DNA from: a virus
DNA: 48,944 nt
Reading direction: 5' to 3' (one strand)
IMG/VR virus record: IMGVR_UViG_3300006802_000143
Location: 1 to 48,944 of that record
Shown: piece by piece, positions 1 to 48,944 of the stretch
Position numbering within the stretch: position 1 is the first letter of the stretch
Layout of the letters: the number at the start of each line of letters is the position of its first letter
The notes under the pieces: generated by a model
Seen by the model: only the letters and a program-made list of their open reading frames with translations
Databases searched by the model: none
What the model was told of the DNA's origin: nothing
Translations under genes and position numbers: made by a program

Positions 1-194
1 GGCTCCCATCCCTCGCGTAGTTTGGCCGAGAGGTTACGGGGATCTGCCACGTTCAAAGTGGAAACGCGAATCCAACGGTATGAGTAGCCGGCCTCTTTGT
101 CAGGCTCAGGCAAAGACTCAGGGAGTGCCCACTGCTGGGGACGCTCTGATACCGCACGCGTGTCAAATTCACGAGAAAGTCGTTTTTCAGCCAT
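1..194 (-). CDS. Conserved phage protein, partial (cut by left edge)
   Basis: An open frame starts at ATG 194-192 and stays open to the left edge (64 codons visible). The start lies inside the end of the scaffold-like gene (ATGGCTGA, 8-nt overlap), which suggests translational coupling. The visible part is charged, then has the stretch YRWIRVSTLNVADPRN followed by KLREGWEP. This pattern (aromatic-rich strand, then R/LREGWEP) is familiar from short conserved proteins sitting between scaffold and major capsid genes in other podoviruses. Its function is unknown. Seen: frame, overlap and motif. Inferred: membership of the head-assembly cluster. Confidence 0.75.
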   Translation of the reverse strand, partial: MAEKRLSREFDTRAVSERPQQWALPESLPEPDKEAGYSYRWIRVSTLNVADPRNLSAKLREGWE

Positions 195-1149
195 TTTGTG
201 ACTCCTTCAAAAACTCCTTCACATACTGCTCAGGAGATATGCCTAGTTTTTTGATCAAGGCCATTTGGCTCGTTTTCAGCTTCACTTTGTTCGAAGCCGT
301 ACTACGAACCGCTGGGGCCACAACTGCCGCAGGTTTGCGTGCTGGCTGCCGGACCTCTGTCTGCGACTCTTCCGTGACACCGAAGTTCTCGGGGAATCGG
401 CGACGCATTGTTTTGTCCAATGTGTCGTAATACTCGTCAGAGCCAACAACGACTCCATTGCGGCGGAGCTTCTCATGAAGCCCCAGCGCAGTGGCCGTCA
501 TCTCCTCATCTTGACCAAACCAGCTATTGCGTTCTTGCCACGCTAACGCACGTCGATCGGGTTGAGGAACCTGTGGCTGCTGTACAGTTGCGGTTTGTAC
601 AGGAACTTCTTGCTCCTGTAAAGGGGGCATTTTGAAACTTTTAGCTTGCATTGCCCGCAACGTGGCTTCCTGCATCTTCTGTTGCGCATCCGCAACTTGA
701 TCTGCATCGCCAGATTCGTACGCCTCTTTGAACGCCCTCTTAGCCATTTCCAGCTCAAGGTTCGCAGAGTTCTGAATAGACTCAACGTATTCCTTTTCTC
801 CCGTAGTCAGGATAGTTTTAATACGTTTGTTCTCTTCCATCAGCTTCTTGGCCAAGGCCAAAGCTTCTTGCTGTTCGCGCAGGGCCGCCTCTTTCTCGCG
901 GCGCTCGTCGTGCCAGACTTTGCGCATCTGCTTGAGCTTTGACTTAACCTCATCGTCGTAGGCTTCTAGCTCGTCTTTCTCCAGGTTCTCGACCAGCTGC
1001 TTGGGCATTGGCTGCCGGCCGCGGTCTTCTTCTGGAGTGTCGTCCTCGATTTCAATCTCAAACTTTTCCTCTTGCTGCTCTTCAGCAGAGGCTTTGCTCT
1101 CTTCAATTTCGTCGGGGAACTTGAATTCTTGGGTTTCCATTTGTGCCAT
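187..1149 (-). CDS. Putative scaffolding protein (coiled-coil, acidic N-terminus)
   Basis: 320 residues with an AAAGGAG ribosome site upstream of ATG 1149. The N-terminal 65 residues are very acidic. Residues about 70-175 are a charged, Gln/Glu/Lys/Ala-rich predicted coiled coil. A Pro/Gln linker follows, and the basic C-terminus carries KLKTSQMALIKKLGISPEQY. Acidic, helical, coiled-coil composition and a basic C-terminal helix are typical of phage scaffolding proteins, and the gene lies downstream of the portal in the usual scaffold slot before the capsid gene. The assignment rests on position and composition, because no catalytic motif exists to confirm it. Alternative: a minor head protein. 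Confidence 0.6.
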   Translation of the reverse strand: MAQMETQEFKFPDEIEESKASAEEQQEEKFEIEIEDDTPEEDRGRQPMPKQLVENLEKDELEAYDDEVKSKLKQMRKVWHDERREKEAALREQQEALALAKKLMEENKRIKTILTTGEKEYVESIQNSANLELEMAKRAFKEAYESGDADQVADAQQKMQEATLRAMQAKSFKMPPLQEQEVPVQTATVQQPQVPQPDRRALAWQERNSWFGQDEEMTATALGLHEKLRRNGVVVGSDEYYDTLDKTMRRRFPENFGVTEESQTEVRQPARKPAAVVAPAVRSTASNKVKLKTSQMALIKKLGISPEQYVKEFLKESQNG

Positions 1150-1164
1150 TTTTGAAGGCTCCTT

Positions 1165-1593
1165 TTAGGCTCGTTTGATGCCACGCGGGTCGTCGACCAC
1201 GCTCTCTACAGAATCATCGTTGATGAGTCTGAACTCACGGCCGTGGATCAGAAGGCGTGTGCCGGCATTGGGTCGAACAATGACGAAATCACCTTTCTTG
1301 CACCAGGGTCCGCTGGGAAAACGCTGCTGGTCTTTGTAGCAATCTGGTCCAAGGTCTACGACAAAAAGCACCGTTGCCAGCTTCTCTTCGTAATCAATGG
1401 TTAATTCAGACTTCACTAGACCAATAGAGCTGTCCTCAAATTCTTTCTCCACTTCTGGTATGGCACAAAGAATTCTGTAGCCAGAGGGACGGGGCAGTTG
1501 TTTTGCCTTTTCCTCTGCTGTTGCTTCCAGTTTGTATGAACCTACGATCTCCGGTTTATCGGGGTTTGAGCCGATAAGGATCTCAGTCGTCAT
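1165..1593 (-). CDS. GroES-like co-chaperonin (Cpn10 fold)
   Basis: 142 residues. The core starts with PRPSGYRILCAIPEVE, matching the GroES opening strand (LRPLxDRVLV). A flexible acidic segment with SIGLVKSE follows, at the place of the GroES mobile loop, whose hydrophobic tripeptide contacts GroEL. Then come ATVLFVVDLGPDCY and CKKGDFVIVRPNAGTRL, the G-V-G...V-K-x-G-D-x-V pattern of Cpn10. The family caps the host GroEL chamber. T4 gp31 is the precedent for a phage co-chaperonin needed to fold a capsid protein. The gene sits between portal and scaffold, consistent with capsid folding. It is longer than host GroES (about 95 residues) through N- and C-terminal extensions. Its start overlaps the preceding gene by 11 nt. 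Confidence 0.8.
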   Translation of the reverse strand: MTTEILIGSNPDKPEIVGSYKLEATAEEKAKQLPRPSGYRILCAIPEVEKEFEDSSIGLVKSELTIDYEEKLATVLFVVDLGPDCYKDQQRFPSGPWCKKGDFVIVRPNAGTRLLIHGREFRLINDDSVESVVDDPRGIKRA

Positions 1594-1777
1594 CCGCGTT
1601 CTCCAAGTTTTGTTGCAGGTCTAGTATGTAACCTCTGGCAGTGAGCAGACCACGAATCTCACCACAGAGTCTTTTGTACTCCTCAAACGATTCGGCCTTC
1701 CCTTCTGACAGGTAGTCCTTAATCTGCGCAACCTTTTCGTCGGTCTGCTTTGTGAGTACTTCAAGAGCGTCCATCAT
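1583..1777 (-). CDS. Small helical protein of the head cluster
   Basis: 64 residues, almost entirely predicted helix, with repeated E/K/L and the segment EEYKRLCGEIRGLLTARGYI. It overlaps the portal stop codon (ATGA-type junction) and its own end overlaps the GroES-like start by 11 nt, so it is firmly part of the head operon. Similar short helical proteins follow portal genes in other podoviruses, but I do not recognise a function. MMDALEV offers two starts; the first is in ATGA overlap with the portal. Confidence 0.7.
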   Translation of the reverse strand: MMDALEVLTKQTDEKVAQIKDYLSEGKAESFEEYKRLCGEIRGLLTARGYILDLQQNLENADDD

Positions 1778-4272
1778 TCACCTTTTGTCGGTTTTGATTT
1801 ATTTTGGTACACGGTTTTAAGTGCGTCTGCCATGATTTCTCGGGCGTTCACTTTCTTCTCATGCGAGCGTATAGCGTTGTCTTTGTACACGTCCACACCC
1901 GCCCTCAGCACAGCCTGCTTCATAGACATATTGTTTTGCGCCAATATGCGTGAAGCCTCGATCCGTTGCTGGTTTTCTTTCAATTTGATATCTGCCGCAT
2001 CCTTGGCAGCCTTGCGCTGTTGCTCGGCCTGCTTGATGGCCAGCTCCTGCTGTTGCATCTGGATGATCGGGTCTTGTGCTTGCTGTTGAGCTTGCTGCTG
2101 CTGGGCCTGCGCTTGGTTTTGTTGCGTCAGACGCTGAGCAGCCTGTGCCAACATGGGTGCCAAACGAGCTTCGACCTCGGGGTCCATGTGCACGTCTTCT
2201 CCTGCATCGTCCTTCTGGGGCGGCAGGGACATGCCCAACTGCATCTCGATCTGCTTGCGGTACTCAAACCCAAGGTGCTCATTGATATGAGACATCATGG
2301 TTGCCTGCAGCTGCGGCGCAATCGGGTTGTTCTGCAACAACTGGATGATCTTCGGGTCTTGCATGGCCGACATGTGGACCATGATGTGAGCCTGGTGATC
2401 TTGATAAGCAAACGCCTTGACCGGTTTGCCCATCAATACATTCTGGTTTTCCGTCACCGGGTCCGTCGGCTTCTGGTCCTCATCCATCGGAATGAGCTTG
2501 TTGGCGTTCTTGATGCCGAGCACATCCAACATCTGACGGTGCAGCAGAGGCATGTTGTACATCTGCGGCGCTGTCTGAGCCAGCTGCAACACAGCCTGGT
2601 ACTGCACAATCTTCTGGGCCATCGTCGATGCGTTCGGGTCAGAGACCGGAATCACATCCACATCATCGTAGTCAGACTTTTTGGCCGAGCGGCTACCTTC
2701 AACCGGGACATAGTCATAGTCATCCGGCGTGTAGTCGCGGATGATGTCTCTGATCAAACCCAACTCTTCTTTGAACGAGAAGTGAATGCGCGCCTGGACA
2801 GCACTCATCACTTTCAACGTGCGCTCGAGGATGGCCAGCGTCGTGCCGACCGGGGCCTGCGATGACATGTCGCTGATTTGCAGGTCGGCCGTGTTCGCAA
2901 AACGGCGGCCGTCTTGGATGATCTGGTTCAGCAACTGCAGCAACGTCTGGCTCGGCTCTTTGTACGGGAGCGTCATCAGGTTGTCTTTGATCGTGCCGCT
3001 AGGTACATCCACGTCACGGAATTCGCCCGGGGAGATGGGCGTGTCGTCACCTTTGACGCGCAGGCCGCGGGCCTTGAAACCACCCGGCAGATTGCTCAGC
3101 GTACCGGCATCTACCAGTTGGCGGATCAGCGACGTGCCCGACTTGGCAAAAGCTCCAATCAGGTGGATCAAACCAAAGTGATAGAAGCCAAAACCCGGGA
3201 TGTAGCCATAGTGCACAAAGTGCGCGCGCTTACGGCAGTTCTTATCTTCCGGCCTCCAGTTGCGACGGATAGCCAGAACCTGCGACGTGTTCTTATCAAT
3301 CGTCACAATGTACGGCAGAGCAATGCCCGTTGGCTCACCCTCATCATCCGTATGCTCGTAGCCCTTGAGGTCAAGGTCCACATTCATCTCTAGGATACGG
3401 AAGCGGTCGTCAGTCGTGGCTCTAAAACCCAGACGTTCTGCAATCTTCTTTTCCACCTCATCGAGCACCACGTCCGGCTCGCCAAGGTCAATGTCTCTCC
3501 AGAACCCGGCCACCTGCAGACGGCGGACATCGTTCTCTGTCTTGCGCATCACATGCGTAATACGCGGTGACGACTCCAAGTCTGATGCGCCATAAGGCAC
3601 AACCAGATCTTCTGCCGGCACAAATATAGATGTCTCACGCTCCATGTGCGGGTCGTAGTACACCTTATTGAAAGCGTTGCCAGACAGGCCCAGGCCCCAC
3701 AGCATCCGCTCGTGCTCAGGACGGAACTCTTTATTCTTGTCCGTCAGACGGTAGTTCATGTCCTTCTCTACGCGCAGAGCAGCCTCTTTCTTGGCCGGGG
3801 TCTCGAGGCCCACAATCTCCGTCTTAACCGGGCCGGCCGCTGGAAACGTGGCCATCATCGTCTCGGACTGAAACTTCACCAGCGCTTCGGCCATGATCGG
3901 GTGGTACACACCGCAGGCACCTTCCCAAGGCTCTGACCGCTCTTCGATCTTCATGCCAAGAAGCTCGAGGCCATCTACATATGTCTGAATCCAGTCCTTA
4001 CGGGAGGCCAAGTCTTCTTCAAAGTCGCCGATCAGGTCGCCGGCAATACGGACCAGATCGCTCTCGTCCATGTACTCGGCCAGGTTTGCGTCAAAATCTT
4101 CTGCTGTTTCGCGCGCCGGCTCAATCTCAATTTCCATCCCATCGACGCCAATCGTCACGCTATCTGGATTTTCGATTTCAATCTCAATTGGAGGGCCTTC
4201 CTCCACCATTTGATCTAGCGAATCAATCCCAAGCGGCGCTTGATTGAAAGCTTTGTCGATGTTCGTGGCCAT
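1774..4272 (-). CDS. Portal protein (P22-like, long)
   Basis: 832 residues. An acidic N-terminal extension (about 1-65) precedes a region with KDWIQTYVDGLELLGMK and SEPWEGACGVYHPIMAEALVKFQSE, characteristic of the podovirus portal family related to P22 gp1. The C-terminal third is extremely Gln/Ala-rich (QQQQAQQQAQ near 720-735) and then charged helical, resembling the helical barrel/crown region of long portals. The portal forms the dodecameric DNA-entry ring at one capsid vertex and docks the terminase. The gene directly follows the large terminase gene (8-nt gap), the standard order. The family assignment is from recognition, not from a search. Confidence 0.9.
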   Translation of the reverse strand: MATNIDKAFNQAPLGIDSLDQMVEEGPPIEIEIENPDSVTIGVDGMEIEIEPARETAEDFDANLAEYMDESDLVRIAGDLIGDFEEDLASRKDWIQTYVDGLELLGMKIEERSEPWEGACGVYHPIMAEALVKFQSETMMATFPAAGPVKTEIVGLETPAKKEAALRVEKDMNYRLTDKNKEFRPEHERMLWGLGLSGNAFNKVYYDPHMERETSIFVPAEDLVVPYGASDLESSPRITHVMRKTENDVRRLQVAGFWRDIDLGEPDVVLDEVEKKIAERLGFRATTDDRFRILEMNVDLDLKGYEHTDDEGEPTGIALPYIVTIDKNTSQVLAIRRNWRPEDKNCRKRAHFVHYGYIPGFGFYHFGLIHLIGAFAKSGTSLIRQLVDAGTLSNLPGGFKARGLRVKGDDTPISPGEFRDVDVPSGTIKDNLMTLPYKEPSQTLLQLLNQIIQDGRRFANTADLQISDMSSQAPVGTTLAILERTLKVMSAVQARIHFSFKEELGLIRDIIRDYTPDDYDYVPVEGSRSAKKSDYDDVDVIPVSDPNASTMAQKIVQYQAVLQLAQTAPQMYNMPLLHRQMLDVLGIKNANKLIPMDEDQKPTDPVTENQNVLMGKPVKAFAYQDHQAHIMVHMSAMQDPKIIQLLQNNPIAPQLQATMMSHINEHLGFEYRKQIEMQLGMSLPPQKDDAGEDVHMDPEVEARLAPMLAQAAQRLTQQNQAQAQQQQAQQQAQDPIIQMQQQELAIKQAEQQRKAAKDAADIKLKENQQRIEASRILAQNNMSMKQAVLRAGVDVYKDNAIRSHEKKVNAREIMADALKTVYQNKSKPTKGE

Positions 4273-4280
4273 ATGAATCC

Positions 4281-5816
4281 TTAATAGTAAGCAGCCTTGC
4301 GCCTAAACGTGACAGGATCATCGTCCTCGTCAGAATCCAGCCGCAAAAATCCCCCCTGCCTGAACCTGATCAGGGCCTGGGTCGTCGAGTCCACCAAGTC
4401 ATCGTGCGATGCATTTGGGAACGCAGCCATCTGTTCAATTACCTCTCTCGCCCAACTGGTATCAGGCGCCCATACTTTACCCGACTTGAACAAATCAGTC
4501 ACCGAATTCAAACGAACAAATTTATCGTTCCCCCGCGTCGGCGTGTAGTCATGAATCGCTATCCCCATGCGCCTCAACTCAAAAATCAACGGCGCACCAG
4601 CCGCCTTCGCCTCAATAATGCACGTATCAGGCTCCCATTCCCTGTACAACTCCAGCGCTTTTTCCTTCAACTCAGGAAATTCCATCCTCTCTTGGAACGC
4701 ATCTAATAATATGAGGTTGATATCCCGCTCATCCTCGTTCCTATGGAACACCCCCCATGTCGTACACGCCGAATAGTCGCTCCTCTCGTTCTTCGTGAAC
4801 GCCGTATCCCAACTCTGGATGATGAATTCGCACGGCGGCGCCCTCTCACCCTCCCAAATCTTCCACCAATCCCGCTTTACCAGCGCCCCTTCCTCACCCG
4901 TGGGCCTCTGCTGGTACTGCGCATTCCACTTACTCGGCGGCAATTCCTCTTTCAGCGCCTCCAATTCCTTCAGCGACCAGAATTCCGGCCACAAAGGCTT
5001 GCCAGACGGCAAAATCGCAGGCAATTCGATCACATCCCAGTCCTCTCCAGTGCTCCTTTTCAGCGAATCAGACAGCACTCGACCCGTCAAATCCCCATCA
5101 GCCCACCTCGTCATCACCAAAACAATCGACCCGCCAGGCTGTAAACGCTGCCGCGGCCCAGACGTGTACCACTCATACACCTTCTGATACACCTCCGGGT
5201 TCCCAGCCGCCAAAGCAGCCTCCTGCTCCGAGTGCGGATCGTCAATGATCACAATATCCCCGCCCTTACCCGTCACAGTTCCCCCAACACCAATAGCAAA
5301 ATACTCCCCGTTCTTATTAGTACTCCAACGGCCAGCCGCCTTACTGTCCTGCCGCAACGTCACATCAGGAAATACCCTCGAGTACGCCTCACTCCCCACT
5401 AAGTTCCTCACCTTCCGACCAAACCCAACCGCCAACTCCCCAGTGTTCGAACACTGAATGATCTTCTTGTGCGGAAATTTCCCCAAATACCAGCTTGGAA
5501 ACAAGTACGACGCAAACTCAGACTTCGTATGCCGCGGCGGCATGTTAATAATCACTCGCTTTGTCTCCCCCCGCGCTATAGCCTCAAACTTCTTCGCCAT
5601 CAAAGCATGATGCCGCCCATGCACAAACCCAGGCCACATCTGCTTCACATACTCCATAAAACTCCCCTGCGCCTTCTCCCTCACCACCGCATTCTGCCAA
5701 TCCTCTATCTCCTCCGCCAACATCCCAAATTGCTCCTGCGGCAACGACTCCACAAACGCCTTCATCCTCTCAGGCGATATGTCCACCGGCAAAACATCAA
5801 GCAACTTTTCCGTCAT
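4281..5816 (-). CDS. Terminase large subunit (packaging ATPase/nuclease)
   Basis: 511 residues. The ATPase domain has a deviant Walker A, NMPPRHTKSE (about 91-100), a Walker B DIVIIDD (187-193) and a coupling motif IVLVMTRW (231-238). The RNase H-like nuclease domain shows SWDTAF (Asp337), IIEAKAAG (Glu402) and HDDLVDS (472-476), the expected acidic triad. It powers DNA translocation through the portal and cuts concatemers. It is complete and of normal length for the family. The gene lies between the LexA-like protein and the portal, with the small subunit two genes upstream. Confidence 0.96.
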   Translation of the reverse strand: MTEKLLDVLPVDISPERMKAFVESLPQEQFGMLAEEIEDWQNAVVREKAQGSFMEYVKQMWPGFVHGRHHALMAKKFEAIARGETKRVIINMPPRHTKSEFASYLFPSWYLGKFPHKKIIQCSNTGELAVGFGRKVRNLVGSEAYSRVFPDVTLRQDSKAAGRWSTNKNGEYFAIGVGGTVTGKGGDIVIIDDPHSEQEAALAAGNPEVYQKVYEWYTSGPRQRLQPGGSIVLVMTRWADGDLTGRVLSDSLKRSTGEDWDVIELPAILPSGKPLWPEFWSLKELEALKEELPPSKWNAQYQQRPTGEEGALVKRDWWKIWEGERAPPCEFIIQSWDTAFTKNERSDYSACTTWGVFHRNEDERDINLILLDAFQERMEFPELKEKALELYREWEPDTCIIEAKAAGAPLIFELRRMGIAIHDYTPTRGNDKFVRLNSVTDLFKSGKVWAPDTSWAREVIEQMAAFPNASHDDLVDSTTQALIRFRQGGFLRLDSDEDDDPVTFRRKAAYY

Positions 5817-5820
5817 CTTT

Positions 5821-6123
5821 TCACTCTATCGTCCGAAAATTTATATACACCGGCCGAATGCTGCGCCGCCTCTCCAACCTCTTCAATACCCCCAACTTCA
5901 CCAGCCGGTCCACTATCTCCTTCGTGTTCCCAACCCCACTCTTCCCCCTCATCTCCGCTATCTGCCGGAGCGTCGGACTGTGACCAAACCTCTTCCACCA
6001 CTCATCCACAATCAAAAATACCTCCCTCTGCACCGGACTCATGCCAACCTCCAAACAATCCTCACGCCTAACCCTCGGCCGACGAGCCATCTCCCGATTA
6101 ACAACCAATGGCAACGTTGCCAT
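5821..6123 (-). CDS. LexA-type winged-helix DNA-binding protein
   Basis: 100 residues. Residues about 28-95 follow the LexA N-terminal pattern: SPVQREVFLIVDEWW, then GHSPTLRQIAE, a recognition helix (VGNTKEIVDRLVKLGVLKR) and a wing with RRSIRPVYI. No LexA protease domain follows. The start is ATG 6123 with AGGAG upstream. The first five codons are the 14-bp palindrome TGGCAACGTTGCCA. It sits between the small and large terminase genes, 4 nt from TerL. Possible roles are late-operon autoregulation or assisting terminase in DNA recognition; neither is shown by the sequence. Confidence 0.75.
   Translation of the reverse strand: MATLPLVVNREMARRPRVRREDCLEVGMSPVQREVFLIVDEWWKRFGHSPTLRQIAEMRGKSGVGNTKEIVDRLVKLGVLKRLERRRSIRPVYINFRTIE
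6109..6122. repeat. 14-bp palindrome TGGCAACGTTGCCA, copy 1
   Basis: Exact palindrome. The flanks extend it to 18 bp (AATGGCAACGTTGCCATT). It covers codons 1-5 of the winged-helix gene, just downstream of its ribosome site, so a bound protein could block initiation or elongation. It is one of eight exact copies in the window. Confidence 0.9.
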
Positions 6124-6150
6124 TCATCACTCCTAAAAGTTTTAAAAATA

Positions 6151-6163
6151 TACCCCGGGGGTA
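6151..6163 (-). terminator. Weak terminator-like inverted repeat after TerS
   Basis: TACCCC-C-GGGGTA on the minus strand, followed by TATTTTTAAAA, in the 55-nt gap between the small terminase stop and the winged-helix gene. The arms leave too small a loop unless the stem frays to 4 bp, so it would be a weak attenuator at best. It could equally be an operator. Confidence 0.3.
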
Positions 6164-6178
6164 ATCTCAAAGTATTCA

Positions 6179-6961
6179 TTAACGGGGGGTGTTTCTAAGT
6201 TCTAACTCCAGATCGTCGGCAGGATTTTCGATGGGGGGAGGGGGGTCAATGGAATTTTGAAGGGATTGGGTGTGCGGAATAGTATGTAATGGCAGAGTGG
6301 GACTCCAATCGGCATTTTGGGGGGTGGGGGTCGCTCCCGGGTCGACCGCGGGTTCGCTCACGGGGTCGGGCTCGCTCGGCACGATCTCAGCCAGCAACGA
6401 CTCAGCGTCACGCGACAACACGTCCACGGCATCCGCATTCATGACCTGCCGCAACTTCGCGAGCAACTGGGCTCGAGCATCTTCGCTGGTCTTGATAACC
6501 CGGTGTTCTGACCGGTGAACGAATGCGTCCACGCCCGCGACTGTGCCCAGAACCTTTGCCGCTTGCACCTTTGTCGCTTGTTTTGCGTCCGGATCGGTCA
6601 CGACTTGCACGAGAGAATGGATTACTAGGGCCCTCAGTTGTTGGGGCGCATGATATGCAGCCGCCTCGTTTGCCAGCTTGAAGGCTTCGATCTCCGCTTT
6701 TATTCGGGTATCGCGCTTAAGCTTGCTGGCATTGTCTCCCACGGTCTTAGGCTTCCCGGTGGCTTTGTAGGCTTTGCGGTAGGCATCGGCTCCCGTGTTA
6801 CCGGATGCCACGAGACGGGCGAATGTCTTTTGCTTATGGGTCAACTCCCCTGCTACCCCTAGCACATGGTCTATTGGTACTTGGTCTAGTGCCTCTCGTA
6901 TTGCTTTCCTAGATGGACGATTCATGCTGGCTCGCTTCGCTTTGAACACGGGGCCCATCAT
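6179..6961 (-). CDS. Terminase small subunit
   Basis: 260 residues as drawn. ELTHKQKTFARLVASGNTGADAYRKAYK (about 38-66) is the helix-turn-helix opening typical of TerS proteins. It is followed by ASKLKRDTRIKAEIEAFK, then a helical oligomerisation region and a low-complexity acidic/Pro-rich tail. TerS rings recognise the packaging site and load the large subunit. The first codon is uncertain: ATGATG at 6961 and ATG 6925 (MNRPSRKA) are both in frame and neither has a strong ribosome site. It is the first gene of the leftward packaging/head operon and is divergent from the rightward small-gene block. Confidence 0.85.
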   Translation of the reverse strand: MMGPVFKAKRASMNRPSRKAIREALDQVPIDHVLGVAGELTHKQKTFARLVASGNTGADAYRKAYKATGKPKTVGDNASKLKRDTRIKAEIEAFKLANEAAAYHAPQQLRALVIHSLVQVVTDPDAKQATKVQAAKVLGTVAGVDAFVHRSEHRVIKTSEDARAQLLAKLRQVMNADAVDVLSRDAESLLAEIVPSEPDPVSEPAVDPGATPTPQNADWSPTLPLHTIPHTQSLQNSIDPPPPIENPADDLELELRNTPR

Positions 6962-6980
6962 ACCGGAACAAATGGGGAAC

Positions 6981-6996
6981 TGTCACCTGGGCGACA
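6981..6996. promoter_or_regulatory. Operator-like inverted repeat TGTCAC-N4-GCGACA
   Basis: TGTCACCTGGGCGACA matches the pattern TGTCRC-N4-GYGACA, also found at 9885-9900 and 17534-17549. It lies 20 nt upstream of the TerS start, in the divergent control region. Binding of a dimeric regulator is inferred from the symmetry and from the repetition at gene borders. Confidence 0.5.
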
Positions 6997-7132
6997 CCTA
7001 GCCCTTGACAACCCCGAAAGTACACACAACCCCGGCATTTTCTGGAAACAAAAATACACAAATCGTCCAGGCCAGTCACATACGCGACACCGAACGCTTG
7101 AGCACTCCCGGGAATGATGACAGCATCGCGCC

Positions 7133-7153
7133 TATGCATTACCCCAATGCATA
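7133..7153. promoter_or_regulatory. Perfect inverted repeat TATGCATT-ACCCC-AATGCATA
   Basis: Two perfect 8-bp arms separated by 5 bp lie 23 nt upstream of the first rightward gene. The arrangement suits a dimeric repressor or activator site for this operon. No second copy was noticed. Confidence 0.45.
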
Positions 7154-7176
7154 CAACCCTTGAAAGGACTAGCAAT

Positions 7177-7347
7177 ATGAACGACCCCGTAATCACCGCC
7201 CTGCGCATCGCCGCCGCCCTCATCGGTGCCGCTGGCGCCCTGACTGTTTCCATCGCCCTGCTCGCCGGCAGTATTTCCCTAACCCTTGCGCTGGTTTCCC
7301 TGCTCGCCTTCGGCGTCATGGGCGCCGCTTTCATCTTCGGAGAATGA
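7177..7347 (+). CDS. Small two-helix membrane protein
   Basis: 56 residues from ATG 7177, chosen over an upstream ATG because GAAAGGA lies just before it. After the short MNDPVIT head there are two hydrophobic segments (about 8-28 and 32-53) separated by Gly/Ser, ending FIFGE. It is probably a two-pass inner-membrane protein. It is first in the rightward small-gene operon. Size and topology would allow a holin-like role, but the lysis genes are elsewhere (42-44 kb), so its function is unknown. Confidence 0.6.
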   Translation: MNDPVITALRIAAALIGAAGALTVSIALLAGSISLTLALVSLLAFGVMGAAFIFGE

Positions 7348-7351
7348 CACC

Positions 7352-7495
7352 ATGAAGCAATTCGCGATTCACTTGCCCGGATGGGTTTACGCCATGACCG
7401 CCTACGGCACAACCAAGACGGACGCCCTGCAACGATTCAAACACCAACACGGCATGACCCGGATGCCGCGCGGGTATGCAATTTGGGAGGCTTGA
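7352..7495 (+). CDS. Small hypothetical protein
   Basis: 47 residues from ATG 7352, 4 nt after the preceding stop; GGAGAATGACACC supplies a ribosome site. The sequence (KQFAIHLPGWVYAMTAYGTT) looks like two short strands followed by a basic helix with TRMPRGYAIWE. Pattern GTTKTDALQRFKHQHG suggests a small alpha/beta fold. Not recognised. Confidence 0.55.
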   Translation: MKQFAIHLPGWVYAMTAYGTTKTDALQRFKHQHGMTRMPRGYAIWEA

Positions 7496-7499
7496 CACC

Positions 7500-7676
7500 A
7501 TGACCGACAACGACTCCACCCTAGAGGACTTGCGCAACGCCGAAGCCGCGAACCGCCGCCACCGCGCCCGCATGAACCGCACCACCAACCCCCGCGATCC
7601 GGACTACATCGACCCGGACGACTTCCCCGACACCCGCCACCAGTACACCGGCCAGCAACCCCTCGACCTTGACTAA
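7500..7676 (+). CDS. Small hydrophilic hypothetical protein
   Basis: 58 residues from ATG 7500 with GGGAGG upstream. Very Arg/Asp-rich (NRRHRARMNRTT, then DPDYIDPDDFPD), without hydrophobic core segments, probably disordered. It is tightly packed between neighbours in the same direction. Function unknown. Confidence 0.5.
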   Translation: MTDNDSTLEDLRNAEAANRRHRARMNRTTNPRDPDYIDPDDFPDTRHQYTGQQPLDLD

Positions 7677-7688
7677 GGACAACCCGCC

Positions 7689-7901
7689 ATGATGACCACA
7701 CAGAAGCAAATCCGCGCCGCATTCTGGGCAGCGCACCCGACCGCCGACCGCCGCCGCTACCCGACCCGCGACTGGACCCGCGAGGACAACACCCGCCGCG
7801 ACTATTGCACTGACACCCGGTGCGCCTTCGTTGATTTTGTTGACCATCTCGCCCGGTCCGGCGAGATATCCGAAGCACTCGCCGAACGGGTGACCCTATG
7901 A
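7689..7901 (+). CDS. Small hypothetical protein
   Basis: 70 residues (ATGATG start at 7689/7692; AAGGACAACC upstream). The first half is basic and Arg-rich with RAAFWAAHP and YPTRDWTREDNTRRDYCTD. The C-terminal half is helical (VDFVDHLARSGEISEALAERV). Its stop overlaps the next start (ATGA). Short proteins of this type recur in betaproteobacterial phages, but no function is known to me. Confidence 0.6.
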   Translation: MMTTQKQIRAAFWAAHPTADRRRYPTRDWTREDNTRRDYCTDTRCAFVDFVDHLARSGEISEALAERVTL

Positions 7902-7981
7902 GAGACGCCCTCGCCGTTCTAATTTGCGCCGCACTTTTTGCCCTTCCCTTTGCCCTTTACTTTTGGAGCATGAAACCATGA
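7898..7981 (+). CDS. Tiny single-pass membrane peptide
   Basis: 27 codons between two ATGA overlaps (ATG 7898 overlaps the upstream stop; its TGA overlaps the downstream ATG). MRDALAVLICAALFALPFAL continues into YFWSMKP, giving one strong transmembrane helix. The two coupled junctions and the membrane character argue that it is translated despite its size. A role cannot be assigned. Confidence 0.5.
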   Translation: MRDALAVLICAALFALPFALYFWSMKP

Positions 7982-8289
7982 AAACCGAACTATTCACCCC
8001 CGAAGAACTCGCCGACATTGTGGACACCCTCGCCACCATCAAGGCCGAAATCGCCGAACTTCAAGCCCGCGCCGACACCTACAAGGCCGCGCTTATCGCC
8101 GCCGAGGTTCGAGCCGTTGACGGAACCAAGCACCGCGCGACCATTTCCGAGGCTTACCCGGTGAAAACCGATTGGCAAGCAATCGCCGCCCGACTGCAAC
8201 CCTCCGCCCAACTGGTGCGCGCCTACACCACGCAAGCCACAGAACCGACATTCACCGTCCGCATTACCGCCCGAAAGGTCACAGCATGA
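7978..8289 (+). CDS. Hypothetical coiled-coil protein
   Basis: 103 residues from ATG 7978 (ATGA overlap with the membrane peptide); GGAGCATGAAACC precedes it. Residues about 8-42 form a charged helix (EELADIVDTLATIKAEIAEL, then QARADTYKAALIA). A beta-rich C-terminal half follows with TEPTFTVRITARKV. The long helix followed by strands recalls small phage nuclease-inhibitor or SSB-interacting proteins, but this is a loose likeness only. Confidence 0.6.
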   Translation: MKTELFTPEELADIVDTLATIKAEIAELQARADTYKAALIAAEVRAVDGTKHRATISEAYPVKTDWQAIAARLQPSAQLVRAYTTQATEPTFTVRITARKVTA

Positions 8290-8483
8290 ACACAATCACC
8301 GTCACCGTCCGCCGGGTTTACGGCAACCCGGTTATCTACCCAGCTTGTGAACAGGCCCGCCAATTTGCCCGCATCGCCGGCACGAAAACCCTCACGCTCG
8401 ACACGCTCCGCCAAATCCGCGCCTTGGGTTACACCATCGCCGAGCGCCACGAGTCCAACCTACCCGAAGGGATTGCATCATGA
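8286..8483 (+). CDS. Small hypothetical protein
   Basis: 65 residues from ATG 8286 in ATGA overlap with the preceding gene. ITVTVRRVYGNPVIYPACEQ is strand-like, then LDTLRQIRALGYTI is helical. VYGNPVIYPAC...A..FA.IAGTKTL is a pattern seen in small phage-encoded proteins of unknown role. The stop overlaps the next start (ATGA). Confidence 0.6.
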   Translation: MNTITVTVRRVYGNPVIYPACEQARQFARIAGTKTLTLDTLRQIRALGYTIAERHESNLPEGIAS

Positions 8484-9226
8484 AGGGATTGATAGTCTAC
8501 GAAGGCCCCAGCCGCATCGATGGAGCGCCAATCGTCATTGTGCTAGTTGGCATCAAGGCCAAAAGCAAGAACAGCAAAACCGGACACCTAGTCCAGTCAT
8601 ACATTCTCCGCGCCGATGTTGACCCCGTGACCGCCGCCAAGGTCGGCAACGATGCCAGCATATGCGGACAATGCGAACACCGCCCCAAGCTGGCCCGCAA
8701 AACCGGGAAACCGCCCTGCTACGTCAACATAGGGCGCGGGCCCCTACAAGTATTCAACGCCTACCGCCGGGGCAATTACACGCGCGTCACACCGGACGAG
8801 GCCGCCGCGATTATTGCCGGGTTAAAACTCAGGCTCGGGACATATGGCGACCCCTACGCTGGGCCCGTTGGCTTGTGGGAAACGCTCACCCAGTACACCG
8901 CGGGCCACACGGGTTACAGCCACCAATGGAAGCGCCGCGGGTTTGATTCTGACCGCTGGAAACGCCTAGTAATGGCATCAGCCGACACCCCGGACGATGC
9001 CGCGCTGGCAAATCTGTTCGGGCTCCGGGTTTTCCGGGTAACGCACCAAGCCGACCACCAAGCCGGTGAAATAACCTGCCCCGCATCCGCCGAAGCCGGG
9101 AAACGCACCCAATGCGCCGACTGTATGCTTTGCGGTGGAACTAGCAAAGCCGCCCGCGATATCGTAATTCTCGACCACGCCCCCGGACACCAGCGCCGCC
9201 GGGTTGTCCCCATCCTTACAGCTTGA
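8480..9226 (+). CDS. Conserved phage protein with two Cys clusters
   Basis: 248 residues. The N-terminal part contains NSKTGHLVQSYILRADVDP, then a cysteine cluster CGQCEHRP...PPCYVNIGRGP (about 62-92), and a C-terminal cluster CADCMLCGG (about 213-221) with another Cys near 199. The spacing suggests two metal sites. I recognise the (C-x2-C)...CYVNxGxGPL pattern as a widespread conserved phage family, but its biochemical role is not known to me. It is the largest gene of this rightward block. AAGGGATTGCATC precedes the start, which overlaps the upstream stop. Confidence 0.75.
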   Translation: MKGLIVYEGPSRIDGAPIVIVLVGIKAKSKNSKTGHLVQSYILRADVDPVTAAKVGNDASICGQCEHRPKLARKTGKPPCYVNIGRGPLQVFNAYRRGNYTRVTPDEAAAIIAGLKLRLGTYGDPYAGPVGLWETLTQYTAGHTGYSHQWKRRGFDSDRWKRLVMASADTPDDAALANLFGLRVFRVTHQADHQAGEITCPASAEAGKRTQCADCMLCGGTSKAARDIVILDHAPGHQRRRVVPILTA

Positions 9227-9237
9227 AAGGTCACACC

Positions 9238-9498
9238 ATGAAAACCGAACACACCCCCGGCCCTTGGACAATCCAACATGGCGCCAGCCCCCGGGTTTAC
9301 CTAATCAACGGCCCGCAAGGGCATGCAGTGGGCGAGGTGGTTTACAGCGACACTCGCAACCCCTCAGACGCCCAACTAATCGCCGCCGCGCCCGACCTAC
9401 TCCGCGCCCTGGTGGATTTGTTGGACGATCAACGAGATGCCAGCTTGCCCGTACTGGATCGGGCCCGCGCCGCAGTTTACAAAGCAATCGGGGCATGA
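9238..9498 (+). CDS. HTPGPW-type small phage protein
   Basis: 86 residues from ATG 9238, chosen because GAAAGG (9225-9230) is at the right distance. It opens MKTEHTPGPW and contains DAQLIAAAPDLLRALVDLL, the hallmark of a very common small phage/prophage family of unknown function. It is complete and of usual length. Confidence 0.75.
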   Translation: MKTEHTPGPWTIQHGASPRVYLINGPQGHAVGEVVYSDTRNPSDAQLIAAAPDLLRALVDLLDDQRDASLPVLDRARAAVYKAIGA

Positions 9499-9499
9499 C

Positions 9500-9715
9500 A
9501 TGAACACCACCCGCACCATTGACCACGCCGAAGAACTCGCCCGCGATATCGACCCGGAACTAGACCCGGAAACCGCCGCCAGCGTTGGCCGTTACATGAT
9601 TCAAGCACAGCGCCGCTATCGCTCCAACTACTGGCGCGCCGGTGGGCGCGAATACTACCGCAACAAAGCAGGATTGTGCGAGGATGCCCCCTGCTGCGGC
9701 TGCTGCAACGCGTAA
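9500..9715 (+). CDS. Small Cys-rich hypothetical protein
   Basis: 71 residues from ATG 9500 (GGGGCATGACATG). The N-terminal half is acidic (EELARDIDPELDPETAAS), the middle is aromatic/basic (RRYRSNYWRAGGREYYR), and the end has CEDAPCCGCCNA with five cysteines in ten residues, perhaps a metal knuckle. Not recognised. Confidence 0.6.
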   Translation: MNTTRTIDHAEELARDIDPELDPETAASVGRYMIQAQRRYRSNYWRAGGREYYRNKAGLCEDAPCCGCCNA

Positions 9716-9724
9716 GGGGAGAAC

Positions 9725-9898
9725 ATGAAGCACTCAGAGCACGCCTACATTGAAGCCGGGTTTAAATTCGAGCGAGGACAAATCCAGGCCCAGACCCTCC
9801 GCGCAATGATCGAGGCAGAGCACATCGACGACCGAACCGAGGCCCGCCGACTAATCGAACGGGGCCGACAAGAGGCCCGCGAAGTGTCGCACAAGTGA
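9725..9898 (+). CDS. Small charged helical protein
   Basis: 57 residues from ATG 9725 with AAGGGGAGAAC upstream. All helix, rich in Glu/Arg/Ala (AHIDDR-type turns; RRLIERGRQEAREV at the end). It is below the usual ORF size cut-off, but ribosome site, spacing and codon use match its neighbours. Its last codons overlap the operator-like repeat 9885-9900. Confidence 0.55.
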   Translation: MKHSEHAYIEAGFKFERGQIQAQTLRAMIEAEHIDDRTEARRLIERGRQEAREVSHK

Positions 9899-9900
9899 CA
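9885..9900. promoter_or_regulatory. Operator-like inverted repeat TGTCGC-N4-GTGACA
   Basis: TGTCGCACAAGTGACA, second of three TGTCRC-N4-GYGACA copies, placed at the end of the preceding gene and 5 nt before a GC hairpin. It could control an internal promoter for the next genes. Confidence 0.4.
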
Positions 9901-9904
9901 GACG

Positions 9905-9921
9905 CCCGGCCACACGCCGGG
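9905..9921 (+). terminator. GC-rich hairpin CCCGGC-cacac-GCCGGG
   Basis: A perfect 6-bp stem with a 5-nt loop in a gap between two rightward genes. It is followed by TTGTAATTC and not by a T run, so it is an imperfect terminator and may be an RNA-processing or stabilising hairpin. Confidence 0.4.
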
Positions 9922-9954
9922 TTGTAATTCAATCCCCAACTGATGGAGCCAGCA

Positions 9955-10131
9955 ATGCAACTATTCACCGTCACCATTGAAGCCACCACGCGCAAGACAA
10001 TCACACTCGCCGCGGATTCGATAGCGGAGGCGTCACTTGCCGCGCAAGATATCTACCACCATTTGCCCGCGGACATTGGCACCACTGCCACGCGAGTAGT
10101 GGAGGCAAACCCGATAGCGGAGGCGGTATGA
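9955..10131 (+). CDS. Small hypothetical protein
   Basis: 58 residues from ATG 9955 (GGAG at 9944-9947; an in-frame ATG at 9943 is too early for it). MQLFTVTIEATTRKTITLAA is a beta hairpin-like start, then helical SIAEASLAAQDIYHHLP. Two copies of the DNA repeat RTAGYGGAGGCG encode the IAEA segments. The stop overlaps the next start (ATGA). Confidence 0.55.
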   Translation: MQLFTVTIEATTRKTITLAADSIAEASLAAQDIYHHLPADIGTTATRVVEANPIAEAV

Positions 10132-10247
10132 CCGAAGAACCGGGGCAATGGCCCTGGCCCTTCCCAATCTGCAATGGCGAGCAGGTAGAACAACCCCCGC
10201 CAAAACCCATCACTTACCCCGATGATGTAGAGGAGGCGCCCTTCTAA
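10128..10247 (+). CDS. Tiny protein with SSB-like acidic C-terminal tip
   Basis: 39 residues in ATGA overlap with the upstream gene, with GGAGGCGGT just before the start. Pro/Trp-rich (GQWPWPFPIC...PPPKPITYP) and ending DDVEEAPF. An acidic run closed by Pro-Phe is the signature of the single-stranded DNA-binding protein tail (DDDIPF in E. coli) that docks SSB partners. The likeness is seen; binding of SSB partners is inference. No OB fold is present. Confidence 0.5.
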   Translation: MTEEPGQWPWPFPICNGEQVEQPPPKPITYPDDVEEAPF

Positions 10248-10260
10248 TAGCGGAGGCGCC

Positions 10261-10276
10261 GTTGCCACACGGCAAC
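10261..10276. repeat. Hairpin GTTGCC-acac-GGCAAC
   Basis: A perfect 6-bp stem with a 4-nt loop in the short gap before the last rightward gene. The arms are the two half-sites of the window-wide palindrome in everted order (GTTGCC...GGCAAC instead of GGCAAC-GTTGCC). This may be coincidence. Confidence 0.4.
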
Positions 10277-10333
10277 AAAAGTATTCACCTTTGCACAAAA
10301 AAGTATCAAAATGCGCCTATGTTCAGGCGCTCC

Positions 10334-10522
10334 ATGTTCGCAATCTATCTGTACGAGGACGAAAACGGCAACGTTTCTGTCCGCGCGGATAGCTATGGGC
10401 ATGGCGAAAAGGTCATGAACATCGGGCTCGAGGTGCTCGAGGCCCTCATCCGCAAGGACTCCAGTAGTGGAGGCGAAATGATGTTCGTGCTACCCATTGC
10501 GCGATGCGAGCTGGTTCAATGA
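10334..10522 (+). CDS. Small hypothetical protein, last gene of the rightward block
   Basis: 62 residues from ATG 10334, beginning FAIYLYEDENGNVSVRAD, two clear strands, then helical GEKVMNIGLEVLEALIRK. An alternative ATG at 10319 sits in the loop of a perfect hairpin GCGCCT-atgttc-AGGCGC (10313-10330). Neither start has a good ribosome site. It runs 33 nt into the end of the convergent primase gene. Real but of unknown function. Confidence 0.5.
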   Translation: MFAIYLYEDENGNVSVRADSYGHGEKVMNIGLEVLEALIRKDSSSGGEMMFVLPIARCELVQ

Positions 10523-11332
10523 CTTGACCAGACTCTGCGAGAACTTGAACAGGCCAACCCGCTGGTGCGTGTCGTTGGCATCCTCCCCCACCACATCACT
10601 CAACCAATACGGCCAGCCAATCTCCTTGGCCGTGCGTTCCCCGGTAGCGGAGGCGTCATTGTCCGCCACGATCAGGCCCGGCTCCTGAATTGTGGAGGCG
10701 ATCTTCTTCATGTTGCCGGCCGAGAAACAAACATGCAGGGTATACCGCCGCTTCATTGACTTGAGTGCAGCACGGATCGACAAGGCCGTGGCATACCCCT
10801 CGCACAGAATGTGGGGGCCCTTGTTGTCAAAGCAGAACTCTGCGCCCGATGTACGCTGGCCGAATAGAAACTTCTTTGTCCCGTCCGCATCAATGATCTG
10901 ACACCCGACCAGACTGCCGTCCACCCGCATGGGTATCACGAGGAACTGCTTGCCCTCGTACACCCAGACGTTGCCCTCCTCCTCGCCGAACCCCTTGCGC
11001 TTGAGGTAGTCGTGCTTGCCTATCCCACATTGCTTGAGTATGTAGGCGGCTTTGCCCGCTGCTTCGCGCTGCATGCGGAGGCGATCCTGCTCTGCCTTGG
11101 TAGCCAGCGCCTGATAGTCACGCTTGGCCCCCTCCGTTGCGCCCTCATCCTTCCAGATTGAAACCTCTGTGTCTGTCGCATGGTTCTGCACAAACGCATG
11201 GTCACCCATGAACTTGACCGCACCGTTGCGCTTCTTTGGGTGGTCATCTGTGGGGAATCGTTTCCACACGCCGATGGGCGGGGGATAGCTAATCATGATT
11301 CCATGTGCCCGGCAAAAACTTAGGAAGTCCAT
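10490..11332 (-). CDS. TOPRIM-domain primase-like protein
   Basis: 280 residues from ATG 11332 (TGATG junction with the helicase; GTG 11335 is an alternative). The C-terminal half has the TOPRIM signature: HILCEGYATALSI (catalytic Glu) and GLIVADNDASATGE (D-x-D-x-x-x-x-G). Before it, FLVIPMRVDGSLVGCQIIDADGTKKFL is the beta-rich lead-in found in phage/plasmid primases. The N-terminal CHC2 zinc finger of DnaG is absent, so it is the short phage primase type. It is paired with the SF2 helicase for replication initiation. The gene ends tail-to-tail against a rightward gene. Confidence 0.85.
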   Translation of the reverse strand: MDFLSFCRAHGIMISYPPPIGVWKRFPTDDHPKKRNGAVKFMGDHAFVQNHATDTEVSIWKDEGATEGAKRDYQALATKAEQDRLRMQREAAGKAAYILKQCGIGKHDYLKRKGFGEEEGNVWVYEGKQFLVIPMRVDGSLVGCQIIDADGTKKFLFGQRTSGAEFCFDNKGPHILCEGYATALSIRAALKSMKRRYTLHVCFSAGNMKKIASTIQEPGLIVADNDASATGERTAKEIGWPYWLSDVVGEDANDTHQRVGLFKFSQSLVKSLNQLASRNG

Positions 11333-12819
11333 CACGATACTTTCTTCTTGAGGCCCTTGATGTAGCGGATGACTGACGCCCTGACCGCCTTCTCAAATGC
11401 AATGTTGGGAGGAGCGGGCACATCGACCAAACCCTTTGGCCATACGCCGAACTTGTCTTTGTATGTGTGGGCCGCGCGCCCGGGCGACCAGCCCTCGTGC
11501 TGCACCTTCCACTGGCACATCGACCACCATGCCTGCTTGTTCTCACGGCTCATGGCCTGCAGCTCTGTCATCTCACCCGGCACGCTATCCACCAGGTTTT
11601 TCTTCTCGCGCACGTAACCGCAGTGAGAACAGGTGTCTGCAAACTTGGGCATGTACGCCTCGCACCGCGGGCACTTGGCTTCTTTCTTTTCCTTCTCGGT
11701 TGGTTCTTTCTTGGGCTTCTCTTTGCCATCATCCAGCTCGTGCACGCCGTTCTCGTACACGTCTTCCCAATCCTCGCGGAAGCGCAGGTAGTTGCCCGAG
11801 TGGTCCAGCCACAGAGCAAACGGCTTGGACTCTGGATCAGCCATGTTGGCGCGCATCACTCGACCCATCTGCTGAATGTGGGAGGAGAGGGATTTGCTGA
11901 ACGGCCTGGCAGACACGCCGATCATCACGTCAGGCACGTCAAACCCTTTGGTCAGAATGTCTGTGGCGATCAGACCATGAATCTCTGTGTCCGGCTTGGC
12001 AAAGTCCTCGATAACTTCCTTCTTGAACTCATCATCATCTCGATAGCTGATGCTGATGAAGTTGTAGCCAGCCTCTGCGAACTTGCGCGACAGGTCCATG
12101 CCGTGCTCGACACCGGAGCAGAACACAATGGTCTTGCGCGGGCGGCCGAACACTTCGTGCGTCATCTTCACCCACTCAGTAACCACGTCACCGGTGATCT
12201 TCATGCCACGCTTGGATGCTTCTGCCTGCGACCACTCGCCGGCCACCTTCTTGGCGCCCGACATGTCGATCTCTTTGGCAATGAACACACGCAAGGGCAC
12301 GAGCACGCCCTGATCCACCAGCTGCTTGGTGGTGATAGAGGAGACGACGTTGTCGTACACCTTGCCCAGCCCCTTGGTGAATGGCGTTGCAGTCAGGCCA
12401 ATGACTTTGATATCCGGGTTGTTCTTGATGAAATCAATCGTCTGCTCGCGCGTCTGGTGACACTCATCGATGATCAGCAACGACAAGTCAGGGAATGCGC
12501 CACGCTTCTCGATAGTCTGGGCCGAGCAGATTTGAATGTTCTCGTACGGGCGATAACGCCAGTGCCCTGACTGCAGGACGCCGTGGTCGATGCTGTACTT
12601 CTCGAGGCGCTGGCTGGTCTGGTCACACAGAACGATGCGGTCCAGCAGCATGGCCGCCTTGTTGCCCTTGTTCTTTGTGGCCTCCAGCAGAGCAATGGCC
12701 ATCTCAGTTTTGCCGGCACCAGTTGGTGCATACAGAACCTGATGACGCTTGCCTGCTGCAAACCCACTACGCAAATTGGCAATGATGTCAGATTGATACT
12801 GACGTAGATTCAGTGACAT
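11332..12819 (-). CDS. SF2 DEAD/DEAH-type helicase with zinc ribbon
   Basis: 495 residues. Walker A APTGAGKTEM (31-40), Walker B LIIDECHQ (115-122), motif III GLTATPF, then the second RecA-like domain with GLIATDILTKGFDVPDV and HIQQMGRVMRA (motif VI). A four-cysteine zinc ribbon CPRCEAYMPKFADTCSHCGY lies near 385, and a helical C-terminal segment follows. This is the architecture of phage UvsW/RecG-like or restriction-type (ResIII) helicases that unwind or anneal DNA during replication and recombination. GGAGTTCTT precedes ATG. The primase follows in TGATG overlap. Confidence 0.9.
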   Translation of the reverse strand: MSLNLRQYQSDIIANLRSGFAAGKRHQVLYAPTGAGKTEMAIALLEATKNKGNKAAMLLDRIVLCDQTSQRLEKYSIDHGVLQSGHWRYRPYENIQICSAQTIEKRGAFPDLSLLIIDECHQTREQTIDFIKNNPDIKVIGLTATPFTKGLGKVYDNVVSSITTKQLVDQGVLVPLRVFIAKEIDMSGAKKVAGEWSQAEASKRGMKITGDVVTEWVKMTHEVFGRPRKTIVFCSGVEHGMDLSRKFAEAGYNFISISYRDDDEFKKEVIEDFAKPDTEIHGLIATDILTKGFDVPDVMIGVSARPFSKSLSSHIQQMGRVMRANMADPESKPFALWLDHSGNYLRFREDWEDVYENGVHELDDGKEKPKKEPTEKEKKEAKCPRCEAYMPKFADTCSHCGYVREKKNLVDSVPGEMTELQAMSRENKQAWWSMCQWKVQHEGWSPGRAAHTYKDKFGVWPKGLVDVPAPPNIAFEKAVRASVIRYIKGLKKKVS

Positions 12820-12831
12820 AAGAACTCCACT

Positions 12832-12851
12832 GCCGGGACTAGCCGCCCGGC
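12832..12851 (-). other. GC hairpin between ParB-like and helicase genes
   Basis: GCCGGG-N8-CCCGGC in the 43-nt gap between two leftward genes, without a T run. It may set RNA stability or partial termination between the ParB-like protein and the replication genes. Confidence 0.35.
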
Positions 12852-12862
12852 TTCGGCTTGGG

Positions 12863-13669
12863 TTACGCTGCTTTCTTCAGCTGACGTTGATACGATGCAA
12901 CCTGGCGCTTTAGCTGACTGTTCTCCGCTTGGAACTGGTCCCGGCTTACCTTCACCGCGGCCAACTCCACCTCGAGCACTTTGATCTGCGCGCGCAACTC
13001 AGCAATCAACTCCTCTGCTGCCTTCGGATCTTCTGATCCCTTGACTGCCAGCTGGTCGATCAGCTTCTCATTCTCGCCAATCAGGAACTTGATTGTCTCA
13101 GCCTGCTCCGTCTCAAACGGGTTGACCTGCGGCTCCTCTTTGACGACAGGGGCGGGCTTGACCTTTGGTGCTTCACGCTTACGCTCAAACACTTCACCGC
13201 TTTGATTGCGAACCTTGACAGTATCGGGTGCAACACCGTTGCGCATCTTGGCAACGAATGTGTGCGACACATGACACGCCCGTGCAATCTCACGATCAGA
13301 CCACTCACTCCACTCAAAGTCGTTCAGCATCTCCATCACAACACGACGCTTGTCTTCGTTGGTCATCTGCATGCCGTGCGTGCCGTTGGCCCCGAACGAG
13401 TACAGAATCGCATCACGCACCGTGCCCTTGGCTATGTTGGCAACTATGCTGGCGCGCTTGTTCTTGCGCGTGGCATGGTAGCGGTGAAATCCATCTGCCA
13501 GCCAGTACTCTTTGCCATCAAAGAATACAACGACAGGCGGGAACTCTGCGCCATCTGCCATGGCTGCAGCATAGTTGTCCACCATGTCCTGCAAGATCAT
13601 GCTGCGGGACTGCGTGCCCCCGTCAATACGAATGGCCGATATCGGCAGCGGCTTGGTTGCGTCAAACAT
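12863..13669 (-). CDS. ParB-like protein with HTH and C-terminal coiled coil
   Basis: 268 residues from ATG 13669 (AAGGGGAAAGC upstream, TAATG overlap). Residues 1-90 follow the ParB/Spo0J N-terminal domain: LPISAIRIDGG, PPVVVFFDGKEYWLADGFHR (the box normally written GERRYRA) and a helical stretch. Residues about 122-146 form a helix-turn-helix (SDREIARACHVSHTFVAKMR). After a Pro-rich linker (KVKPAPVVKEEPQ), residues about 205-265 are a coiled coil. ParB-family proteins bind palindromic sites, dimerise through the C-terminus, and some (KorB) act as both repressor and partition protein. Its possible target here is the eight-copy palindrome; that is inference. Confidence 0.8.
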   Translation of the reverse strand: MFDATKPLPISAIRIDGGTQSRSMILQDMVDNYAAAMADGAEFPPVVVFFDGKEYWLADGFHRYHATRKNKRASIVANIAKGTVRDAILYSFGANGTHGMQMTNEDKRRVVMEMLNDFEWSEWSDREIARACHVSHTFVAKMRNGVAPDTVKVRNQSGEVFERKREAPKVKPAPVVKEEPQVNPFETEQAETIKFLIGENEKLIDQLAVKGSEDPKAAEELIAELRAQIKVLEVELAAVKVSRDQFQAENSQLKRQVASYQRQLKKAA

Positions 13670-13842
13670 TATGCTTTCCCCTTGTTGTTGGCCAAGAACC
13701 CGAGCGCAAAGTAACGCCACTTGGTCTGGATATTGGTCGTGTTGTACTTCTTACCGTCCCAAGAAAAGTCCAGCCCCTTCAGGGTCAGAATCTCCTCAAA
13801 CTTTTTGTGCGCCTCCGTCAGCGCGCTTCTGGTCTTCTTCAT
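13669..13842 (-). CDS. Small hypothetical protein
   Basis: 57 residues from ATG 13842 with GGAGAAGCGAA upstream, ending in TAATG overlap with the ParB-like gene. It reads KKTRSALTEAHKKFEEILTL, then DFSWDGKKYNTTNIQTKWRYFALGF. The closing W-x-x-F-x-x-G pattern is frequent in short phage proteins of unknown role. Its first 47 nt overlap the end of the preceding gene in another frame. Confidence 0.6.
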   Translation of the reverse strand: MKKTRSALTEAHKKFEEILTLKGLDFSWDGKKYNTTNIQTKWRYFALGFLANNKGKA

Positions 13843-13963
13843 TTCGCTTCTCCAAAATTGTTATCCTCAACTCATTACATCGGTCACACCGATAAGCAAC
13901 GCAGCCCTTGATCGTGGGCTTGAACTCCTCCCACCGGTGCCGGCACTCGTCCGCGGCAGTCAC
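13796..13963 (-). CDS. Small CxxC zinc-knuckle-like protein
   Basis: 55 residues from GTG 13963, in GTGA overlap with the upstream stop. It contains DECRHRWEEFK and VAYRCDRCNELRITI, a Cys/His set compatible with one zinc site (C-x-H ... C-x2-C), then a charged tail. The start is deduced from the coupled junction; an in-frame ATG at 13978 lies inside the upstream gene. The 47-nt overlap with the next gene is longer than usual for this phage. Confidence 0.55.
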   Translation of the reverse strand: MTAADECRHRWEEFKPTIKGCVAYRCDRCNELRITILEKRNEEDQKRADGGAQKV

Positions 13964-14139
13964 ACTAAGTGATAGCATAGAAACGCCCACCCACATGCGG
14001 CCGCCACAATCCATGGCCACGGATTTATCTTGCGCTTGTAGTGCTCAATGGCATACGGCTCATGGCACGGAAACGCTTCCATCAGCGTGCGCGGATAACA
14101 CCTCACAGTATCATTGATTTGTAAACCTTTTTTATTCAT
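13960..14139 (-). CDS. Small RTLxEAFP-motif membrane protein
   Basis: 59 residues from ATG 14139 with a strong GGAGGCAAA ribosome site. It carries YPRTLMEAFPCHEPYAIEHY, the R-T-L-x-E-A-F motif of a widely spread family of short phage proteins. It then has one C-terminal transmembrane helix (PWPWIVAAACGWAFLCYHLV), so it is probably a tail-anchored membrane protein. One copy of the 14-bp palindrome lies 26 nt upstream of the start. Function of the family is unknown to me. Confidence 0.7.
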   Translation of the reverse strand: MNKKGLQINDTVRCYPRTLMEAFPCHEPYAIEHYKRKINPWPWIVAAACGWAFLCYHLV

Positions 14140-14164
14140 TTTGCCTCCATGTTCAGCAGGTGAA

Positions 14165-14178
14165 TGGCAACGTTGCCA
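14165..14178. repeat. 14-bp palindrome TGGCAACGTTGCCA, copy 2
   Basis: It lies in the 79-nt gap between leftward genes, 26 nt upstream of the RTLxEAFP gene. The flanks extend symmetry to AATGGCAACGTTGCCATT (18 bp), the same extension as copy 1. This is the position expected of an operator. Confidence 0.9.
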
Positions 14179-14218
14179 TTGGTTTCATGTGCACATATCT
14201 GCATTTTAGTGTAACAGA

Positions 14219-14410
14219 TCAGCGCCTTTTGTCAGCGTTTTCCCGCATGTCTTTGATTGAGTTAATCATGATCCTGGTCTCGACGAGGGCAATGTTTGCC
14301 TCCTTGAGAGCAGTCTCATAGTCGCCACGCAGCATGCTCTTGTGAACCTCGTGCAGGGCCCGTTCGGCCATCATGCAGGGGTAGGCATAGTCAATCAGCT
14401 CTCCCATCAT
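14219..14410 (-). CDS. Small helical hypothetical protein
   Basis: 63 residues from ATG 14410 (AAGGGAGCG upstream; ATGA overlap with the upstream gene), MMGELIDYAYPCMMAERALH and onwards. All helix with charged repeats (GDYETALKEANIALVETRIMI). The frame remains open upstream to 14710, but that part is antisense-like low-complexity sequence overlapping two better genes, so the internal start is preferred. Confidence 0.6.
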   Translation of the reverse strand: MMGELIDYAYPCMMAERALHEVHKSMLRGDYETALKEANIALVETRIMINSIKDMRENADKRR

Positions 14411-14679
14411 CGCTCCCTTACTGACAGGTGCAGATCTTTGGCTTTCAGGTACGGGCCCAGAATCTTCTGCCTGACTGGTCGGTCCGCCTTGTACTGTTGC
14501 CACGCCACGAACGGGTTCGGTGCTGACTCCCACTTGGCATTCCACAGGTGCTGATGCGCTTGCAACATTGCCAGCCAGTACCTGTACTCCTGCTCCGCCT
14601 TCTCCCGAATTTCTTTCTTGGACGGCTGCCTTGCCGCGCCCTTTGGCCTTACCGTCCACTGCGATATGTCCCTTGCCAT
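14407..14679 (-). CDS. Hypothetical helical protein
   Basis: 90 residues with GGAGGACAG before the ATG. Basic N-terminus (RPKGAARQPSKKEIREKAEQ), then YRYWLAMLQAHQHLWNAKWE and an aromatic middle. Not recognised. It belongs to the tight leftward operon and is coupled to the next gene by ATGA. Confidence 0.6.
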   Translation of the reverse strand: MARDISQWTVRPKGAARQPSKKEIREKAEQEYRYWLAMLQAHQHLWNAKWESAPNPFVAWQQYKADRPVRQKILGPYLKAKDLHLSVRER

Positions 14680-14712
14680 CTGTCCTCCTTTGTGTTTTTG
14701 TCTTGCGCATTA

Positions 14713-14940
14713 TTAACTCTTTGCCAACGCCCGAATGGAGGCGCTGGCAATCTTTGGGGTAAAGCCACAGATTAAGCAGCCGTTTTGCTCATTCTTTACA
14801 AACGACACCAGAGACGGAGCATCCTCAATCATGGTAGCCACAGTCTCACATGCCTGCTGCCACACAAACTTGGCATTGTTCTTTCCAATCACGGTCTGCT
14901 CTTTGATAGTGAGCGTGTCCCACCACTGGTCAAAAGTCAT
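14713..14940 (-). CDS. Hypothetical protein
   Basis: 75 residues. It opens TFDQWWDTLTIKEQTVIGKN and continues NAKFVWQQACETVATMIEDA, a W-W/helix pattern shared by many short phage proteins of unknown function. A single CLICGF Cys pair is near residue 57. ATGA overlap with the upstream gene. Confidence 0.65.
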   Translation of the reverse strand: MTFDQWWDTLTIKEQTVIGKNNAKFVWQQACETVATMIEDAPSLVSFVKNEQNGCLICGFTPKIASASIRALAKS

Positions 14941-15161
14941 CGCTTCAGCCCTCTGATGTAGATGGCAAAGCTGTCCACCGTGGTCTGCCCAAACGCGCCT
15001 TTGAATTTCTCAATGGCCTGCGCCACCTCCTCAATTGTGTCGTTCCTGACCTTGGCCGTGTATGGATCTATATCAACGTTTACCTTCTCAGCAATCTGCC
15101 GCTTGCGCCAGCCCTGCGCCTTCTCGAGATCATCGAATGCTTCGTCTTCGTCCGTCTTCAT
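14937..15161 (-). CDS. Hypothetical helical protein
   Basis: 74 residues from ATG 15161 (AAGGGGTG upstream; an in-frame GTG at 15167 overlaps the upstream stop). Acidic start (KTDEDEAFDDLEKAQGWRKR), then NDTIEEVAQAIEKFKGAFGQ and DSFAIYIRGLKR. The C-terminal pattern resembles other short phage proteins but no function is known. Confidence 0.6.
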   Translation of the reverse strand: MKTDEDEAFDDLEKAQGWRKRQIAEKVNVDIDPYTAKVRNDTIEEVAQAIEKFKGAFGQTTVDSFAIYIRGLKR

Positions 15162-15163
15162 GA

Positions 15164-15523
15164 TCACCCCTTAAAGAAATTCTTGAACCGGCATAGCCAG
15201 CAGCGCCGCCCCATAACCCCGTTGAGCCGCTTCTGAAGATCCTCGACGTGAGCCTTGGCCTCCTCAAAGTTACCTTGAGCAATGACCAAAGCCTTCTTCA
15301 AGTCCTTGATCTTAGCCGCCGCCTCCACGCGGTCTTGAACCTCTTCAGGAAAGTGCTGGTCATACAGCGTCTTGATCTTCGCCCCCTGCTGGTACGTGGT
15401 GTTTTGGGAAACGCCATGGATCAGCCGGGAAATGGCTGCCTGAGATAGGCCAACCTCGGCGCCGATCTTCTCCTGCGTCATGTGGAAGTTAAGCTCTGTG
15501 AGCATCTTCTGAATCGTTGTCAC
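15164..15523 (-). CDS. XRE-type HTH regulator with coiled coil
   Basis: 119 residues from GTG 15523, preferred because TAAGGGG lies 6 nt upstream. Residues about 14-40 (MTQEKIGAEVGLSQAAISRL) are a Cro/C1-type helix-turn-helix. Then a charged coiled coil (about 65-105) and a basic C-terminus with CWLCRF and KNFFKG. It is the only classic repressor-like HTH in the leftward early operon and so a candidate reader of one of the operator-like repeats; that link is inference. Confidence 0.75.
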   Translation of the reverse strand: MTTIQKMLTELNFHMTQEKIGAEVGLSQAAISRLIHGVSQNTTYQQGAKIKTLYDQHFPEEVQDRVEAAAKIKDLKKALVIAQGNFEEAKAHVEDLQKRLNGVMGRRCWLCRFKNFFKG

Positions 15524-15533
15524 CTGTTTCCCC

Positions 15534-15854
15534 TTACATTGAATTGCCACGCCTAGCGCACGGCCAGACGGCCTTGAGAACCCGGTTGATCAATATGTCC
15601 CCCGTTTGATGCCGCTCAGCCGGCGTGTTCTCGAGATAGTTCTTGACCATGTCTCGAATTTGTCCGGCGGTTGCGTTTTCAGGCATGCAATTGATATAAC
15701 CACGACCCATGTCGGCTATCCCAATGATGTAGCCCATGCCGTACATCCTGTTCTCAACATAACCACTCTGAAGATCAGAGAGTAACTTGTTGCCGTCCAT
15801 GAACTCAGCATGCGCCGAGCCCACCATGAGCGCCAAGATCAGGGCACGCTTCAT
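15534..15854 (-). CDS. Exported Rap1a/Tai-like protein
   Basis: 106 residues. N-terminal signal peptide MKRALILALMVGSAHA with AHA cleavage, then EFMDGNKLLSDLQ, YGMGYIIGIADMG, NYLENTP and a final AVWPC. This F-x-x-G-N-x-L-L ... G-Y-x-x-G ... Y-L ... W-P-C layout is that of the Rap1a/Tai family: small periplasmic proteins first described as immunity proteins against type VI amidase effectors, and also common in phages. In the periplasm it could inhibit a peptidoglycan amidase or modify lysis. Family recognised by pattern; phage role unknown. Confidence 0.75.
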   Translation of the reverse strand: MKRALILALMVGSAHAEFMDGNKLLSDLQSGYVENRMYGMGYIIGIADMGRGYINCMPENATAGQIRDMVKNYLENTPAERHQTGDILINRVLKAVWPCARRGNSM

Positions 15855-16309
15855 GCCCGCTTCTCCAGTGGTGCCGTTGCCGGCTGCACGGCATCTTCCA
15901 ACTTGTAGATCAGCTCCGCGGTGATGGAGTCCAGCAGGTTCAGCTTCTGGTTCCAGCGCGCAATGGTCAGACGGATGTCCCGCAGGAACTCCTCCCGCAG
16001 GGCCTCGTCGTCCATGACCTTGGTCGTCATGCGATAGCCGCCGCCAGCTTCTCGGTCTGACTGAAGGCTAACAAATGCCCGAATGGTGGTTGGTTCAGAA
16101 TCCACGATGGTGATCTTGCATCGCTGGATCAGGACGCGCGCCTGATAGCGGCGGTGCGCTTCCGCGGCAGCACTGTCATCCCACTCAAAGTGACTGTGCA
16201 AAGGACTGTTCTCGTCCTTGGCCTCGTCCAACACCGCATCCACCTGAAGAATGCCGCCGTTTTTCTTGGCAATATCCATCAGTACTGTCTTTTCAATTTC
16301 CAAACTCAT
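15851..16309 (-). CDS. Conserved phage protein of unknown function
   Basis: 152 residues, with AGGAGAGAAGC before ATG 16309. It contains PLHSHFEWDDSAAAEAHRRY and QARVLIQRCKI, then DDEALREEFLRDIRLTIARW. The segment around LHSHFEWDD...A....R..QAR.LI recurs in many phages of Proteobacteria near regulators, but the function is not known to me. It ends in ATGA overlap with the Rap1a/Tai-like gene. Confidence 0.7.
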   Translation of the reverse strand: MSLEIEKTVLMDIAKKNGGILQVDAVLDEAKDENSPLHSHFEWDDSAAAEAHRRYQARVLIQRCKITIVDSEPTTIRAFVSLQSDREAGGGYRMTTKVMDDEALREEFLRDIRLTIARWNQKLNLLDSITAELIYKLEDAVQPATAPLEKRA

Positions 16310-16321
16310 GCTTCTCTCCTG

Positions 16322-16781
16322 TTAAAAAATTGCCTGCCTAGCCGATCCCGGCCGCTCCGAGCCTAACCATGCCTGCCACACCCGGCCATGCCGTACCCGG
16401 TCTCGCCTCGCCACACCTTGCCTGCCTTCCCAATCCAAAGCTGACCGAACCTCGACTCACCACGCCTGCCTTGAGTTGCCAAACCACGCCTTGCTCGTCC
16501 TTGCCAAGCCTCTCCTCGCCTGCCAGTCCTTGCGATACCACTCCTATCCCGGCCTCGCCTAGCCTGCGTTGCCATTCCGCACCACACCATTCCCGGCCTG
16601 GCCTATACCCGCCTCTCCAAGCCTGCCCTGCCTCTCCGGGTCTTACCCCGTCGTGCCTTGCCTCGCCTGCCATTCCAAACCGCGCCGGCCCAAGCCGATC
16701 CCAGCCAAGCCGTTCCCCGCCCTGCCTGCCCTGACGATCCTGGCCGCGCCGATCCGCGCCTAGCCATGCCTGCCTAGCGAA
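16322..16781. repeat. Degenerate pentanucleotide-periodic tract (GCCNN on +, NNGGC on -)
   Basis: About 460 bp in which GCC or a near match recurs every five bases on the + strand (for example GCCTAGCCGATCCCGGCCGC), with words such as CCTTGCCTGCC repeated out of order. The minus strand is correspondingly G-rich. The period is not a multiple of three. Open frames appear in four of the six frames only because the repeat avoids stop codons; their conceptual products are Trp/Gly/Arg/Ala low complexity. No ribosome site or gene was accepted here. Confidence 0.8.
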
Positions 16782-17441
16782 TCAATTGATCTTGAATTGC
16801 TTCTTGACCTCTTTCTCGCGGTCGGTCTCCACCACACGGAACAGACCAAACCCACAGCCAGCCGAAGCCTTGCTGTCAGGACGGCCCGCCCCGATCCCTA
16901 CCTGCATCCCGCAACGGGACACAAGGTTCAATACATCTGTCATCTTGAACTGGTCCATGTCATACCGCACCGACAGCTTGGCCGCCCACTTGCGATACAT
17001 CGGACGTGAACGCACATCCACCACGCCGGTCGCGTTGCGGGTGTGAGCGGTATACGTGTGGCTCTCACCATAGATCTGGACCAACGGAACCCCGTCGTTC
17101 TTATCAAACCCGTCAGCCTCAACAAAGGTGGATAGCTTAGCCAGCGTCATCTTGAAACCCACCAGACGGCAGGCACTGATCATGGCCGCGCGGAAGGCCG
17201 CAGCATTCATACCCTCCCAGCCCTCGGGCGAACGGTAACGGGCCTCCTCGGCCTCTTTGTCATAGTCCCGTGCACTACGCTCTTTCTTGTTCTTGGCAGA
17301 TGAACCCTCTGCCATCTTGGCCATCAGCTCCGCCTTCTTGCTGAACCGCTCCACCACCAGCGGGGCAGTGCCCTCGATGATGAACTGCACGGTGCCAAAC
17401 TTGGGGGCGGTGATAACACCAGTCTCTTCTTTCACGCTCAT
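16782..17441 (-). CDS. Conserved phage protein, first gene of the leftward early operon
   Basis: 219 residues from ATG 17441 (GGAG 7 nt upstream). It opens with QFIIEGTAPLVVERFSKKAE, has a charged loop, then MNAAAFRAAMISACRLVGFK with MTLAKLSTFV, RSRPMYRKWAAKLSVRYD, and a glycine-rich end GIGAGRPDSKASAGCGFGLF. This domain order is well conserved among phages and prophages, usually listed without function. The beta-alpha alternation and Gly-rich loop recall RRM/RAMP folds, but this is speculative. A sigma70-like promoter and an operator-like repeat lie directly upstream. Confidence 0.7.
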   Translation of the reverse strand: MSVKEETGVITAPKFGTVQFIIEGTAPLVVERFSKKAELMAKMAEGSSAKNKKERSARDYDKEAEEARYRSPEGWEGMNAAAFRAAMISACRLVGFKMTLAKLSTFVEADGFDKNDGVPLVQIYGESHTYTAHTRNATGVVDVRSRPMYRKWAAKLSVRYDMDQFKMTDVLNLVSRCGMQVGIGAGRPDSKASAGCGFGLFRVVETDREKEVKKQFKIN

Positions 17442-17496
17442 TTGCTTACTCCAATTTAGGTTGATGAATGACAGTCTTGCTGCTGCCATGTGCAGA

Positions 17497-17525
17497 AATG
17501 TACGCTTATGTGCACCACTGGTCAA
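17497..17525 (-). promoter_or_regulatory. Sigma70-like promoter for the leftward early operon
   Basis: On the minus strand TTGACC (17525-17520), 17-bp spacer, TACATT (17502-17497). This gives a start about 17490, 50 nt before ATG 17441. Good match and spacing for a host sigma70 promoter. Confidence 0.65.
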
Positions 17526-17533
17526 CAAAAAAA

Positions 17534-17549
17534 TGTCACCTAAGTGACA
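17534..17549. promoter_or_regulatory. Operator-like inverted repeat TGTCAC-N4-GTGACA
   Basis: TGTCACCTAAGTGACA with perfect 6-bp arms lies 8 bp upstream of the -35 of the leftward promoter. The position suits an activator, or a repressor of the divergent unit. Third and most symmetric copy of the TGTCRC-N4-GYGACA family. Confidence 0.6.
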
Positions 17550-17571
17550 GCTGGATTCTTTGGTTTCCTGT

Positions 17572-17585
17572 TGGCAACGTTGCCA
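17572..17585. repeat. 14-bp palindrome TGGCAACGTTGCCA, copy 3
   Basis: Exact copy in the divergent intergenic region between the leftward early promoter and the start of the candidate structured RNA. Confidence 0.9.
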
Positions 17586-17629
17586 GAGAACTTTTGTTTC
17601 CGGCTCTACTCATAATATATTTATTTAAC

Positions 17630-18380
17630 CTAGAGGGAGGGAGGGTTCGCTAGGGGCAGAACTCACCTAAGAGCATTGCTGCCCTTAGTGGTTTGCCTCC
17701 TGCCATTCAACCTGTCGGTCGGGATGGGACATAACGGGGCCAGCAGACACATGCAAGCGTTCTGCAGTCGAGGATTACGGTGCTTGCTACACCCCCTTCT
17801 CCCGGTTCCTCGCAGGCTTTCGCCTCACTCATTTCGGGTCGGCTTGGGAAGGTTCCCCGTAGCCTCTCAACACAGTTACGGCGGCGTAATGCGGTCTACC
17901 TGTGTCCAGTCGGGCGTAGGCTGGGTTCTGAGTCCCACTTAATTCGCAGCAAACTTCGGTCTGCGATCCTCTGTAGCAGCCAAAAGCAAAAACCCCGCAA
18001 GATGCTCTGTGGTCTTGGCTCTTGGCATGAGCAGCAGCAAGCGATTGAAGATAAGTCCAAAAGACTCGCCTACTACACGACAAGACCACACAGTACCCTG
18101 CGGGGTTTGTAACCTATCTTCATCGCCGGTTGCCACACCGACGGCCATACTGTATCTGGGGGTGAAAATCCGTGTCAAGTGGGGGAGTTGGGCTCGATTT
18201 GGCCTTCAACTACGGCAGGCAGGAAAGCCAGAAAACTACCTGCGTCGGCATCCTCGACTGGTGGCTTAACACCCAACACGGCTGGGGCCGCTCACATAAA
18301 GCAGTGTGGGCAATTGAACAACACTCTGAGAAGAGAGTCCGCGGCGCTAACCCGCTTTCAGCCCCATGCGTGTTGGTCCT
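17630..18380 (+). ncRNA. Candidate large structured RNA (about 750 nt)
   Basis: No credible gene lies between 17442 and 18459. The stretch holds strong pairings: 17650-17659 with 17679-17688 (10 bp including one G-U on the + strand); 17769-17774 with 17806-17811; GGCT/AGCC with GGGAA/TTCCC around 17841-17864; 17990-18017 with 18081-18108; a 12-bp pseudoknot 18041-18053 with 18115-18126; and 18275-18288 with 18361-18374 closing smaller hairpins. AT-rich sequence (17611-17630) upstream may hold a promoter. Size, ornate folding and phage context recall the GOLLD and ROOL classes of giant phage-associated RNAs, but I cannot match a consensus. The + strand is inferred from the G-U pair. Confidence 0.55.
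17990..18126 (+). ncRNA. Hairpin plus pseudoknot core of the candidate RNA
   Basis: AAACCCCGCA (17990-17999) pairs with TGCGGGGTTT (18099-18108), and TGTGGTCTTG (18008-18017) with CAAGACCACA (18081-18090), across a partly paired internal loop. Within the loop, GCGATTGAAGATA (18041-18053) pairs with TATCTTCATCGC (18115-18126), outside the hairpin, with one bulged T: an H-type pseudoknot. Thirty-two base pairs in 137 nt are far beyond chance. Confidence 0.75.
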
Positions 18381-18410
18381 AAAAAGGTGGGGCCATATCT
18401 CAGGCCCCAC
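18381..18410 (-). terminator. Rho-independent terminator for the VRR-NUC-like gene
   Basis: On the minus strand GTGGGGCC, 8-nt loop, GGCCCCAC, then CTTTTT. A perfect 8-bp GC-rich stem followed at once by five T residues, 50 nt after the stop of the leftward nuclease gene. On the + strand there is no T run, so it is directional. Confidence 0.8.
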
Positions 18411-18459
18411 TAACCCTCATAGGAGAAGCAATGCGGCAACTGCTCACCGCGCCCCCACT

Positions 18460-18747
18460 TTATCCCATCCCCGTAACCGCAGCAATCGCCTCATCAACAG
18501 TGTTGACTATCGCCAGCGATCCACCCCGCCACTCGTCAAAAAACTTCTGCTCCGCCGGCGTCAGCTTGCGCGCAGACGGCGGCTTCTTCCCATCCTTCAC
18601 CTCCAACAGAATCGTCTTTCCCATAAACCCTATAAGCAAGTCGGGTATCCCATCCCCCTGGCTTATTACCCTCACCGTCGCCCCTATCGCCCTCAGAGCG
18701 GCAACGATGTCCGATTGATTTTCATCCACGCGTGCGGCACGTCTCAT
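18460..18747 (-). CDS. VRR-NUC-like nuclease (PD-(D/E)XK fold)
   Basis: 95 residues from ATG 18747. It starts RRAARVDENQSDIVAALRAI (early Glu/Gln as in VRR-NUC), then GIPDLLIGFMGKTILLEVKD, giving the catalytic set Asp36, Glu49-x-Lys51. LTPAEQKFFDEWRGGSLAIV is the typical family ending, where W and the last strand pack on the core. Stand-alone VRR-NUC proteins of phages act on branched or Holliday-type DNA. It is transcribed against the neighbouring early operon and has its own terminator. The in-frame extension to 18825 lacks support. Confidence 0.85.
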   Translation of the reverse strand: MRRAARVDENQSDIVAALRAIGATVRVISQGDGIPDLLIGFMGKTILLEVKDGKKPPSARKLTPAEQKFFDEWRGGSLAIVNTVDEAIAAVTGMG

Positions 18748-18766
18748 AACATATAACAGGTAGGTG

Positions 18767-18794
18767 TTGACAGATGCAATATATCTGGTATGCT
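18767..18794 (+). promoter_or_regulatory. Sigma70-like promoter for the rightward early operon
   Basis: Consensus TTGACA (18767-18772), 16-bp spacer, TATGCT (18789-18794), then 30 bp to ATG 18825 with AAGGAG. It drives the long rightward operon (18825-27442). It overlaps the leader of the divergent nuclease gene, so the two are probably mutually regulated. Confidence 0.75.
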
Positions 18795-18824
18795 TCTCAT
18801 CCCCAGAACAAAAAGGAGTAAGCA

Positions 18825-19052
18825 ATGGATAGAAAGAAGCTGTTCGTCCAACTCGAGAGAGCTCGAGATCTGGCTGCAGACATCGTCAACATAGTACAGG
18901 AAAAGGAGGAGAGTTCAAGGACTGCCCTCGTCGCCCTGTGCATTGCGTACACAACACTAGGTAAGGCTATGGGCTGTGAGTTCTATGAGCTCATGGACAT
19001 ATCCATGACCGTGTACAAGCGCACCAGCATTGTTGAAGGAGAAGAGGAATGA
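18825..19052 (+). CDS. Small helical protein, first of the rightward early operon
   Basis: 75 residues, AAGGAGTAAGCA before ATG. All-helical, DRKKLFVQLERARDLAADIV and then SRTALVALCIAYTTLGKAMG, ending in EGEEE. The first gene behind a strong early promoter often encodes a host-takeover or anti-defence protein. That is positional inference; the sequence itself is not recognised. Confidence 0.65.
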   Translation: MDRKKLFVQLERARDLAADIVNIVQEKEESSRTALVALCIAYTTLGKAMGCEFYELMDISMTVYKRTSIVEGEEE

Positions 19053-19237
19053 AGAGCTGCCCTGACTGCGGCATCGCCAACCCGGACGATCTGCACACCT
19101 GCATCGAGTACGAGCGCAACGAGAACCGTCGCCTGCGCCAGCAGTATGACTACCTCTACGACGAGATCGTCAAGCTGCGCAACAAAGTCAATGAACTAGA
19201 ACACCAGGCCGCCGGCCGTATGCCCTGGAGATCATGA
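19049..19237 (+). CDS. Small zinc-knuckle/coiled-coil protein
   Basis: 62 residues in ATGA overlap with its neighbour. N-terminal CPDCGIANPDDLHTC gives C-x2-C...H-x-C, a likely zinc site, followed by a coiled coil (RRLRQQYDYLYDEIVKLRNK). Probably a dimeric nucleic-acid or protein-binding factor. Not recognised. Confidence 0.65.
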   Translation: MKSCPDCGIANPDDLHTCIEYERNENRRLRQQYDYLYDEIVKLRNKVNELEHQAAGRMPWRS

Positions 19238-20331
19238 TGAAAGCCATGCTCCAAAAACTGAAGGACTTTCTATTCAGGTTTTTCAGGAAGCAGCCGCCTG
19301 TCGAAGCCAAGCCGCAAGAGCCAAAGCCCAAGCGCAAGTACAACAAGCAGAAGTCCAAAGACTTTGGCGAACTGCTAGACAACTTGGAGATTACGTTCAA
19401 TTCCTTGAAGCTCCCGAACTTGGCAGGATCATGGCTGGAAAAGGATTCCATCATTGGCCTGAAAAAGATAGGCGCCCATGTGCCCAACCCTTGGGAGGTT
19501 AAGTTCACCAAGAAGACCAGCGACATCCTGATCGACGTGACTAGACCGTTGCCAGCAATCATGTGCATCTCTATTCCAAACGAGAGCGCTGAAGAAGGCA
19601 AACATTACCCAAGAATCATGTACGCCATCAAGCAAAAGCGTCTGCCTTGGAACGTCGCCTTCAAGCCTGGTGCCCCGTACATCTACGGTGCAGCCTACGA
19701 GTTTCATGGTGAATTGTTTTGGATGCACATGTATCTCACGGTCAATAAAAAGACCGGAGAGATCCATACCTGCGAGGAACTAAGGCAGATAGATAACGTG
19801 ATCAGGGGTAACGGCAAGACTACCTACTACAGCAACAAGCGCTGGGCGCCGCCAGCCTATCTGGAGAACGATGACCACAACGTCAAGGATATGGAGAACA
19901 CCTGCCTAAACCTGTTCCGGGCCATGCACGAATGGTGGGTTGACCGAGACCTGCGCTGGAACGTAGTGGTCAAGAAGAACGGGGAGCGGGTGACGTTTGG
20001 AATCAACGACAAGGACACAGCCTATTACTTTAAGAACCGGGACAAGGTTGTTTCAGAAAACGGGGTGACCAAGCGGATCGTCCACTACGTCAGGGAGCAC
20101 AACAGGGTAACAAATGGAAAGGAGACCACAATCAAGGAGCACATCAGGGGACTGAGGGAATTCAACTGGAACGGATATCACTGCAACGTCATATCTCCAA
20201 GGCTCGAGGTCAAGACCTCTGCGTTTTTTGAGGCGCCAGGCAACGATGTCGAGGAAGGAGCTGAAAAGGTAGTCTATCTCAGCAAAGTAGGAAAACTGCT
20301 GGCTGATTTTGAAGAAAGGAGAAGCGCATGA
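19234..20331 (+). CDS. Unrecognised 365-residue early protein
   Basis: Basic N-terminus (about 1-45, LFRFFRKQPPVEAKPQEPKP) followed by a mixed alpha/beta protein rich in aromatic residues (LFRAMHEWWVDRDLRWNVVV, EFNWNGYHCNVI). No nucleotide-binding or nuclease motif was found. ATGA overlaps link it on both sides. Base composition is lower in GC than the late genes. Its size and place before the recombination genes make it worth a structure prediction. I do not assign a function. Confidence 0.7.
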   Translation: MMKAMLQKLKDFLFRFFRKQPPVEAKPQEPKPKRKYNKQKSKDFGELLDNLEITFNSLKLPNLAGSWLEKDSIIGLKKIGAHVPNPWEVKFTKKTSDILIDVTRPLPAIMCISIPNESAEEGKHYPRIMYAIKQKRLPWNVAFKPGAPYIYGAAYEFHGELFWMHMYLTVNKKTGEIHTCEELRQIDNVIRGNGKTTYYSNKRWAPPAYLENDDHNVKDMENTCLNLFRAMHEWWVDRDLRWNVVVKKNGERVTFGINDKDTAYYFKNRDKVVSENGVTKRIVHYVREHNRVTNGKETTIKEHIRGLREFNWNGYHCNVISPRLEVKTSAFFEAPGNDVEEGAEKVVYLSKVGKLLADFEERRSA

Positions 20332-20642
20332 AACAACTGATCAAACTAATGAAAGCACGCCACGACTTCTATGTGAAGTACCCAAGTCTGGGTGCTACCC
20401 ATCTGCACCTGCTGGAGCGGATCGGAATCAGGGAAGGCGAGAACAATCCGCTGACCGTGACCGAGGCCATGAAGCTGGACGCAGTGGCTTCCCCGGCAAC
20501 GATCCACCGCCTGATGGATGACCTCGAATTCATTGGCCTTATCAACAAGTTCCACGCCAAGGGAAACATCCGCACCAAGTACGTGATCCTCGGGAAGAAG
20601 GGTTGGATGTACTTCCGCAAGGTTGCAAAGGAGATGTCATGA
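20328..20642 (+). CDS. Winged-helix (MarR-like) DNA-binding protein
   Basis: 104 residues. Helices HLHLLERIGIREGENN and LTVTEAMKLD, then recognition helix SPATIHRLMDDLEFIGLINK and a wing (GNIRTKYVILGKKGW). This is the classic winged-HTH order of MarR-type regulators, with a short N-terminal helix. It is coupled by ATGA to a hypothetical gene upstream and to the nuclease downstream, so it may control early or recombination genes. Confidence 0.75.
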   Translation: MKQLIKLMKARHDFYVKYPSLGATHLHLLERIGIREGENNPLTVTEAMKLDAVASPATIHRLMDDLEFIGLINKFHAKGNIRTKYVILGKKGWMYFRKVAKEMS

Positions 20643-21520
20643 TCCTAACCAACAAGCACAACCTGCCGGCCACGTTCGTCAACGTCATCAAGCGCCCTAC
20701 GTACAGCAAAGGCAAAGCCCATCTGTCGGCCACTGAACTACTCAACAGCCCTCAGATTGTCCAGCTCAAGCACCGCCACTGGGACGACATTGAAGTCGAT
20801 GCCAGCGAGATGGTCTGGTCCCTGTTCGGTTCCGCGGTGCACGGCATCCTCGAGCACGGCAAGGACAAGAACCACATCGTAGAAGAGCGCATCCACCTAA
20901 CCCACGACGGGTACAACCTGTCCGGCGCCATCGACCTGCAGGAGGTGGACGAGGACGGCGGTATCCACATCAAGGACTACAAGGTCACCGGCGCATGGGC
21001 AGCCCAGAACGAGAAGGAAGAGTGGCACCAGCAGCTGAACATCTACGCATGGATGGTAGCCAAAGCCAAGCAAAAGCCGGTCAAGTCCCTGCAGATCATC
21101 TGCATCGTGCGTGACTGGTCAGGCCGTGAGGCAGCAGCCAAGGAGTCCTACCCTCAAGCCCCTATCGTTTCCATCGACATCCCTCTGTGGACGTTCGAGG
21201 AGCAAGAGGAGTTTGTCAACGAGCGGATCCACCGCCACGCGACAGCCTACTTTGAGGCCGACACAGGGGGTGACCTGCCCGAGTGTACGGACGCAGACAT
21301 GTGGGCCAAGCCGGAATCATTTGCAGTCAAGAAAGAAGGAGGAGTCAGAGCCAAGAGCGTACACGTCACCCGCGAAGCAGCAGAGGCAGCGTTGCCACCC
21401 AAGGGGTATTTCATCGAGCACCGCCCCGGCGAGCGCACCCGCTGCGAGAAGTTCTGCCAGGTCAGCCCGTTCTGCCAGCAGCACAAACAATACCTAGCAA
21501 CGAAAGAAAACCATGAGTGA
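20639..21520 (+). CDS. PD-(D/E)XK nuclease, Cas4/RecB-like
   Basis: 293 residues from ATG 20639 (ATGA). Motifs in order: SLFGSAVHGILE (His68), GAIDLQEVDEDGGIHIKDYK (Asp99, Asp113-x-Lys115), and QQLNIYAWM (the Q-x3-Y helix). The C-terminal RCEKFCQVSPFC gives a cysteine cluster as in iron-sulfur RecB/Cas4-like exonucleases. Such phage enzymes resect DNA ends to give single strands for annealing. The next gene encodes a Sak-type annealing protein, so together they look like a recombination pair comparable in function to lambda Exo-Bet. Confidence 0.85.
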   Translation: MILTNKHNLPATFVNVIKRPTYSKGKAHLSATELLNSPQIVQLKHRHWDDIEVDASEMVWSLFGSAVHGILEHGKDKNHIVEERIHLTHDGYNLSGAIDLQEVDEDGGIHIKDYKVTGAWAAQNEKEEWHQQLNIYAWMVAKAKQKPVKSLQIICIVRDWSGREAAAKESYPQAPIVSIDIPLWTFEEQEEFVNERIHRHATAYFEADTGGDLPECTDADMWAKPESFAVKKEGGVRAKSVHVTREAAEAALPPKGYFIEHRPGERTRCEKFCQVSPFCQQHKQYLATKENHE

Positions 21521-22202
21521 AAACAACTTCATCAAGCTGGCGTCCATCAACGTCGGCGACCACATCGAGAAGAAGCAAAACCTGAGCTACCTGTCATGGG
21601 CCTGGGCCGTTGACCACCTGATGCGCCACGACCCCATGGCCAACTGGTCTTTCCACGAGCCCCAGATGTACGGCGAGACCATGATGGTTTCCTGTACCGT
21701 CACCGCCTTTGGCAAGCCCATCACCATGCACCTGCCGGTCATGGACCACCGCAACCAAGCCATCAAGAACCCTGACGCCTTTGCCGTCAACAAGAACATG
21801 ATGCGCTGCCTGGTCAAGGCCATCGCCTGCCACGGTCTGGGTCTGTACATCTACGCCGGGGAAGACCTGCCCGAGGGCGAGGAAGAGGAGCAGCCCAAGC
21901 CCAAAACGAATGGCAACGTTGCCAAAGCCGCCCCCAAGCCGCCCGCCAAGGTAGAGGGCAAGACCGGCCCATGGCAGATGGTTTTTACAACAGACGCAGA
22001 TGCAGACCTGCCGGCATGGATCGGGATTGTCATGGAGACCGCCCGGATGGCGCTTACCCAAGCAGCCACAGAGAAGGACATCATGGACATCTTCAAGGTC
22101 AACCGAGTCATCTTCGACCGCCTCAAGGCAGACGCCCCGGAAGACTACACCGCCCTGATGGCCGACTTCACCAAGCGCAAGAACGAACTGAAAGGAAACT
22201 GA
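21513..22202 (+). CDS. Sak-type single-strand annealing protein (DUF1071)
   Basis: 229 residues. The N-terminal 120 residues have LSYLSWAWAVDHLMRHDP, then GKPITMHLPVMDHRN and MRCLVKAIACHGLGLYIYAG, the diagnostic pattern of the DUF1071/Sak family, a Rad52-related recombinase that anneals single strands. An acidic, Pro/Lys-rich linker follows (with the 14-bp palindrome inside), then a helical C-terminal domain. The start overlaps the nuclease gene by 8 nt. It is likely to recombine phage genomes and explains the mosaic region downstream. Confidence 0.88.
   Translation: MSENNFIKLASINVGDHIEKKQNLSYLSWAWAVDHLMRHDPMANWSFHEPQMYGETMMVSCTVTAFGKPITMHLPVMDHRNQAIKNPDAFAVNKNMMRCLVKAIACHGLGLYIYAGEDLPEGEEEEQPKPKTNGNVAKAAPKPPAKVEGKTGPWQMVFTTDADADLPAWIGIVMETARMALTQAATEKDIMDIFKVNRVIFDRLKADAPEDYTALMADFTKRKNELKGN
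21911..21924. repeat. 14-bp palindrome TGGCAACGTTGCCA, copy 4
   Basis: Exact copy inside the linker of the annealing-protein gene, where it encodes GNVA. It sits in a low-complexity part of the protein, which tolerates insertions. Confidence 0.9.
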
Positions 22203-22203
22203 A

Positions 22204-22497
22204 ATGGCAACCAAGTACCCCAACAGCGGCAAGCTATCCGCCAACCGCTACAAAGACAACGAGAAGAAGCCAGACGTGGTCGGCGAGCTGGTCATGACCC
22301 GCCAAGCTTTGAAGGGTTTGCTCGAGGAGACAGACGAGGACGACATCACCATCAAGCTATCCGGCTGGAACATGGACGGGCAATACGGAGCATGGACCCG
22401 GCTGGCATGGAACAACTACAAGAAGCCCACGGATGGCAACGTTGCCAAACCCCAGCAGCAGGCGCTGCCAGCCGATGACGGCGACGTGCCCTTCTGA
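22204..22497 (+). CDS. SSB-tail protein next to the annealing protein
   Basis: 97 residues. Beta-rich core (VVGELVMTRQALKGLLEETD, then DITIKLSGWNMDGQYGAWTR) followed by a Gln/Pro linker and the tip LPADDGDVPF. Acidic residues closed by PF match the SSB C-terminal tail. The core is not a typical SSB OB fold but may be a short single-strand binder. It is adjacent to the annealing protein and nuclease, so a recombination role is probable. The palindrome copy 5 falls just before the tail. Confidence 0.7.
   Translation: MATKYPNSGKLSANRYKDNEKKPDVVGELVMTRQALKGLLEETDEDDITIKLSGWNMDGQYGAWTRLAWNNYKKPTDGNVAKPQQQALPADDGDVPF
22434..22447. repeat. 14-bp palindrome TGGCAACGTTGCCA, copy 5
   Basis: Exact copy in the linker of the SSB-tail gene, 510 bp from copy 4. 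It encodes DGNVAK, nearly the same peptide as copy 4 (NGNVAK). Confidence 0.9.
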
Positions 22498-22499
22498 TC

Positions 22500-22652
22500 A
22501 TGGCAGAAAGAGAGAAGCACTTACGTTACGCAGAGGCTTACTTTCTCATGGAGCAAGAAAGCTATCTGCTGCCGTTGGCCATGAGGGGCGGTGTCTTTGA
22601 GCGCCGCATGTGGCTAGAACTATTCAAATGGGCAGGATGGAGAGAGAAATGA
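22500..22652 (+). CDS. Small helical hypothetical protein
   Basis: 50 residues from ATG 22500, 2 nt after the SSB-tail gene and in ATGA overlap with the next. AEREKHLRYAEAYFLMEQES and RRMWLELFKWAGWREK are amphipathic and aromatic. Below the common size cut-off, but the coupled junctions support it. Confidence 0.55.
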   Translation: MAEREKHLRYAEAYFLMEQESYLLPLAMRGGVFERRMWLELFKWAGWREK

Positions 22653-23068
22653 GTCACCCACAATTCGAGGCCGTCAAGGTCGCACTAAAGCAGGACCGTA
22701 CTGGATACATCCTCACCCTGAACATCCATCCAGATGATCTGGACGAGCGTATCCTGCGCGACTTCGTCGGGGCCCGCTACCAAGTCGTCATGGTCCGGCT
22801 CAACGGGGACGAGGCACCCATGAACCGGGACAGGGACATCGGCATGGACCCGGTCAAGCTGGCCGGCATCCTGTGCAAGGACAAAGACTTCCAAGAGTAC
22901 CTGTTCCAGACAGGCCAGATCCTCGAGCCGGAAGAGCTGTCCACTGTTGGCTGGCTCAGGACCACGCTGGAGATTGAATCCCGCACAGAGCTGCGCAACG
23001 ACAAGATCAAGGCCCAGAAGTTATACGCAATCAATGAAGGATTCAAATCATGGAAGCACGCCGGTTGA
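22649..23068 (+). CDS. Conserved phage protein of unknown function
   Basis: 139 residues from ATG 22649 (ATGA). YILTLNIHPDDLDERILRDF followed by VGARYQVVMVRLN is a pattern I recognise from many phages of Gram-negative hosts, next to recombination genes, without known function. The C-terminal half is helical with a charged end. It overlaps the RHH gene by 19 nt. Confidence 0.7.
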   Translation: MSHPQFEAVKVALKQDRTGYILTLNIHPDDLDERILRDFVGARYQVVMVRLNGDEAPMNRDRDIGMDPVKLAGILCKDKDFQEYLFQTGQILEPEELSTVGWLRTTLEIESRTELRNDKIKAQKLYAINEGFKSWKHAG

Positions 23069-23367
23069 TTCCCTACTCCGTGCACCTGCCGGAGGATATC
23101 TACAAGAAGCTGAAGGCCGCGGCCGGGGAGAGAAAGGCGTCAGCCTTGGTACGGGATGCCATCTCCCTCATCCTAGACGGAGGAGACGCCTACACCAACG
23201 GATACAACAAGGGGCTGGCAGATGCAATGGACGTTATCAACAGCAACGAGACCACGCGCAGCCTGTCCATCAACGGGCAGAACCTTGGCCTTGCTCTGAC
23301 GTACAGCATCACCAAACTAACAATCAAGGAGAAAGCAAATGGCAAGAAAAAAGCCCGAGGGAATTGA
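23050..23367 (+). CDS. Ribbon-helix-helix regulator
   Basis: 105 residues. IPYSVHLPEDIYKKLKAAAG and ERKASALVRDAISLIL give the strand and two helices of a CopG/Arc-type RHH dimer. The C-terminal extension (about 50 residues) is mixed and ends basic. It overlaps both neighbours. RHH dimers bind short inverted repeats, so it is one candidate reader of the palindromes reported here. Confidence 0.7.
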   Translation: MEARRLIPYSVHLPEDIYKKLKAAAGERKASALVRDAISLILDGGDAYTNGYNKGLADAMDVINSNETTRSLSINGQNLGLALTYSITKLTIKEKANGKKKARGN

Positions 23368-23539
23368 GGCGCTCAAGCCCAAGCAGGATCCGATCTCCAT
23401 CCAAGAGATCACCATGCTGGACTGGTACGCGGCCTTTGCCCTGCTCGGGGCGTCACCCATGTCCACCCCGGAGGACACGGCACGGGCGGCATTTGACCAG
23501 GCCGAGGCCATGCTGCAGGAAAGGGGGGTACGGATGTGA
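23339..23539 (+). CDS. Small hypothetical protein
   Basis: 66 residues. Basic start (ARKKPEGIEALKPKQ), then MLDWYAAFALLGASP and EDTARAAFDQAEAMLQER. L-D-W-x-A-x-x-A-L is typical of a common short phage family placed in early operons. It overlaps the RHH gene by 29 nt and the next gene by ATGA-type junction. Confidence 0.6.
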   Translation: MARKKPEGIEALKPKQDPISIQEITMLDWYAAFALLGASPMSTPEDTARAAFDQAEAMLQERGVRM

Positions 23540-24069
23540 CCAAAGACGAAGCATTGAAGCTGGCGCTGGAGGCGCTGGAGTACATCGAACACAATTACAT
23601 GAGTCTGCCGAAATCGGGGGAGACAGCCATCACCGCCATCCGAGAAGCCTTGGCACAGCCAGAGCAGGAGCCGGTGGCGTGGTTTGAGCACAACCCTGAC
23701 TTGGATGCGTGGTTTCTGGCGTATAGCAAAAACCAGAATCCAGGCATCAAAAGCCGCCCGCTTGTGTTTGGCGACACCGCCCCACCACAGCGCAAGCCAG
23801 AGCAGAAGCCGGTGGCTCACACGCTGAATTGCGTATGTGGCGCTGTATGGGACATCAAATCTGATGGGAGCGAGGAAATGGCACATACACCTGACACCAC
23901 CCCACCACAGCGCAAGCCGCTGACGGATGAGGAGATTTGGGACGAAGTAAAAGCGGCTGACCTTGATTGGCAGACTGGATGGTCTTTGGATGAGGACGCA
24001 TCAAACCGCTACATCACATTTGCCCGAGCCATCGAAGCTGCACACGGCATCATAGGAGAACAGAAATGA
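23536..24069 (+). CDS. Mosaic cassette protein 1 (PEQEPVAW / QRKPLTDEEI / RAIEAAHG)
   Basis: 177 residues from GTG 23536. TKDEALKLALEALEYIEHN and AITAIREALAQPEQEPVAW form an N-terminal module common in phages of Betaproteobacteria. Then TPPQRKPLTDEEIW and FARAIEAAHGI, shared with three other genes in this block. A Pro-rich segment repeats PPQRKPEQKPVAH/PPQRKP internally. No catalytic motif is seen. The proteins look like adaptors put together from exchangeable modules. Confidence 0.65.
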   Translation: MTKDEALKLALEALEYIEHNYMSLPKSGETAITAIREALAQPEQEPVAWFEHNPDLDAWFLAYSKNQNPGIKSRPLVFGDTAPPQRKPEQKPVAHTLNCVCGAVWDIKSDGSEEMAHTPDTTPPQRKPLTDEEIWDEVKAADLDWQTGWSLDEDASNRYITFARAIEAAHGIIGEQK

Positions 24070-24365
24070 AAAGCACAGACATCATCAAAGCATCGACCAA
24101 CAGCCTGAACATTTACTCATTCACAGCAGAGGCACTTGAAAGACTGATTGAGGCCATAAAAACGGAGCAGTCTTGCAAGACTTGCGAAGCATTGGCGCGA
24201 ACCGTGATGCTTGACCAGACATCGCATGACGCACAGCGCAAGCCGCTGACGGATGCGGAGATCAGCAGAATCTGGATGCTGAACGGCGGGGGACTTGCTG
24301 CAAACCGCTATCACGACTTTGCCAGAGCCATCGAAGCCGCCCACGGCATCAAGGGGGACGCATGA
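24066..24365 (+). CDS. Mosaic cassette protein 2
   Basis: 99 residues in ATGA overlap. Unique helical N-terminus with CKTCEALARTV, then AQRKPLTDAEISRIW and FARAIEAAHGIKG, the same C-terminal module as cassette protein 1 with a different head. Function unknown. Confidence 0.65.
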   Translation: MKSTDIIKASTNSLNIYSFTAEALERLIEAIKTEQSCKTCEALARTVMLDQTSHDAQRKPLTDAEISRIWMLNGGGLAANRYHDFARAIEAAHGIKGDA

Positions 24366-24544
24366 GCGAAGTAATCGTTGATGGCGTGAGATGGTCGCCG
24401 TTCTTGGTCGAGTTCGACACGCAAGAAGGCACGTTCCAGTTTGAACTGTTCGCGCTCGACTGGGCGCACGCAATAGATCGGCTTGAAGAACTCAAAGCCA
24501 CGGCAAAGGTAATTGGCGAGAAGCCGCAAAGGATTGAAGCATGA
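24362..24544 (+). CDS. Small hypothetical protein
   Basis: 60 residues, SEVIVDGVRWSPFLVEFDTQ then FQFELFALDWAHAIDRLEEL. Two strands, a hairpin and a helix. It has no shared module and separates two cassette genes. ATGA overlaps on both sides. Confidence 0.6.
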   Translation: MSEVIVDGVRWSPFLVEFDTQEGTFQFELFALDWAHAIDRLEELKATAKVIGEKPQRIEA

Positions 24545-25047
24545 CAACCGAACAATATTCAATCGGCTATGACGAAGGCTATCAGGCCGGATGGAATGAA
24601 GCGATGGAAGCCAATCCAGCACAGCAGCAGGAGCCGGTGGCGTGTCCAAATGGCAAGCCGTGCAAGCACGGAGCATGGTGTACCGAAACTTATTGTCAAG
24701 AACACTGTGAGTTTCGTGCCCCACCAGCACAGCCAGAGCAGGAGCCGGTGGCGGTAATAGACAGCACAATTTCAGGCAACATTGATTGGCGTTGCGTAGT
24801 CTTTCCAAAAGATGGGACAAAACTCTACACCACCCCACCACAGTCAGAGCGTGTGATTGACAAATCTGCGGCGGTACGGATTGCTACGTCACTTGGATGG
24901 GAGCCTAAGCGCAAGCCACTGACGGATGAGGAGATTCAAAAGTGCTACGAAACAACTGGGCATTGTCAAACGCTACGACCACAAGACAGGTTTGCTGTGT
25001 TTGCGTTAGCCCGAGCCATCGAAGCCGCACACGGCATTAAGGAGTGA
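24541..25047 (+). CDS. Mosaic cassette protein 3
   Basis: 168 residues. The head (YSIGYDEGYQAGWNEAME) is a G-x-x-x-G-x-x-x-G-W helix also seen in 25051-25329 and 26455-26640. A cysteine-rich insert follows (CPNGKPCKHGAWC then YCQEHC), then PEQEPVAV, KRKPLTDEEIQKCY and LARAIEAAHGIKE. It combines nearly all modules of the block in one chain. A zinc site is likely; function unknown. Confidence 0.65.
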   Translation: MTTEQYSIGYDEGYQAGWNEAMEANPAQQQEPVACPNGKPCKHGAWCTETYCQEHCEFRAPPAQPEQEPVAVIDSTISGNIDWRCVVFPKDGTKLYTTPPQSERVIDKSAAVRIATSLGWEPKRKPLTDEEIQKCYETTGHCQTLRPQDRFAVFALARAIEAAHGIKE

Positions 25048-25053
25048 GAGATG
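25021..25053 (+). repeat. 33-bp exact direct repeat, copy A (partner 26871-26903)
   Basis: It spans the end of one cassette gene (EAAHGIKE and stop), GGAGTGAGAG ribosome site and the next ATG. It carries module end, stop and ribosome site as one unit, so recombination here swaps whole genes without breaking frames. Confidence 0.85.
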
Positions 25054-25329
25054 ACAGACGACAAACTTATTGAACTGGCCCGCAAAGCGGGCATAAACGC
25101 CGAAAGCGACACCTTGTGCCGCTACGAAGGTTGGGTTGGCCCATTAAAACAGTTTGCTGCTCTTGTGTTGGCCAACAACCCCCCGCAGTCTTTCATGTCG
25201 TGGCAGGAAGGGTATGAGGCAGGCAGGCTGGCAGAGCGCGAGCGCCTTCAGGCTTTCATGCGGCAGATGTTTGATGCGTATTCACTATCAAGCGATCCGG
25301 GCGGGCTAAAGAACAGGGGCAACAAATGA
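25051..25329 (+). CDS. Mosaic cassette protein 4
   Basis: 92 residues. DDKLIELARKAGINAESDTL and LKQFAALVLANN are a common phage head module; SWQEGYEAGRLAERERLQAF is the shared E-G-Y-x-A-G helix. The 33 bp before and into its start (25021-25053) are identical to 26871-26903, so the same upstream end is used twice. Confidence 0.6.
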   Translation: MTDDKLIELARKAGINAESDTLCRYEGWVGPLKQFAALVLANNPPQSFMSWQEGYEAGRLAERERLQAFMRQMFDAYSLSSDPGGLKNRGNK

Positions 25330-25520
25330 GTGTCCCCTACAACGACGACACCAGAGAGTCATACATTAAGCGCCATGAAGAGGGGCAGCTGTGGTTGGCC
25401 AAGCGCCACTGCGAGCTGGGTAACGAGTTGTCCATGTGGCAGGCACTGTTTACATGGGTTCAATGTGAAGAGATCTACGGCACACACTGGGACAAGATAA
25501 AGGAGAGGAACCATGGCTAA
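25326..25520 (+). CDS. Small hypothetical protein
   Basis: 64 residues in ATGA overlap. SVPYNDDTRESYIKRHEEGQ, then NELSMWQALFTWVQCEEIYG. Mostly helical and charged. It overlaps the following gene by 8 nt. Not recognised. Confidence 0.6.
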   Translation: MSVPYNDDTRESYIKRHEEGQLWLAKRHCELGNELSMWQALFTWVQCEEIYGTHWDKIKERNHG

Positions 25521-25815
25521 CAGACCTTTGACAAGAAAAGAATGGATGGCTTACTTGGAAAAAGCCTGTGATGAGTTTGATTGGGAAGGCGCAAACAAGC
25601 CCTGCTCCGACTGCGAGTACCACAAGAACCGCGCTGCCAGATGGCGAGCCGAAGCCTACAAGCAAGCAGGGCACGATGTGATCGAACTGCCGTGGGTTGG
25701 GCTGACGGCAGATGAATTGAACATGATTGGCGACAGTATGCGGACATGGAACAGCCATTCTTTGACGGATGTTTACGTTGCCATCGAAGCCAAACTCAAG
25801 GAGAAGAACACATGA
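25513..25815 (+). CDS. Mosaic cassette protein 5
   Basis: 100 residues. Head ANRPLTRKEWMAYLEKACDE with CSDC, then WVGLTADELNMI and a C-terminus VAIEAKLKEKNT. WVGLT and the AKLKEKNT end are shared with 26901-27152, and the last 30 bp (25786-25815) are identical to 27123-27152. Confidence 0.6.
   Translation: MANRPLTRKEWMAYLEKACDEFDWEGANKPCSDCEYHKNRAARWRAEAYKQAGHDVIELPWVGLTADELNMIGDSMRTWNSHSLTDVYVAIEAKLKEKNT
25786..25815 (+). repeat. 30-bp exact direct repeat, copy A (partner 27123-27152)
   Basis: It covers EAKLKEKNT, the stop codon and the overlapping start of the next gene (AAGGAGAAGAACACATGA). As with the 33-bp repeat, the unit contains the ribosome site and ATGA junction. Confidence 0.85.
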
Positions 25816-26123
25816 AATCGTTGAGCAAACTACATCAAGAGGCAATCATCAAAGCGCAGAACGAAACCGACCAGAACAAAGCGGCGGCACTGGCGATGAT
25901 TGAAACGCCCATCGAGATGATTAAAGCAATTATTCTCAAGCATGAGATAGCTGTCATTGAGGTGATGCGTGAACTGCACGAATCCCGCGAGGCGGCTGTT
26001 AGGGCAGAGCGAGAGGCTATTGCGCAGTCTCTGGACAAACAAGCAGACCTTGCCGCTGATGATATTGACAGACAGTGGGCGATGGAAATGGCGAAGGCAG
26101 TTAGATCAAGGAGCAACAAATGA
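25812..26123 (+). CDS. Hypothetical helical protein
   Basis: 103 residues from ATG 25812 (ATGA). Continuous charged helix (LSKLHQEAIIKAQNETDQNK, MRELHESREAAVRAEREAIA) suggesting a coiled coil. No shared cassette module. Function unknown. Confidence 0.6.
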   Translation: MKSLSKLHQEAIIKAQNETDQNKAAALAMIETPIEMIKAIILKHEIAVIEVMRELHESREAAVRAEREAIAQSLDKQADLAADDIDRQWAMEMAKAVRSRSNK

Positions 26124-26458
26124 GTGGAGATCACAACATGAATCAAGCAACCAGACAAATTAAACGAAACCTCGGCATTGGAGATGTTGGGCTACAAATT
26201 GAAGAAACGCAAGAATACAAAAGCCAGATTGAGCGCCAGTGCGAGGAGATGCAAGCCACAATTGACTTGTTGAAAGCAACAGTGGAAACGCTGTATATGC
26301 GCCTTAAACCTGTGATGGCAGACGCTCCTATGCGCTCTGCCACCAATGAGGTGTCACCAGTAGCGTCACCATTGGGCTTGTCAATCAATCAATACCGACA
26401 GCAGACATCCGCTGTGATTGACGAGCTTGTCCACATCATTGAAAGCCTTGAGATATGA
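26120..26458 (+). CDS. Hypothetical coiled-coil protein
   Basis: 112 residues. Residues about 25-65 are a coiled coil (EETQEYKSQIERQCEEMQAT). A Ser/Pro middle and a helical end follow (QYRQQTSAVIDELVHIIESL). Coupled by ATGA on both sides. Not recognised. Confidence 0.6.
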   Translation: MSGDHNMNQATRQIKRNLGIGDVGLQIEETQEYKSQIERQCEEMQATIDLLKATVETLYMRLKPVMADAPMRSATNEVSPVASPLGLSINQYRQQTSAVIDELVHIIESLEI

Positions 26459-26640
26459 ATCAAAAATCTGATTCGCCCGACTGGAATAGCTACAAGCAAG
26501 GATGGGATGACGGAGTGATGGCAGAGCGCCAGCGCATCGTCAACCTGCTGATGATCCAGCACGATGCGGCAAAGGGAGCGCACAACTATTGGCACGTTGC
26601 GGCAAATTTAATCAAAGCAGAATCAGGAGAAAACGTATGA
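26455..26640 (+). CDS. Small protein with the YKxGWDDG helix
   Basis: 61 residues. SDSPDWNSYKQGWDDGVMAE and RQRIVNLLMIQHDA form the same G-W/E-R-Q-R helix type as other cassette heads. ATGA overlap both sides. Confidence 0.6.
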   Translation: MNQKSDSPDWNSYKQGWDDGVMAERQRIVNLLMIQHDAAKGAHNYWHVAANLIKAESGENV

Positions 26641-26897
26641 GTAAAGACACAAGATGGGAACGAGGCATTGAAACATTCTCAGACGAGCAGTTGCTGTTTG
26701 AGTTGGTGCGCCGTAACGGTTTTCAACGAGCCGCAAAAAGGACAGAGTATTGCGGTGAAGGCTGGATGACCAGCACGGTTGGTATTGGCAAAGACCACAG
26801 CGTATCAATCACGATGGATGCAGATGACTTCAAAGAGCTTGCGGCACTTGCTGTTGTGGGGTTTAAAACCGAAGCCGCACACGGCATTAAGGAGTGA
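26637..26897 (+). CDS. Mosaic cassette protein 6
   Basis: 86 residues from ATG 26637 (ATGA). Unique head (DEQLLFELVRRNGFQRAAKR, strand HSVSITMDADDFKELAAL) joined to TEAAHGIKE, the truncated end module of cassette proteins 1-3. The module here is cut to about nine residues, as expected from recombination in the conserved DNA. Confidence 0.6.
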   Translation: MSKDTRWERGIETFSDEQLLFELVRRNGFQRAAKRTEYCGEGWMTSTVGIGKDHSVSITMDADDFKELAALAVVGFKTEAAHGIKE

Positions 26898-26903
26898 GAG
26901 ATG
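26871..26903 (+). repeat. 33-bp exact direct repeat, copy B
   Basis: Identical to 25021-25053, again linking EAAHGIKE, stop, ribosome site and ATG. Confidence 0.85.
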
Positions 26904-27152
26904 GACAAAGATGGATACAACGATACCCAAGAAGCGTACGAGCGCGGGTTCATTGACGGGATGCAGAAACAAATGCAGTCCAGCGTGGACAAGGCGGTCA
27001 ATGGCATGACGCGCACATGGGTTGGGCTGACAAAACAAGATGTGTACGACCTGTACAACAAGATGTTTGCTCAAGAAGGCAATAACATCGCCACAAGGTA
27101 TCAGGACTTTGCAAAATACCTTGAAGCCAAACTCAAGGAGAAGAACACATGA
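26901..27152 (+). CDS. Mosaic cassette protein 7
   Basis: 83 residues. EAYERGFIDGMQKQM is a Y-x-x-G-x-x-x-G helix, then TWVGLTKQDVYDLYNKMFAQ and FAKYLEAKLKEKNT. It shares WVGLT and the C-terminus with cassette protein 5 but not the head. Confidence 0.6.
   Translation: MDKDGYNDTQEAYERGFIDGMQKQMQSSVDKAVNGMTRTWVGLTKQDVYDLYNKMFAQEGNNIATRYQDFAKYLEAKLKEKNT
27123..27152 (+). repeat. 30-bp exact direct repeat, copy B
   Basis: Identical to 25786-25815; it carries EAKLKEKNT, stop and the ATGA junction with the Ref-like gene. Confidence 0.85.
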
Positions 27153-27442
27153 GCCATATCAAACGCCACATGAACGACGTGGCGGATCTTGGCTGCATCC
27201 TATGCCGGCACCTTGGATATGGCCAGACACCTGCCATCCTGCACCACCCCCGCGGGGCAGCAGGCGGCGCTCAGAAGGCGTCAGACTGGCTGGTCATACC
27301 CCTATGCCCAACCCACCACGTAGACCCCAAACAGGGCTATCATGGGCTGGGCGACGGCGGCTTCTTCACCAGATACAAGCTGACAGAGTGGGATCTCCTG
27401 GCCATGACCATCGAGGCTCTGGCCAAGGAGCGCAACCCGTAG
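27149..27442 (+). CDS. Ref-like HNH nuclease
   Basis: 97 residues. CILCRHLGYGQTPAILHHPR gives the C-x2-C and His-His of the fold; then WLVIPLCPTHH with a later H-x-GLG. This is the pattern of the phage P1 Ref family, RecA-dependent nucleases that cut at a displaced strand. It is the last gene of the rightward operon and converges with the 2029-residue late gene (1-nt gap). With the upstream nuclease and annealing protein it completes a recombination set. Confidence 0.8.
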   Translation: MSHIKRHMNDVADLGCILCRHLGYGQTPAILHHPRGAAGGAQKASDWLVIPLCPTHHVDPKQGYHGLGDGGFFTRYKLTEWDLLAMTIEALAKERNP

Positions 27443-27443
27443 G

Positions 27444-30400
27444 TTACAGATTGGCCATCTCGCGCAGCTTCTTCAGGTTTACCCCTTGGAGTAGCTGCCG
27501 CTCAGCCTCTCGCAGCTGCTTGATCTGCCGCTGCTTCTCATCCTCGTCCATCCGATCTTCTGACGCTTGACTAATCATGGTCACAGCTTTGCGGATGTTA
27601 GTTAGTTGCGTGGCAATCTGGTTAACGGCCGGAGCCAAGGCAACTCGCTGACGGACCGTCTCATCCGACAGGTAGTCTGCAATGTCTTGCGGGCTACGTT
27701 GCTTCAGGTCAGACAGAGTTGAAGCCGCGCGCTCGGTCACCTCTCTCAGGGCATAGAAGTCCTTGCGCAGAGCAGATTCATATTCTTTGGAAACGAATCC
27801 ACTAGCGTTGGGGATAGTGGCCAATGCATCTTGGAAAGACAAAGACGGGCGCGGAGTGCCGGACATCTCAGCCAAGATCGGATTAGTCATGTACATGAGC
27901 AAACCACCAAATGACCCAAACATACCGCGGATCAGGTGATCTGCCACGATGGGCGATACCACGCCGGTCTTGCCCAGCAGCTTGGAAATCTCAGACGTGC
28001 TGTCCTCGAACTGGCGCCCCAGCTCTTTCTTCTGCTGGAACAAGCCAACCAACGGCTTCTGCTGGAAGAAGTCGTAGTTGATGATTGCCTCTGTCAGCGG
28101 CTTGATGGCCTGTGGCACAGGCGTCGGGCTCAGGATAGAGTTGGCCAACAGTGATGCAAGAGACGCACGGAACTTTGCTGAATCCTCATAGCCGTTATCC
28201 GTGAGCAGCATGTACGTATGCTCGGCAACCACCTTGGGTAGCGCAAAGATGTCCGCGCGCAGTGGGATGCTGAATCCACCAGAGCCAGGGATCATCAGCA
28301 GACGGTCACGCGTAGGCGTCGGCTTGTTCAGGTAATCCTCGTCGTCACCATTCATCATGGCGTACAGGACAGACAGAGCCATCACCGAGCCGGTCGTGGC
28401 AGCCAGCGTTTGGAAGGCTGCCTTGCGCTCAGTGGGCGACGTGCCAACACCGGTCAGCGTACGGTAGGCCACATGCTGGGCAGCGAGGTAGGCGTTGAAG
28501 AACGGGATAACCTGGCCAGCCAAGGCAAGCATCTTGCTGTTGCCGCGGCGGCGCACGTTGAAGATCTCGAACGCCTTCTCATACGCCTCTGCTTTGCTCA
28601 AGCCCTGAGCCTCTGCCGCCTCGAACGTGGCCTGACGCACAGCGTTATCAGCGGCCATGGCCAAGTTGCCAAGCTTGCGCTTTACGCCAGCCCAGAAACT
28701 CTTTTCTTGCTTGAGCCCCGCAAAGATCTCGGCATCAGCACGGATCACGGCAGACGTGAAGTCACGCACGCCAACGGCACCAATGTTCTTCAGCTCCTCA
28801 TGCGCCTTGCTCTTGCCGCGCAGGGTCTGGATAAATTCCTTGACCGCACGAAAGGGAATGGACAGGGCGTACTGCGGCTTCAAGCCGGACGTGAACATTG
28901 CAGCAAACGAGTCCTGCGGAACCTGAGCGATAGAGAACAGGGGGTACAGCACCACAGACTGACGCAGCACGTCAGCCATCTTGCTGAACACTTTGACCGT
29001 CGGGATAGCCACAGACTCGAGACCACGGAAGGCTGACATAAACAGCGGGTCAGCCATGTTATAGCCAACCCTTTCCCCGTCTTGCCAAACGTAGACCAGA
29101 TTGTCCGCAGGCATGGGAGGAGACAGTACATATCTCTTTACCATTTTCCCATCTTGCTCCACCTCAACCGCCAAGACTCCGTAATCCTTCAGAGAATCTT
29201 GGGTGGCGCGAGCTTGGCTTGCTTGAGCGGGCGTATTGAACGGGATAACACCACGACCGGAAACCTTTTCCAGCATCGGGTTGCCTTGCTCATCAAACCC
29301 AATCCCAATGTTGTCTGGATTGTTCTTGTCATGGATTTTGTTAGCAAGGCCAAGCTTTTCGGCCGTAGTGGCAAGCGCCACGCCGGAGCGGTTGCGTACA
29401 CCGCGGTTGATGGCGTACTGAGTCCAGCGCACCATGTTGTCAAAGATGTCGTTGACCGGCTTCTCTGACCCTTTCAATCCTTTGTCCGCTTGTACAGCCA
29501 GCGAACGCAAGAACTCTTTCGGACCCTTGCCTTCTTCAATTTGATCCTCGCGGAAAAACGGAACGTACCCGGCTGCATCCATAAGCATGTCTGCTTCTTC
29601 TCTTGTGTAAAGGCCGGTGTCAACCATTACATCAAGAGCATTGCTACGAATGCCGTTCCAAATCTCAGAGACTTCGTTAAGCTCTGGGAACATCTTGAAG
29701 AACTGCATGCCAGTCTGAATTTTTTCCGCCGGCATGTTCTTTGTATTCTTGCGCTTAGCAAGAAGGGCTTGTGCCTTGTCACTCAAAGCGCTTGCGGCAA
29801 CAGGCTTTCCTGCCGCGCGCATAGCCCTAGCCTCTGCCCGCATGGCCTCAACCTGAGCATCAATGTTGTCATTGAACTCATTAAGTTCTTGTGTGCGGCG
29901 AGCCTCAAAAGCCGTATGGGCAATAAGCTCAATCTGCTCTTTTGTTAAACCGTGCTTTTCCGCAATCTCGTCCAGCTTTTTGGACAGATTGAAGATGTTG
30001 CGATCATCCTTGACGCCGACCCACTTGTGCAACTCAGTGTCGTACTTGATGTTGCCTTCCATTAAGAACAGGTTGGCAATGGCGTCAGAGTGAGCGGTCT
30101 GGCTCAGGCTGGTGTTGAGCAGCATTCCAATCTTCTGCTCGTTACCAACCATGGAGTTCATCACTTCACGGCGGATCTGGTTGTTCAGCGCAGCATCACT
30201 GCTGAATGACCACGTCTCAACCTGATCGGCAAACTTTCGGAATGCGCCGTACGCAGCCTCTCGGGTAGCCTTTGGGTTGTCGCGCGCGTTGTCCCAAGAC
30301 TGACGAACCTTTTGGATGTAGCCAGGCTCAGGCGGGGCAACAGAGCGGCCAATACCCTCGAGCATCTCCATGGCATCGTTGCCCATCTGGGTGCGAACAG

Positions 30401-33400
30401 GTGCTGGTTCTTTTGTTGCAAAGCCAAGAATGGGCTTCTCAAGCGCAAACATTTCCATCTGTCCAACGCTTGCAATCGGAGCTGCGTCAGACTTTGCGGA
30501 AGATGTGACGCGATCCATGTAGTCAATAAACGTCTCTGATGGCAAAAAGTTTTTACCGCGCAAAGAGTTAAAGAATCGCTTGAGTGCCGCTCCAAGCTTT
30601 GCAAAAAACTTTTCAACAACGCTCAAAGGTTTCTCTTGGGTGGTTGCCCAACGAGAAACTTGGTCTGCGTACCACTCATCAAAGCGACGCCAGTAGGACC
30701 GCATTTCAGAAGACATCAAAGATGCATCCGTCTTTGCTGCAGCGCTTCTTGCAAACCGCTTTGCGCGCATGCTTTCAATGTGCTCTCGAGCAGTTTTGCC
30801 TTGATTTGATTTCAGCCACTTGTTGTACTCATCAACAATTGCCTTCTTCATTTCTGGAGAAGCATTGTTAAAAACCACAACCTCATGGATGTGCCCAAGC
30901 TCATGGGCTAAAACCTCCAGCATTCTTCCTACGCTGGTAGATTTTGTGAATGTTATGTAGTACTCACCATTGCCAAGGTGACGCATTGTTCCTTCAGCAT
31001 TTGGGTCAAGCGCTGCAGATCCTATCCGGCGATACGGACCCGTGAAGTTTTTGCTGTTTGCTCTAGCGTCTTCAATGGTTGTGATGTAAACATTATTTGG
31101 AATGTTCAACATCTTTTTCCATCCGCGCAAAACCGAAACCATGCGTGGATCTATATCCTTTGAAAAACCAAGACCATCTTTGTCAAACTTGACTACGGTT
31201 TCTTTGCGCTTTGATTCTTCTTCAATAACTTGTTTTCTTGCGTCCGACAATTCTTTTTTCTGCTCGGGCGTCAGATTAAGAGGGTTGGTTTGAATGCTTT
31301 CAATATCTTTCCCAACCCGATACTCACCCTTAAACGGAATGTAAACAGGGTCTCCATTGATTGCACTGTACGCCTGAACCAATCCAATGTCGCCATTTTG
31401 GTAGACAACAGATCCGCCAAAGTCTTTGGCGTGAGCATTTGCATTTTTGGATTGCTCTGGGTTGGCGCTAATCAGGGCATACTTTTCATATAACGGCTCT
31501 TTGCTTGTTGCCGCCGTCAATGCGTTGTACAAAGCACCACGATACTGGGCATCAGTTGCATCCGGCATGCGGCGAGCAACATCTTCCTTGATAGCCTCAA
31601 CGTCCAAACCAGTGTTGGCCGCCTCTTCCATCAGATCCTGCAGACTTGGCTCGGCAGGGCGACGACCTGCAGCCAACTCACGATTTATGGCTGGCAACGT
31701 TTCCAGTTTCTCCAGCTCAGCCTTGGCCGCATCCCGCTGTTGCTCCAGCGCAGCCAAGTTTGCAGCCTCAATCTCTGACGTGTAATCACCAGACCGCAGC
31801 TTGCCGGTAATGTGATCAATTGCAGCCTGAGAATCAAACCTTGGATTCTCTTGGCCGCCAACCAGCTTGCGGTTCTCGGGAGGCAGGAAGTCGTCCAGCG
31901 CCCCATCCTCAACCATGTCCTCAAGCAGGGCGCCTTTGCCTTCCTTGTTGTACAGGCGACGCAGGGACTTCTTATCCACGTCGATATCAGCCAGGTTAAT
32001 CGAGCCCGGACGAAAAGTCAGTTTGCCCTCGAGCGCCTTGAACAGGCTCGTCTTTTGAGCCTTGGCTGCGGTAATGTCCTTGTTGATGGCCGCAAGACTT
32101 TCCTTGACGGACTTGATCTCTGCCTGCTCTTCAGGCGTGAATTCAAACTTCTGCACGCCACGGGGCTTGGCTTGCGGCTCAGTCTCGAGCGGCTCACGTT
32201 TGCCGTACAGGCCGGCCGGCTCTTCCAGCTGGGCAGGGGCGGCAGGCTCTGCAGGGGCGGCAGGGGCGGCAGGGGCGGCAGGACCAGCCCCCAATCGCTC
32301 CAGCTCTCTACGCTTAATCAGCTCATTTCGCACAGGATCCGGGTCAAACGTGGCTGCCTGAATCTGTCTGATCTGCGCTTGGCGCTGTCGTTCTGCGGCA
32401 ACAGCTTCAGCCCGAACCTGGTCTTCCTCCGCCTGTCGCCGCTCTTCCATGGCTTGACGAATGGCAACGTTGCCATCCGATCGGGTAAACCCTGACATGC
32501 CGGCAACACGTTCTTGCTGGGCAAGCATGGCCGCCTCAATCCTGGCCACGTCATCCAGACGGTTCTGCTCAATAGCCTGCTGACGCATCTGCTCCAACTG
32601 CTCGGCTTCTTGCCGCAGGTCTTGGGCTTGTTGCGCAGAGAACCCGGGGCGGGCCGGCTGGGCCTCTATGCTAGGCAGGCCAAGGGCGGCAGGTGCTTCT
32701 GGTGCAGCAGCTGCAGCAGGCGGCCTCTCCGGGGGCGGGGTAACTGCGCCCTTAGCACGACGGCCAAGAGTCAAATCAACCAACAGACTGGTTAGCGCGC
32801 CAACACCAGCGCCATAGACGCCTTCCTCACCTGATCCTTCAAGCACGTCTTTCTTGGGATCGTAGACGCCTTTGGCAATGTAGTTCTGGGCCACCTTCTG
32901 GGCGGCTTCGGTCAAACCTTCCACCCCACCGCGGGCAAGGGCAGTGGTGAAGATACTCTTGAGTGGACCAATGTTGGGGGCAAGAATGTCCAGCATGCCT
33001 GTTGGCGCGCCCAACGCAGTAGCCCGACTAATCTCTTCAGGCGTAGCGCCCGCTTGTTCTGCGGCCTGACGCGCTTCACCGGCACCAGCGGAAACACCAA
33101 GAGCGCCAGCGCCAACACGACCAGCAAGGCCCAAAGGACCGGCAACAAAAAATGGTAGAGTAGATCCAACACCAGAAAGCAGTTTGCTAGATACGCTCTC
33201 GCCAATCTCAGGCGTAGCAGGAGCCAAGTACTCGCGGGTGGGTTTGGCCAAGCTCTCAATGCCAGCTCGAACAGACTTCTCGTAGTCTTCCGGCAACAGG
33301 GCAGACGCGCCAATTGCAGACGTTTCCAACAGACCAGTGGCACCACGGCCAACGGCTTTAGGAATGTCCTTTAAGTAATCCTTGAAGCCAGTTTCTTTCT

Positions 33401-33533
33401 TGGGCGGAGCGGCTTCTATCTTGGGCCCATATCCAAGACCACTCAGGTATTGAGCGATCTTGGTTGCGTCCTCGGTGTTCCCTGCCGCATCGGCAGCTTT
33501 CAATGCAGCAAAGAGATCCTCAACTGTTGCCAT
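27444..33533 (-). CDS. Giant internal virion protein with zinc-metalloprotease motif
   Basis: 2029 residues. The N-terminal 270 residues are helical with several Gly/Ala hydrophobic stretches; then a long Gln/Ala/Pro-rich coiled coil (about 290-450). Residues 875-884 contain AHELGHIHE (HExxH, zincin protease). The C-terminal part (about 1480-1720) has SVVLYPLFSIAQVPQDSFAA and IPFFNAYLAAQHV, resembling a large polyvalent-protein domain (LPD38 type) of phage ejected proteins. Giant proteins at this position in podoviruses are packed in the capsid and injected with the DNA. Palindrome copy 6 lies in the coiled-coil region. Domain names are by recognition. Confidence 0.8.
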   Translation of the reverse strand: MATVEDLFAALKAADAAGNTEDATKIAQYLSGLGYGPKIEAAPPKKETGFKDYLKDIPKAVGRGATGLLETSAIGASALLPEDYEKSVRAGIESLAKPTREYLAPATPEIGESVSSKLLSGVGSTLPFFVAGPLGLAGRVGAGALGVSAGAGEARQAAEQAGATPEEISRATALGAPTGMLDILAPNIGPLKSIFTTALARGGVEGLTEAAQKVAQNYIAKGVYDPKKDVLEGSGEEGVYGAGVGALTSLLVDLTLGRRAKGAVTPPPERPPAAAAAPEAPAALGLPSIEAQPARPGFSAQQAQDLRQEAEQLEQMRQQAIEQNRLDDVARIEAAMLAQQERVAGMSGFTRSDGNVAIRQAMEERRQAEEDQVRAEAVAAERQRQAQIRQIQAATFDPDPVRNELIKRRELERLGAGPAAPAAPAAPAEPAAPAQLEEPAGLYGKREPLETEPQAKPRGVQKFEFTPEEQAEIKSVKESLAAINKDITAAKAQKTSLFKALEGKLTFRPGSINLADIDVDKKSLRRLYNKEGKGALLEDMVEDGALDDFLPPENRKLVGGQENPRFDSQAAIDHITGKLRSGDYTSEIEAANLAALEQQRDAAKAELEKLETLPAINRELAAGRRPAEPSLQDLMEEAANTGLDVEAIKEDVARRMPDATDAQYRGALYNALTAATSKEPLYEKYALISANPEQSKNANAHAKDFGGSVVYQNGDIGLVQAYSAINGDPVYIPFKGEYRVGKDIESIQTNPLNLTPEQKKELSDARKQVIEEESKRKETVVKFDKDGLGFSKDIDPRMVSVLRGWKKMLNIPNNVYITTIEDARANSKNFTGPYRRIGSAALDPNAEGTMRHLGNGEYYITFTKSTSVGRMLEVLAHELGHIHEVVVFNNASPEMKKAIVDEYNKWLKSNQGKTAREHIESMRAKRFARSAAAKTDASLMSSEMRSYWRRFDEWYADQVSRWATTQEKPLSVVEKFFAKLGAALKRFFNSLRGKNFLPSETFIDYMDRVTSSAKSDAAPIASVGQMEMFALEKPILGFATKEPAPVRTQMGNDAMEMLEGIGRSVAPPEPGYIQKVRQSWDNARDNPKATREAAYGAFRKFADQVETWSFSSDAALNNQIRREVMNSMVGNEQKIGMLLNTSLSQTAHSDAIANLFLMEGNIKYDTELHKWVGVKDDRNIFNLSKKLDEIAEKHGLTKEQIELIAHTAFEARRTQELNEFNDNIDAQVEAMRAEARAMRAAGKPVAASALSDKAQALLAKRKNTKNMPAEKIQTGMQFFKMFPELNEVSEIWNGIRSNALDVMVDTGLYTREEADMLMDAAGYVPFFREDQIEEGKGPKEFLRSLAVQADKGLKGSEKPVNDIFDNMVRWTQYAINRGVRNRSGVALATTAEKLGLANKIHDKNNPDNIGIGFDEQGNPMLEKVSGRGVIPFNTPAQASQARATQDSLKDYGVLAVEVEQDGKMVKRYVLSPPMPADNLVYVWQDGERVGYNMADPLFMSAFRGLESVAIPTVKVFSKMADVLRQSVVLYPLFSIAQVPQDSFAAMFTSGLKPQYALSIPFRAVKEFIQTLRGKSKAHEELKNIGAVGVRDFTSAVIRADAEIFAGLKQEKSFWAGVKRKLGNLAMAADNAVRQATFEAAEAQGLSKAEAYEKAFEIFNVRRRGNSKMLALAGQVIPFFNAYLAAQHVAYRTLTGVGTSPTERKAAFQTLAATTGSVMALSVLYAMMNGDDEDYLNKPTPTRDRLLMIPGSGGFSIPLRADIFALPKVVAEHTYMLLTDNGYEDSAKFRASLASLLANSILSPTPVPQAIKPLTEAIINYDFFQQKPLVGLFQQKKELGRQFEDSTSEISKLLGKTGVVSPIVADHLIRGMFGSFGGLLMYMTNPILAEMSGTPRPSLSFQDALATIPNASGFVSKEYESALRKDFYALREVTERAASTLSDLKQRSPQDIADYLSDETVRQRVALAPAVNQIATQLTNIRKAVTMISQASEDRMDEDEKQRQIKQLREAERQLLQGVNLKKLREMANL
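32462..32475. repeat. 14-bp palindrome TGGCAACGTTGCCA, copy 6
   Basis: Exact copy within the giant internal protein gene, encoding DGNVA on the minus strand, the same peptide as copy 5 although the two genes are unrelated and on opposite strands. Confidence 0.9.
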
Positions 33534-33542
33534 GGGGCACCC

Positions 33543-35912
33543 TTACTTTTTGGGTTTTAGATACTTCCCGAGCAGGTCATTCATGTCCTGACCCACGTCT
33601 ATTTCACCGGGATCATACCCATCATAAGCCTGACGCATCAAGTTGCGATAACCCGTATGCAGGTTAAGCCTGTTTCTGGCAGCGGCAACAGCATCTTGAA
33701 CAAAGGCATTTGACTTGCCCTCATCCATAGAAAGCAGCGGGTTCTTGGACACCAATCCTTTTGCCGTGGTTTCAGCCCGACCCAAATAGTCCTGCTCCAT
33801 GCGACGAGCAATCTCTGCCGCGCGCAGACGCTGCCCCTCTTGAGCCTTGGTAATCTTGCCCTCTTCAACCTGCTTCCTGAGATCAAGCTCCAAGCCTTTG
33901 AGGAACTTCTGGGATTCCAAGCCCTGTCTACGGATATCAGCCAAGCTCTTGTAGCGCTCAAGGCCAAGCTGACCTTGCATGATGGCATTCTCTTCTGCGG
34001 TGCGGGTCGCGGCCGAGCGCAGCAGGGAAGAAACTCCAGCCTGCCCGCCTTGGCCAATGTTTGCAAGGGCATATGGCGATGTACCACCAGCAATACCCAA
34101 GCCGGCAGCAAGCAGAGCCAAGTACTTATCCTCTTCGCGCTGCTTATCCAAACGACCCAAACGCGCCTCGAGCAGTTGCTCCAGTTTGCTCTTTGGTTCT
34201 TCTTCGGATGTCCCGGCGCCTTTGCCGCCTGCGGCCGTCTCAGTACCACCTACGCCAGCAGCTCCGGGCCCACTTTCAATATCTTGAGCGGTATATCGAG
34301 CAGCTTCTTCTTGACGGGCTTTCTCGGCAGCAATGCGCTGGTTCTCTTCGTCCACATCAAACGGAGAAATTCCAGAGAAAGTAACTGGGCCAGTTTCCCC
34401 GGTTTTCCCGGGCTTGGCCGGCGGCGTATATCCCGGGCGAGGTCCGTAGGTCTCAACTCCAGCAGGCGTGTAGGTCAAAGGAGCCAAAGGCTTGATGCCG
34501 CGCTCTTGCTGCTCCTTCGGGCTCATGCTCACGTCTTTCATGAACGCAGGACGTGATGCGCGCTCAAGCTCGTCTGCAGTCGGCTCAGGTTCTGCGCCGT
34601 ACTTCTTCAGCTCATCCGCCTGCTTGCGTTCCATAACATTTTTGCCAATGTCAAAGCCCAAAGTGGCAAGTCCAAGCGGCCCTGCAATTCGACCAAACGT
34701 ACCCATTCCTTTTGTTGCAGAAGATGCGGAAGGCGTAGCGGCGGATGGCGTAGCAGCGGGAGGAGCAACGGCTTCAGGCATTGCAGAGAATGCCGCGCGC
34801 GCTTGCTCCATACGCAGGCGACGGCGAGCAGCATCCCTAATCTCTTCAGCAGACATTTCGGCAAGATCACCTATCCCGCCCAAGCTTACTGCGCCACGAT
34901 TCTGGAAGCGCACAGCACCGCCACCAGCCATGCCGGCAACATACTGGCGCGTTTCAGCGGGCAGGCGAGCAGGATCGGCACCAGACGCCAGCCACCTATC
35001 AGTAGCACCAGGCCCCATGTTGTAGGCAATGGCCGCCAACTTGTCATCACCGTAACGCTGACGCATGGCTTTCAGGTAGTCACGCCCAACTCGAGCGATC
35101 TCGTCAGGGCTACGGTCGCGCGCAGGCTCAACCCCAAACCCGGGGTCAAGCTGGGTGCCGGGCATAACCTGCATCTCGCCTTGCGCACCCTTGGGAGAAG
35201 TGAGCAGATTGCCCGATCGGTCATAGCGACGGCCGCCACTTTCCTTGGCCAACACGTACTTGAGCAGCGCATCATCTTCGGCGCTGATGGCCTTCTTGTC
35301 CCGCTCAACCTGAACCGTGCCATCACCCTCGCGACGGGTCACATTCTCCACCGCGGCGCCTTCAGGCGTACGGGTCAGGAAAGTCTTGGACGCCACCGGC
35401 GACAAGGACTCAATGCCCTCATCCGACGGCAGGTTTGAATCTTCCACCATCTTCAGGATTCTGCTGATGTCAGGCATGCGGCCGGCACCAGCTAAGGCGC
35501 TGACCATCTCGTCGTATTCCTCGTCGGACTCGTCCTCTTCCCGGCCAAGCAGGGCCTCAATCATGCCGCGGTCCGTTCCCCCGCCGCCAGCAAAGGCAAC
35601 AATCCCACCGCCAGCCATCTCTTCCTGCGGCAGGTTGGATGGCAACGTTGCCACTCCTTGGTCAGCCTGAGCCTGCTGCATCACCTGCTGGGCAATGGGC
35701 GGCTGTTGCGGAGCGGGGGCGGCAGGAGGCATGGCCGCTTTGGCCATCTTCTGGTTCAGCTCGCTGATCAGCGGGATGCCAACGTAAGACGGCAGCGTGC
35801 CATTCTGCACGGCCTGGCTCAGACTGCGCTGGGCAGCCTTGATCTGATCCGGCGTGCGAGCCATCTCGGCAATGGCATAGGCGCGCTCTTTAAGTCCAGC
35901 TTGGATGCTCAT
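33543..35912 (-). CDS. Internal virion protein with lytic transglycosylase domain
   Basis: 789 residues. The helical N-terminus and Pro/Gln linker end in GGGIVAFAGGGG. Residues about 215-320 form an SLT domain: AKESGGRRYDRSGN (catalytic Glu about 224), KGAQGEMQVMPGTQ, GRDYLKAMRQRYGD and AAIAYNMGPGATDRWL. GMAGGGAVRFQNRG follows, then Ala-rich and coiled-coil segments to the end. Such proteins (compare T7 gp16) cut a hole in peptidoglycan during DNA entry. It lies 9 bp from the giant protein gene. A palindrome copy encodes VATLP near residue 89. Confidence 0.88.
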   Translation of the reverse strand: MSIQAGLKERAYAIAEMARTPDQIKAAQRSLSQAVQNGTLPSYVGIPLISELNQKMAKAAMPPAAPAPQQPPIAQQVMQQAQADQGVATLPSNLPQEEMAGGGIVAFAGGGGTDRGMIEALLGREEDESDEEYDEMVSALAGAGRMPDISRILKMVEDSNLPSDEGIESLSPVASKTFLTRTPEGAAVENVTRREGDGTVQVERDKKAISAEDDALLKYVLAKESGGRRYDRSGNLLTSPKGAQGEMQVMPGTQLDPGFGVEPARDRSPDEIARVGRDYLKAMRQRYGDDKLAAIAYNMGPGATDRWLASGADPARLPAETRQYVAGMAGGGAVRFQNRGAVSLGGIGDLAEMSAEEIRDAARRRLRMEQARAAFSAMPEAVAPPAATPSAATPSASSATKGMGTFGRIAGPLGLATLGFDIGKNVMERKQADELKKYGAEPEPTADELERASRPAFMKDVSMSPKEQQERGIKPLAPLTYTPAGVETYGPRPGYTPPAKPGKTGETGPVTFSGISPFDVDEENQRIAAEKARQEEAARYTAQDIESGPGAAGVGGTETAAGGKGAGTSEEEPKSKLEQLLEARLGRLDKQREEDKYLALLAAGLGIAGGTSPYALANIGQGGQAGVSSLLRSAATRTAEENAIMQGQLGLERYKSLADIRRQGLESQKFLKGLELDLRKQVEEGKITKAQEGQRLRAAEIARRMEQDYLGRAETTAKGLVSKNPLLSMDEGKSNAFVQDAVAAARNRLNLHTGYRNLMRQAYDGYDPGEIDVGQDMNDLLGKYLKPKK
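35640..35653. repeat. 14-bp palindrome TGGCAACGTTGCCA, copy 7
   Basis: Exact copy in the linker of the transglycosylase gene, encoding VATLP; copy 1 also encodes MATLP at a gene start. Confidence 0.9.
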
Positions 35913-35921
35913 GCCAGTTCC

Positions 35922-37511
35922 TTAGCTTTTCATTGCGTTATACAGGCCAAGACCTGCGATGCCGTCGTCCATGCGCTTCTTCTCGAAGTCCTTGGGTAGA
36001 CCGCCCTTTTTACCAAATGCACCCAGCTTATTGAGCGCCAATCCAGTCACGCCCAGACCTGCCGCCTGGGACAAGTAGCTCGGCGGCGCCTGATACGACT
36101 GCGTCGTAGAAGCCTGCATGGGCAGACCGCGCAACTGAGCGTTCATGAACGCCAGCTGTTGCTGCGGATACTGCGTCTGCATTGCATAGTTCTGGATAGC
36201 CTGGTTCAGAACGTTTTGATCGTACGCTTGACGTGACGCGCCATACTGCGCCTGCGTTCCAAGAATTCCTTGCTGTGCTGCCAGTTGTTGCGTACCCAGA
36301 TTGCCCAACTGACCGGCGCCTTGAATGGCCTGGCCATAACCCGCCTGCTGAGCGCCAACACCTTGCAGCCCAATCTGAGCGCCTTGCATACCAGCTTGAG
36401 CGCCTTGAATACCGGCTTGCTGTCCCTGAATACCTGTCTGGGCACCTTGAATACCTAGACCGGCGCCTTGCATACCGGCTTGAGCACCTTGAATACCGAG
36501 ACCAGCGCCTTGCATGGCAGCTTGTTTGCCTTGTAGTCCAAGATTGGCGCCAAACTGTTGGGCCTGACGCGCTTGATCAAAAGCCGATTGCAGCCCGGTG
36601 GCTTGAATACCGCCCATCTGCGTGGCTAAATTGCGCTGGCGTTCTGCCTCCATGATGGCTTGACGACCGCCACCAAAAGCCCCGGCTTGCGTGGCTTGAC
36701 CACGCTGTTGTGCGCCCAGAATATCCGACGCACGCTGTGCTTCGCGTTGCTGTACACCCACCACGTTTTGCATGTATGGGGACATATACGCTTGCGTGGC
36801 GTAGGGGTCAGTTGCCTGTTGTGCGTACTGTGCTCCTGCTTGTCCAGCTTCGGCCCCGTATTGCATGCCTTGTAGGCCTGCTTGCGCCCCCATGCCACCG
36901 TAGCCCATGCCTTGACGCCCCGCTTGTGCGCCCATGCCGCCGTACATACCAGCTCGCTGTCCTGCTTGCGCCCCCATGCCACCGTACTGAGCACCAAGAC
37001 CGCCGTACTGACCCGCTTGTCCTGCGGTTCCAAGAGCGCCCATGATGCCAGCCCCAGCCACGTCCGTGGCTTGGCCGTACTGACCTGGAACTTGGAGGTT
37101 TGCCGCTCCTTGGTATGCTTGGTTTTGCAACGGATCAAACGGAGCGTAAGCAGAGCGAGCGGCCGTCATCTCTCCCGGTCCCAAACCTCTAAGCATCGGA
37201 TTTCCGCTGGCATCAACCTCCCCTGAAGCTGAACCAAACGCTTGGTACGGCTTAACGCTAGTAATCTGCGTGGTGCCGTCGGGTCCGGGGGCGGTATTAA
37301 ACAGCTGCTGCTGGGTAGCGCCCAACATTGTCTCTACATACGGACGAGCGTATTCAGGAATGTTAGAGGTGTTGGTTGTGCTTTGAGTCGGCGCCCCACC
37401 TCCGCCGCCACTTCCGCCACCACCATACACAATCCGGCCGCCCTCCTTGCGAGTGACGCAATCTCCCAATGTCTCGCCCATGGCGTAGAGTTGTCGGCGT
37501 GAATAGCTCAT
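35922..37511 (-). CDS. Virion protein with Gly-x-Gln-Gly-Ala-Gln heptads
   Basis: 529 residues. YARPYVETMLGATQQQLFN near residue 55 and a Pro/Gly head are shared with podovirus internal proteins. Residues about 165-230 repeat YGGMGAQAG. Residues about 320-400 are at least nine near-perfect seven-residue repeats of the form G-(I/M/L)-Q-G-A-Q-(A/L). The C-terminus has QAAGLGVTGLALNKLGAFGK. The heptads would place Gln and Ala on one face of a helix or form a fibrous structure. Together with the neighbours it probably belongs to the ejection core, comparable in place to T7 gp14. Function is inferred. Confidence 0.7.
   Translation of the reverse strand: MSYSRRQLYAMGETLGDCVTRKEGGRIVYGGGGSGGGGGAPTQSTTNTSNIPEYARPYVETMLGATQQQLFNTAPGPDGTTQITSVKPYQAFGSASGEVDASGNPMLRGLGPGEMTAARSAYAPFDPLQNQAYQGAANLQVPGQYGQATDVAGAGIMGALGTAGQAGQYGGLGAQYGGMGAQAGQRAGMYGGMGAQAGRQGMGYGGMGAQAGLQGMQYGAEAGQAGAQYAQQATDPYATQAYMSPYMQNVVGVQQREAQRASDILGAQQRGQATQAGAFGGGRQAIMEAERQRNLATQMGGIQATGLQSAFDQARQAQQFGANLGLQGKQAAMQGAGLGIQGAQAGMQGAGLGIQGAQTGIQGQQAGIQGAQAGMQGAQIGLQGVGAQQAGYGQAIQGAGQLGNLGTQQLAAQQGILGTQAQYGASRQAYDQNVLNQAIQNYAMQTQYPQQQLAFMNAQLRGLPMQASTTQSYQAPPSYLSQAAGLGVTGLALNKLGAFGKKGGLPKDFEKKRMDDGIAGLGLYNAMKS
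36330..36530 (-). repeat. 21-bp tandem repeats coding the heptads
   Basis: On the + strand, units such as GCGCCTTGCATACCAGCTTG and GCACCTTGAATACC recur every 21 bp or so in about 200 bp. They code the heptads of the 529-residue protein. Such repeats change copy number easily. Confidence 0.8.
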
Positions 37512-37915
37512 AATTTGATCCTCATCACATGATGGGTTTCTTCCATACCCATCTTTTTGTACATCGGGACTAGCTCATCGCGACACCAGCATTGCGCCTT
37601 GGTAGCCCCATATGCCTTCATCCATTCTTTGGCATGCTCAAAAATGTGCTGCCTGACTATCCCCTTGCCGCCCATCAAATTCACATGGGCTACCCGTTCA
37701 CGCGGATAGTCAATAAAGTCAACTGTCGCAGCACCCGTTATCCCGACTTCCAGCTCTTCCCAAACCAGCAAAAATGTCTTGCCAGTCCGAACCGAGTACT
37801 CCACCTGTTCAATCGTGATTGCTTCAGGATCTATATCAATCGCCTTTTGCAACAGTGGGGCTGCAATTGGCCACACCTTCGGCAGATGAATAGGTAGTAC
37901 TTGGTGAAGCGGCAT
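37508..37915 (-). CDS. GNAT-fold acetyltransferase-like protein
   Basis: 135 residues. KTFLLVWEELEVGITGAATV, VAHVNLMGGKGI and the ending DELVPMYKKMGMEETHHVMR follow the GNAT strand-loop-helix order with the typical C-terminal YxxxGF/M-x-E. The acetyl-CoA loop (Q/R-x-x-G-x-G/A) appears degenerate (MGGKGIVRQH). Similar proteins lie among internal virion genes of other podoviruses, where they may be structural. ATGA overlap with the 529-residue protein gene. Confidence 0.65.
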   Translation of the reverse strand: MPLHQVLPIHLPKVWPIAAPLLQKAIDIDPEAITIEQVEYSVRTGKTFLLVWEELEVGITGAATVDFIDYPRERVAHVNLMGGKGIVRQHIFEHAKEWMKAYGATKAQCWCRDELVPMYKKMGMEETHHVMRIKL

Positions 37916-37917
37916 GT

Positions 37918-39276
37918 TTAAGCAGGTAGATATTTACGAGGGTTAATCTCTCTACCCTGCTTCTTTGTTCCTGTTCTGGCTTTACGAACCTTGTCCATCA
38001 TGCTGTACAGGTGCTTGGCGCCTGCGTCAGTGGAGCCGTTGCCAAGGCCAGAGACTACGTCGGCCGGCACAACAAACTCACCGTCAGCTAGGCGGGCAGG
38101 CTGTTTGCCAGAGATAGTAGCGGGGATGTTGTCCGACATACCGTCACCCGGGCCTTTGAGCAGACGTCCGCCATCAGAGTAGCCGCCCAGGTTGGCAATG
38201 CCGCCACCTGCCATGCGCTCGGCGCCCGTCATCATGTCCACATTAGCGTCATCAGCTCCTGCCACAACATTGCGGGACACGGGGGTCTGCCAGGGCGTAG
38301 CGTAGGCCCCTTGTCGAATGTCTGCCTGGGGGTAGCCGGTGTTGGCACCCAACGCGTTCTCGCGAGACATTTCTTCCACCGGACCGCCAGCAGCATAGGG
38401 TTTGTACGTATAAGGGGTGTACGTATTGGGGTTGTACGTAAACTTAGATAAAGGACCGGAGTATCCGGGAGGCGCATAAGCAGCAGTTGGCTTGCCAAGA
38501 TATTTTGCAGCAGCCAATCCAGCACTACCGTACTTTATAAAAGGATCTGAGTTTTTCCAAGCATCATAGCCCCTGGAAAGCAGGTTCATAATGCCGGGCG
38601 TTTCTGGAATTCTCCCGGTTGCCGCATCAAGCATACCCTCTACTGGCGGAATAGCGGCTCTTGGATCTCCTGGCGTAAATGGAACTTCTGCAGCCCCAAG
38701 ATCCATACCCCATCCCGCTTCACCAGGACCAGCAACACCACGGGCCAGAGCATCAGAAACGCCCGCATTTCCAAGAGATGCCAGTTGCGTCCCCGGATAT
38801 TGCCCGGCGCCCTGCGCGAGCTGACTCATGGCGGTTTGATATTGAGCAGGAATTTGCTGAGCAAAGTTACCAGCCTGCAATCCTTGACTGGCAACGTTGC
38901 CAGCACCTTGGGCGGCCTGTATCAGGGCTGGATCGCCCATCTGCCCAGCGCCAAGAATGGAAGAGGCAGAAGGAACAGCGCCCGCATTAGCCGCTTGCGC
39001 AAATTGAGCTGCAATCTCGGGATTGACTACAGCAGTTTCTGCAAGGGCAGTTTGAAAAGCGGGGGATAAAGCCCCCAAGCCACCGGCCAAACCAGCGCCC
39101 GTAGTGAGCCCCGCACCAGTGCCAAGACCAAGACCGGCAACGCCAGCGCCCTCAAGCGCAGAGACTCCTGCCATGCCTTCAAGAAAACCACCAGCACCTG
39201 CAGCAGTTCCGGCAACCTCTGCTGCGCCTAATGCTTCTGCCGCTAGGGCGGCTTCACCAACTCCACCACCAGCCAT
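37918..39276 (-). CDS. Virion-associated Gly/Ala-rich protein
   Basis: 452 residues, AGGAGAACACC before ATG. The first 150 residues are extremely Gly/Ala-rich. TYNPNTYTPYTYKPY is a short repeat near residue 285. The C-terminus has GPGDGMSDNIPATI and ARLADGEFVVPADVVSGLGN with STDAGAKHLYSMMDKVRKAR, a block conserved across marine and freshwater podovirus virion proteins. Role unknown, probably internal or tail-linked. Palindrome copy 8 is in the Ala-rich part. Confidence 0.7.
   Translation of the reverse strand: MAGGGVGEAALAAEALGAAEVAGTAAGAGGFLEGMAGVSALEGAGVAGLGLGTGAGLTTGAGLAGGLGALSPAFQTALAETAVVNPEIAAQFAQAANAGAVPSASSILGAGQMGDPALIQAAQGAGNVASQGLQAGNFAQQIPAQYQTAMSQLAQGAGQYPGTQLASLGNAGVSDALARGVAGPGEAGWGMDLGAAEVPFTPGDPRAAIPPVEGMLDAATGRIPETPGIMNLLSRGYDAWKNSDPFIKYGSAGLAAAKYLGKPTAAYAPPGYSGPLSKFTYNPNTYTPYTYKPYAAGGPVEEMSRENALGANTGYPQADIRQGAYATPWQTPVSRNVVAGADDANVDMMTGAERMAGGGIANLGGYSDGGRLLKGPGDGMSDNIPATISGKQPARLADGEFVVPADVVSGLGNGSTDAGAKHLYSMMDKVRKARTGTKKQGREINPRKYLPA
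38889..38902. repeat. 14-bp palindrome TGGCAACGTTGCCA, copy 8
   Basis: Exact copy inside the 452-residue gene, encoding GNVA on the minus strand, with the flanks CTGGCAACGTTGCCAG making 16 bp of symmetry. Confidence 0.9.
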
Positions 39277-39312
39277 GGTGTTCTCCTAAAAAGTTGTCAA
39301 ATCGTACCATTT

Positions 39313-39987
39313 TCAGATCTTCGACACAAACGTCGCCGTGAAGATCACGGACGGTATTGCCGGGCGTGTAGGGGTAGCCGCCACGGGCTCTGACTGGATA
39401 AATGCGTCAGTATTTGTGGTGTGCCACTGTAAGCTGACGTTGTCCCCTGCGGCCATATCAACAAGCAAGTTCACCGTACCTACCGCATAGAACGGCGTTG
39501 CTGGGTTCTTACGGGCGGCCATACCAATCCGGGTGTTGGAGCGCGGTATGTTGGTGCCGTTATAAAGAAACCAAACGTCGATGGATTCCGTGGAGTTGGC
39601 CAGGTTGGCGCACTGAATACTGTACTGAAAGTTATACCGCCCCGCTTTGGCAGTAGTTACTTGATACCCGCTTACCAACGAAACGTAGTTAGACGCGTCG
39701 GTGTCAGTAAACGTAATATCGTAAGCCGCTGTGGTGCTGGCTGCCGTTTGTGAAGCCGAAGATGAAAACGCCCCGTTGGGGAAATAAATGGCCGACCCAT
39801 CATTGATGGGGGACAATGCGGTTGTACGCAGCTGGCTGTTAAAGCTGTCCAGTTGATTGAAGTACAGGCGCAGGATGTTGGTGTACTGATCCATAAACCG
39901 CTGGTCGTACTCGACCGGGGCGGCTGCCAGACGCGGAGCAACGAACCTGTTGAGGTCTTGCTCGGTATAAACAAACAAGTTGCTCAT
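39313..39987 (-). CDS. Tail protein with C-terminal jelly-roll domain
   Basis: 224 residues. The helical N-terminus (EYDQRFMDQYTNILRLYFNQ) is an attachment-like segment. Then an all-beta domain: AYDITFTDTDASNYVSLVSG, GRYNFQYSIQCANL, SIDVWFLYNG, VNLLVDMAAGDNVSLQWH, ending AIPSVIFTATFV. The layout recalls C1q/TNF-like jelly rolls used in phage receptor-binding proteins. ATGA overlap with the 724-residue gene. No clear catalytic site. Confidence 0.65.
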   Translation of the reverse strand: MSNLFVYTEQDLNRFVAPRLAAAPVEYDQRFMDQYTNILRLYFNQLDSFNSQLRTTALSPINDGSAIYFPNGAFSSSASQTAASTTAAYDITFTDTDASNYVSLVSGYQVTTAKAGRYNFQYSIQCANLANSTESIDVWFLYNGTNIPRSNTRIGMAARKNPATPFYAVGTVNLLVDMAAGDNVSLQWHTTNTDAFIQSEPVAATPTRPAIPSVIFTATFVSKI

Positions 39988-42158
39988 CGACGACCATCCG
40001 GGCGCACATCCATACGCGGGGTTCCCAGCTGCCAGGCCACACCAAGTTCAGTGGACTCCACGCGAAACGCCATCTGACGACCACGCAGACGGACATAAAC
40101 CTGCTCGGTGAACTGCTGCACGTTGTAGGACTGCTGGCCCGCGTAGTTCTGCGTGCTCTTGACCGCCGGGTTGTCCGACGTGCCGTAGTTGGTGCCGGGG
40201 AACTGCCGTGGGCGCACAGTAAAGTTGGCCTGGGGTTTGTTGACGTTCGAGCCATCAAACGTGATGTCGGGGATCATGCGCCACACAAAACCAAAGTTGT
40301 GGCCGTCGCCAATATCAAAGTCCGAGGACTGCACGTAGGCAGTGATAGGCGAAGCGGGATTAGTCGTGCCGTCGTCGTTGCCGGTTTCGTGGTACACCAG
40401 CTGGCCGTTTGACCCAGCGTAGGGAGTGGCCATCGGCTGCGAGCGCAGCGGGCTATCTAGCCAAGAACTGCGAGCCAGCGTGCCGTAATACCAAGTGCGC
40501 TCCAGGTAGTTGTAGACAACGTACTTGTCTATCGTGGAAGAAGAAGCAGAGCAATAAAACCACCAGATTTCGTTGTAACCCTCATTGGTTCCGGCAAACG
40601 CCTGGAAGCCCTGCGTGGTATTGATGTCGTCATAGACGTACTGACGCAAGGTGCATGGAAGGGTTTCCACTCGACCGGAGTACATGTAGAACTTGTCGAC
40701 ACCCATCCAGTACGTAATGTTGTTGACTGTAGCAACGCAGTTGGGGCCCAGGATAGAGATGTTGTCTCCCATGATTTGAACACCCCAGACGTACGGGGCT
40801 CCAAGATACTGCATGGAATAAATGGCTGCATCGGTCAACACCAACACTTCCTGACGAGTCTGAATGGCCGTAATAATTTGCGACCCCCGGCTCAGTCGAT
40901 AGCTACCCGCTTGGTTGGTAATGGACGGCGTCCACACATTGGGGCTTTCTTGGTCGGACCAGCGCACTAGCATCGGGTCTTGCGCGGTCGATCCGTAGTC
41001 GTTAACGCCAAACGCCAAGATAAAGCGAGAAGCGTCAGACACCATGACGTAGTTACAAACGACCGGCGCATCAGCCACAAACATCAGCGAAGTGCCGCCA
41101 GTTGTGCCGCTCATAACAACCGGCGTAAGTAAATCCACGGTAGACGATAGTGTGTAGACCAGCGGGGTAGCGGTTTCTACTAGATAGTACGTGGTGTTTG
41201 CGGTTACCCCAGTCGGAAGCGTTCCGTTTGTCGTGAAGTAAACGCCTGTGCCCTCAGCCAGATAACTAGCCAGCGTAACCTCAGAAGCCCCAATGCTAAA
41301 AGTCACCGTCTGCTGGGTGAGCGGCACAGCCCGGTTAAACTGCGTGGGCACAACAGTATTGAACGCCCAGTAGTAGATTGGGCCGCCACGCGGGTTGGCG
41401 ATCAGGTCTTGGCCAAAATTAGACTGGCTCCATGTGCGCAACTGAACACTGATCCCAGACGCAGCTTCATCACCCCAGCCTGTGTTTGTGCCGGGTGCAG
41501 CCACAACACCGCCCCACGTACCAGAACCCCAACCGTTAACGGCGCCAAACACACTGGGGCCCGTAGCAATCTGGTAGTACGCAATCGTAAGCGATCCGCC
41601 GTTTCCAACGTCGCTGGCATTAGCTGCAACGCTGGCTGTAATACTGTAGGTGCTGGGAGAAAGATAGGTTACCTGAAACTCACTGTTGAGGACGGCTGCC
41701 GTGATATTGCCGCCCAGCGATACCGCCCCGGTGAACGTCACGAAGTCACCCGTGTTGCCGCCCCAGCCTGAGTTAGTGACAACAATTGTGGTTGAGCCAG
41801 ACGTAGCGGCAAAGGTTACCTGGCCTGCCACCGTGGTGGCCCGAAGCGGCGTCACATCGTTGATGTCCCCGCCAGTCCCGTTCTGGATATAGAGTTTTGA
41901 GTTTGTCGCAAGGCTCAGCAGGTTGAACCCGTTCAGGGACACCCAGTTCCACATGGATCGGCAGATACCCCAGAACATACCGGTAGGCGGCACGGCGGGC
42001 TCGGTAACTACGCCAGCATCCTTGACCCAGCCACCAATCTTCTCGGGGTAGCCAGAACGGAAGCGCACCTTGTCTGACTCAAACCAACCGCCCTCGTTGG
42101 CCAACGTGGTTGATTCCCGGTTGACACCCGGTCGGAACTGAAGTTTCTGTAAGGGCAT
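39984..42158 (-). CDS. Tail hub/stabilisation protein (P22 gp10-like)
   Basis: 724 residues. The N-terminus LQKLQFRPGVNRESTTLANE is followed by GGWFESDKVRFRSGYPEKIG, the recognised start of podovirus tail hub proteins related to P22 gp10, the packaged-DNA stabilisation protein. The rest is beta-rich with many V/T/Y strands and repeated blade-like segments (NKLYI, NNITYWMGVDKFYMYSGR), probably a beta-propeller. It joins the portal-adaptor complex to tail spikes. It starts the block of tail genes in the leftward late operon. Confidence 0.8.
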   Translation of the reverse strand: MPLQKLQFRPGVNRESTTLANEGGWFESDKVRFRSGYPEKIGGWVKDAGVVTEPAVPPTGMFWGICRSMWNWVSLNGFNLLSLATNSKLYIQNGTGGDINDVTPLRATTVAGQVTFAATSGSTTIVVTNSGWGGNTGDFVTFTGAVSLGGNITAAVLNSEFQVTYLSPSTYSITASVAANASDVGNGGSLTIAYYQIATGPSVFGAVNGWGSGTWGGVVAAPGTNTGWGDEAASGISVQLRTWSQSNFGQDLIANPRGGPIYYWAFNTVVPTQFNRAVPLTQQTVTFSIGASEVTLASYLAEGTGVYFTTNGTLPTGVTANTTYYLVETATPLVYTLSSTVDLLTPVVMSGTTGGTSLMFVADAPVVCNYVMVSDASRFILAFGVNDYGSTAQDPMLVRWSDQESPNVWTPSITNQAGSYRLSRGSQIITAIQTRQEVLVLTDAAIYSMQYLGAPYVWGVQIMGDNISILGPNCVATVNNITYWMGVDKFYMYSGRVETLPCTLRQYVYDDINTTQGFQAFAGTNEGYNEIWWFYCSASSSTIDKYVVYNYLERTWYYGTLARSSWLDSPLRSQPMATPYAGSNGQLVYHETGNDDGTTNPASPITAYVQSSDFDIGDGHNFGFVWRMIPDITFDGSNVNKPQANFTVRPRQFPGTNYGTSDNPAVKSTQNYAGQQSYNVQQFTEQVYVRLRGRQMAFRVESTELGVAWQLGTPRMDVRPDGRR

Positions 42159-42166
42159 CTGGACTC

Positions 42167-42643
42167 CTACGACATGAACAGGGCGTGCTCGTCGAGTCGA
42201 CGTTTTTGTAACCCTTTCAGTATTTTGCCACCAGCCATGCAGTACTTCAATAGTTCCTGTCCTGCGCCTTCTTTGTCCCCCCGATTGAGCTTCTGACGAA
42301 GCGTCGAACGCTGGAGTGTTCCAAGACCGACGTTAAAACTGAAAGACACAAGAGCGTCAAACATGCCTTGTGTAAGAGGAGCAGTGATGTAGGTGTGAAC
42401 CCCTCGCTCAAAGCGAGCCAGATCTGCGCGAAGTATTCCATCGATCTCGTCCATTTCAAACGTTCTGAAGTCCTCGATCTTCAAGGCAAACCCATCCCGC
42501 TGGTCAATGGGCAACTTCCCCTGCTCCGGGTACAACACATGTCCAACGCCGATTGTCCAGAGCTTGGCTGGGCAACGGTAAGGCTTTTGTCTTACACCCT
42601 CATGGTGCTTGATCATGGCCACAGCTTTGGGGCTGACGTTCAT
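42167..42643 (-). CDS. GH24 lysozyme (endolysin), catalytic Asp replaced by Cys
   Basis: 158 residues. IKHHEGVRQKPYRCPAKLWT and IGVGH contain the GH24 triad: Glu15, position 24, Thr30, with the same spacing as T4 lysozyme Glu11-Asp20-Thr26. Position 24 is Cys, not Asp. FDALVSFSFNVGLGTLQRS and NRGDKEGAGQELLKY follow the family. No signal peptide is present, so release depends on a holin. It muralytically degrades peptidoglycan at lysis. The ATGA overlap with the holin-like gene supports a lysis cassette. Confidence 0.92.
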   Translation of the reverse strand: MNVSPKAVAMIKHHEGVRQKPYRCPAKLWTIGVGHVLYPEQGKLPIDQRDGFALKIEDFRTFEMDEIDGILRADLARFERGVHTYITAPLTQGMFDALVSFSFNVGLGTLQRSTLRQKLNRGDKEGAGQELLKYCMAGGKILKGLQKRRLDEHALFMS

Positions 42644-43155
42644 TTGCCGAATGCCCGACCGCCGAAGTGGAATGCAATAATGCTGGCAAACAGCGCCTGG
42701 GTCTCGTCATCCCACAACTGGTCGGCCATGTCTTGGAACCCAACGCCGGTGCTTAGGCCGTGGTAAACCAAGGCGCAGTCAATACCAACCAGCAGGAAGA
42801 AGAAACCATAGGTAATAGCTGGGCGCACGCTGGCCCGGAAGTTTTTCATCCACTGGCTAGTGCCCTCGTTTAAAGCCGTGTCATGGGCGTAGATGGCCTG
42901 CATCTCAGCTTGCTGGGCGGCAATCATGGAGACCTTTTCGTTGGACTTGGTCTCAATCTCAAGCTGCTGGGTGTGTATGTTCTCAACCCGCTCCTGGGCC
43001 TCAAACCCCAGCTTGCGCATCTCAAGCTCCCGGGCGATCTGCATCTGGGCCAGCTCCAGCTCATGCTTCTTGTCGCTGCGGTCTTGGAAGAAGTCCAGAA
43101 TCTTGGGCAGGCCTCCCATCAGGAAGGAGATCAGGGTAGAAAATAGTGTCAGCAT
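42640..43155 (-). CDS. Holin-like membrane protein (3TM type)
   Basis: 171 residues. An N-terminal hydrophobic helix (LTLFSTLISFLMGGLPKILD) is followed by a long charged coiled coil (about 24-100), then two transmembrane helices (AITYGFFFLLVGIDCALVYH and FASIIAFHFGGRAFG). The order matches the 3TM holin family of phages and gene-transfer agents. It would make holes for the lysozyme. Start in TAATG overlap with the upstream gene. Confidence 0.72.
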   Translation of the reverse strand: MLTLFSTLISFLMGGLPKILDFFQDRSDKKHELELAQMQIARELEMRKLGFEAQERVENIHTQQLEIETKSNEKVSMIAAQQAEMQAIYAHDTALNEGTSQWMKNFRASVRPAITYGFFFLLVGIDCALVYHGLSTGVGFQDMADQLWDDETQALFASIIAFHFGGRAFGK

Positions 43156-43778
43156 TAGTAACTCTTTTTGGTTAACATTGATGAAGCGATGAGCAGCATG
43201 GACTGGGCGTCCTCTACGCTCTCAGGTCGATCTTTGTACCCGACGGTAATTTGACCGATGAAACGTGTTGCGTCGGGTGGTACAGAGATACGACAACCGT
43301 AGGTGACACCAGCCTCGACGTACCACAGGCCGACTTCGCTTTGTGGCTTTGCGTAATCACTGCATGGCGTCTCTCCTGCCATAAGTTTGACAACGTCTGC
43401 GTTATTGTTGGGATTCTGGGTAAAGAGACCGACATCGATGCCCTCCATGCGCTTGTCGCGCCCTTCCTTCGTATACGCCCGGTACAAGACCCGGGTGCCA
43501 AATAACGGGTTTACCTTGAAGATGGCCACAGTCTGTGCACCACCGTACTTGAAGAGGATTGCTGCGGCGTCGTCCGCCCGGGACTCATTGATGCTGGGTA
43601 GCTTCTGGCTTTCTTTGTAGGCCCCAACCAGCAGCTCTTGGTTGCTGTAAACAAACCAAGCGCAGAACCCAAAGACGAACATGACCAAGAGGGCGATGAG
43701 CTTGAACGGACTATCCACATACGTCAGTATGCGATCTAACACTCCCAGCGTTTTGTCCTGCTCGCTCACCTGTCGCAC
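43155..43778 (-). CDS. Single-pass membrane protein of the lysis region
   Basis: 207 residues. Residues 1-24 are cytoplasmic, one helix at about 25-48 (PFKLIALLVMFVFGFCAWFV), and a soluble C-terminal part with mixed strands (AILFKYGGAQTVAIFKVNPL) and two Cys. Predicted N-in, C-out, so the domain faces the periplasm. It lies between a predicted membrane pair and the holin. Not recognised; possibly a lysis regulator. Confidence 0.65.
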   Translation of the reverse strand: MRQVSEQDKTLGVLDRILTYVDSPFKLIALLVMFVFGFCAWFVYSNQELLVGAYKESQKLPSINESRADDAAAILFKYGGAQTVAIFKVNPLFGTRVLYRAYTKEGRDKRMEGIDVGLFTQNPNNNADVVKLMAGETPCSDYAKPQSEVGLWYVEAGVTYGCRISVPPDATRFIGQITVGYKDRPESVEDAQSMLLIASSMLTKKSY

Positions 43779-44053
43779 CTTTCAATCAGTTGTCGGTACT
43801 TGCCGATTTTCTGCGTGATCCGCTCGTTCTCCAACCTGAGCTTGTGCATGTCGATGTACATAAACATCATCACCGGCAACATGATGGCGAACAGAAACGC
43901 CATGATCGTCATACCAACCAAACCCCCAATCGGTTCTTCTGGTGCAACATCACTGACCAGATTAGAGCGACCAGATACGCCAGCATTACCAGAACGATTA
44001 CCACCTCCAGGGCCACCTCTTGCATTTGATCTAGCTTGACCCTGCGTTGCCAT
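43766..44053 (-). CDS. Small membrane protein overlapping the 184-residue gene
   Basis: 95 residues. A Gly/Ser/Arg-rich head, one transmembrane helix (about 45-70, VGMTIMAFLFAIMLPVMMFM) and a coiled coil end (MHKLRLENERITQKIGKYRQ). AAGGGAGCTGG lies just before ATG 44053 inside the upstream gene, so the 145-nt out-of-frame overlap with that gene is real. Small size, helix plus coiled coil fit an Rz-like inner-membrane spanin component, but no partner lipoprotein is obvious. Confidence 0.6.
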   Translation of the reverse strand: MATQGQARSNARGGPGGGNRSGNAGVSGRSNLVSDVAPEEPIGGLVGMTIMAFLFAIMLPVMMFMYIDMHKLRLENERITQKIGKYRQLIERCDR

Positions 44054-44463
44054 TCCAGCTCCCTTTGCATCTGCTCGGCTAGTTCTAAATCCCTTTCATG
44101 TTCTTGCTCCAGCCTGAACAGCGTCTGCTCAAAGTCAGCCCAGAACCCACCTGGCAATCCTAGCTCGTAGATGATCATGTTGCGAAGCTGCTCATACTGC
44201 TGCTTCAGCTCCATCTTGCGAGCCACCTCCTCAAACGCCAGAACCTGCAAGGACTTGTCCTTGGGTGGGTTCTTCTTGACCTCTAGCTCCGCCTTCTTTA
44301 ACGTCTGCGTGTGCTCAAGTACCTTTCCTACATGGTGGGTGACTTGGCTCGTCAGGTCTGCTACTTCTTTGCCAGCTGCTTGAGCTTCCTTGACCAGCGC
44401 ACACAGCTTTCTGACACCAGAGATAGCGCCAGAGACCATCGTGAACGCAGTGACAGGGTCCAC
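43909..44463 (-). CDS. Coiled-coil protein with C-terminal membrane anchor
   Basis: 184 residues from GTG 44463. A helical N-terminus (FTMVSGAISGVRKLCALVKE), coiled coils (about 25-140) and a C-terminal transmembrane helix (LEVVIVLVMLAYLVALIWSV) ending RLGVWLV. Topology is of a tail-anchored protein. The last 145 nt also encode the N-terminus of the 95-residue membrane protein in another frame. Function unknown; lysis or membrane-attachment roles are possible. Confidence 0.65.
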   Translation of the reverse strand: MDPVTAFTMVSGAISGVRKLCALVKEAQAAGKEVADLTSQVTHHVGKVLEHTQTLKKAELEVKKNPPKDKSLQVLAFEEVARKMELKQQYEQLRNMIIYELGLPGGFWADFEQTLFRLEQEHERDLELAEQMQRELEWQRRVKLDQMQEVALEVVIVLVMLAYLVALIWSVMLHQKNRLGVWLV

Positions 44464-44464
44464 A

Positions 44465-44743
44465 TTAGTAGAGACCCTCTTTGAAGATGTTCACAAACAC
44501 CGTGCCGTCCTCAAGCGCCTCGATCTCGTGCAAGATGTTGGCGGGAAGGTCAAGCGGCTGGGTTTCCGCATTCATCACGATCTCTTTGCCCTTAACGCGG
44601 ATAACACAGGAACCTGCCTGGCACACATTTGCGTGGTTGAAAGAGTGCTGGTGCATTGGAAGCCCATCACCCTTGTCTGCGTGATAGACATTAAACACAG
44701 CCCCCGCATACACAAAATTGTGGTACGGGGTTATCTGCCTCAT
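44465..44743 (-). CDS. Cupin-fold protein
   Basis: 92 residues from ATG 44743 (ATGA overlap). GLPMHQHSFNHANVCQAGSC with LPANILHEIEALEDGTVFVN gives cupin motif 1 (His31, His33, His37) and motif 2 His72. The fold binds a metal and small ligands. An extended frame upstream to 44863 is rejected because it overlaps a conserved gene. It sits among tail-fibre genes; role unknown. Confidence 0.7.
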   Translation of the reverse strand: MRQITPYHNFVYAGAVFNVYHADKGDGLPMHQHSFNHANVCQAGSCVIRVKGKEIVMNAETQPLDLPANILHEIEALEDGTVFVNIFKEGLY

Positions 44744-45033
44744 ACGGTCTGAGTCCCGGTTGTTCCGGGGTAGGGAGCAGGAGGTGGCACGACAATAATT
44801 TGCTGCGTTGCAGTATCGTAATACCACTGATCCGCGACAACATCGTCCGCACAATCCACCCAAAACAACGGCGGGGCAACCTCAAACGCTTGGTCGATTA
44901 CCTCCGCAACACGAGCCGAATTGGGTATGGTGACCAGTACGGGAAGATATTTAGGACCGGATGAGTCTGGATTTAACGTCCAACCCGTTATCTCTTGTAC
45001 TTGCGTTGCTGGGTCAATCAATGCTTTTTTCAT
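44740..45033 (-). CDS. Conserved tail-fibre-region protein
   Basis: 97 residues. KKALIDPATQVQEITGWTLN, then VAEVIDQAFEVAPPLFWVDC and QWYYDTATQQIIVVPPP. The order matches a small conserved protein found beside fibre genes in cyanophages and freshwater phages (often with the V-x-P-P-L-x-W-V core). Function not known. Start preceded by AAGGAGAAAAA. Confidence 0.7.
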   Translation of the reverse strand: MKKALIDPATQVQEITGWTLNPDSSGPKYLPVLVTIPNSARVAEVIDQAFEVAPPLFWVDCADDVVADQWYYDTATQQIIVVPPPAPYPGTTGTQTV

Positions 45034-45042
45034 TTTTTCTCC

Positions 45043-45819
45043 TTAATACATAACAACCACGCCGCCACCGCCACCGCCCCCACCGCCACCGCCACTACCA
45101 CCAGCTGCGCCCCCTGTTCCACCATTAGACGCACCGCCGTTTCCACCGCCAGCCCCACCAGCCCCACCAGCACCGCCAACGATCCCGTTAGACCCAGTAG
45201 AGCCTGGGCCAAATGAAGCACCACCACTGCCTGCCGGGTAACCACCAGGCTGTCCACCACCGCCACCACCACCACCAACGCCACCGCCGCCACCATTGCC
45301 AGGAACACCACCAGCACAAGGGTTAGAGGTACCCTGGCTACCGGTTGCTCCACCACCAATTAAACTATTGTAGAGAATATTTCTTCCTGTAATTAAAGAC
45401 ACACCAGAAAATGTAGCAGTACCGTCTGCTCCATTGGTGATGTAGCCGCCCCCGCCACCTCCAGTGCAGGATATATATGTACCAAAAGAAGACGTACCTC
45501 CTGTTGCCCCAGAAGTACTACCAGTCACCCCGCCGTTACCGCCACTACCAACAGTAACTGAAATAGTTGCCCCAGGAGTAAGACCGGATATATATGCGCT
45601 TCCAGTACCGGCATACCCGCCAGACCCCCCTGCACCACCGCCACCACCACCAAATACCGCAACCTGTATTTTTGTAATACCCGTTGGGACAGTAAACGTG
45701 CCGCTTGTGTAAAAAGCCTGAAAAGTAGCACCTGACGAGGTTGCAGTTGACGTAGCCGCAGTAGTCTGTACGGTCGCATCATTGAACGTAATTGACGTTC
45801 CGCTTACTGTGATTGCCAT
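45043..45819 (-). CDS. Glycine-rich adhesin-like tail protein
   Basis: 258 residues. Short N-terminus (AITVSGTSITFNDATVQTTA), a fibre-like module (FYTSGTFTVPTGITKIQVAV), then runs of glycine (up to eleven) separated by short Ser/Thr/Tyr turns, ending GGVVVMY. Poly-Gly segments with Gly-Gly-X-Gly loops resemble the polyglycine-II receptor-binding adhesins of T-even phages (gp38-like). It lies between two fibre genes, so receptor contact is likely. Specificity would lie in the variable turns. Confidence 0.75.
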   Translation of the reverse strand: MAITVSGTSITFNDATVQTTAATSTATSSGATFQAFYTSGTFTVPTGITKIQVAVFGGGGGGAGGSGGYAGTGSAYISGLTPGATISVTVGSGGNGGVTGSTSGATGGTSSFGTYISCTGGGGGGYITNGADGTATFSGVSLITGRNILYNSLIGGGATGSQGTSNPCAGGVPGNGGGGGVGGGGGGGGQPGGYPAGSGGASFGPGSTGSNGIVGGAGGAGGAGGGNGGASNGGTGGAAGGSGGGGGGGGGGGVVVMY

Positions 45820-45834
45820 GCTCTATCTCCTTGA

Positions 45835-46842
45835 TTACGGTGTGCCGCCAGCGATCACGTTGCTCAACGTGGTGAATACGCCAGCGGAAGTCATTGAGGC
45901 AATGGTTGTCGCCCCGTACTTAAAAATCAAATTACCACCGGACTCCTCAACGGTAAAGTTGGTCGTTGCTAGTTTAGTGGCGTTGGTTGCATTTGTGGCG
46001 TTGGTCGCGTTGGTCGCGTTAGTCGCGGATGTGGCGCTTGTTGCCGTTGCTGCGTTGCCGTTGATGCTGATTGACCACGTACCAGAAGCCCCAGTACCTG
46101 TGGCAGAGGGGGCGCCAACAGTAGCGTAGTCCACCGTACGAGCCGCCGATCCGTTGAACGAAGAACCCGCAGATGCTCCACCAGAAGAATTGAACGTAAC
46201 CGAGTTTGCTACAGACCCGGCAGACCCTGTGGTGTTTTGGTTTAGTGTGGGCACATCCGCAACTTGAATTGCCGACATTACAACGTTTGTACCGTTACCG
46301 CGCAGGAACTGAGCGGAGGTTGTGGCTCCGGCCAAGGCGTTGATTGCTGTTTGCTGCGTTGTTTGACCCGTACCGCCGTTGGCAATAGCCAGGGTTCCAG
46401 TCAGGTTTGCGGCGTCAACCGAGTAGAAGTTAGTGCCGTCGCTGAACACTTGAACTTTTTTACTAGCAGGGATAGCCACCCCGGTTCCAGCAGCAGTCGT
46501 GTTGCCGATGACCGAGCTGTTGTAGATGGTCAGCGTGTAAGAACTGTTGTTCCAAATTATGTACTGCTTGGGGTTGGGCGGTGCGTACACGGCAAAGCTG
46601 GCTGCCGTTGTAGTCGTGAATGCCAGCGAAGCGTAGACAGCCTGGTTGGCTGACGCCGTTGCCGTAGACCCGCTGACATAAGTAAGCGCCTGATTGGCGC
46701 TAGTAACGGACACAGTCTGGAAACCCGTAATGGCAGGATCAATAACATACGACAACGTGTTGTTGGTCGTTGTGCCCCAGGTTCCCGGTTGGGCGCCGTT
46801 GGCGATCAGCTCGATCCGTAGATCAGGAGAGTAAGTAGACAT
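45835..46842 (-). CDS. Tail fibre protein
   Basis: 335 residues. The N-terminus YSPDLRIELIANGAQPGTWG is the well-known tip/fibre attachment module, followed by beta-solenoid-like repeats (GTLAIANGGTGQTTQQTAIN is a typical fibre hinge). Near residue 270 there is an S/T-N-A-T repeat (ATSATNATNATNATNATN). It ends FKYGATTIASMTSAGVF. Forms an elongated trimeric fibre. Adjacent to the oxygenase and the gly-rich adhesin. Confidence 0.82.
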   Translation of the reverse strand: MSTYSPDLRIELIANGAQPGTWGTTTNNTLSYVIDPAITGFQTVSVTSANQALTYVSGSTATASANQAVYASLAFTTTTAASFAVYAPPNPKQYIIWNNSSYTLTIYNSSVIGNTTAAGTGVAIPASKKVQVFSDGTNFYSVDAANLTGTLAIANGGTGQTTQQTAINALAGATTSAQFLRGNGTNVVMSAIQVADVPTLNQNTTGSAGSVANSVTFNSSGGASAGSSFNGSAARTVDYATVGAPSATGTGASGTWSISINGNAATATSATSATNATNATNATNATNATKLATTNFTVEESGGNLIFKYGATTIASMTSAGVFTTLSNVIAGGTP

Positions 46843-46851
46843 GTTGTGTCC

Positions 46852-47397
46852 TTATCGAAAACGGGGGCCTCTCAGCCACATTGTTGCCGATTTACGCACT
46901 CCTGACGTAACCGGCACCACACGATGCTCCAAAAACGATGGAAACGCAATCACTGACCCCTTGACCAGCGGTGCGGTGTACTCGGAATATAGCCGAATCT
47001 GGAACTCTCCGCCAGCAAATTCGGCAGGATCATTAAGCAGACAGACAACCGTCAGCTTGCGGTCCAGGGGCAGCCCAGACAGGGGGAAAACATCCACGTG
47101 CCAGTTGTAATGCTGCTCCGGCCCGTACTCGGCAAACTGGATGTTCTCGTTGTCTGAGACGTAAAAATCCCACTTGCAGACCTGGTTGCCCTCAAAGGCG
47201 GTGTTTTTCAGGTAGATCTCCAGCCAATGGTTGGAGTCCGCAAAGTAAACGGTAGTGTTGCGGTGGATATGGTCTTGGACCTCCCCGTTGCTACCCATGG
47301 TGGCATCTTTGCTTGGCAGGGAAGAAAACTCCTCCACCGCCTTGTCGCAGATGTCGGCAGGGACAGTGCCCATGTACCAGATTGGGAGATGACTCAT
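46852..47397 (-). CDS. 2OG-Fe(II) oxygenase (prolyl hydroxylase-like)
   Basis: 181 residues from ATG 47397 (ATGA overlap). YNWHVDVFPLSG holds the H-x-D pair (about 99/101), FLEHRVVPVTSGVRKSATMW the distal His (about 158) and the 2-oxoglutarate-binding Arg (about 167). The double-stranded beta-helix pattern (LTVVCLLNDPAEFAGGEFQI) matches. The family hydroxylates proteins or small molecules and is common in aquatic phages. Lying between fibre genes, it may modify a fibre or a host target; the substrate is unknown. Confidence 0.85.
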   Translation of the reverse strand: MSHLPIWYMGTVPADICDKAVEEFSSLPSKDATMGSNGEVQDHIHRNTTVYFADSNHWLEIYLKNTAFEGNQVCKWDFYVSDNENIQFAEYGPEQHYNWHVDVFPLSGLPLDRKLTVVCLLNDPAEFAGGEFQIRLYSEYTAPLVKGSVIAFPSFLEHRVVPVTSGVRKSATMWLRGPRFR

Positions 47398-47756
47398 GGG
47401 GCGGGGGGTGTTGGGGTTGGTTGCGGCGGAGCCCACGGCGGCGTTACGTCTGTTATCGGATCGATTTTGTCCGCAATCTGTTTGGCAATCTGCGCGTTGA
47501 CATGCTCTTCGTACATGCCGGTGACGACTGGTTGGACCCAGCTCAACACAATGGCCTCGGTCAGTTGGTCAAACGGCACGAAATCTGGCTGCGCAGGATC
47601 GGGCTGGAACGGTGTTGCGCCAGCAAAAGTGCCGGTGTTCCCATTCTCGTCAGTGCCTGTTTTAGTCCACTGCACGTTGACGACATAATTTGATAGCGGT
47701 CCAGCAGAGACTAAGACCTTCATGCCGGTTACTGCCCATGTATAAGTGACAGCCAT
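47394..47756 (-). CDS. Conserved small tail-region protein
   Basis: 120 residues. AVTYTWAVTGMKVLVSAGPL, VVNVQWTKTGTDENGNTG and TFAGATPF follow a compact beta domain conserved in many aquatic phages close to fibre genes. The end is Pro-rich (PPWAPPQPTPTPP). Function unknown to me. AAGGAGTAAAA before ATG. Confidence 0.72.
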   Translation of the reverse strand: MAVTYTWAVTGMKVLVSAGPLSNYVVNVQWTKTGTDENGNTGTFAGATPFQPDPAQPDFVPFDQLTEAIVLSWVQPVVTGMYEEHVNAQIAKQIADKIDPITDVTPPWAPPQPTPTPPAP

Positions 47757-47758
47757 TT

Positions 47759-48944
47759 TTACTCCTTATTTACTTTTGCTTCCAGCGCAGTCAACCGCTC
47801 ATCAATTTCCTTGATGGCCTCAACCAACAGCGCCGACATTTCACCGTAGGCAATACTGTACCGAGTTTCCTCGCTACCGCCGACAACCTCTGGAACGATT
47901 GGCAAAACATCTTGCGCCAACATACCCATGTGGCGTTTGGTTTTATCTTCCAGGTCCGTGCGGGTGTAGGTACAACCGGCAAGTTGCTTAACCTTTTCCA
48001 GCGCGTTGCGGATTGGTTCAATGTTGTCTTTGACGCGCTCGTCAGAATCAGACCGCACAGAAGTTGCGGACTGGAGATAGTAAACATATGAGGTGCTATT
48101 TGGATCAACATAGTACCCGGTGTTATCACTGTCGTAGAAAATGGGTGCTCTAAAACTTCCATAAGCCTGTACATAATTTCCCGTATTTATGGATAACGCT
48201 ACGGTTCCAGTACCTGATATGTCTGCACTAGACCCGTTTACCCAAAAATAAAACCCAGAGGCGGCGACAGAATAATCTACCCCAATACCAGAAAACTTAG
48301 TGCCGTTGGAACCAAATACAATAACTGGAAATGTGGACGCAAGATATAAATTGCGGTTCCAACCACCCGTCATGGAAGCGCCGCCATTATTTGTCAGCGT
48401 ACCGTTAAGATTAGAACCACTTGCCGGGTCTACGTAATATCCGGTGTTGTCGCTGTCGTAGAAAAGAGGTGCTCTCAAACTGCCCAAAGACTGGGTATAA
48501 GCACTCGTAACAGCAAGAACTGATCCACTTCCTGTTGCAGTGCCGTTTGGATGAAGCCCAATAGTATCTATGCCTGCAAGTCCCGAACTTCCCTGAAAAT
48601 AACTCAGACCATACGCAGTTGCGTTACCAAAACACCAAATTGGGTTTCTTGTGCTTACGTAGTAAACATCATTACGGAAACCGGTGTTACCGCTAGAGGT
48701 AACAACTCCGGCCATGGTTAAGTTGCCAGACATATCCATCTGAAGGCGGTTTGCACTGGCTGACCATCCGCCAATCCTAAACACGTTGTCCGAATCCAGA
48801 CCCATGTTGATGGCATAGTACCCACCTTTGTGGAACGACATAAATGCCGAATTATTTCCTGTGGAATAGGCCTGCAACGGAGGGTTGCTCAAACTTCCAG
48901 AGGTTGGCCCAAGGTTAGACTGAAAATAATTTAGGCCCGTCCAA
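47759..48944 (-). CDS. Tail fibre with S74 intramolecular chaperone, 5' end beyond right edge
   Basis: The frame is open to the right edge (WTGLNYFQSNLGPTSGS and onwards before SNPPLQAY), so at least 395 residues are present and the start is outside. YDSDNTGYYVDP occurs twice about 100 residues apart. The C-terminus has SDERVKDNIEPIRNALEKVK, GMLAQDVLPIVPEVV and YGEMSALLVEAIKEID, the peptidase-S74 chaperone that trimerises the fibre and cuts itself off at the Ser before DERVKDN. It is a receptor-binding tail fibre or spike. Confidence 0.88.
   Translation of the reverse strand, partial: WTGLNYFQSNLGPTSGSLSNPPLQAYSTGNNSAFMSFHKGGYYAINMGLDSDNVFRIGGWSASANRLQMDMSGNLTMAGVVTSSGNTGFRNDVYYVSTRNPIWCFGNATAYGLSYFQGSSGLAGIDTIGLHPNGTATGSGSVLAVTSAYTQSLGSLRAPLFYDSDNTGYYVDPASGSNLNGTLTNNGGASMTGGWNRNLYLASTFPVIVFGSNGTKFSGIGVDYSVAASGFYFWVNGSSADISGTGTVALSINTGNYVQAYGSFRAPIFYDSDNTGYYVDPNSTSYVYYLQSATSVRSDSDERVKDNIEPIRNALEKVKQLAGCTYTRTDLEDKTKRHMGMLAQDVLPIVPEVVGGSEETRYSIAYGEMSALLVEAIKEIDERLTALEAKVNKE

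Follow-up and report, generated by a model that had tools for sequence, protein, structure and literature searches.

A new class of large structured phage RNA with a rapidly changing yet complementary pseudoknot helix

Here, we identify a large structured RNA of approximately 615 nt, predicted to be read from the minus strand, in a gene-free region of a phage genome, and we find relatives of its 3' domain in 38 phage contigs. The window, i.e., the whole stretch of DNA analysed, comprises the 48,944 nt of IMG/VR record IMGVR_UViG_3300006802_000143. The RNA has no match in Rfam, homologues of its 3' domain show strong compensatory change, and in otherwise near-identical relatives one internal pseudoknot helix changes sequence very fast while staying paired. 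It, therefore, looks like a new class of phage control RNA. While its identity as a structured RNA class is strongly supported, its function and its transcription are inferred from sequence alone.

The gap described in the first-pass annotation is real, and so are the inverted repeats listed there. No gene with family support lies between the minus-strand gene starting at 17441 (phrog_4652) and the minus-strand endonuclease-like gene whose stop is at 18460 (phrog_93). The hairpin 17990-18017/18081-18108 has 28-nt arms that are 86% complementary. In the pseudoknot, 18041-18053 GCGATTGAAGATA against 18115-18126 TATCTTCATCGC gives 12 pairs with one bulged T. The stem 17650-17659/17679-17688 also exists; however, as read by eye from an alignment of 13 homologues, the homologues favour another pairing there (CACUAAG/CUUAGGUG), and it is not supported as a conserved stem. 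The stem 18273-18288/18361-18376, which had been proposed to close the structure (18275/18374), is real but belongs to a second, separate RNA motif. By contrast, the interpretation given to these observations, i.e., a single plus-strand RNA of nearly 900 nt that is either a member of the GOLLD/ROOL type or a new class, is only partly supported. The region does encode a large structured phage RNA and, on this evidence, one of a class not in Rfam; however, membership of GOLLD or ROOL, the plus strand, and one RNA spanning all 900 nt are not supported because there are two elements with a predicted promoter between them. The features of the region, all on the minus strand, are as follows.

18149..18178 (-): sigma70-like promoter TTGACA-18-TACAGT, kept at the same position in the related loci L004, L007, L008 and L058 (L numbers denote fetched loci)
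18124..18143 (-): hairpin P1 (CGUCGG UGUGGCAA CCGGCG) at the predicted transcription start, with a homologous P1 in L393 and L403-L431
18115..18126 (-): 5' arm of the pseudoknot, GCGAUGAAGAUA, hypervariable between relatives
18041..18053 (-): 3' arm of the pseudoknot, in the P2 loop
17990..18108 (-): hairpin P2, with 28-nt arms 18081-18108 and 17990-18017, also found in the relatives that share D1
17982..17992 (-): U-rich tail of P2 (UUUUUGCUUUU), terminator-like
17633..17980 (-): conserved 3' domain D1, about 345 nt, with internal pseudoknots
17526..17549 (-): intrinsic terminator (17549-17534 followed by T7), likely 3' end of the RNA in the window
18273..18376 (-): separate upstream element, in which stem B encloses kissing-hairpin motif A (core 18292-18353)
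18187..18272 (-): conserved sequence next to motif B, shared with L213, L235, L248, L250 and L278
18382..18410 (-): terminator of the upstream endonuclease-like gene

Several lines of evidence support the minus strand as the functional strand, which the first-pass annotation had missed. First, the promoter-like site and the intrinsic terminator both lie on this strand, so that the likely RNA runs leftwards from about 18142 to about 17526. Second, the sequence folds more stably than shuffled sequence, and more so on the minus strand (z = -4.25 for 17526-18148) than on the plus strand (z = -2.83); for 17620-18420 on the plus strand, z = -3.58. Third, G-U pairs appear on the sense strand in the 5' domain. 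A palindrome, GGCAACGTTGCC at 17572-17583, recurs beside the RNA in L004 and L058 (as GGTAACGTTACC in L058) and may be an operator site.

Searches against known families gave no identity for the RNA. The covariance models of GOLLD, ROOL, OLE, HEARO and Betaproteobacteria-1 (RF02932) gave no hit in the window at the Rfam gathering threshold or at E<=10, and GOLLD, ROOL and HEARO gave none in the relatives at gathering. At E<=10, the gap returned only chance-level hits (miRNA, Atu_At1). BLAST searches of the window region in phages and of D1 in phages and plasmids returned nothing, and no tRNA or tmRNA was found in the 48.9-kb window.

Using the neighbouring phrog_4652 gene as bait, 59 loci were fetched. 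Those with the same neighbourhood show that the region is mosaic: the right-hand part with the promoter is largely conserved, whereas the left-hand part is replaced by other sequence, in L004, L005 and L007 with an HNH gene. In L005, a close relative of the window phage, the motif A/B part (1028-1133) is inverted relative to its neighbours.

Homologues of the RNA itself were found by scanning IMG/VR for two short words of the 3' domain, which gave 8 genuine stretches of 10, including the window's own phage, and subsequently 38 genuine of 39. D1 is 338-349 nt long in all sequences that were aligned, and every reading frame of the domain has stops. In an alignment of 13 diverse sequences, 51 pairs, including two internal pseudoknots, are formed in 99.1% of 663 cells, and 25 pairs show change on both sides, amounting to 84 cells. 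Sliding the partner by 1-3 columns drops pairing to 30-41%, and no shuffle of 500 reaches the observed scores. Because some helices were picked by searching the same alignment, the score is somewhat flattered, but the effect is very large. Absence of covariation had been named beforehand as grounds for rejecting a structured RNA; covariation is present and is the decisive evidence here. A conserved loop pairing in D1, ACUCA/UGAGU, shows no covariation and competes with a local helix and is, therefore, not claimed.

Because these relatives were chosen only by words in D1, their 5' domains provide independent evidence. Most show a -10 box, hairpin P1, an arm, and hairpin P2, and the P2 loop holds the complement of the arm. 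The U-rich tail after P2 is present in nearly all of them but weak in L397. The arms differ between relatives and include TGAACGGAAT, TGAAAAGAAT, TGAAAATACT, TGAAACAAAT, GAATCAACT, TGAATCAAT, TGAAAACGAT, TGACGCTAAT, TGGTTGCATCA, GCCACACACA and others. In 15 otherwise near-identical RNAs, the arm columns have a mean diversity of 0.32 (0.65-0.79 in the centre) compared to 0.052 in 514 other columns and 0.13 in the P2 outer stem. The 12-bp pseudoknot is the window's version of this helix.

The RNA also belongs to a wider modular family. A sister 5' domain, referred to as C (P1 GUUGC...GCRAC with a 7-nt loop that pairs with the P2 loop; P2 AAGCCGUUUAC...GUAAACGGCUUUUUU), was found by similarity in relatives and by an exact word in 102 stretches. 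A descriptor finds 121 copies, 85 of them unique, against 0 in shuffled DNA, and 79 of these 85 have a -10 box 6-7 nt before P1. On 32 sequences, the kissing helix is always formed, with 39 double changes. For copies found by the descriptor, complementarity was required, so there only the variety of the helix is informative; however, copies found by similarity alone show the same. In about 100 phage contigs, C precedes several 3' domains that blastn does not connect. One of these is Betaproteobacteria-1, which directly follows C in L330 (785-902), L300 and L391, so that this Rfam family is probably part of a longer modular phage RNA. L347, L395, L415 and L427 join C to the D1 domain of the window, which links the two forms. 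A model of C does not find the window, since the window's 5' domain is a divergent form; under strict filters, it also found nothing in 399 genomes of the Curvibacter order. In MW202484.1 (33533-33892; L434), a C domain with a further pseudoknot sequence lies under an annotated hypothetical protein (UOF77725.1), which is probably a false gene.

In D1 relatives, a same-strand gene often follows within about 20-240 nt, mostly with no terminator detected between. In L404, this gene is replication-initiation-like, and similar reading frames follow in L403, L405 and L409. In L397 and L398, however, the next gene called is on the other strand. In Acidovorax phage AP1 (OM049504.1), the RF02932 RNA (11856-11979) lies just behind helicase and primase genes. 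Small HNH genes lie directly downstream of different 3' domains in a minority of copies (L007, L427, L004, L005, L143 and L300); those of L007 and L427 are clearly similar, and HNH homing could explain the exchange of RNA modules.

The right-hand part of the gap, upstream of the promoter, holds a second, widespread element that has no Rfam match. Motif A consists of two short hairpins whose loops can pair (C-N-C AUAAAGCA G-N-G ... CGGCGCUAACCCG, as read on the strand opposite to the likely RNA) and is enclosed by stem B (CAACACGGCUGGGG...CCCCAUGCGUGUUG). Motif A occurs in dozens of phage contigs, and on 64 sequences 94% of cells pair, with 95 double changes. Its mismatches on the plus strand are mostly A-C/C-A, which are G-U on the minus strand, and it is, therefore, probably also a minus-strand RNA in the window. 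Motifs A and B, found in the window and in L074, L103, L113, L177, L246 and others, often occur in tandem and often start right behind a promoter or end shortly before a start codon. We considered motif A as a plain terminator or riboswitch; however, its position varies between transcription starts, sites before start codons and sites before promoters. tRNA genes lie next to motif A/B arrays in L103, L106 and L081, and some inserts inside motif B, in L260 and L280, resemble tRNA T-arms on the opposite strand. Four GTDB contigs carry motif A, all betaproteobacterial by title, which suggests the hosts; two copies in tandem lie at about 3500-4050 of L292, in an Achromobacter dolens genome.

Altogether, the sequence data establish the strand, the layout, the compensatory change, the homologues, and the hypervariability of the pseudoknot, whereas transcription, regulation and any action in trans are inferred. 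Our favoured, but tentative, model is that the RNA is a leader of phage early/replication operons. This is based on its position at a predicted transcription start, the terminator-like P2 crossed by the pseudoknot, and the lead into same-strand genes that in some cases are replication-initiation-like. In this model, P2 with its U-tail would work as an attenuator, the outcome of which would depend on whether the 5' arm pairs with the P2 loop. Because the arms change fast and together, they would also give self-specificity, i.e., RNA from the same phage could pair in trans while RNA from other phages could not, as for the immunity RNAs of phages P4 and P1 and plasmid copy-control RNAs. The window copy, which has its own terminator, would then act mainly in trans. 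Several observations argue against the model: the window copy ends in its own terminator and is not followed by a replication gene, P2 has an unusually long loop for a terminator, the U-tail of L397 is weak, the downstream genes differ, and the trans-acting RNA it invokes is hypothetical. Moreover, no integrase was found in the window record, which weakens a prophage-immunity reading. A bolder reading, which we consider unlikely although not excluded, is that the pseudoknot is an RNA barcode that differs between phages yet matches within one phage, giving RNA-based self/non-self recognition (superinfection control, replication control or self-only assembly) in a modular family in which one 5' domain type is joined to many exchangeable 3' domains.

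Other explanations appear less likely. The RNA could be a free-standing ornate RNA that works as an RNA-only assembly, with the hypervariable helix formed between molecules and restricting assembly to RNAs of the same phage. The large size, the many pseudoknots, the phage location and the terminator in the window are in line with this idea, and GOLLD and ROOL, which occur in phages, use kissing loops between chains (PMC12286853). However, there is no Rfam match and no tRNA in the window, and in many relatives the RNA runs on into a same-strand gene without a detected terminator; this scenario is possible but doubtful. Still less likely is a put-like processive antiterminator, in which the nascent 5' domain would bind RNA polymerase and make it read through P2 and later terminators. 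A structured RNA at the very start of predicted transcripts, followed by a terminator-like U-tail, fits this idea, as HK022 put is about 70 nt with two stem-loops just downstream of early promoters (PMC9378689); however, no pseudoknot is mentioned for put in that paper, conserved sequence would be expected at a polymerase contact whereas here the loop helix is hypervariable, and the large 3' domain is left unexplained.

We consider it very unlikely that the RNA is an HNH-linked mobile RNA (HEARO/omega-RNA-like or intron-like) that has lost its nuclease gene in the window. By a strict motif, HNH genes follow 3 of 108 copies against 3 of 3000 in the background. Yet, most copies have no HNH gene and none follows in the window, there is no HEARO or intron match in Rfam, the RNA has its own predicted promoter and interrupts no gene, and the HNH genes look like ordinary small HNH endonucleases. 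Least likely is a DNA-level structure, such as a replication origin or recombination hairpins. While the nearness to replication genes in relatives and the exchange of modules between phages could be taken to favour it, G-U pairs in one strand only, a start fixed to a promoter, and pseudoknots all point to RNA.

To large phage RNAs of unknown function such as GOLLD and ROOL, this family adds a well-supported class with a predicted transcription start, a terminator-like switch, a link to replication genes in relatives, and a fast-evolving matched helix. Like GOLLD and ROOL, the RNA is large, ornate, found in phages and contains pseudoknots; however, it has no sequence or structure match to them, often leads into a protein gene, and, while GOLLD, which forms a homo-oligomeric nanocage, is often near tRNA islands, has no tRNA in the window. 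It shares with HK022 put a location at the start of phage transcripts, early ones for put and predicted ones here, and two hairpins, but put has no 345-nt 3' domain and no hypervariable helix. As for HEARO, an HNH gene sometimes follows, although only in a minority of copies and of a small ordinary type. The phage immunity RNAs (P4 CI RNA, P1 c4) and plasmid copy-control leaders resemble the model favoured here in that they are leader RNAs near replication genes in which complementary segments set specificity, but no homology to them was seen, and an antisense or trans-acting RNA is only hypothetical here. The closest relation is to Betaproteobacteria-1, reportedly first described by Weinberg in 2017 (PMC5737381), which is one of the 3' domains directly behind the sister 5' domain and lies near phage replication genes in Acidovorax phage AP1. 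The Rfam model covers 120 nt, without the 5' domain and most of the RNA, and the window's 3' domain does not match it; the findings reported here place this Rfam family in a larger modular system.

Follow-up and report, generated by a model that had tools for sequence, protein, structure and literature searches.

Short repeated coding boxes at protein linkers and gene ends in a probable shuffling zone of an uncultivated tailed-phage genome

RESULTS AND DISCUSSION

A block of small genes in the window (the whole 48,944-nt stretch of DNA analyzed) is probably a zone of shuffling by recombination, with a constant location in the genome of an uncultivated tailed phage, delimited by a conserved 66-residue gene on one side and a Ref-like nuclease on the other. 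Taken as a whole, the evidence is best explained by short-homology recombination at translation-ready boxes, which would probably build the block from exchangeable parts. About eight such DNA boxes of 20–34 nt make up the set considered here, including the internal boxes E1, P1, K1 and W1 and the terminal boxes T1, T2 and T3.

In the proposed mechanism, internal boxes encode linkers beside predicted helical hairpins, where fusion would be tolerated, and terminal boxes supply the last residues of one gene together with a Shine-Dalgarno sequence, stop codon and ATG for the next. Since terminal boxes bring these signals with them, a segment joined there would be translated. Because many unrelated phages share boxes at the DNA level, phages infecting the same cell could recombine at a box and swap, in frame, approximately 25–50 codons, a single gene or several consecutive genes, with RecA or a Sak-like annealing protein (in this genome, the Sak beside the block) as the putative enzyme.

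Repeats within the block and its flanking genes

Boxes T2 and T1 each occur twice in the block as exact repeats of 34 nt (including the 33 bp noticed in a preliminary description of this DNA) and 30 nt, respectively (Table 1). Both repeats span the last codons of a gene, a Shine-Dalgarno sequence (AAGGAG), the stop codon and the next ATG, and the number expected by chance in a random sequence of 3.6 kb is 6e-12 (30 bp) and 9e-14 (33 bp). DNA encoding PEQEPVA is 100% identical over 27 nt between positions 23653–23679 and 24727–24753, and less similar copies start at 23791 (78%) and 24616 (74%), while K1 (QRKPLTDEEI) is found at 23906–23936, 24232–24262 (97%) and 24905–24935 (90%). The peptide FARAIEAAHG is encoded in genes A and 2, and as the variant LARAIEAAHG in gene 4, and gene 11 has just its end (TEAAHGIKE). 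Parts ahead of the shared tails differ among these four genes. The recurring modules and junction repeats reported in the preliminary description were thus confirmed, with linker motifs lying between unrelated protein parts, and its placing of an annealing protein and nucleases around the block agrees with Pfam matches to SSAP_Sak, PDDEXK_1 and RecA_dep_nuc. We infer that the PD-(D/E)XK nuclease is probably the partner exonuclease of the annealing protein. The Ref-like nuclease also comes after the variable site in two relatives (L233 and L234).

An integron or retroelement array was rejected: the record, which may be incomplete, contains neither a Phage_integrase domain (integron-type tyrosine recombinase) nor RVT_1 (diversity-generating retroelement). 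Promoter/terminator cassettes were likewise rejected, as a consensus scan of positions 20000–27500 gave site counts at shuffled expectation (3 promoter-like sites, 3.7 expected; 11 terminator-like sites, 9.3 expected). Matches in phage databases were all to environmental records, with no cultured host among them. T1 is also carried by a MAG.

Table 1. Positions of genes and boxes in and around the block
Feature	Position	Strand	Description	Remarks
PD-(D/E)XK nuclease	20630..21520	+	Flank	Pfam PDDEXK_1, E 1.9e-08
Sak single-strand annealing protein	21513..22202	+	Flank	Pfam SSAP_Sak, E 1.9e-42
Gene A	23536..24069	+	Helical head, EPVA linker, two variable inserts, KPLTDEEI tail
Box E1	23653..23682	+	AQPEQEPVAW linker
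Boxes P1 and K1	23893..23936	+	TTPPQRKPLTDEEI
Gene 2	24066..24365	+	Unrelated head, K1, AAHG tail
Gene 3	24362..24544	+	Without box module; PHROG 10509 (unknown function)	E 3.4e-11
Gene 4	24541..25047	+	Different head, two EPVA inserts, K1, tail with T2 at its end
Box T2, copy 1	25020..25053	+	EAAHGIKE, Shine-Dalgarno, stop, ATG	Exact repeat
Gene 5	25051..25329	+		Not at corresponding place in L225
Gene 6	25326..25520	+		Not at corresponding place in L225
Gene 7	25513..25815	+	Head, WVGLT tail ending in T1
Box T1, copy 1	25786..25815	+	EAKLKEKNT, Shine-Dalgarno, ATGA	Exact repeat
Gene 8	25812..26123	+	Conserved; preceded by 15 families of upstream genes across 36 loci
Gene 9	26120..26458	+	ATGAATCAA at 26138-26146	Shortened, fused to gene 10 in L225
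Gene 10	26455..26640	+	ATGAATCAA at 26455-26463	Fused form in L225
Gene 11	26637..26897	+	Ends in T2 nine-residue tail	Homologue in L271 ends without tail
Box T2, copy 2	26870..26903	+		Exact repeat
Gene 12	26901..27152	+	Head, WVGLT tail with T1 at its end; C-terminus predicted to form a helical hairpin
Box T1, copy 2	27123..27152	+		Exact repeat
Ref-like RecA-dependent nuclease	27149..27442	+	Flank	Pfam RecA_dep_nuc, E 6e-08

Boxes shared with other phages

Boxes are shared at the DNA level among many uncultivated phages that are unrelated in other respects. An exact copy of the T1 30-mer was present in 72 of 227 records, and 87 of the 2,556 pairs of these records share at least 500 nt. Gene ends encoding EAKLKEKNT* carried the identical 30-mer at 69 of 148 sites, against 0.03 expected from codon usage in the same contigs, or 0.34 when codons fixed by the Shine-Dalgarno sequence and ATG were set aside (own-phage copies and overlapping loci L003–L007, L209, L223 and L224 were removed from this count). 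Synonymous sites of T1 beyond the Shine-Dalgarno and start were near-fixed (GAA 96%, GCC 91% and AAC 96%). Behind the box, information was at most 0.25 bit per position at all 60 positions following ATGA.

T1 links 59 clusters of upstream proteins with 105 clusters of downstream proteins in 112 distinct pairings (129 of 152 sites, heads shorter than 25 residues being excluded). An ORF of at least 40 codons begins at the overlapping ATG at 131 of 141 T1 sites (against 14 and 12 sites for the two alternative frames), in keeping with the earlier suggestion that gene swaps at the repeats stay in frame. Most loci were selected for carrying boxes, and statistics on record pairs, breakpoints, pairings, indels, frame and gene 8 were obtained after removal of a longer list of own-phage copies and overlapping loci (L003–L008, L209, L211, L223 and L224 and, later, L237–L240). 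Searches of the open literature by motif peptides and by gene-end or boundary repeats returned no earlier report of the boxes, the subscription literature being mostly outside their coverage.

Exchange between relatives

Comparisons between relatives show exchange at the scale of both whole genes and modules. The block is missing in L233 and L234, replaced in L230 and rejoined at boxes in L225. It is therefore neither colinear nor conserved, and the shuffling proposed in the preliminary description, for which colinearity and conservation in distant relatives would have been the contrary sign, is supported, with joins on repeats in clear cases; the parts of that proposal concerning Sak and anti-defense fared less well (see below).

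At the gene scale, L101 has a 1,747-nt insert between T1 copies at a place where L181 and L187 have a single T1. Between the window and L225, joins were found at E1, where similarity stops at position 23682, and at the T2/start codon, although the second join shares little beyond ATGA, which is less than a box. The head of gene A is partly kept in L225 and the insert is different; the dN/dS of this head (1.06) was not taken as neutrality, because its middle has been replaced rather than diverged. For gene 8, the corresponding value is 0.03. The 9-bp ATGAATCAA repeats may have been the site of a deletion giving the fusion of genes 9 and 10 in L225; the fused gene fits such a deletion, but sequence past the join aligns poorly.

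At the module scale, L011, which resembles the window in block modules only, joins the first insert of gene 4 (90%, 129 nt) to the gene A tail (95%, 170 nt). Among clusters of tail middles, 19 of 36 occur on upstream parts less than 40% identical, and 4 of 20 middles were found with both T1 and T2 ends. Gene 11 bears nine T2-encoded residues missing from its L271 homologue. Most of the upstream junctions of gene 8 are without T1, T2 or T3 across the 36 loci used, five others with a match starting inside the gene having been left out.

Breakpoints and alternative explanations

Box-bearing gene junctions modestly exceeded plain junctions as breakpoints (22/71, 31%, versus 116/586, 20%; P = 0.044, odds ratio 1.8). 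In a stringent set, 35 of 326 breakpoints fell inside a box, compared to 15.6 (SD 3.6) in a shifted control. A first count (185/1,002 in boxes versus 60.8 in the shifted control) was discarded, since alignments composed mostly of boxes end at boxes and so inflated it. Among 35 clean indels, five had a box at either end and one at both ends.

These figures also bear on a rather unlikely reading, selection without targeting, whereby illegitimate joins form anywhere, only those at linkers or gene ends survive, and boxes are simply good translation signals and linkers. It is favored by plain junctions being nearly as frequent breakpoints as box junctions, by the majority of clean indels lacking boxes and by the many box-free junctions upstream of gene 8, and the Shine-Dalgarno sequence and ATGA do account for the T1 codons AAG GAG and ACA. 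The near-fixation of GAA, GCC and AAC and the excess of exact T1 copies argue against it, however, as do the insert distinguishing L101 from L181 and L187, which leaves exactly one box, and the T2-encoded residues of gene 11.

Alternatively, and very improbably, boxes could be tiny mobile sequences spreading by gene conversion, with gene exchange as a by-product. The variety of genes behind T1 (including YqaJ, integrase, glutaredoxin, HD hydrolase and DUF3310) would suit such spread, as would apparent partial grafts in L245 and L255, which retain the last 16–17 nt of T1 behind unrelated sequence, and in gene 11, which has the T2 end only. Yet 25 of 28 records have just one to three T1 copies, and placement as a gene end plus start serves a function that makes self-spread unnecessary. 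That a metagenome assembler joined unrelated phages at short repeats is the least credible explanation, since, even though nearly all of the sequences are metagenome contigs with joins at repeats, record 3300025732_000002 has the block in identical form (99.98% over 20.7 kb, possibly not an independent assembly), the circular phage records OR003939 and OR003940 both carry T1, joins are mostly in frame, and module copies are several percent apart rather than identical.

Recombination enzymes

Minimal pairing lengths are 23–27 bp for Red-beta and 31–34 bp for RecA (PMC3945230), and the box repeats measure 30 and 33–34 bp. Returning to short-homology recombination at boxes, we infer that the box itself would be the homologous stretch, acted upon either by RecA of the host or by an annealing protein of the phage, which in this genome would be the neighboring Sak. 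Among 28 records that bear boxes and are at least 30 kb long (window included), which may be fragments, Sak, ERF or RecT was detected in 8; the search for annealing families also covered AAA_24 (Sak4-type), for which no record scored above the cut-off. The preliminary description is right about the Sak gene beside the block, but Sak as the driver of shuffling is not established.

Predicted functions of the small proteins

An anti-defense or host-takeover role had also been suggested for these genes, and it was not supported. None of 94 genes behind the 30-bp T1 box matched PADLOC (94 from the 105 downstream clusters; 10 shorter than 40 residues were without a representative, and L201 was excluded), and one of them is a homologue of the Lar restriction-alleviation protein. 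Pfam and PHROGs gave scattered weak matches only for 59 tail-bearing proteins. A structure search with gene A returned nothing below E 0.78. Its head was compared to Tad1 (Foldseek E 1.7; VIA Z 6.4 for the head alone, across 48 residues, where unrelated proteins scored Z ≤5.6), and no sequence match between the two was found. This weak likeness of helical hairpins is within the range of unrelated ones, and the Tad1-like head hairpin is retained as a lead only. Rapid turnover of the small genes suggests accessory roles.

Implications and comparison with known systems

It has long been debated whether mosaic phage genomes are joined illegitimately or at boundaries that are short and conserved, and a natural population in which boundaries are plentiful, coding and shared by phages with no other similarity makes the question testable on many events. 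One route to the many uncharacterized small phage genes may be that segments already present recombine at linkers and at gene ends. A broader and doubtful extension is that aquatic uncultivated phages hold a common parts standard of nucleotide-level boxes, enabling in-frame exchange of modules and genes and the formation of new small proteins, with boxes kept for exchange or by self-spread.

Recombination at short boundaries is already known. In lambdoid phages, the boundary sequences of Susskind and Botstein (1978) and of Clark et al. (2001), as outlined in PMC3029335, are short conserved sites between genes that were proposed to serve module-exchange recombination, as the boxes may do here. 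That model has the same DNA at different gene junctions, as seen in the numerous cluster pairings of T1, and breakpoints at the sequence, which were found in L101/L181/L187 and window/L225 but were modest overall. Unlike the lambdoid sites as described there, the boxes lie in coding sequence, encode last residues or linkers, make intragenic exchange possible, and are common to phages without other similarity. The same source describes the Island3 gene 68/Brujita event in mycobacteriophages, in which recombination between repeats of approximately 50 bp, coding for the final 18 residues of a pair of neighboring genes, inserted a gene. This is the geometry of T1 in L101/L181, although the account concerns a single event in one cluster, whereas a box repertoire and module swaps are seen here.

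The PeSL of T4-type phages (Arbiol 2010; Comeau 2014), according to the description in PMC4503421, are likewise short repeated inter-gene elements mediating shuffling, but are promoter-terminator elements, whereas the boxes are elements of translation initiation and coding. Start-Associated Sequences of cluster K mycobacteriophages, as presented in PMC3203893, are 13-bp repeats with a Shine-Dalgarno sequence right before the starts of different gene families. They mostly follow wide intergenic gaps and number 11–19 per genome within one cluster, whereas T boxes are coding and adjoin or overlap stop and start, and T1 mostly occurs in few copies per record across unrelated phages. T1, T2 and T3 are also different sequences from their consensus (GGGATAGGAGCCC), of which T1 and T2 share the Shine-Dalgarno core only. 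Finally, the domain mosaicism that Smug et al. (2023; PMC10684548) describe for phage proteins similarly involves fragments common to otherwise unrelated proteins; the emphasis in that account is on receptor-binding proteins, endolysins and polymerases, whereas here the modules are tens of residues long, the proteins are tiny, and DNA boxes lie at the joins. Against this background, the coding, repertoire-wide form of boundary recombination appears to be new.

Repeat boxes at gene and module junctions

Twelve small plus-strand genes fill the interval between a conserved 66-residue gene and a Ref-like nuclease, in most cases overlapping their neighbors by a few bases. Two terminal boxes, T1 and T2, occur as exact repeats that span a gene's final codons, AAGGAG, the stop, and the ATG of the following gene; in T1, the stop overlaps the start as ATGA. 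Such repeats are not expected by chance in 3.6 kb (random expectation, 6e-12 for 30 bp and 9e-14 for 33 bp). Three internal boxes encoding linkers (E1, P1, and K1) also recur. By Pfam, the flanks encode a PD-(D/E)XK nuclease followed by the Sak annealing protein on the 5' side and a RecA_dep_nuc protein on the 3' side. These results confirm the exact junction repeats, recurring PEQEPVA and QRKPLTDEEI modules, and flanking annealing protein and nucleases of the preliminary description. The DGDVPF terminus of the gene after Sak resembles the acidic tip of single-strand-binding proteins.

Features of the window and of compared loci (positions are in the window unless a locus is named)
Feature	Position	Strand	Detail
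97-residue gene after Sak	22204-22497		C-terminal DGDVPF; no Pfam match
66-residue conserved gene	23339-23539
Gene A	23536-24069	+
Gene 4	24541-25047	+
Gene 7	25513-25815	+
Gene 8	25812-26123	+
Gene 9	26120-26458	+
Gene 10	26455-26640	+
Gene 11	26637-26897	+
Gene 12	26901-27152	+
Ref-like nuclease	27149-27442
2029-residue protein	27444-33533	-	Adjoins block, convergent
Tandem repeat arrays, 21 and 42 bp	36361-36987	-	Within glycine/glutamine-rich 529-residue gene
T1 (EAKLKEKNT)	25786-25815 = 27123-27152	+	Exact repeat
T2 (EAAHGIKE)	25020-25053 = 26870-26903	+	Exact repeat
T3			AAGGGGACAAGCATGA
E1			PEQEPVA; unrelated parts on either side
P1			TTPPQR; unrelated parts on either side
K1			QRKPLTDEEI; unrelated parts on either side
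W1			WVGLTDEE
H1			EALKLALEALE
9-bp direct repeat	26138-26146 and 26455-26463		ATGAATCAA
Hybrid gene end	L051:3360-3884		AAHGIKEKNT; T2/T1, joined at AAGGAG
Hybrid gene end	L030:2312-2866		AAHGIKENT
Hybrid gene end	L066:5869-6234		AAHGIKEEA
EPVA-family member	L040:5527-6324		266 residues
Shared segment	17979-18142 / L232:5404-5563		164 nt, 90% identity (70-79% in other long shared segments)

Rearrangement of the block in related phages

The block is identical in another record of the same phage (3300025732_000002; 99.98% over 20.7 kb). It was proposed to be a gene-shuffling zone, a reading that a colinear block in distant relatives would contradict; in the relatives compared, the block is not colinear. 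Phage L225 (71-93% identity in long aligned parts) matches the window up to 23682, directly past EPVAW, and continues with a different insert, K1, and a T2 box followed directly by gene 8, whose predecessor in the window ends in T1; L225 lacks window genes 2-7, and the join to gene 8 lies at the start codon. L226 matches until ~23589; beyond that point its genes are different, and one of them ends in T1. L230 has a different small-gene set in place of the block, while L233 and L234 lack it entirely, with a single 70-residue gene between both flanking genes. In L271, the order is permuted, with the gene 11 homolog before gene 8 and not after; this homolog stops at VVGFKP, where the window copy runs on into nine T2-encoded residues.

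The 2029-residue protein is likewise the neighbor in L230, L233, and L234, with DNA similarity starting at 27682. In L225, the start of gene 9 is fused to the end of gene 10, the product that deletion between the 9-bp direct repeats would give.

Exchange of genes and modules

An insert of 1,747 nt containing several genes in L101 is exactly bounded by T1 copies, with one further T1 inside; the site is uninterrupted in L181 and L187, with a single T1. Gene 8, which is under strong purifying selection (dN/dS 0.03 vs L225), comes after 15 upstream families in 36 loci, and the preceding gene ends in T1, T2, a T3-like box, or unrelated sequence. Among tail-middle clusters, 19 of 36 were attached to upstream parts <40% identical; of 20 middles, 4 were seen with a T1 end in some genes and a T2 end in others, and 5 had both K1 and W1 starts. 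The usual pairings were nevertheless strong: of 240 distinct middles, 157 paired W with T1, 75 paired K with T2, and 8 were mixed. Hybrid ends in three loci suggest that T2 was joined repeatedly to other ends at the common AAGGAG. Phage L011 (7.2 kb examined) resembles the window in block modules only, and one of its proteins combines the first insert of gene 4 (90%, 129 nt) with the gene A tail (95%, 170 nt). By eye, the L040 protein has a helix-turn-helix-like stretch between two EPVA linkers; hence, EPVA-family inserts may include recognizable domains.

AlphaFold2 models of gene A (43 sequences, mean pLDDT 72.8) and gene 12 (45 sequences, mean pLDDT 80.1) both have a helical hairpin tail. 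Together with the confident hairpin head and low-confidence middle of gene A, this suggests that E1 and P1/K1 would encode flexible links, where fusion would be cheap.

Sharing of boxes at the DNA level

A degenerate scan of IMG/VR for EAKLKEKNT-stop returned at least 120 stretches. Among the matches listed, 69 of 148 distinct sites had the identical T1 30-mer, compared with 0.03 expected from codon usage of the same contigs, or 0.34 if codons dictated by the Shine-Dalgarno sequence and ATG are left free. Conservation stops at ATGA (≤0.25 bit at every one of the following 60 positions, 145 sites). The exact 30-mer was present in 72 of 227 records, just 87 of 2,556 pairs of which have ≥500 nt in common. 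The 20-mers recurring in differing contexts across loci were mainly E1/P1/K1-type linkers and T1/T2 gene ends, joined by W1, T3, and H1; since most loci were chosen via T1, T2, or gene 4, the remaining boxes are the less biased portion of this list.

T1 links 59 upstream to 105 downstream clusters, with 112 distinct pairings among 129 sites usable on both sides (48/57 at exact 30-mers alone). An open reading frame of ≥40 codons from the overlapping ATG followed 131 of 141 T1 sites with complete reading (other frames, 14 and 12). Pfam assigned single cases of the 94 downstream proteins to YqaJ, integrase, YfbR-like, glutaredoxin, DUF3310, RecA_dep_nuc, and Lar, and PHROGs additionally identified replication proteins and nucleotide kinases. 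The anti-defense role suggested for block genes was not upheld: PADLOC matched none of the 94, and Lar was a single case. Matches for the 59 tail-bearing upstream proteins were few, scattered, and mostly weak.

Possible box targeting and mechanism

A real rival explanation is that harmless joins were kept by selection, with no targeting of boxes. Many compared contigs are mutually related, which limits the independence of the following breakpoint and indel counts. Under stringent criteria, boxes contained 35 of 326 breakpoints (shifted-position control, 15.6, sd 3.6, maximum 28, 300 trials); 22 of 71 box junctions were breakpoints, as were 116 of 586 junctions without a box (odds ratio 1.8, p 0.044); clean indels had a box at one or both ends in 5 of 35 cases and at both in 1; and 317 replacements had boxes at both ends in 14 cases and at one end in 66. 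Given this modest excess and the mostly box-free indels, both of which favor the rival, boxes are one joint class among several.

Exchange at boxes most likely involves two phages in the same cell with a box, and little else, in common. Annealing or strand exchange over 20-34 bp would connect the left side of one with the right of the other, and the product would be readable, given that fusions are tolerated in linkers and that each terminal box brings its own translation start. T1 and T2 are about sufficient in length: the minimal pairing lengths quoted for Red-beta and RecA are 23-27 bp and 31-34 bp, respectively (PMC3945230). The adjacent Sak would suit as the annealing enzyme in the window, but among 28 records that carry boxes and span ≥30 kb, just 8 yielded Sak, ERF, or RecT. 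Unless those records are incomplete, exchange elsewhere would therefore depend on an annealing protein of another kind, on a co-infecting phage, or on the RecA of the host.

Occurrence and comparison with known systems

Comparison with 50,697 phage records gave few matches, all of them environmental (two lake records by DNA, one of these also by protein, and three spring records by protein), and none to gene 7. GTDB species genomes yielded two T1 contigs, both from MAGs, one alphaproteobacterial and one betaproteobacterial. No cultured phage carrying the system was found in either collection. Partly the same idea applies to the boundary sequences of lambdoid phages, the PeSLs of T4-type phages, and the SAS of cluster K mycobacteriophages. 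It also applies to the Island3 gene 68 event, whose geometry is identical to that of T1 (PMC3029335). What appears to be novel, with no report in the literature searched, is a repertoire of coding boxes that is common at the DNA level to otherwise unrelated phages and works within as well as between genes.
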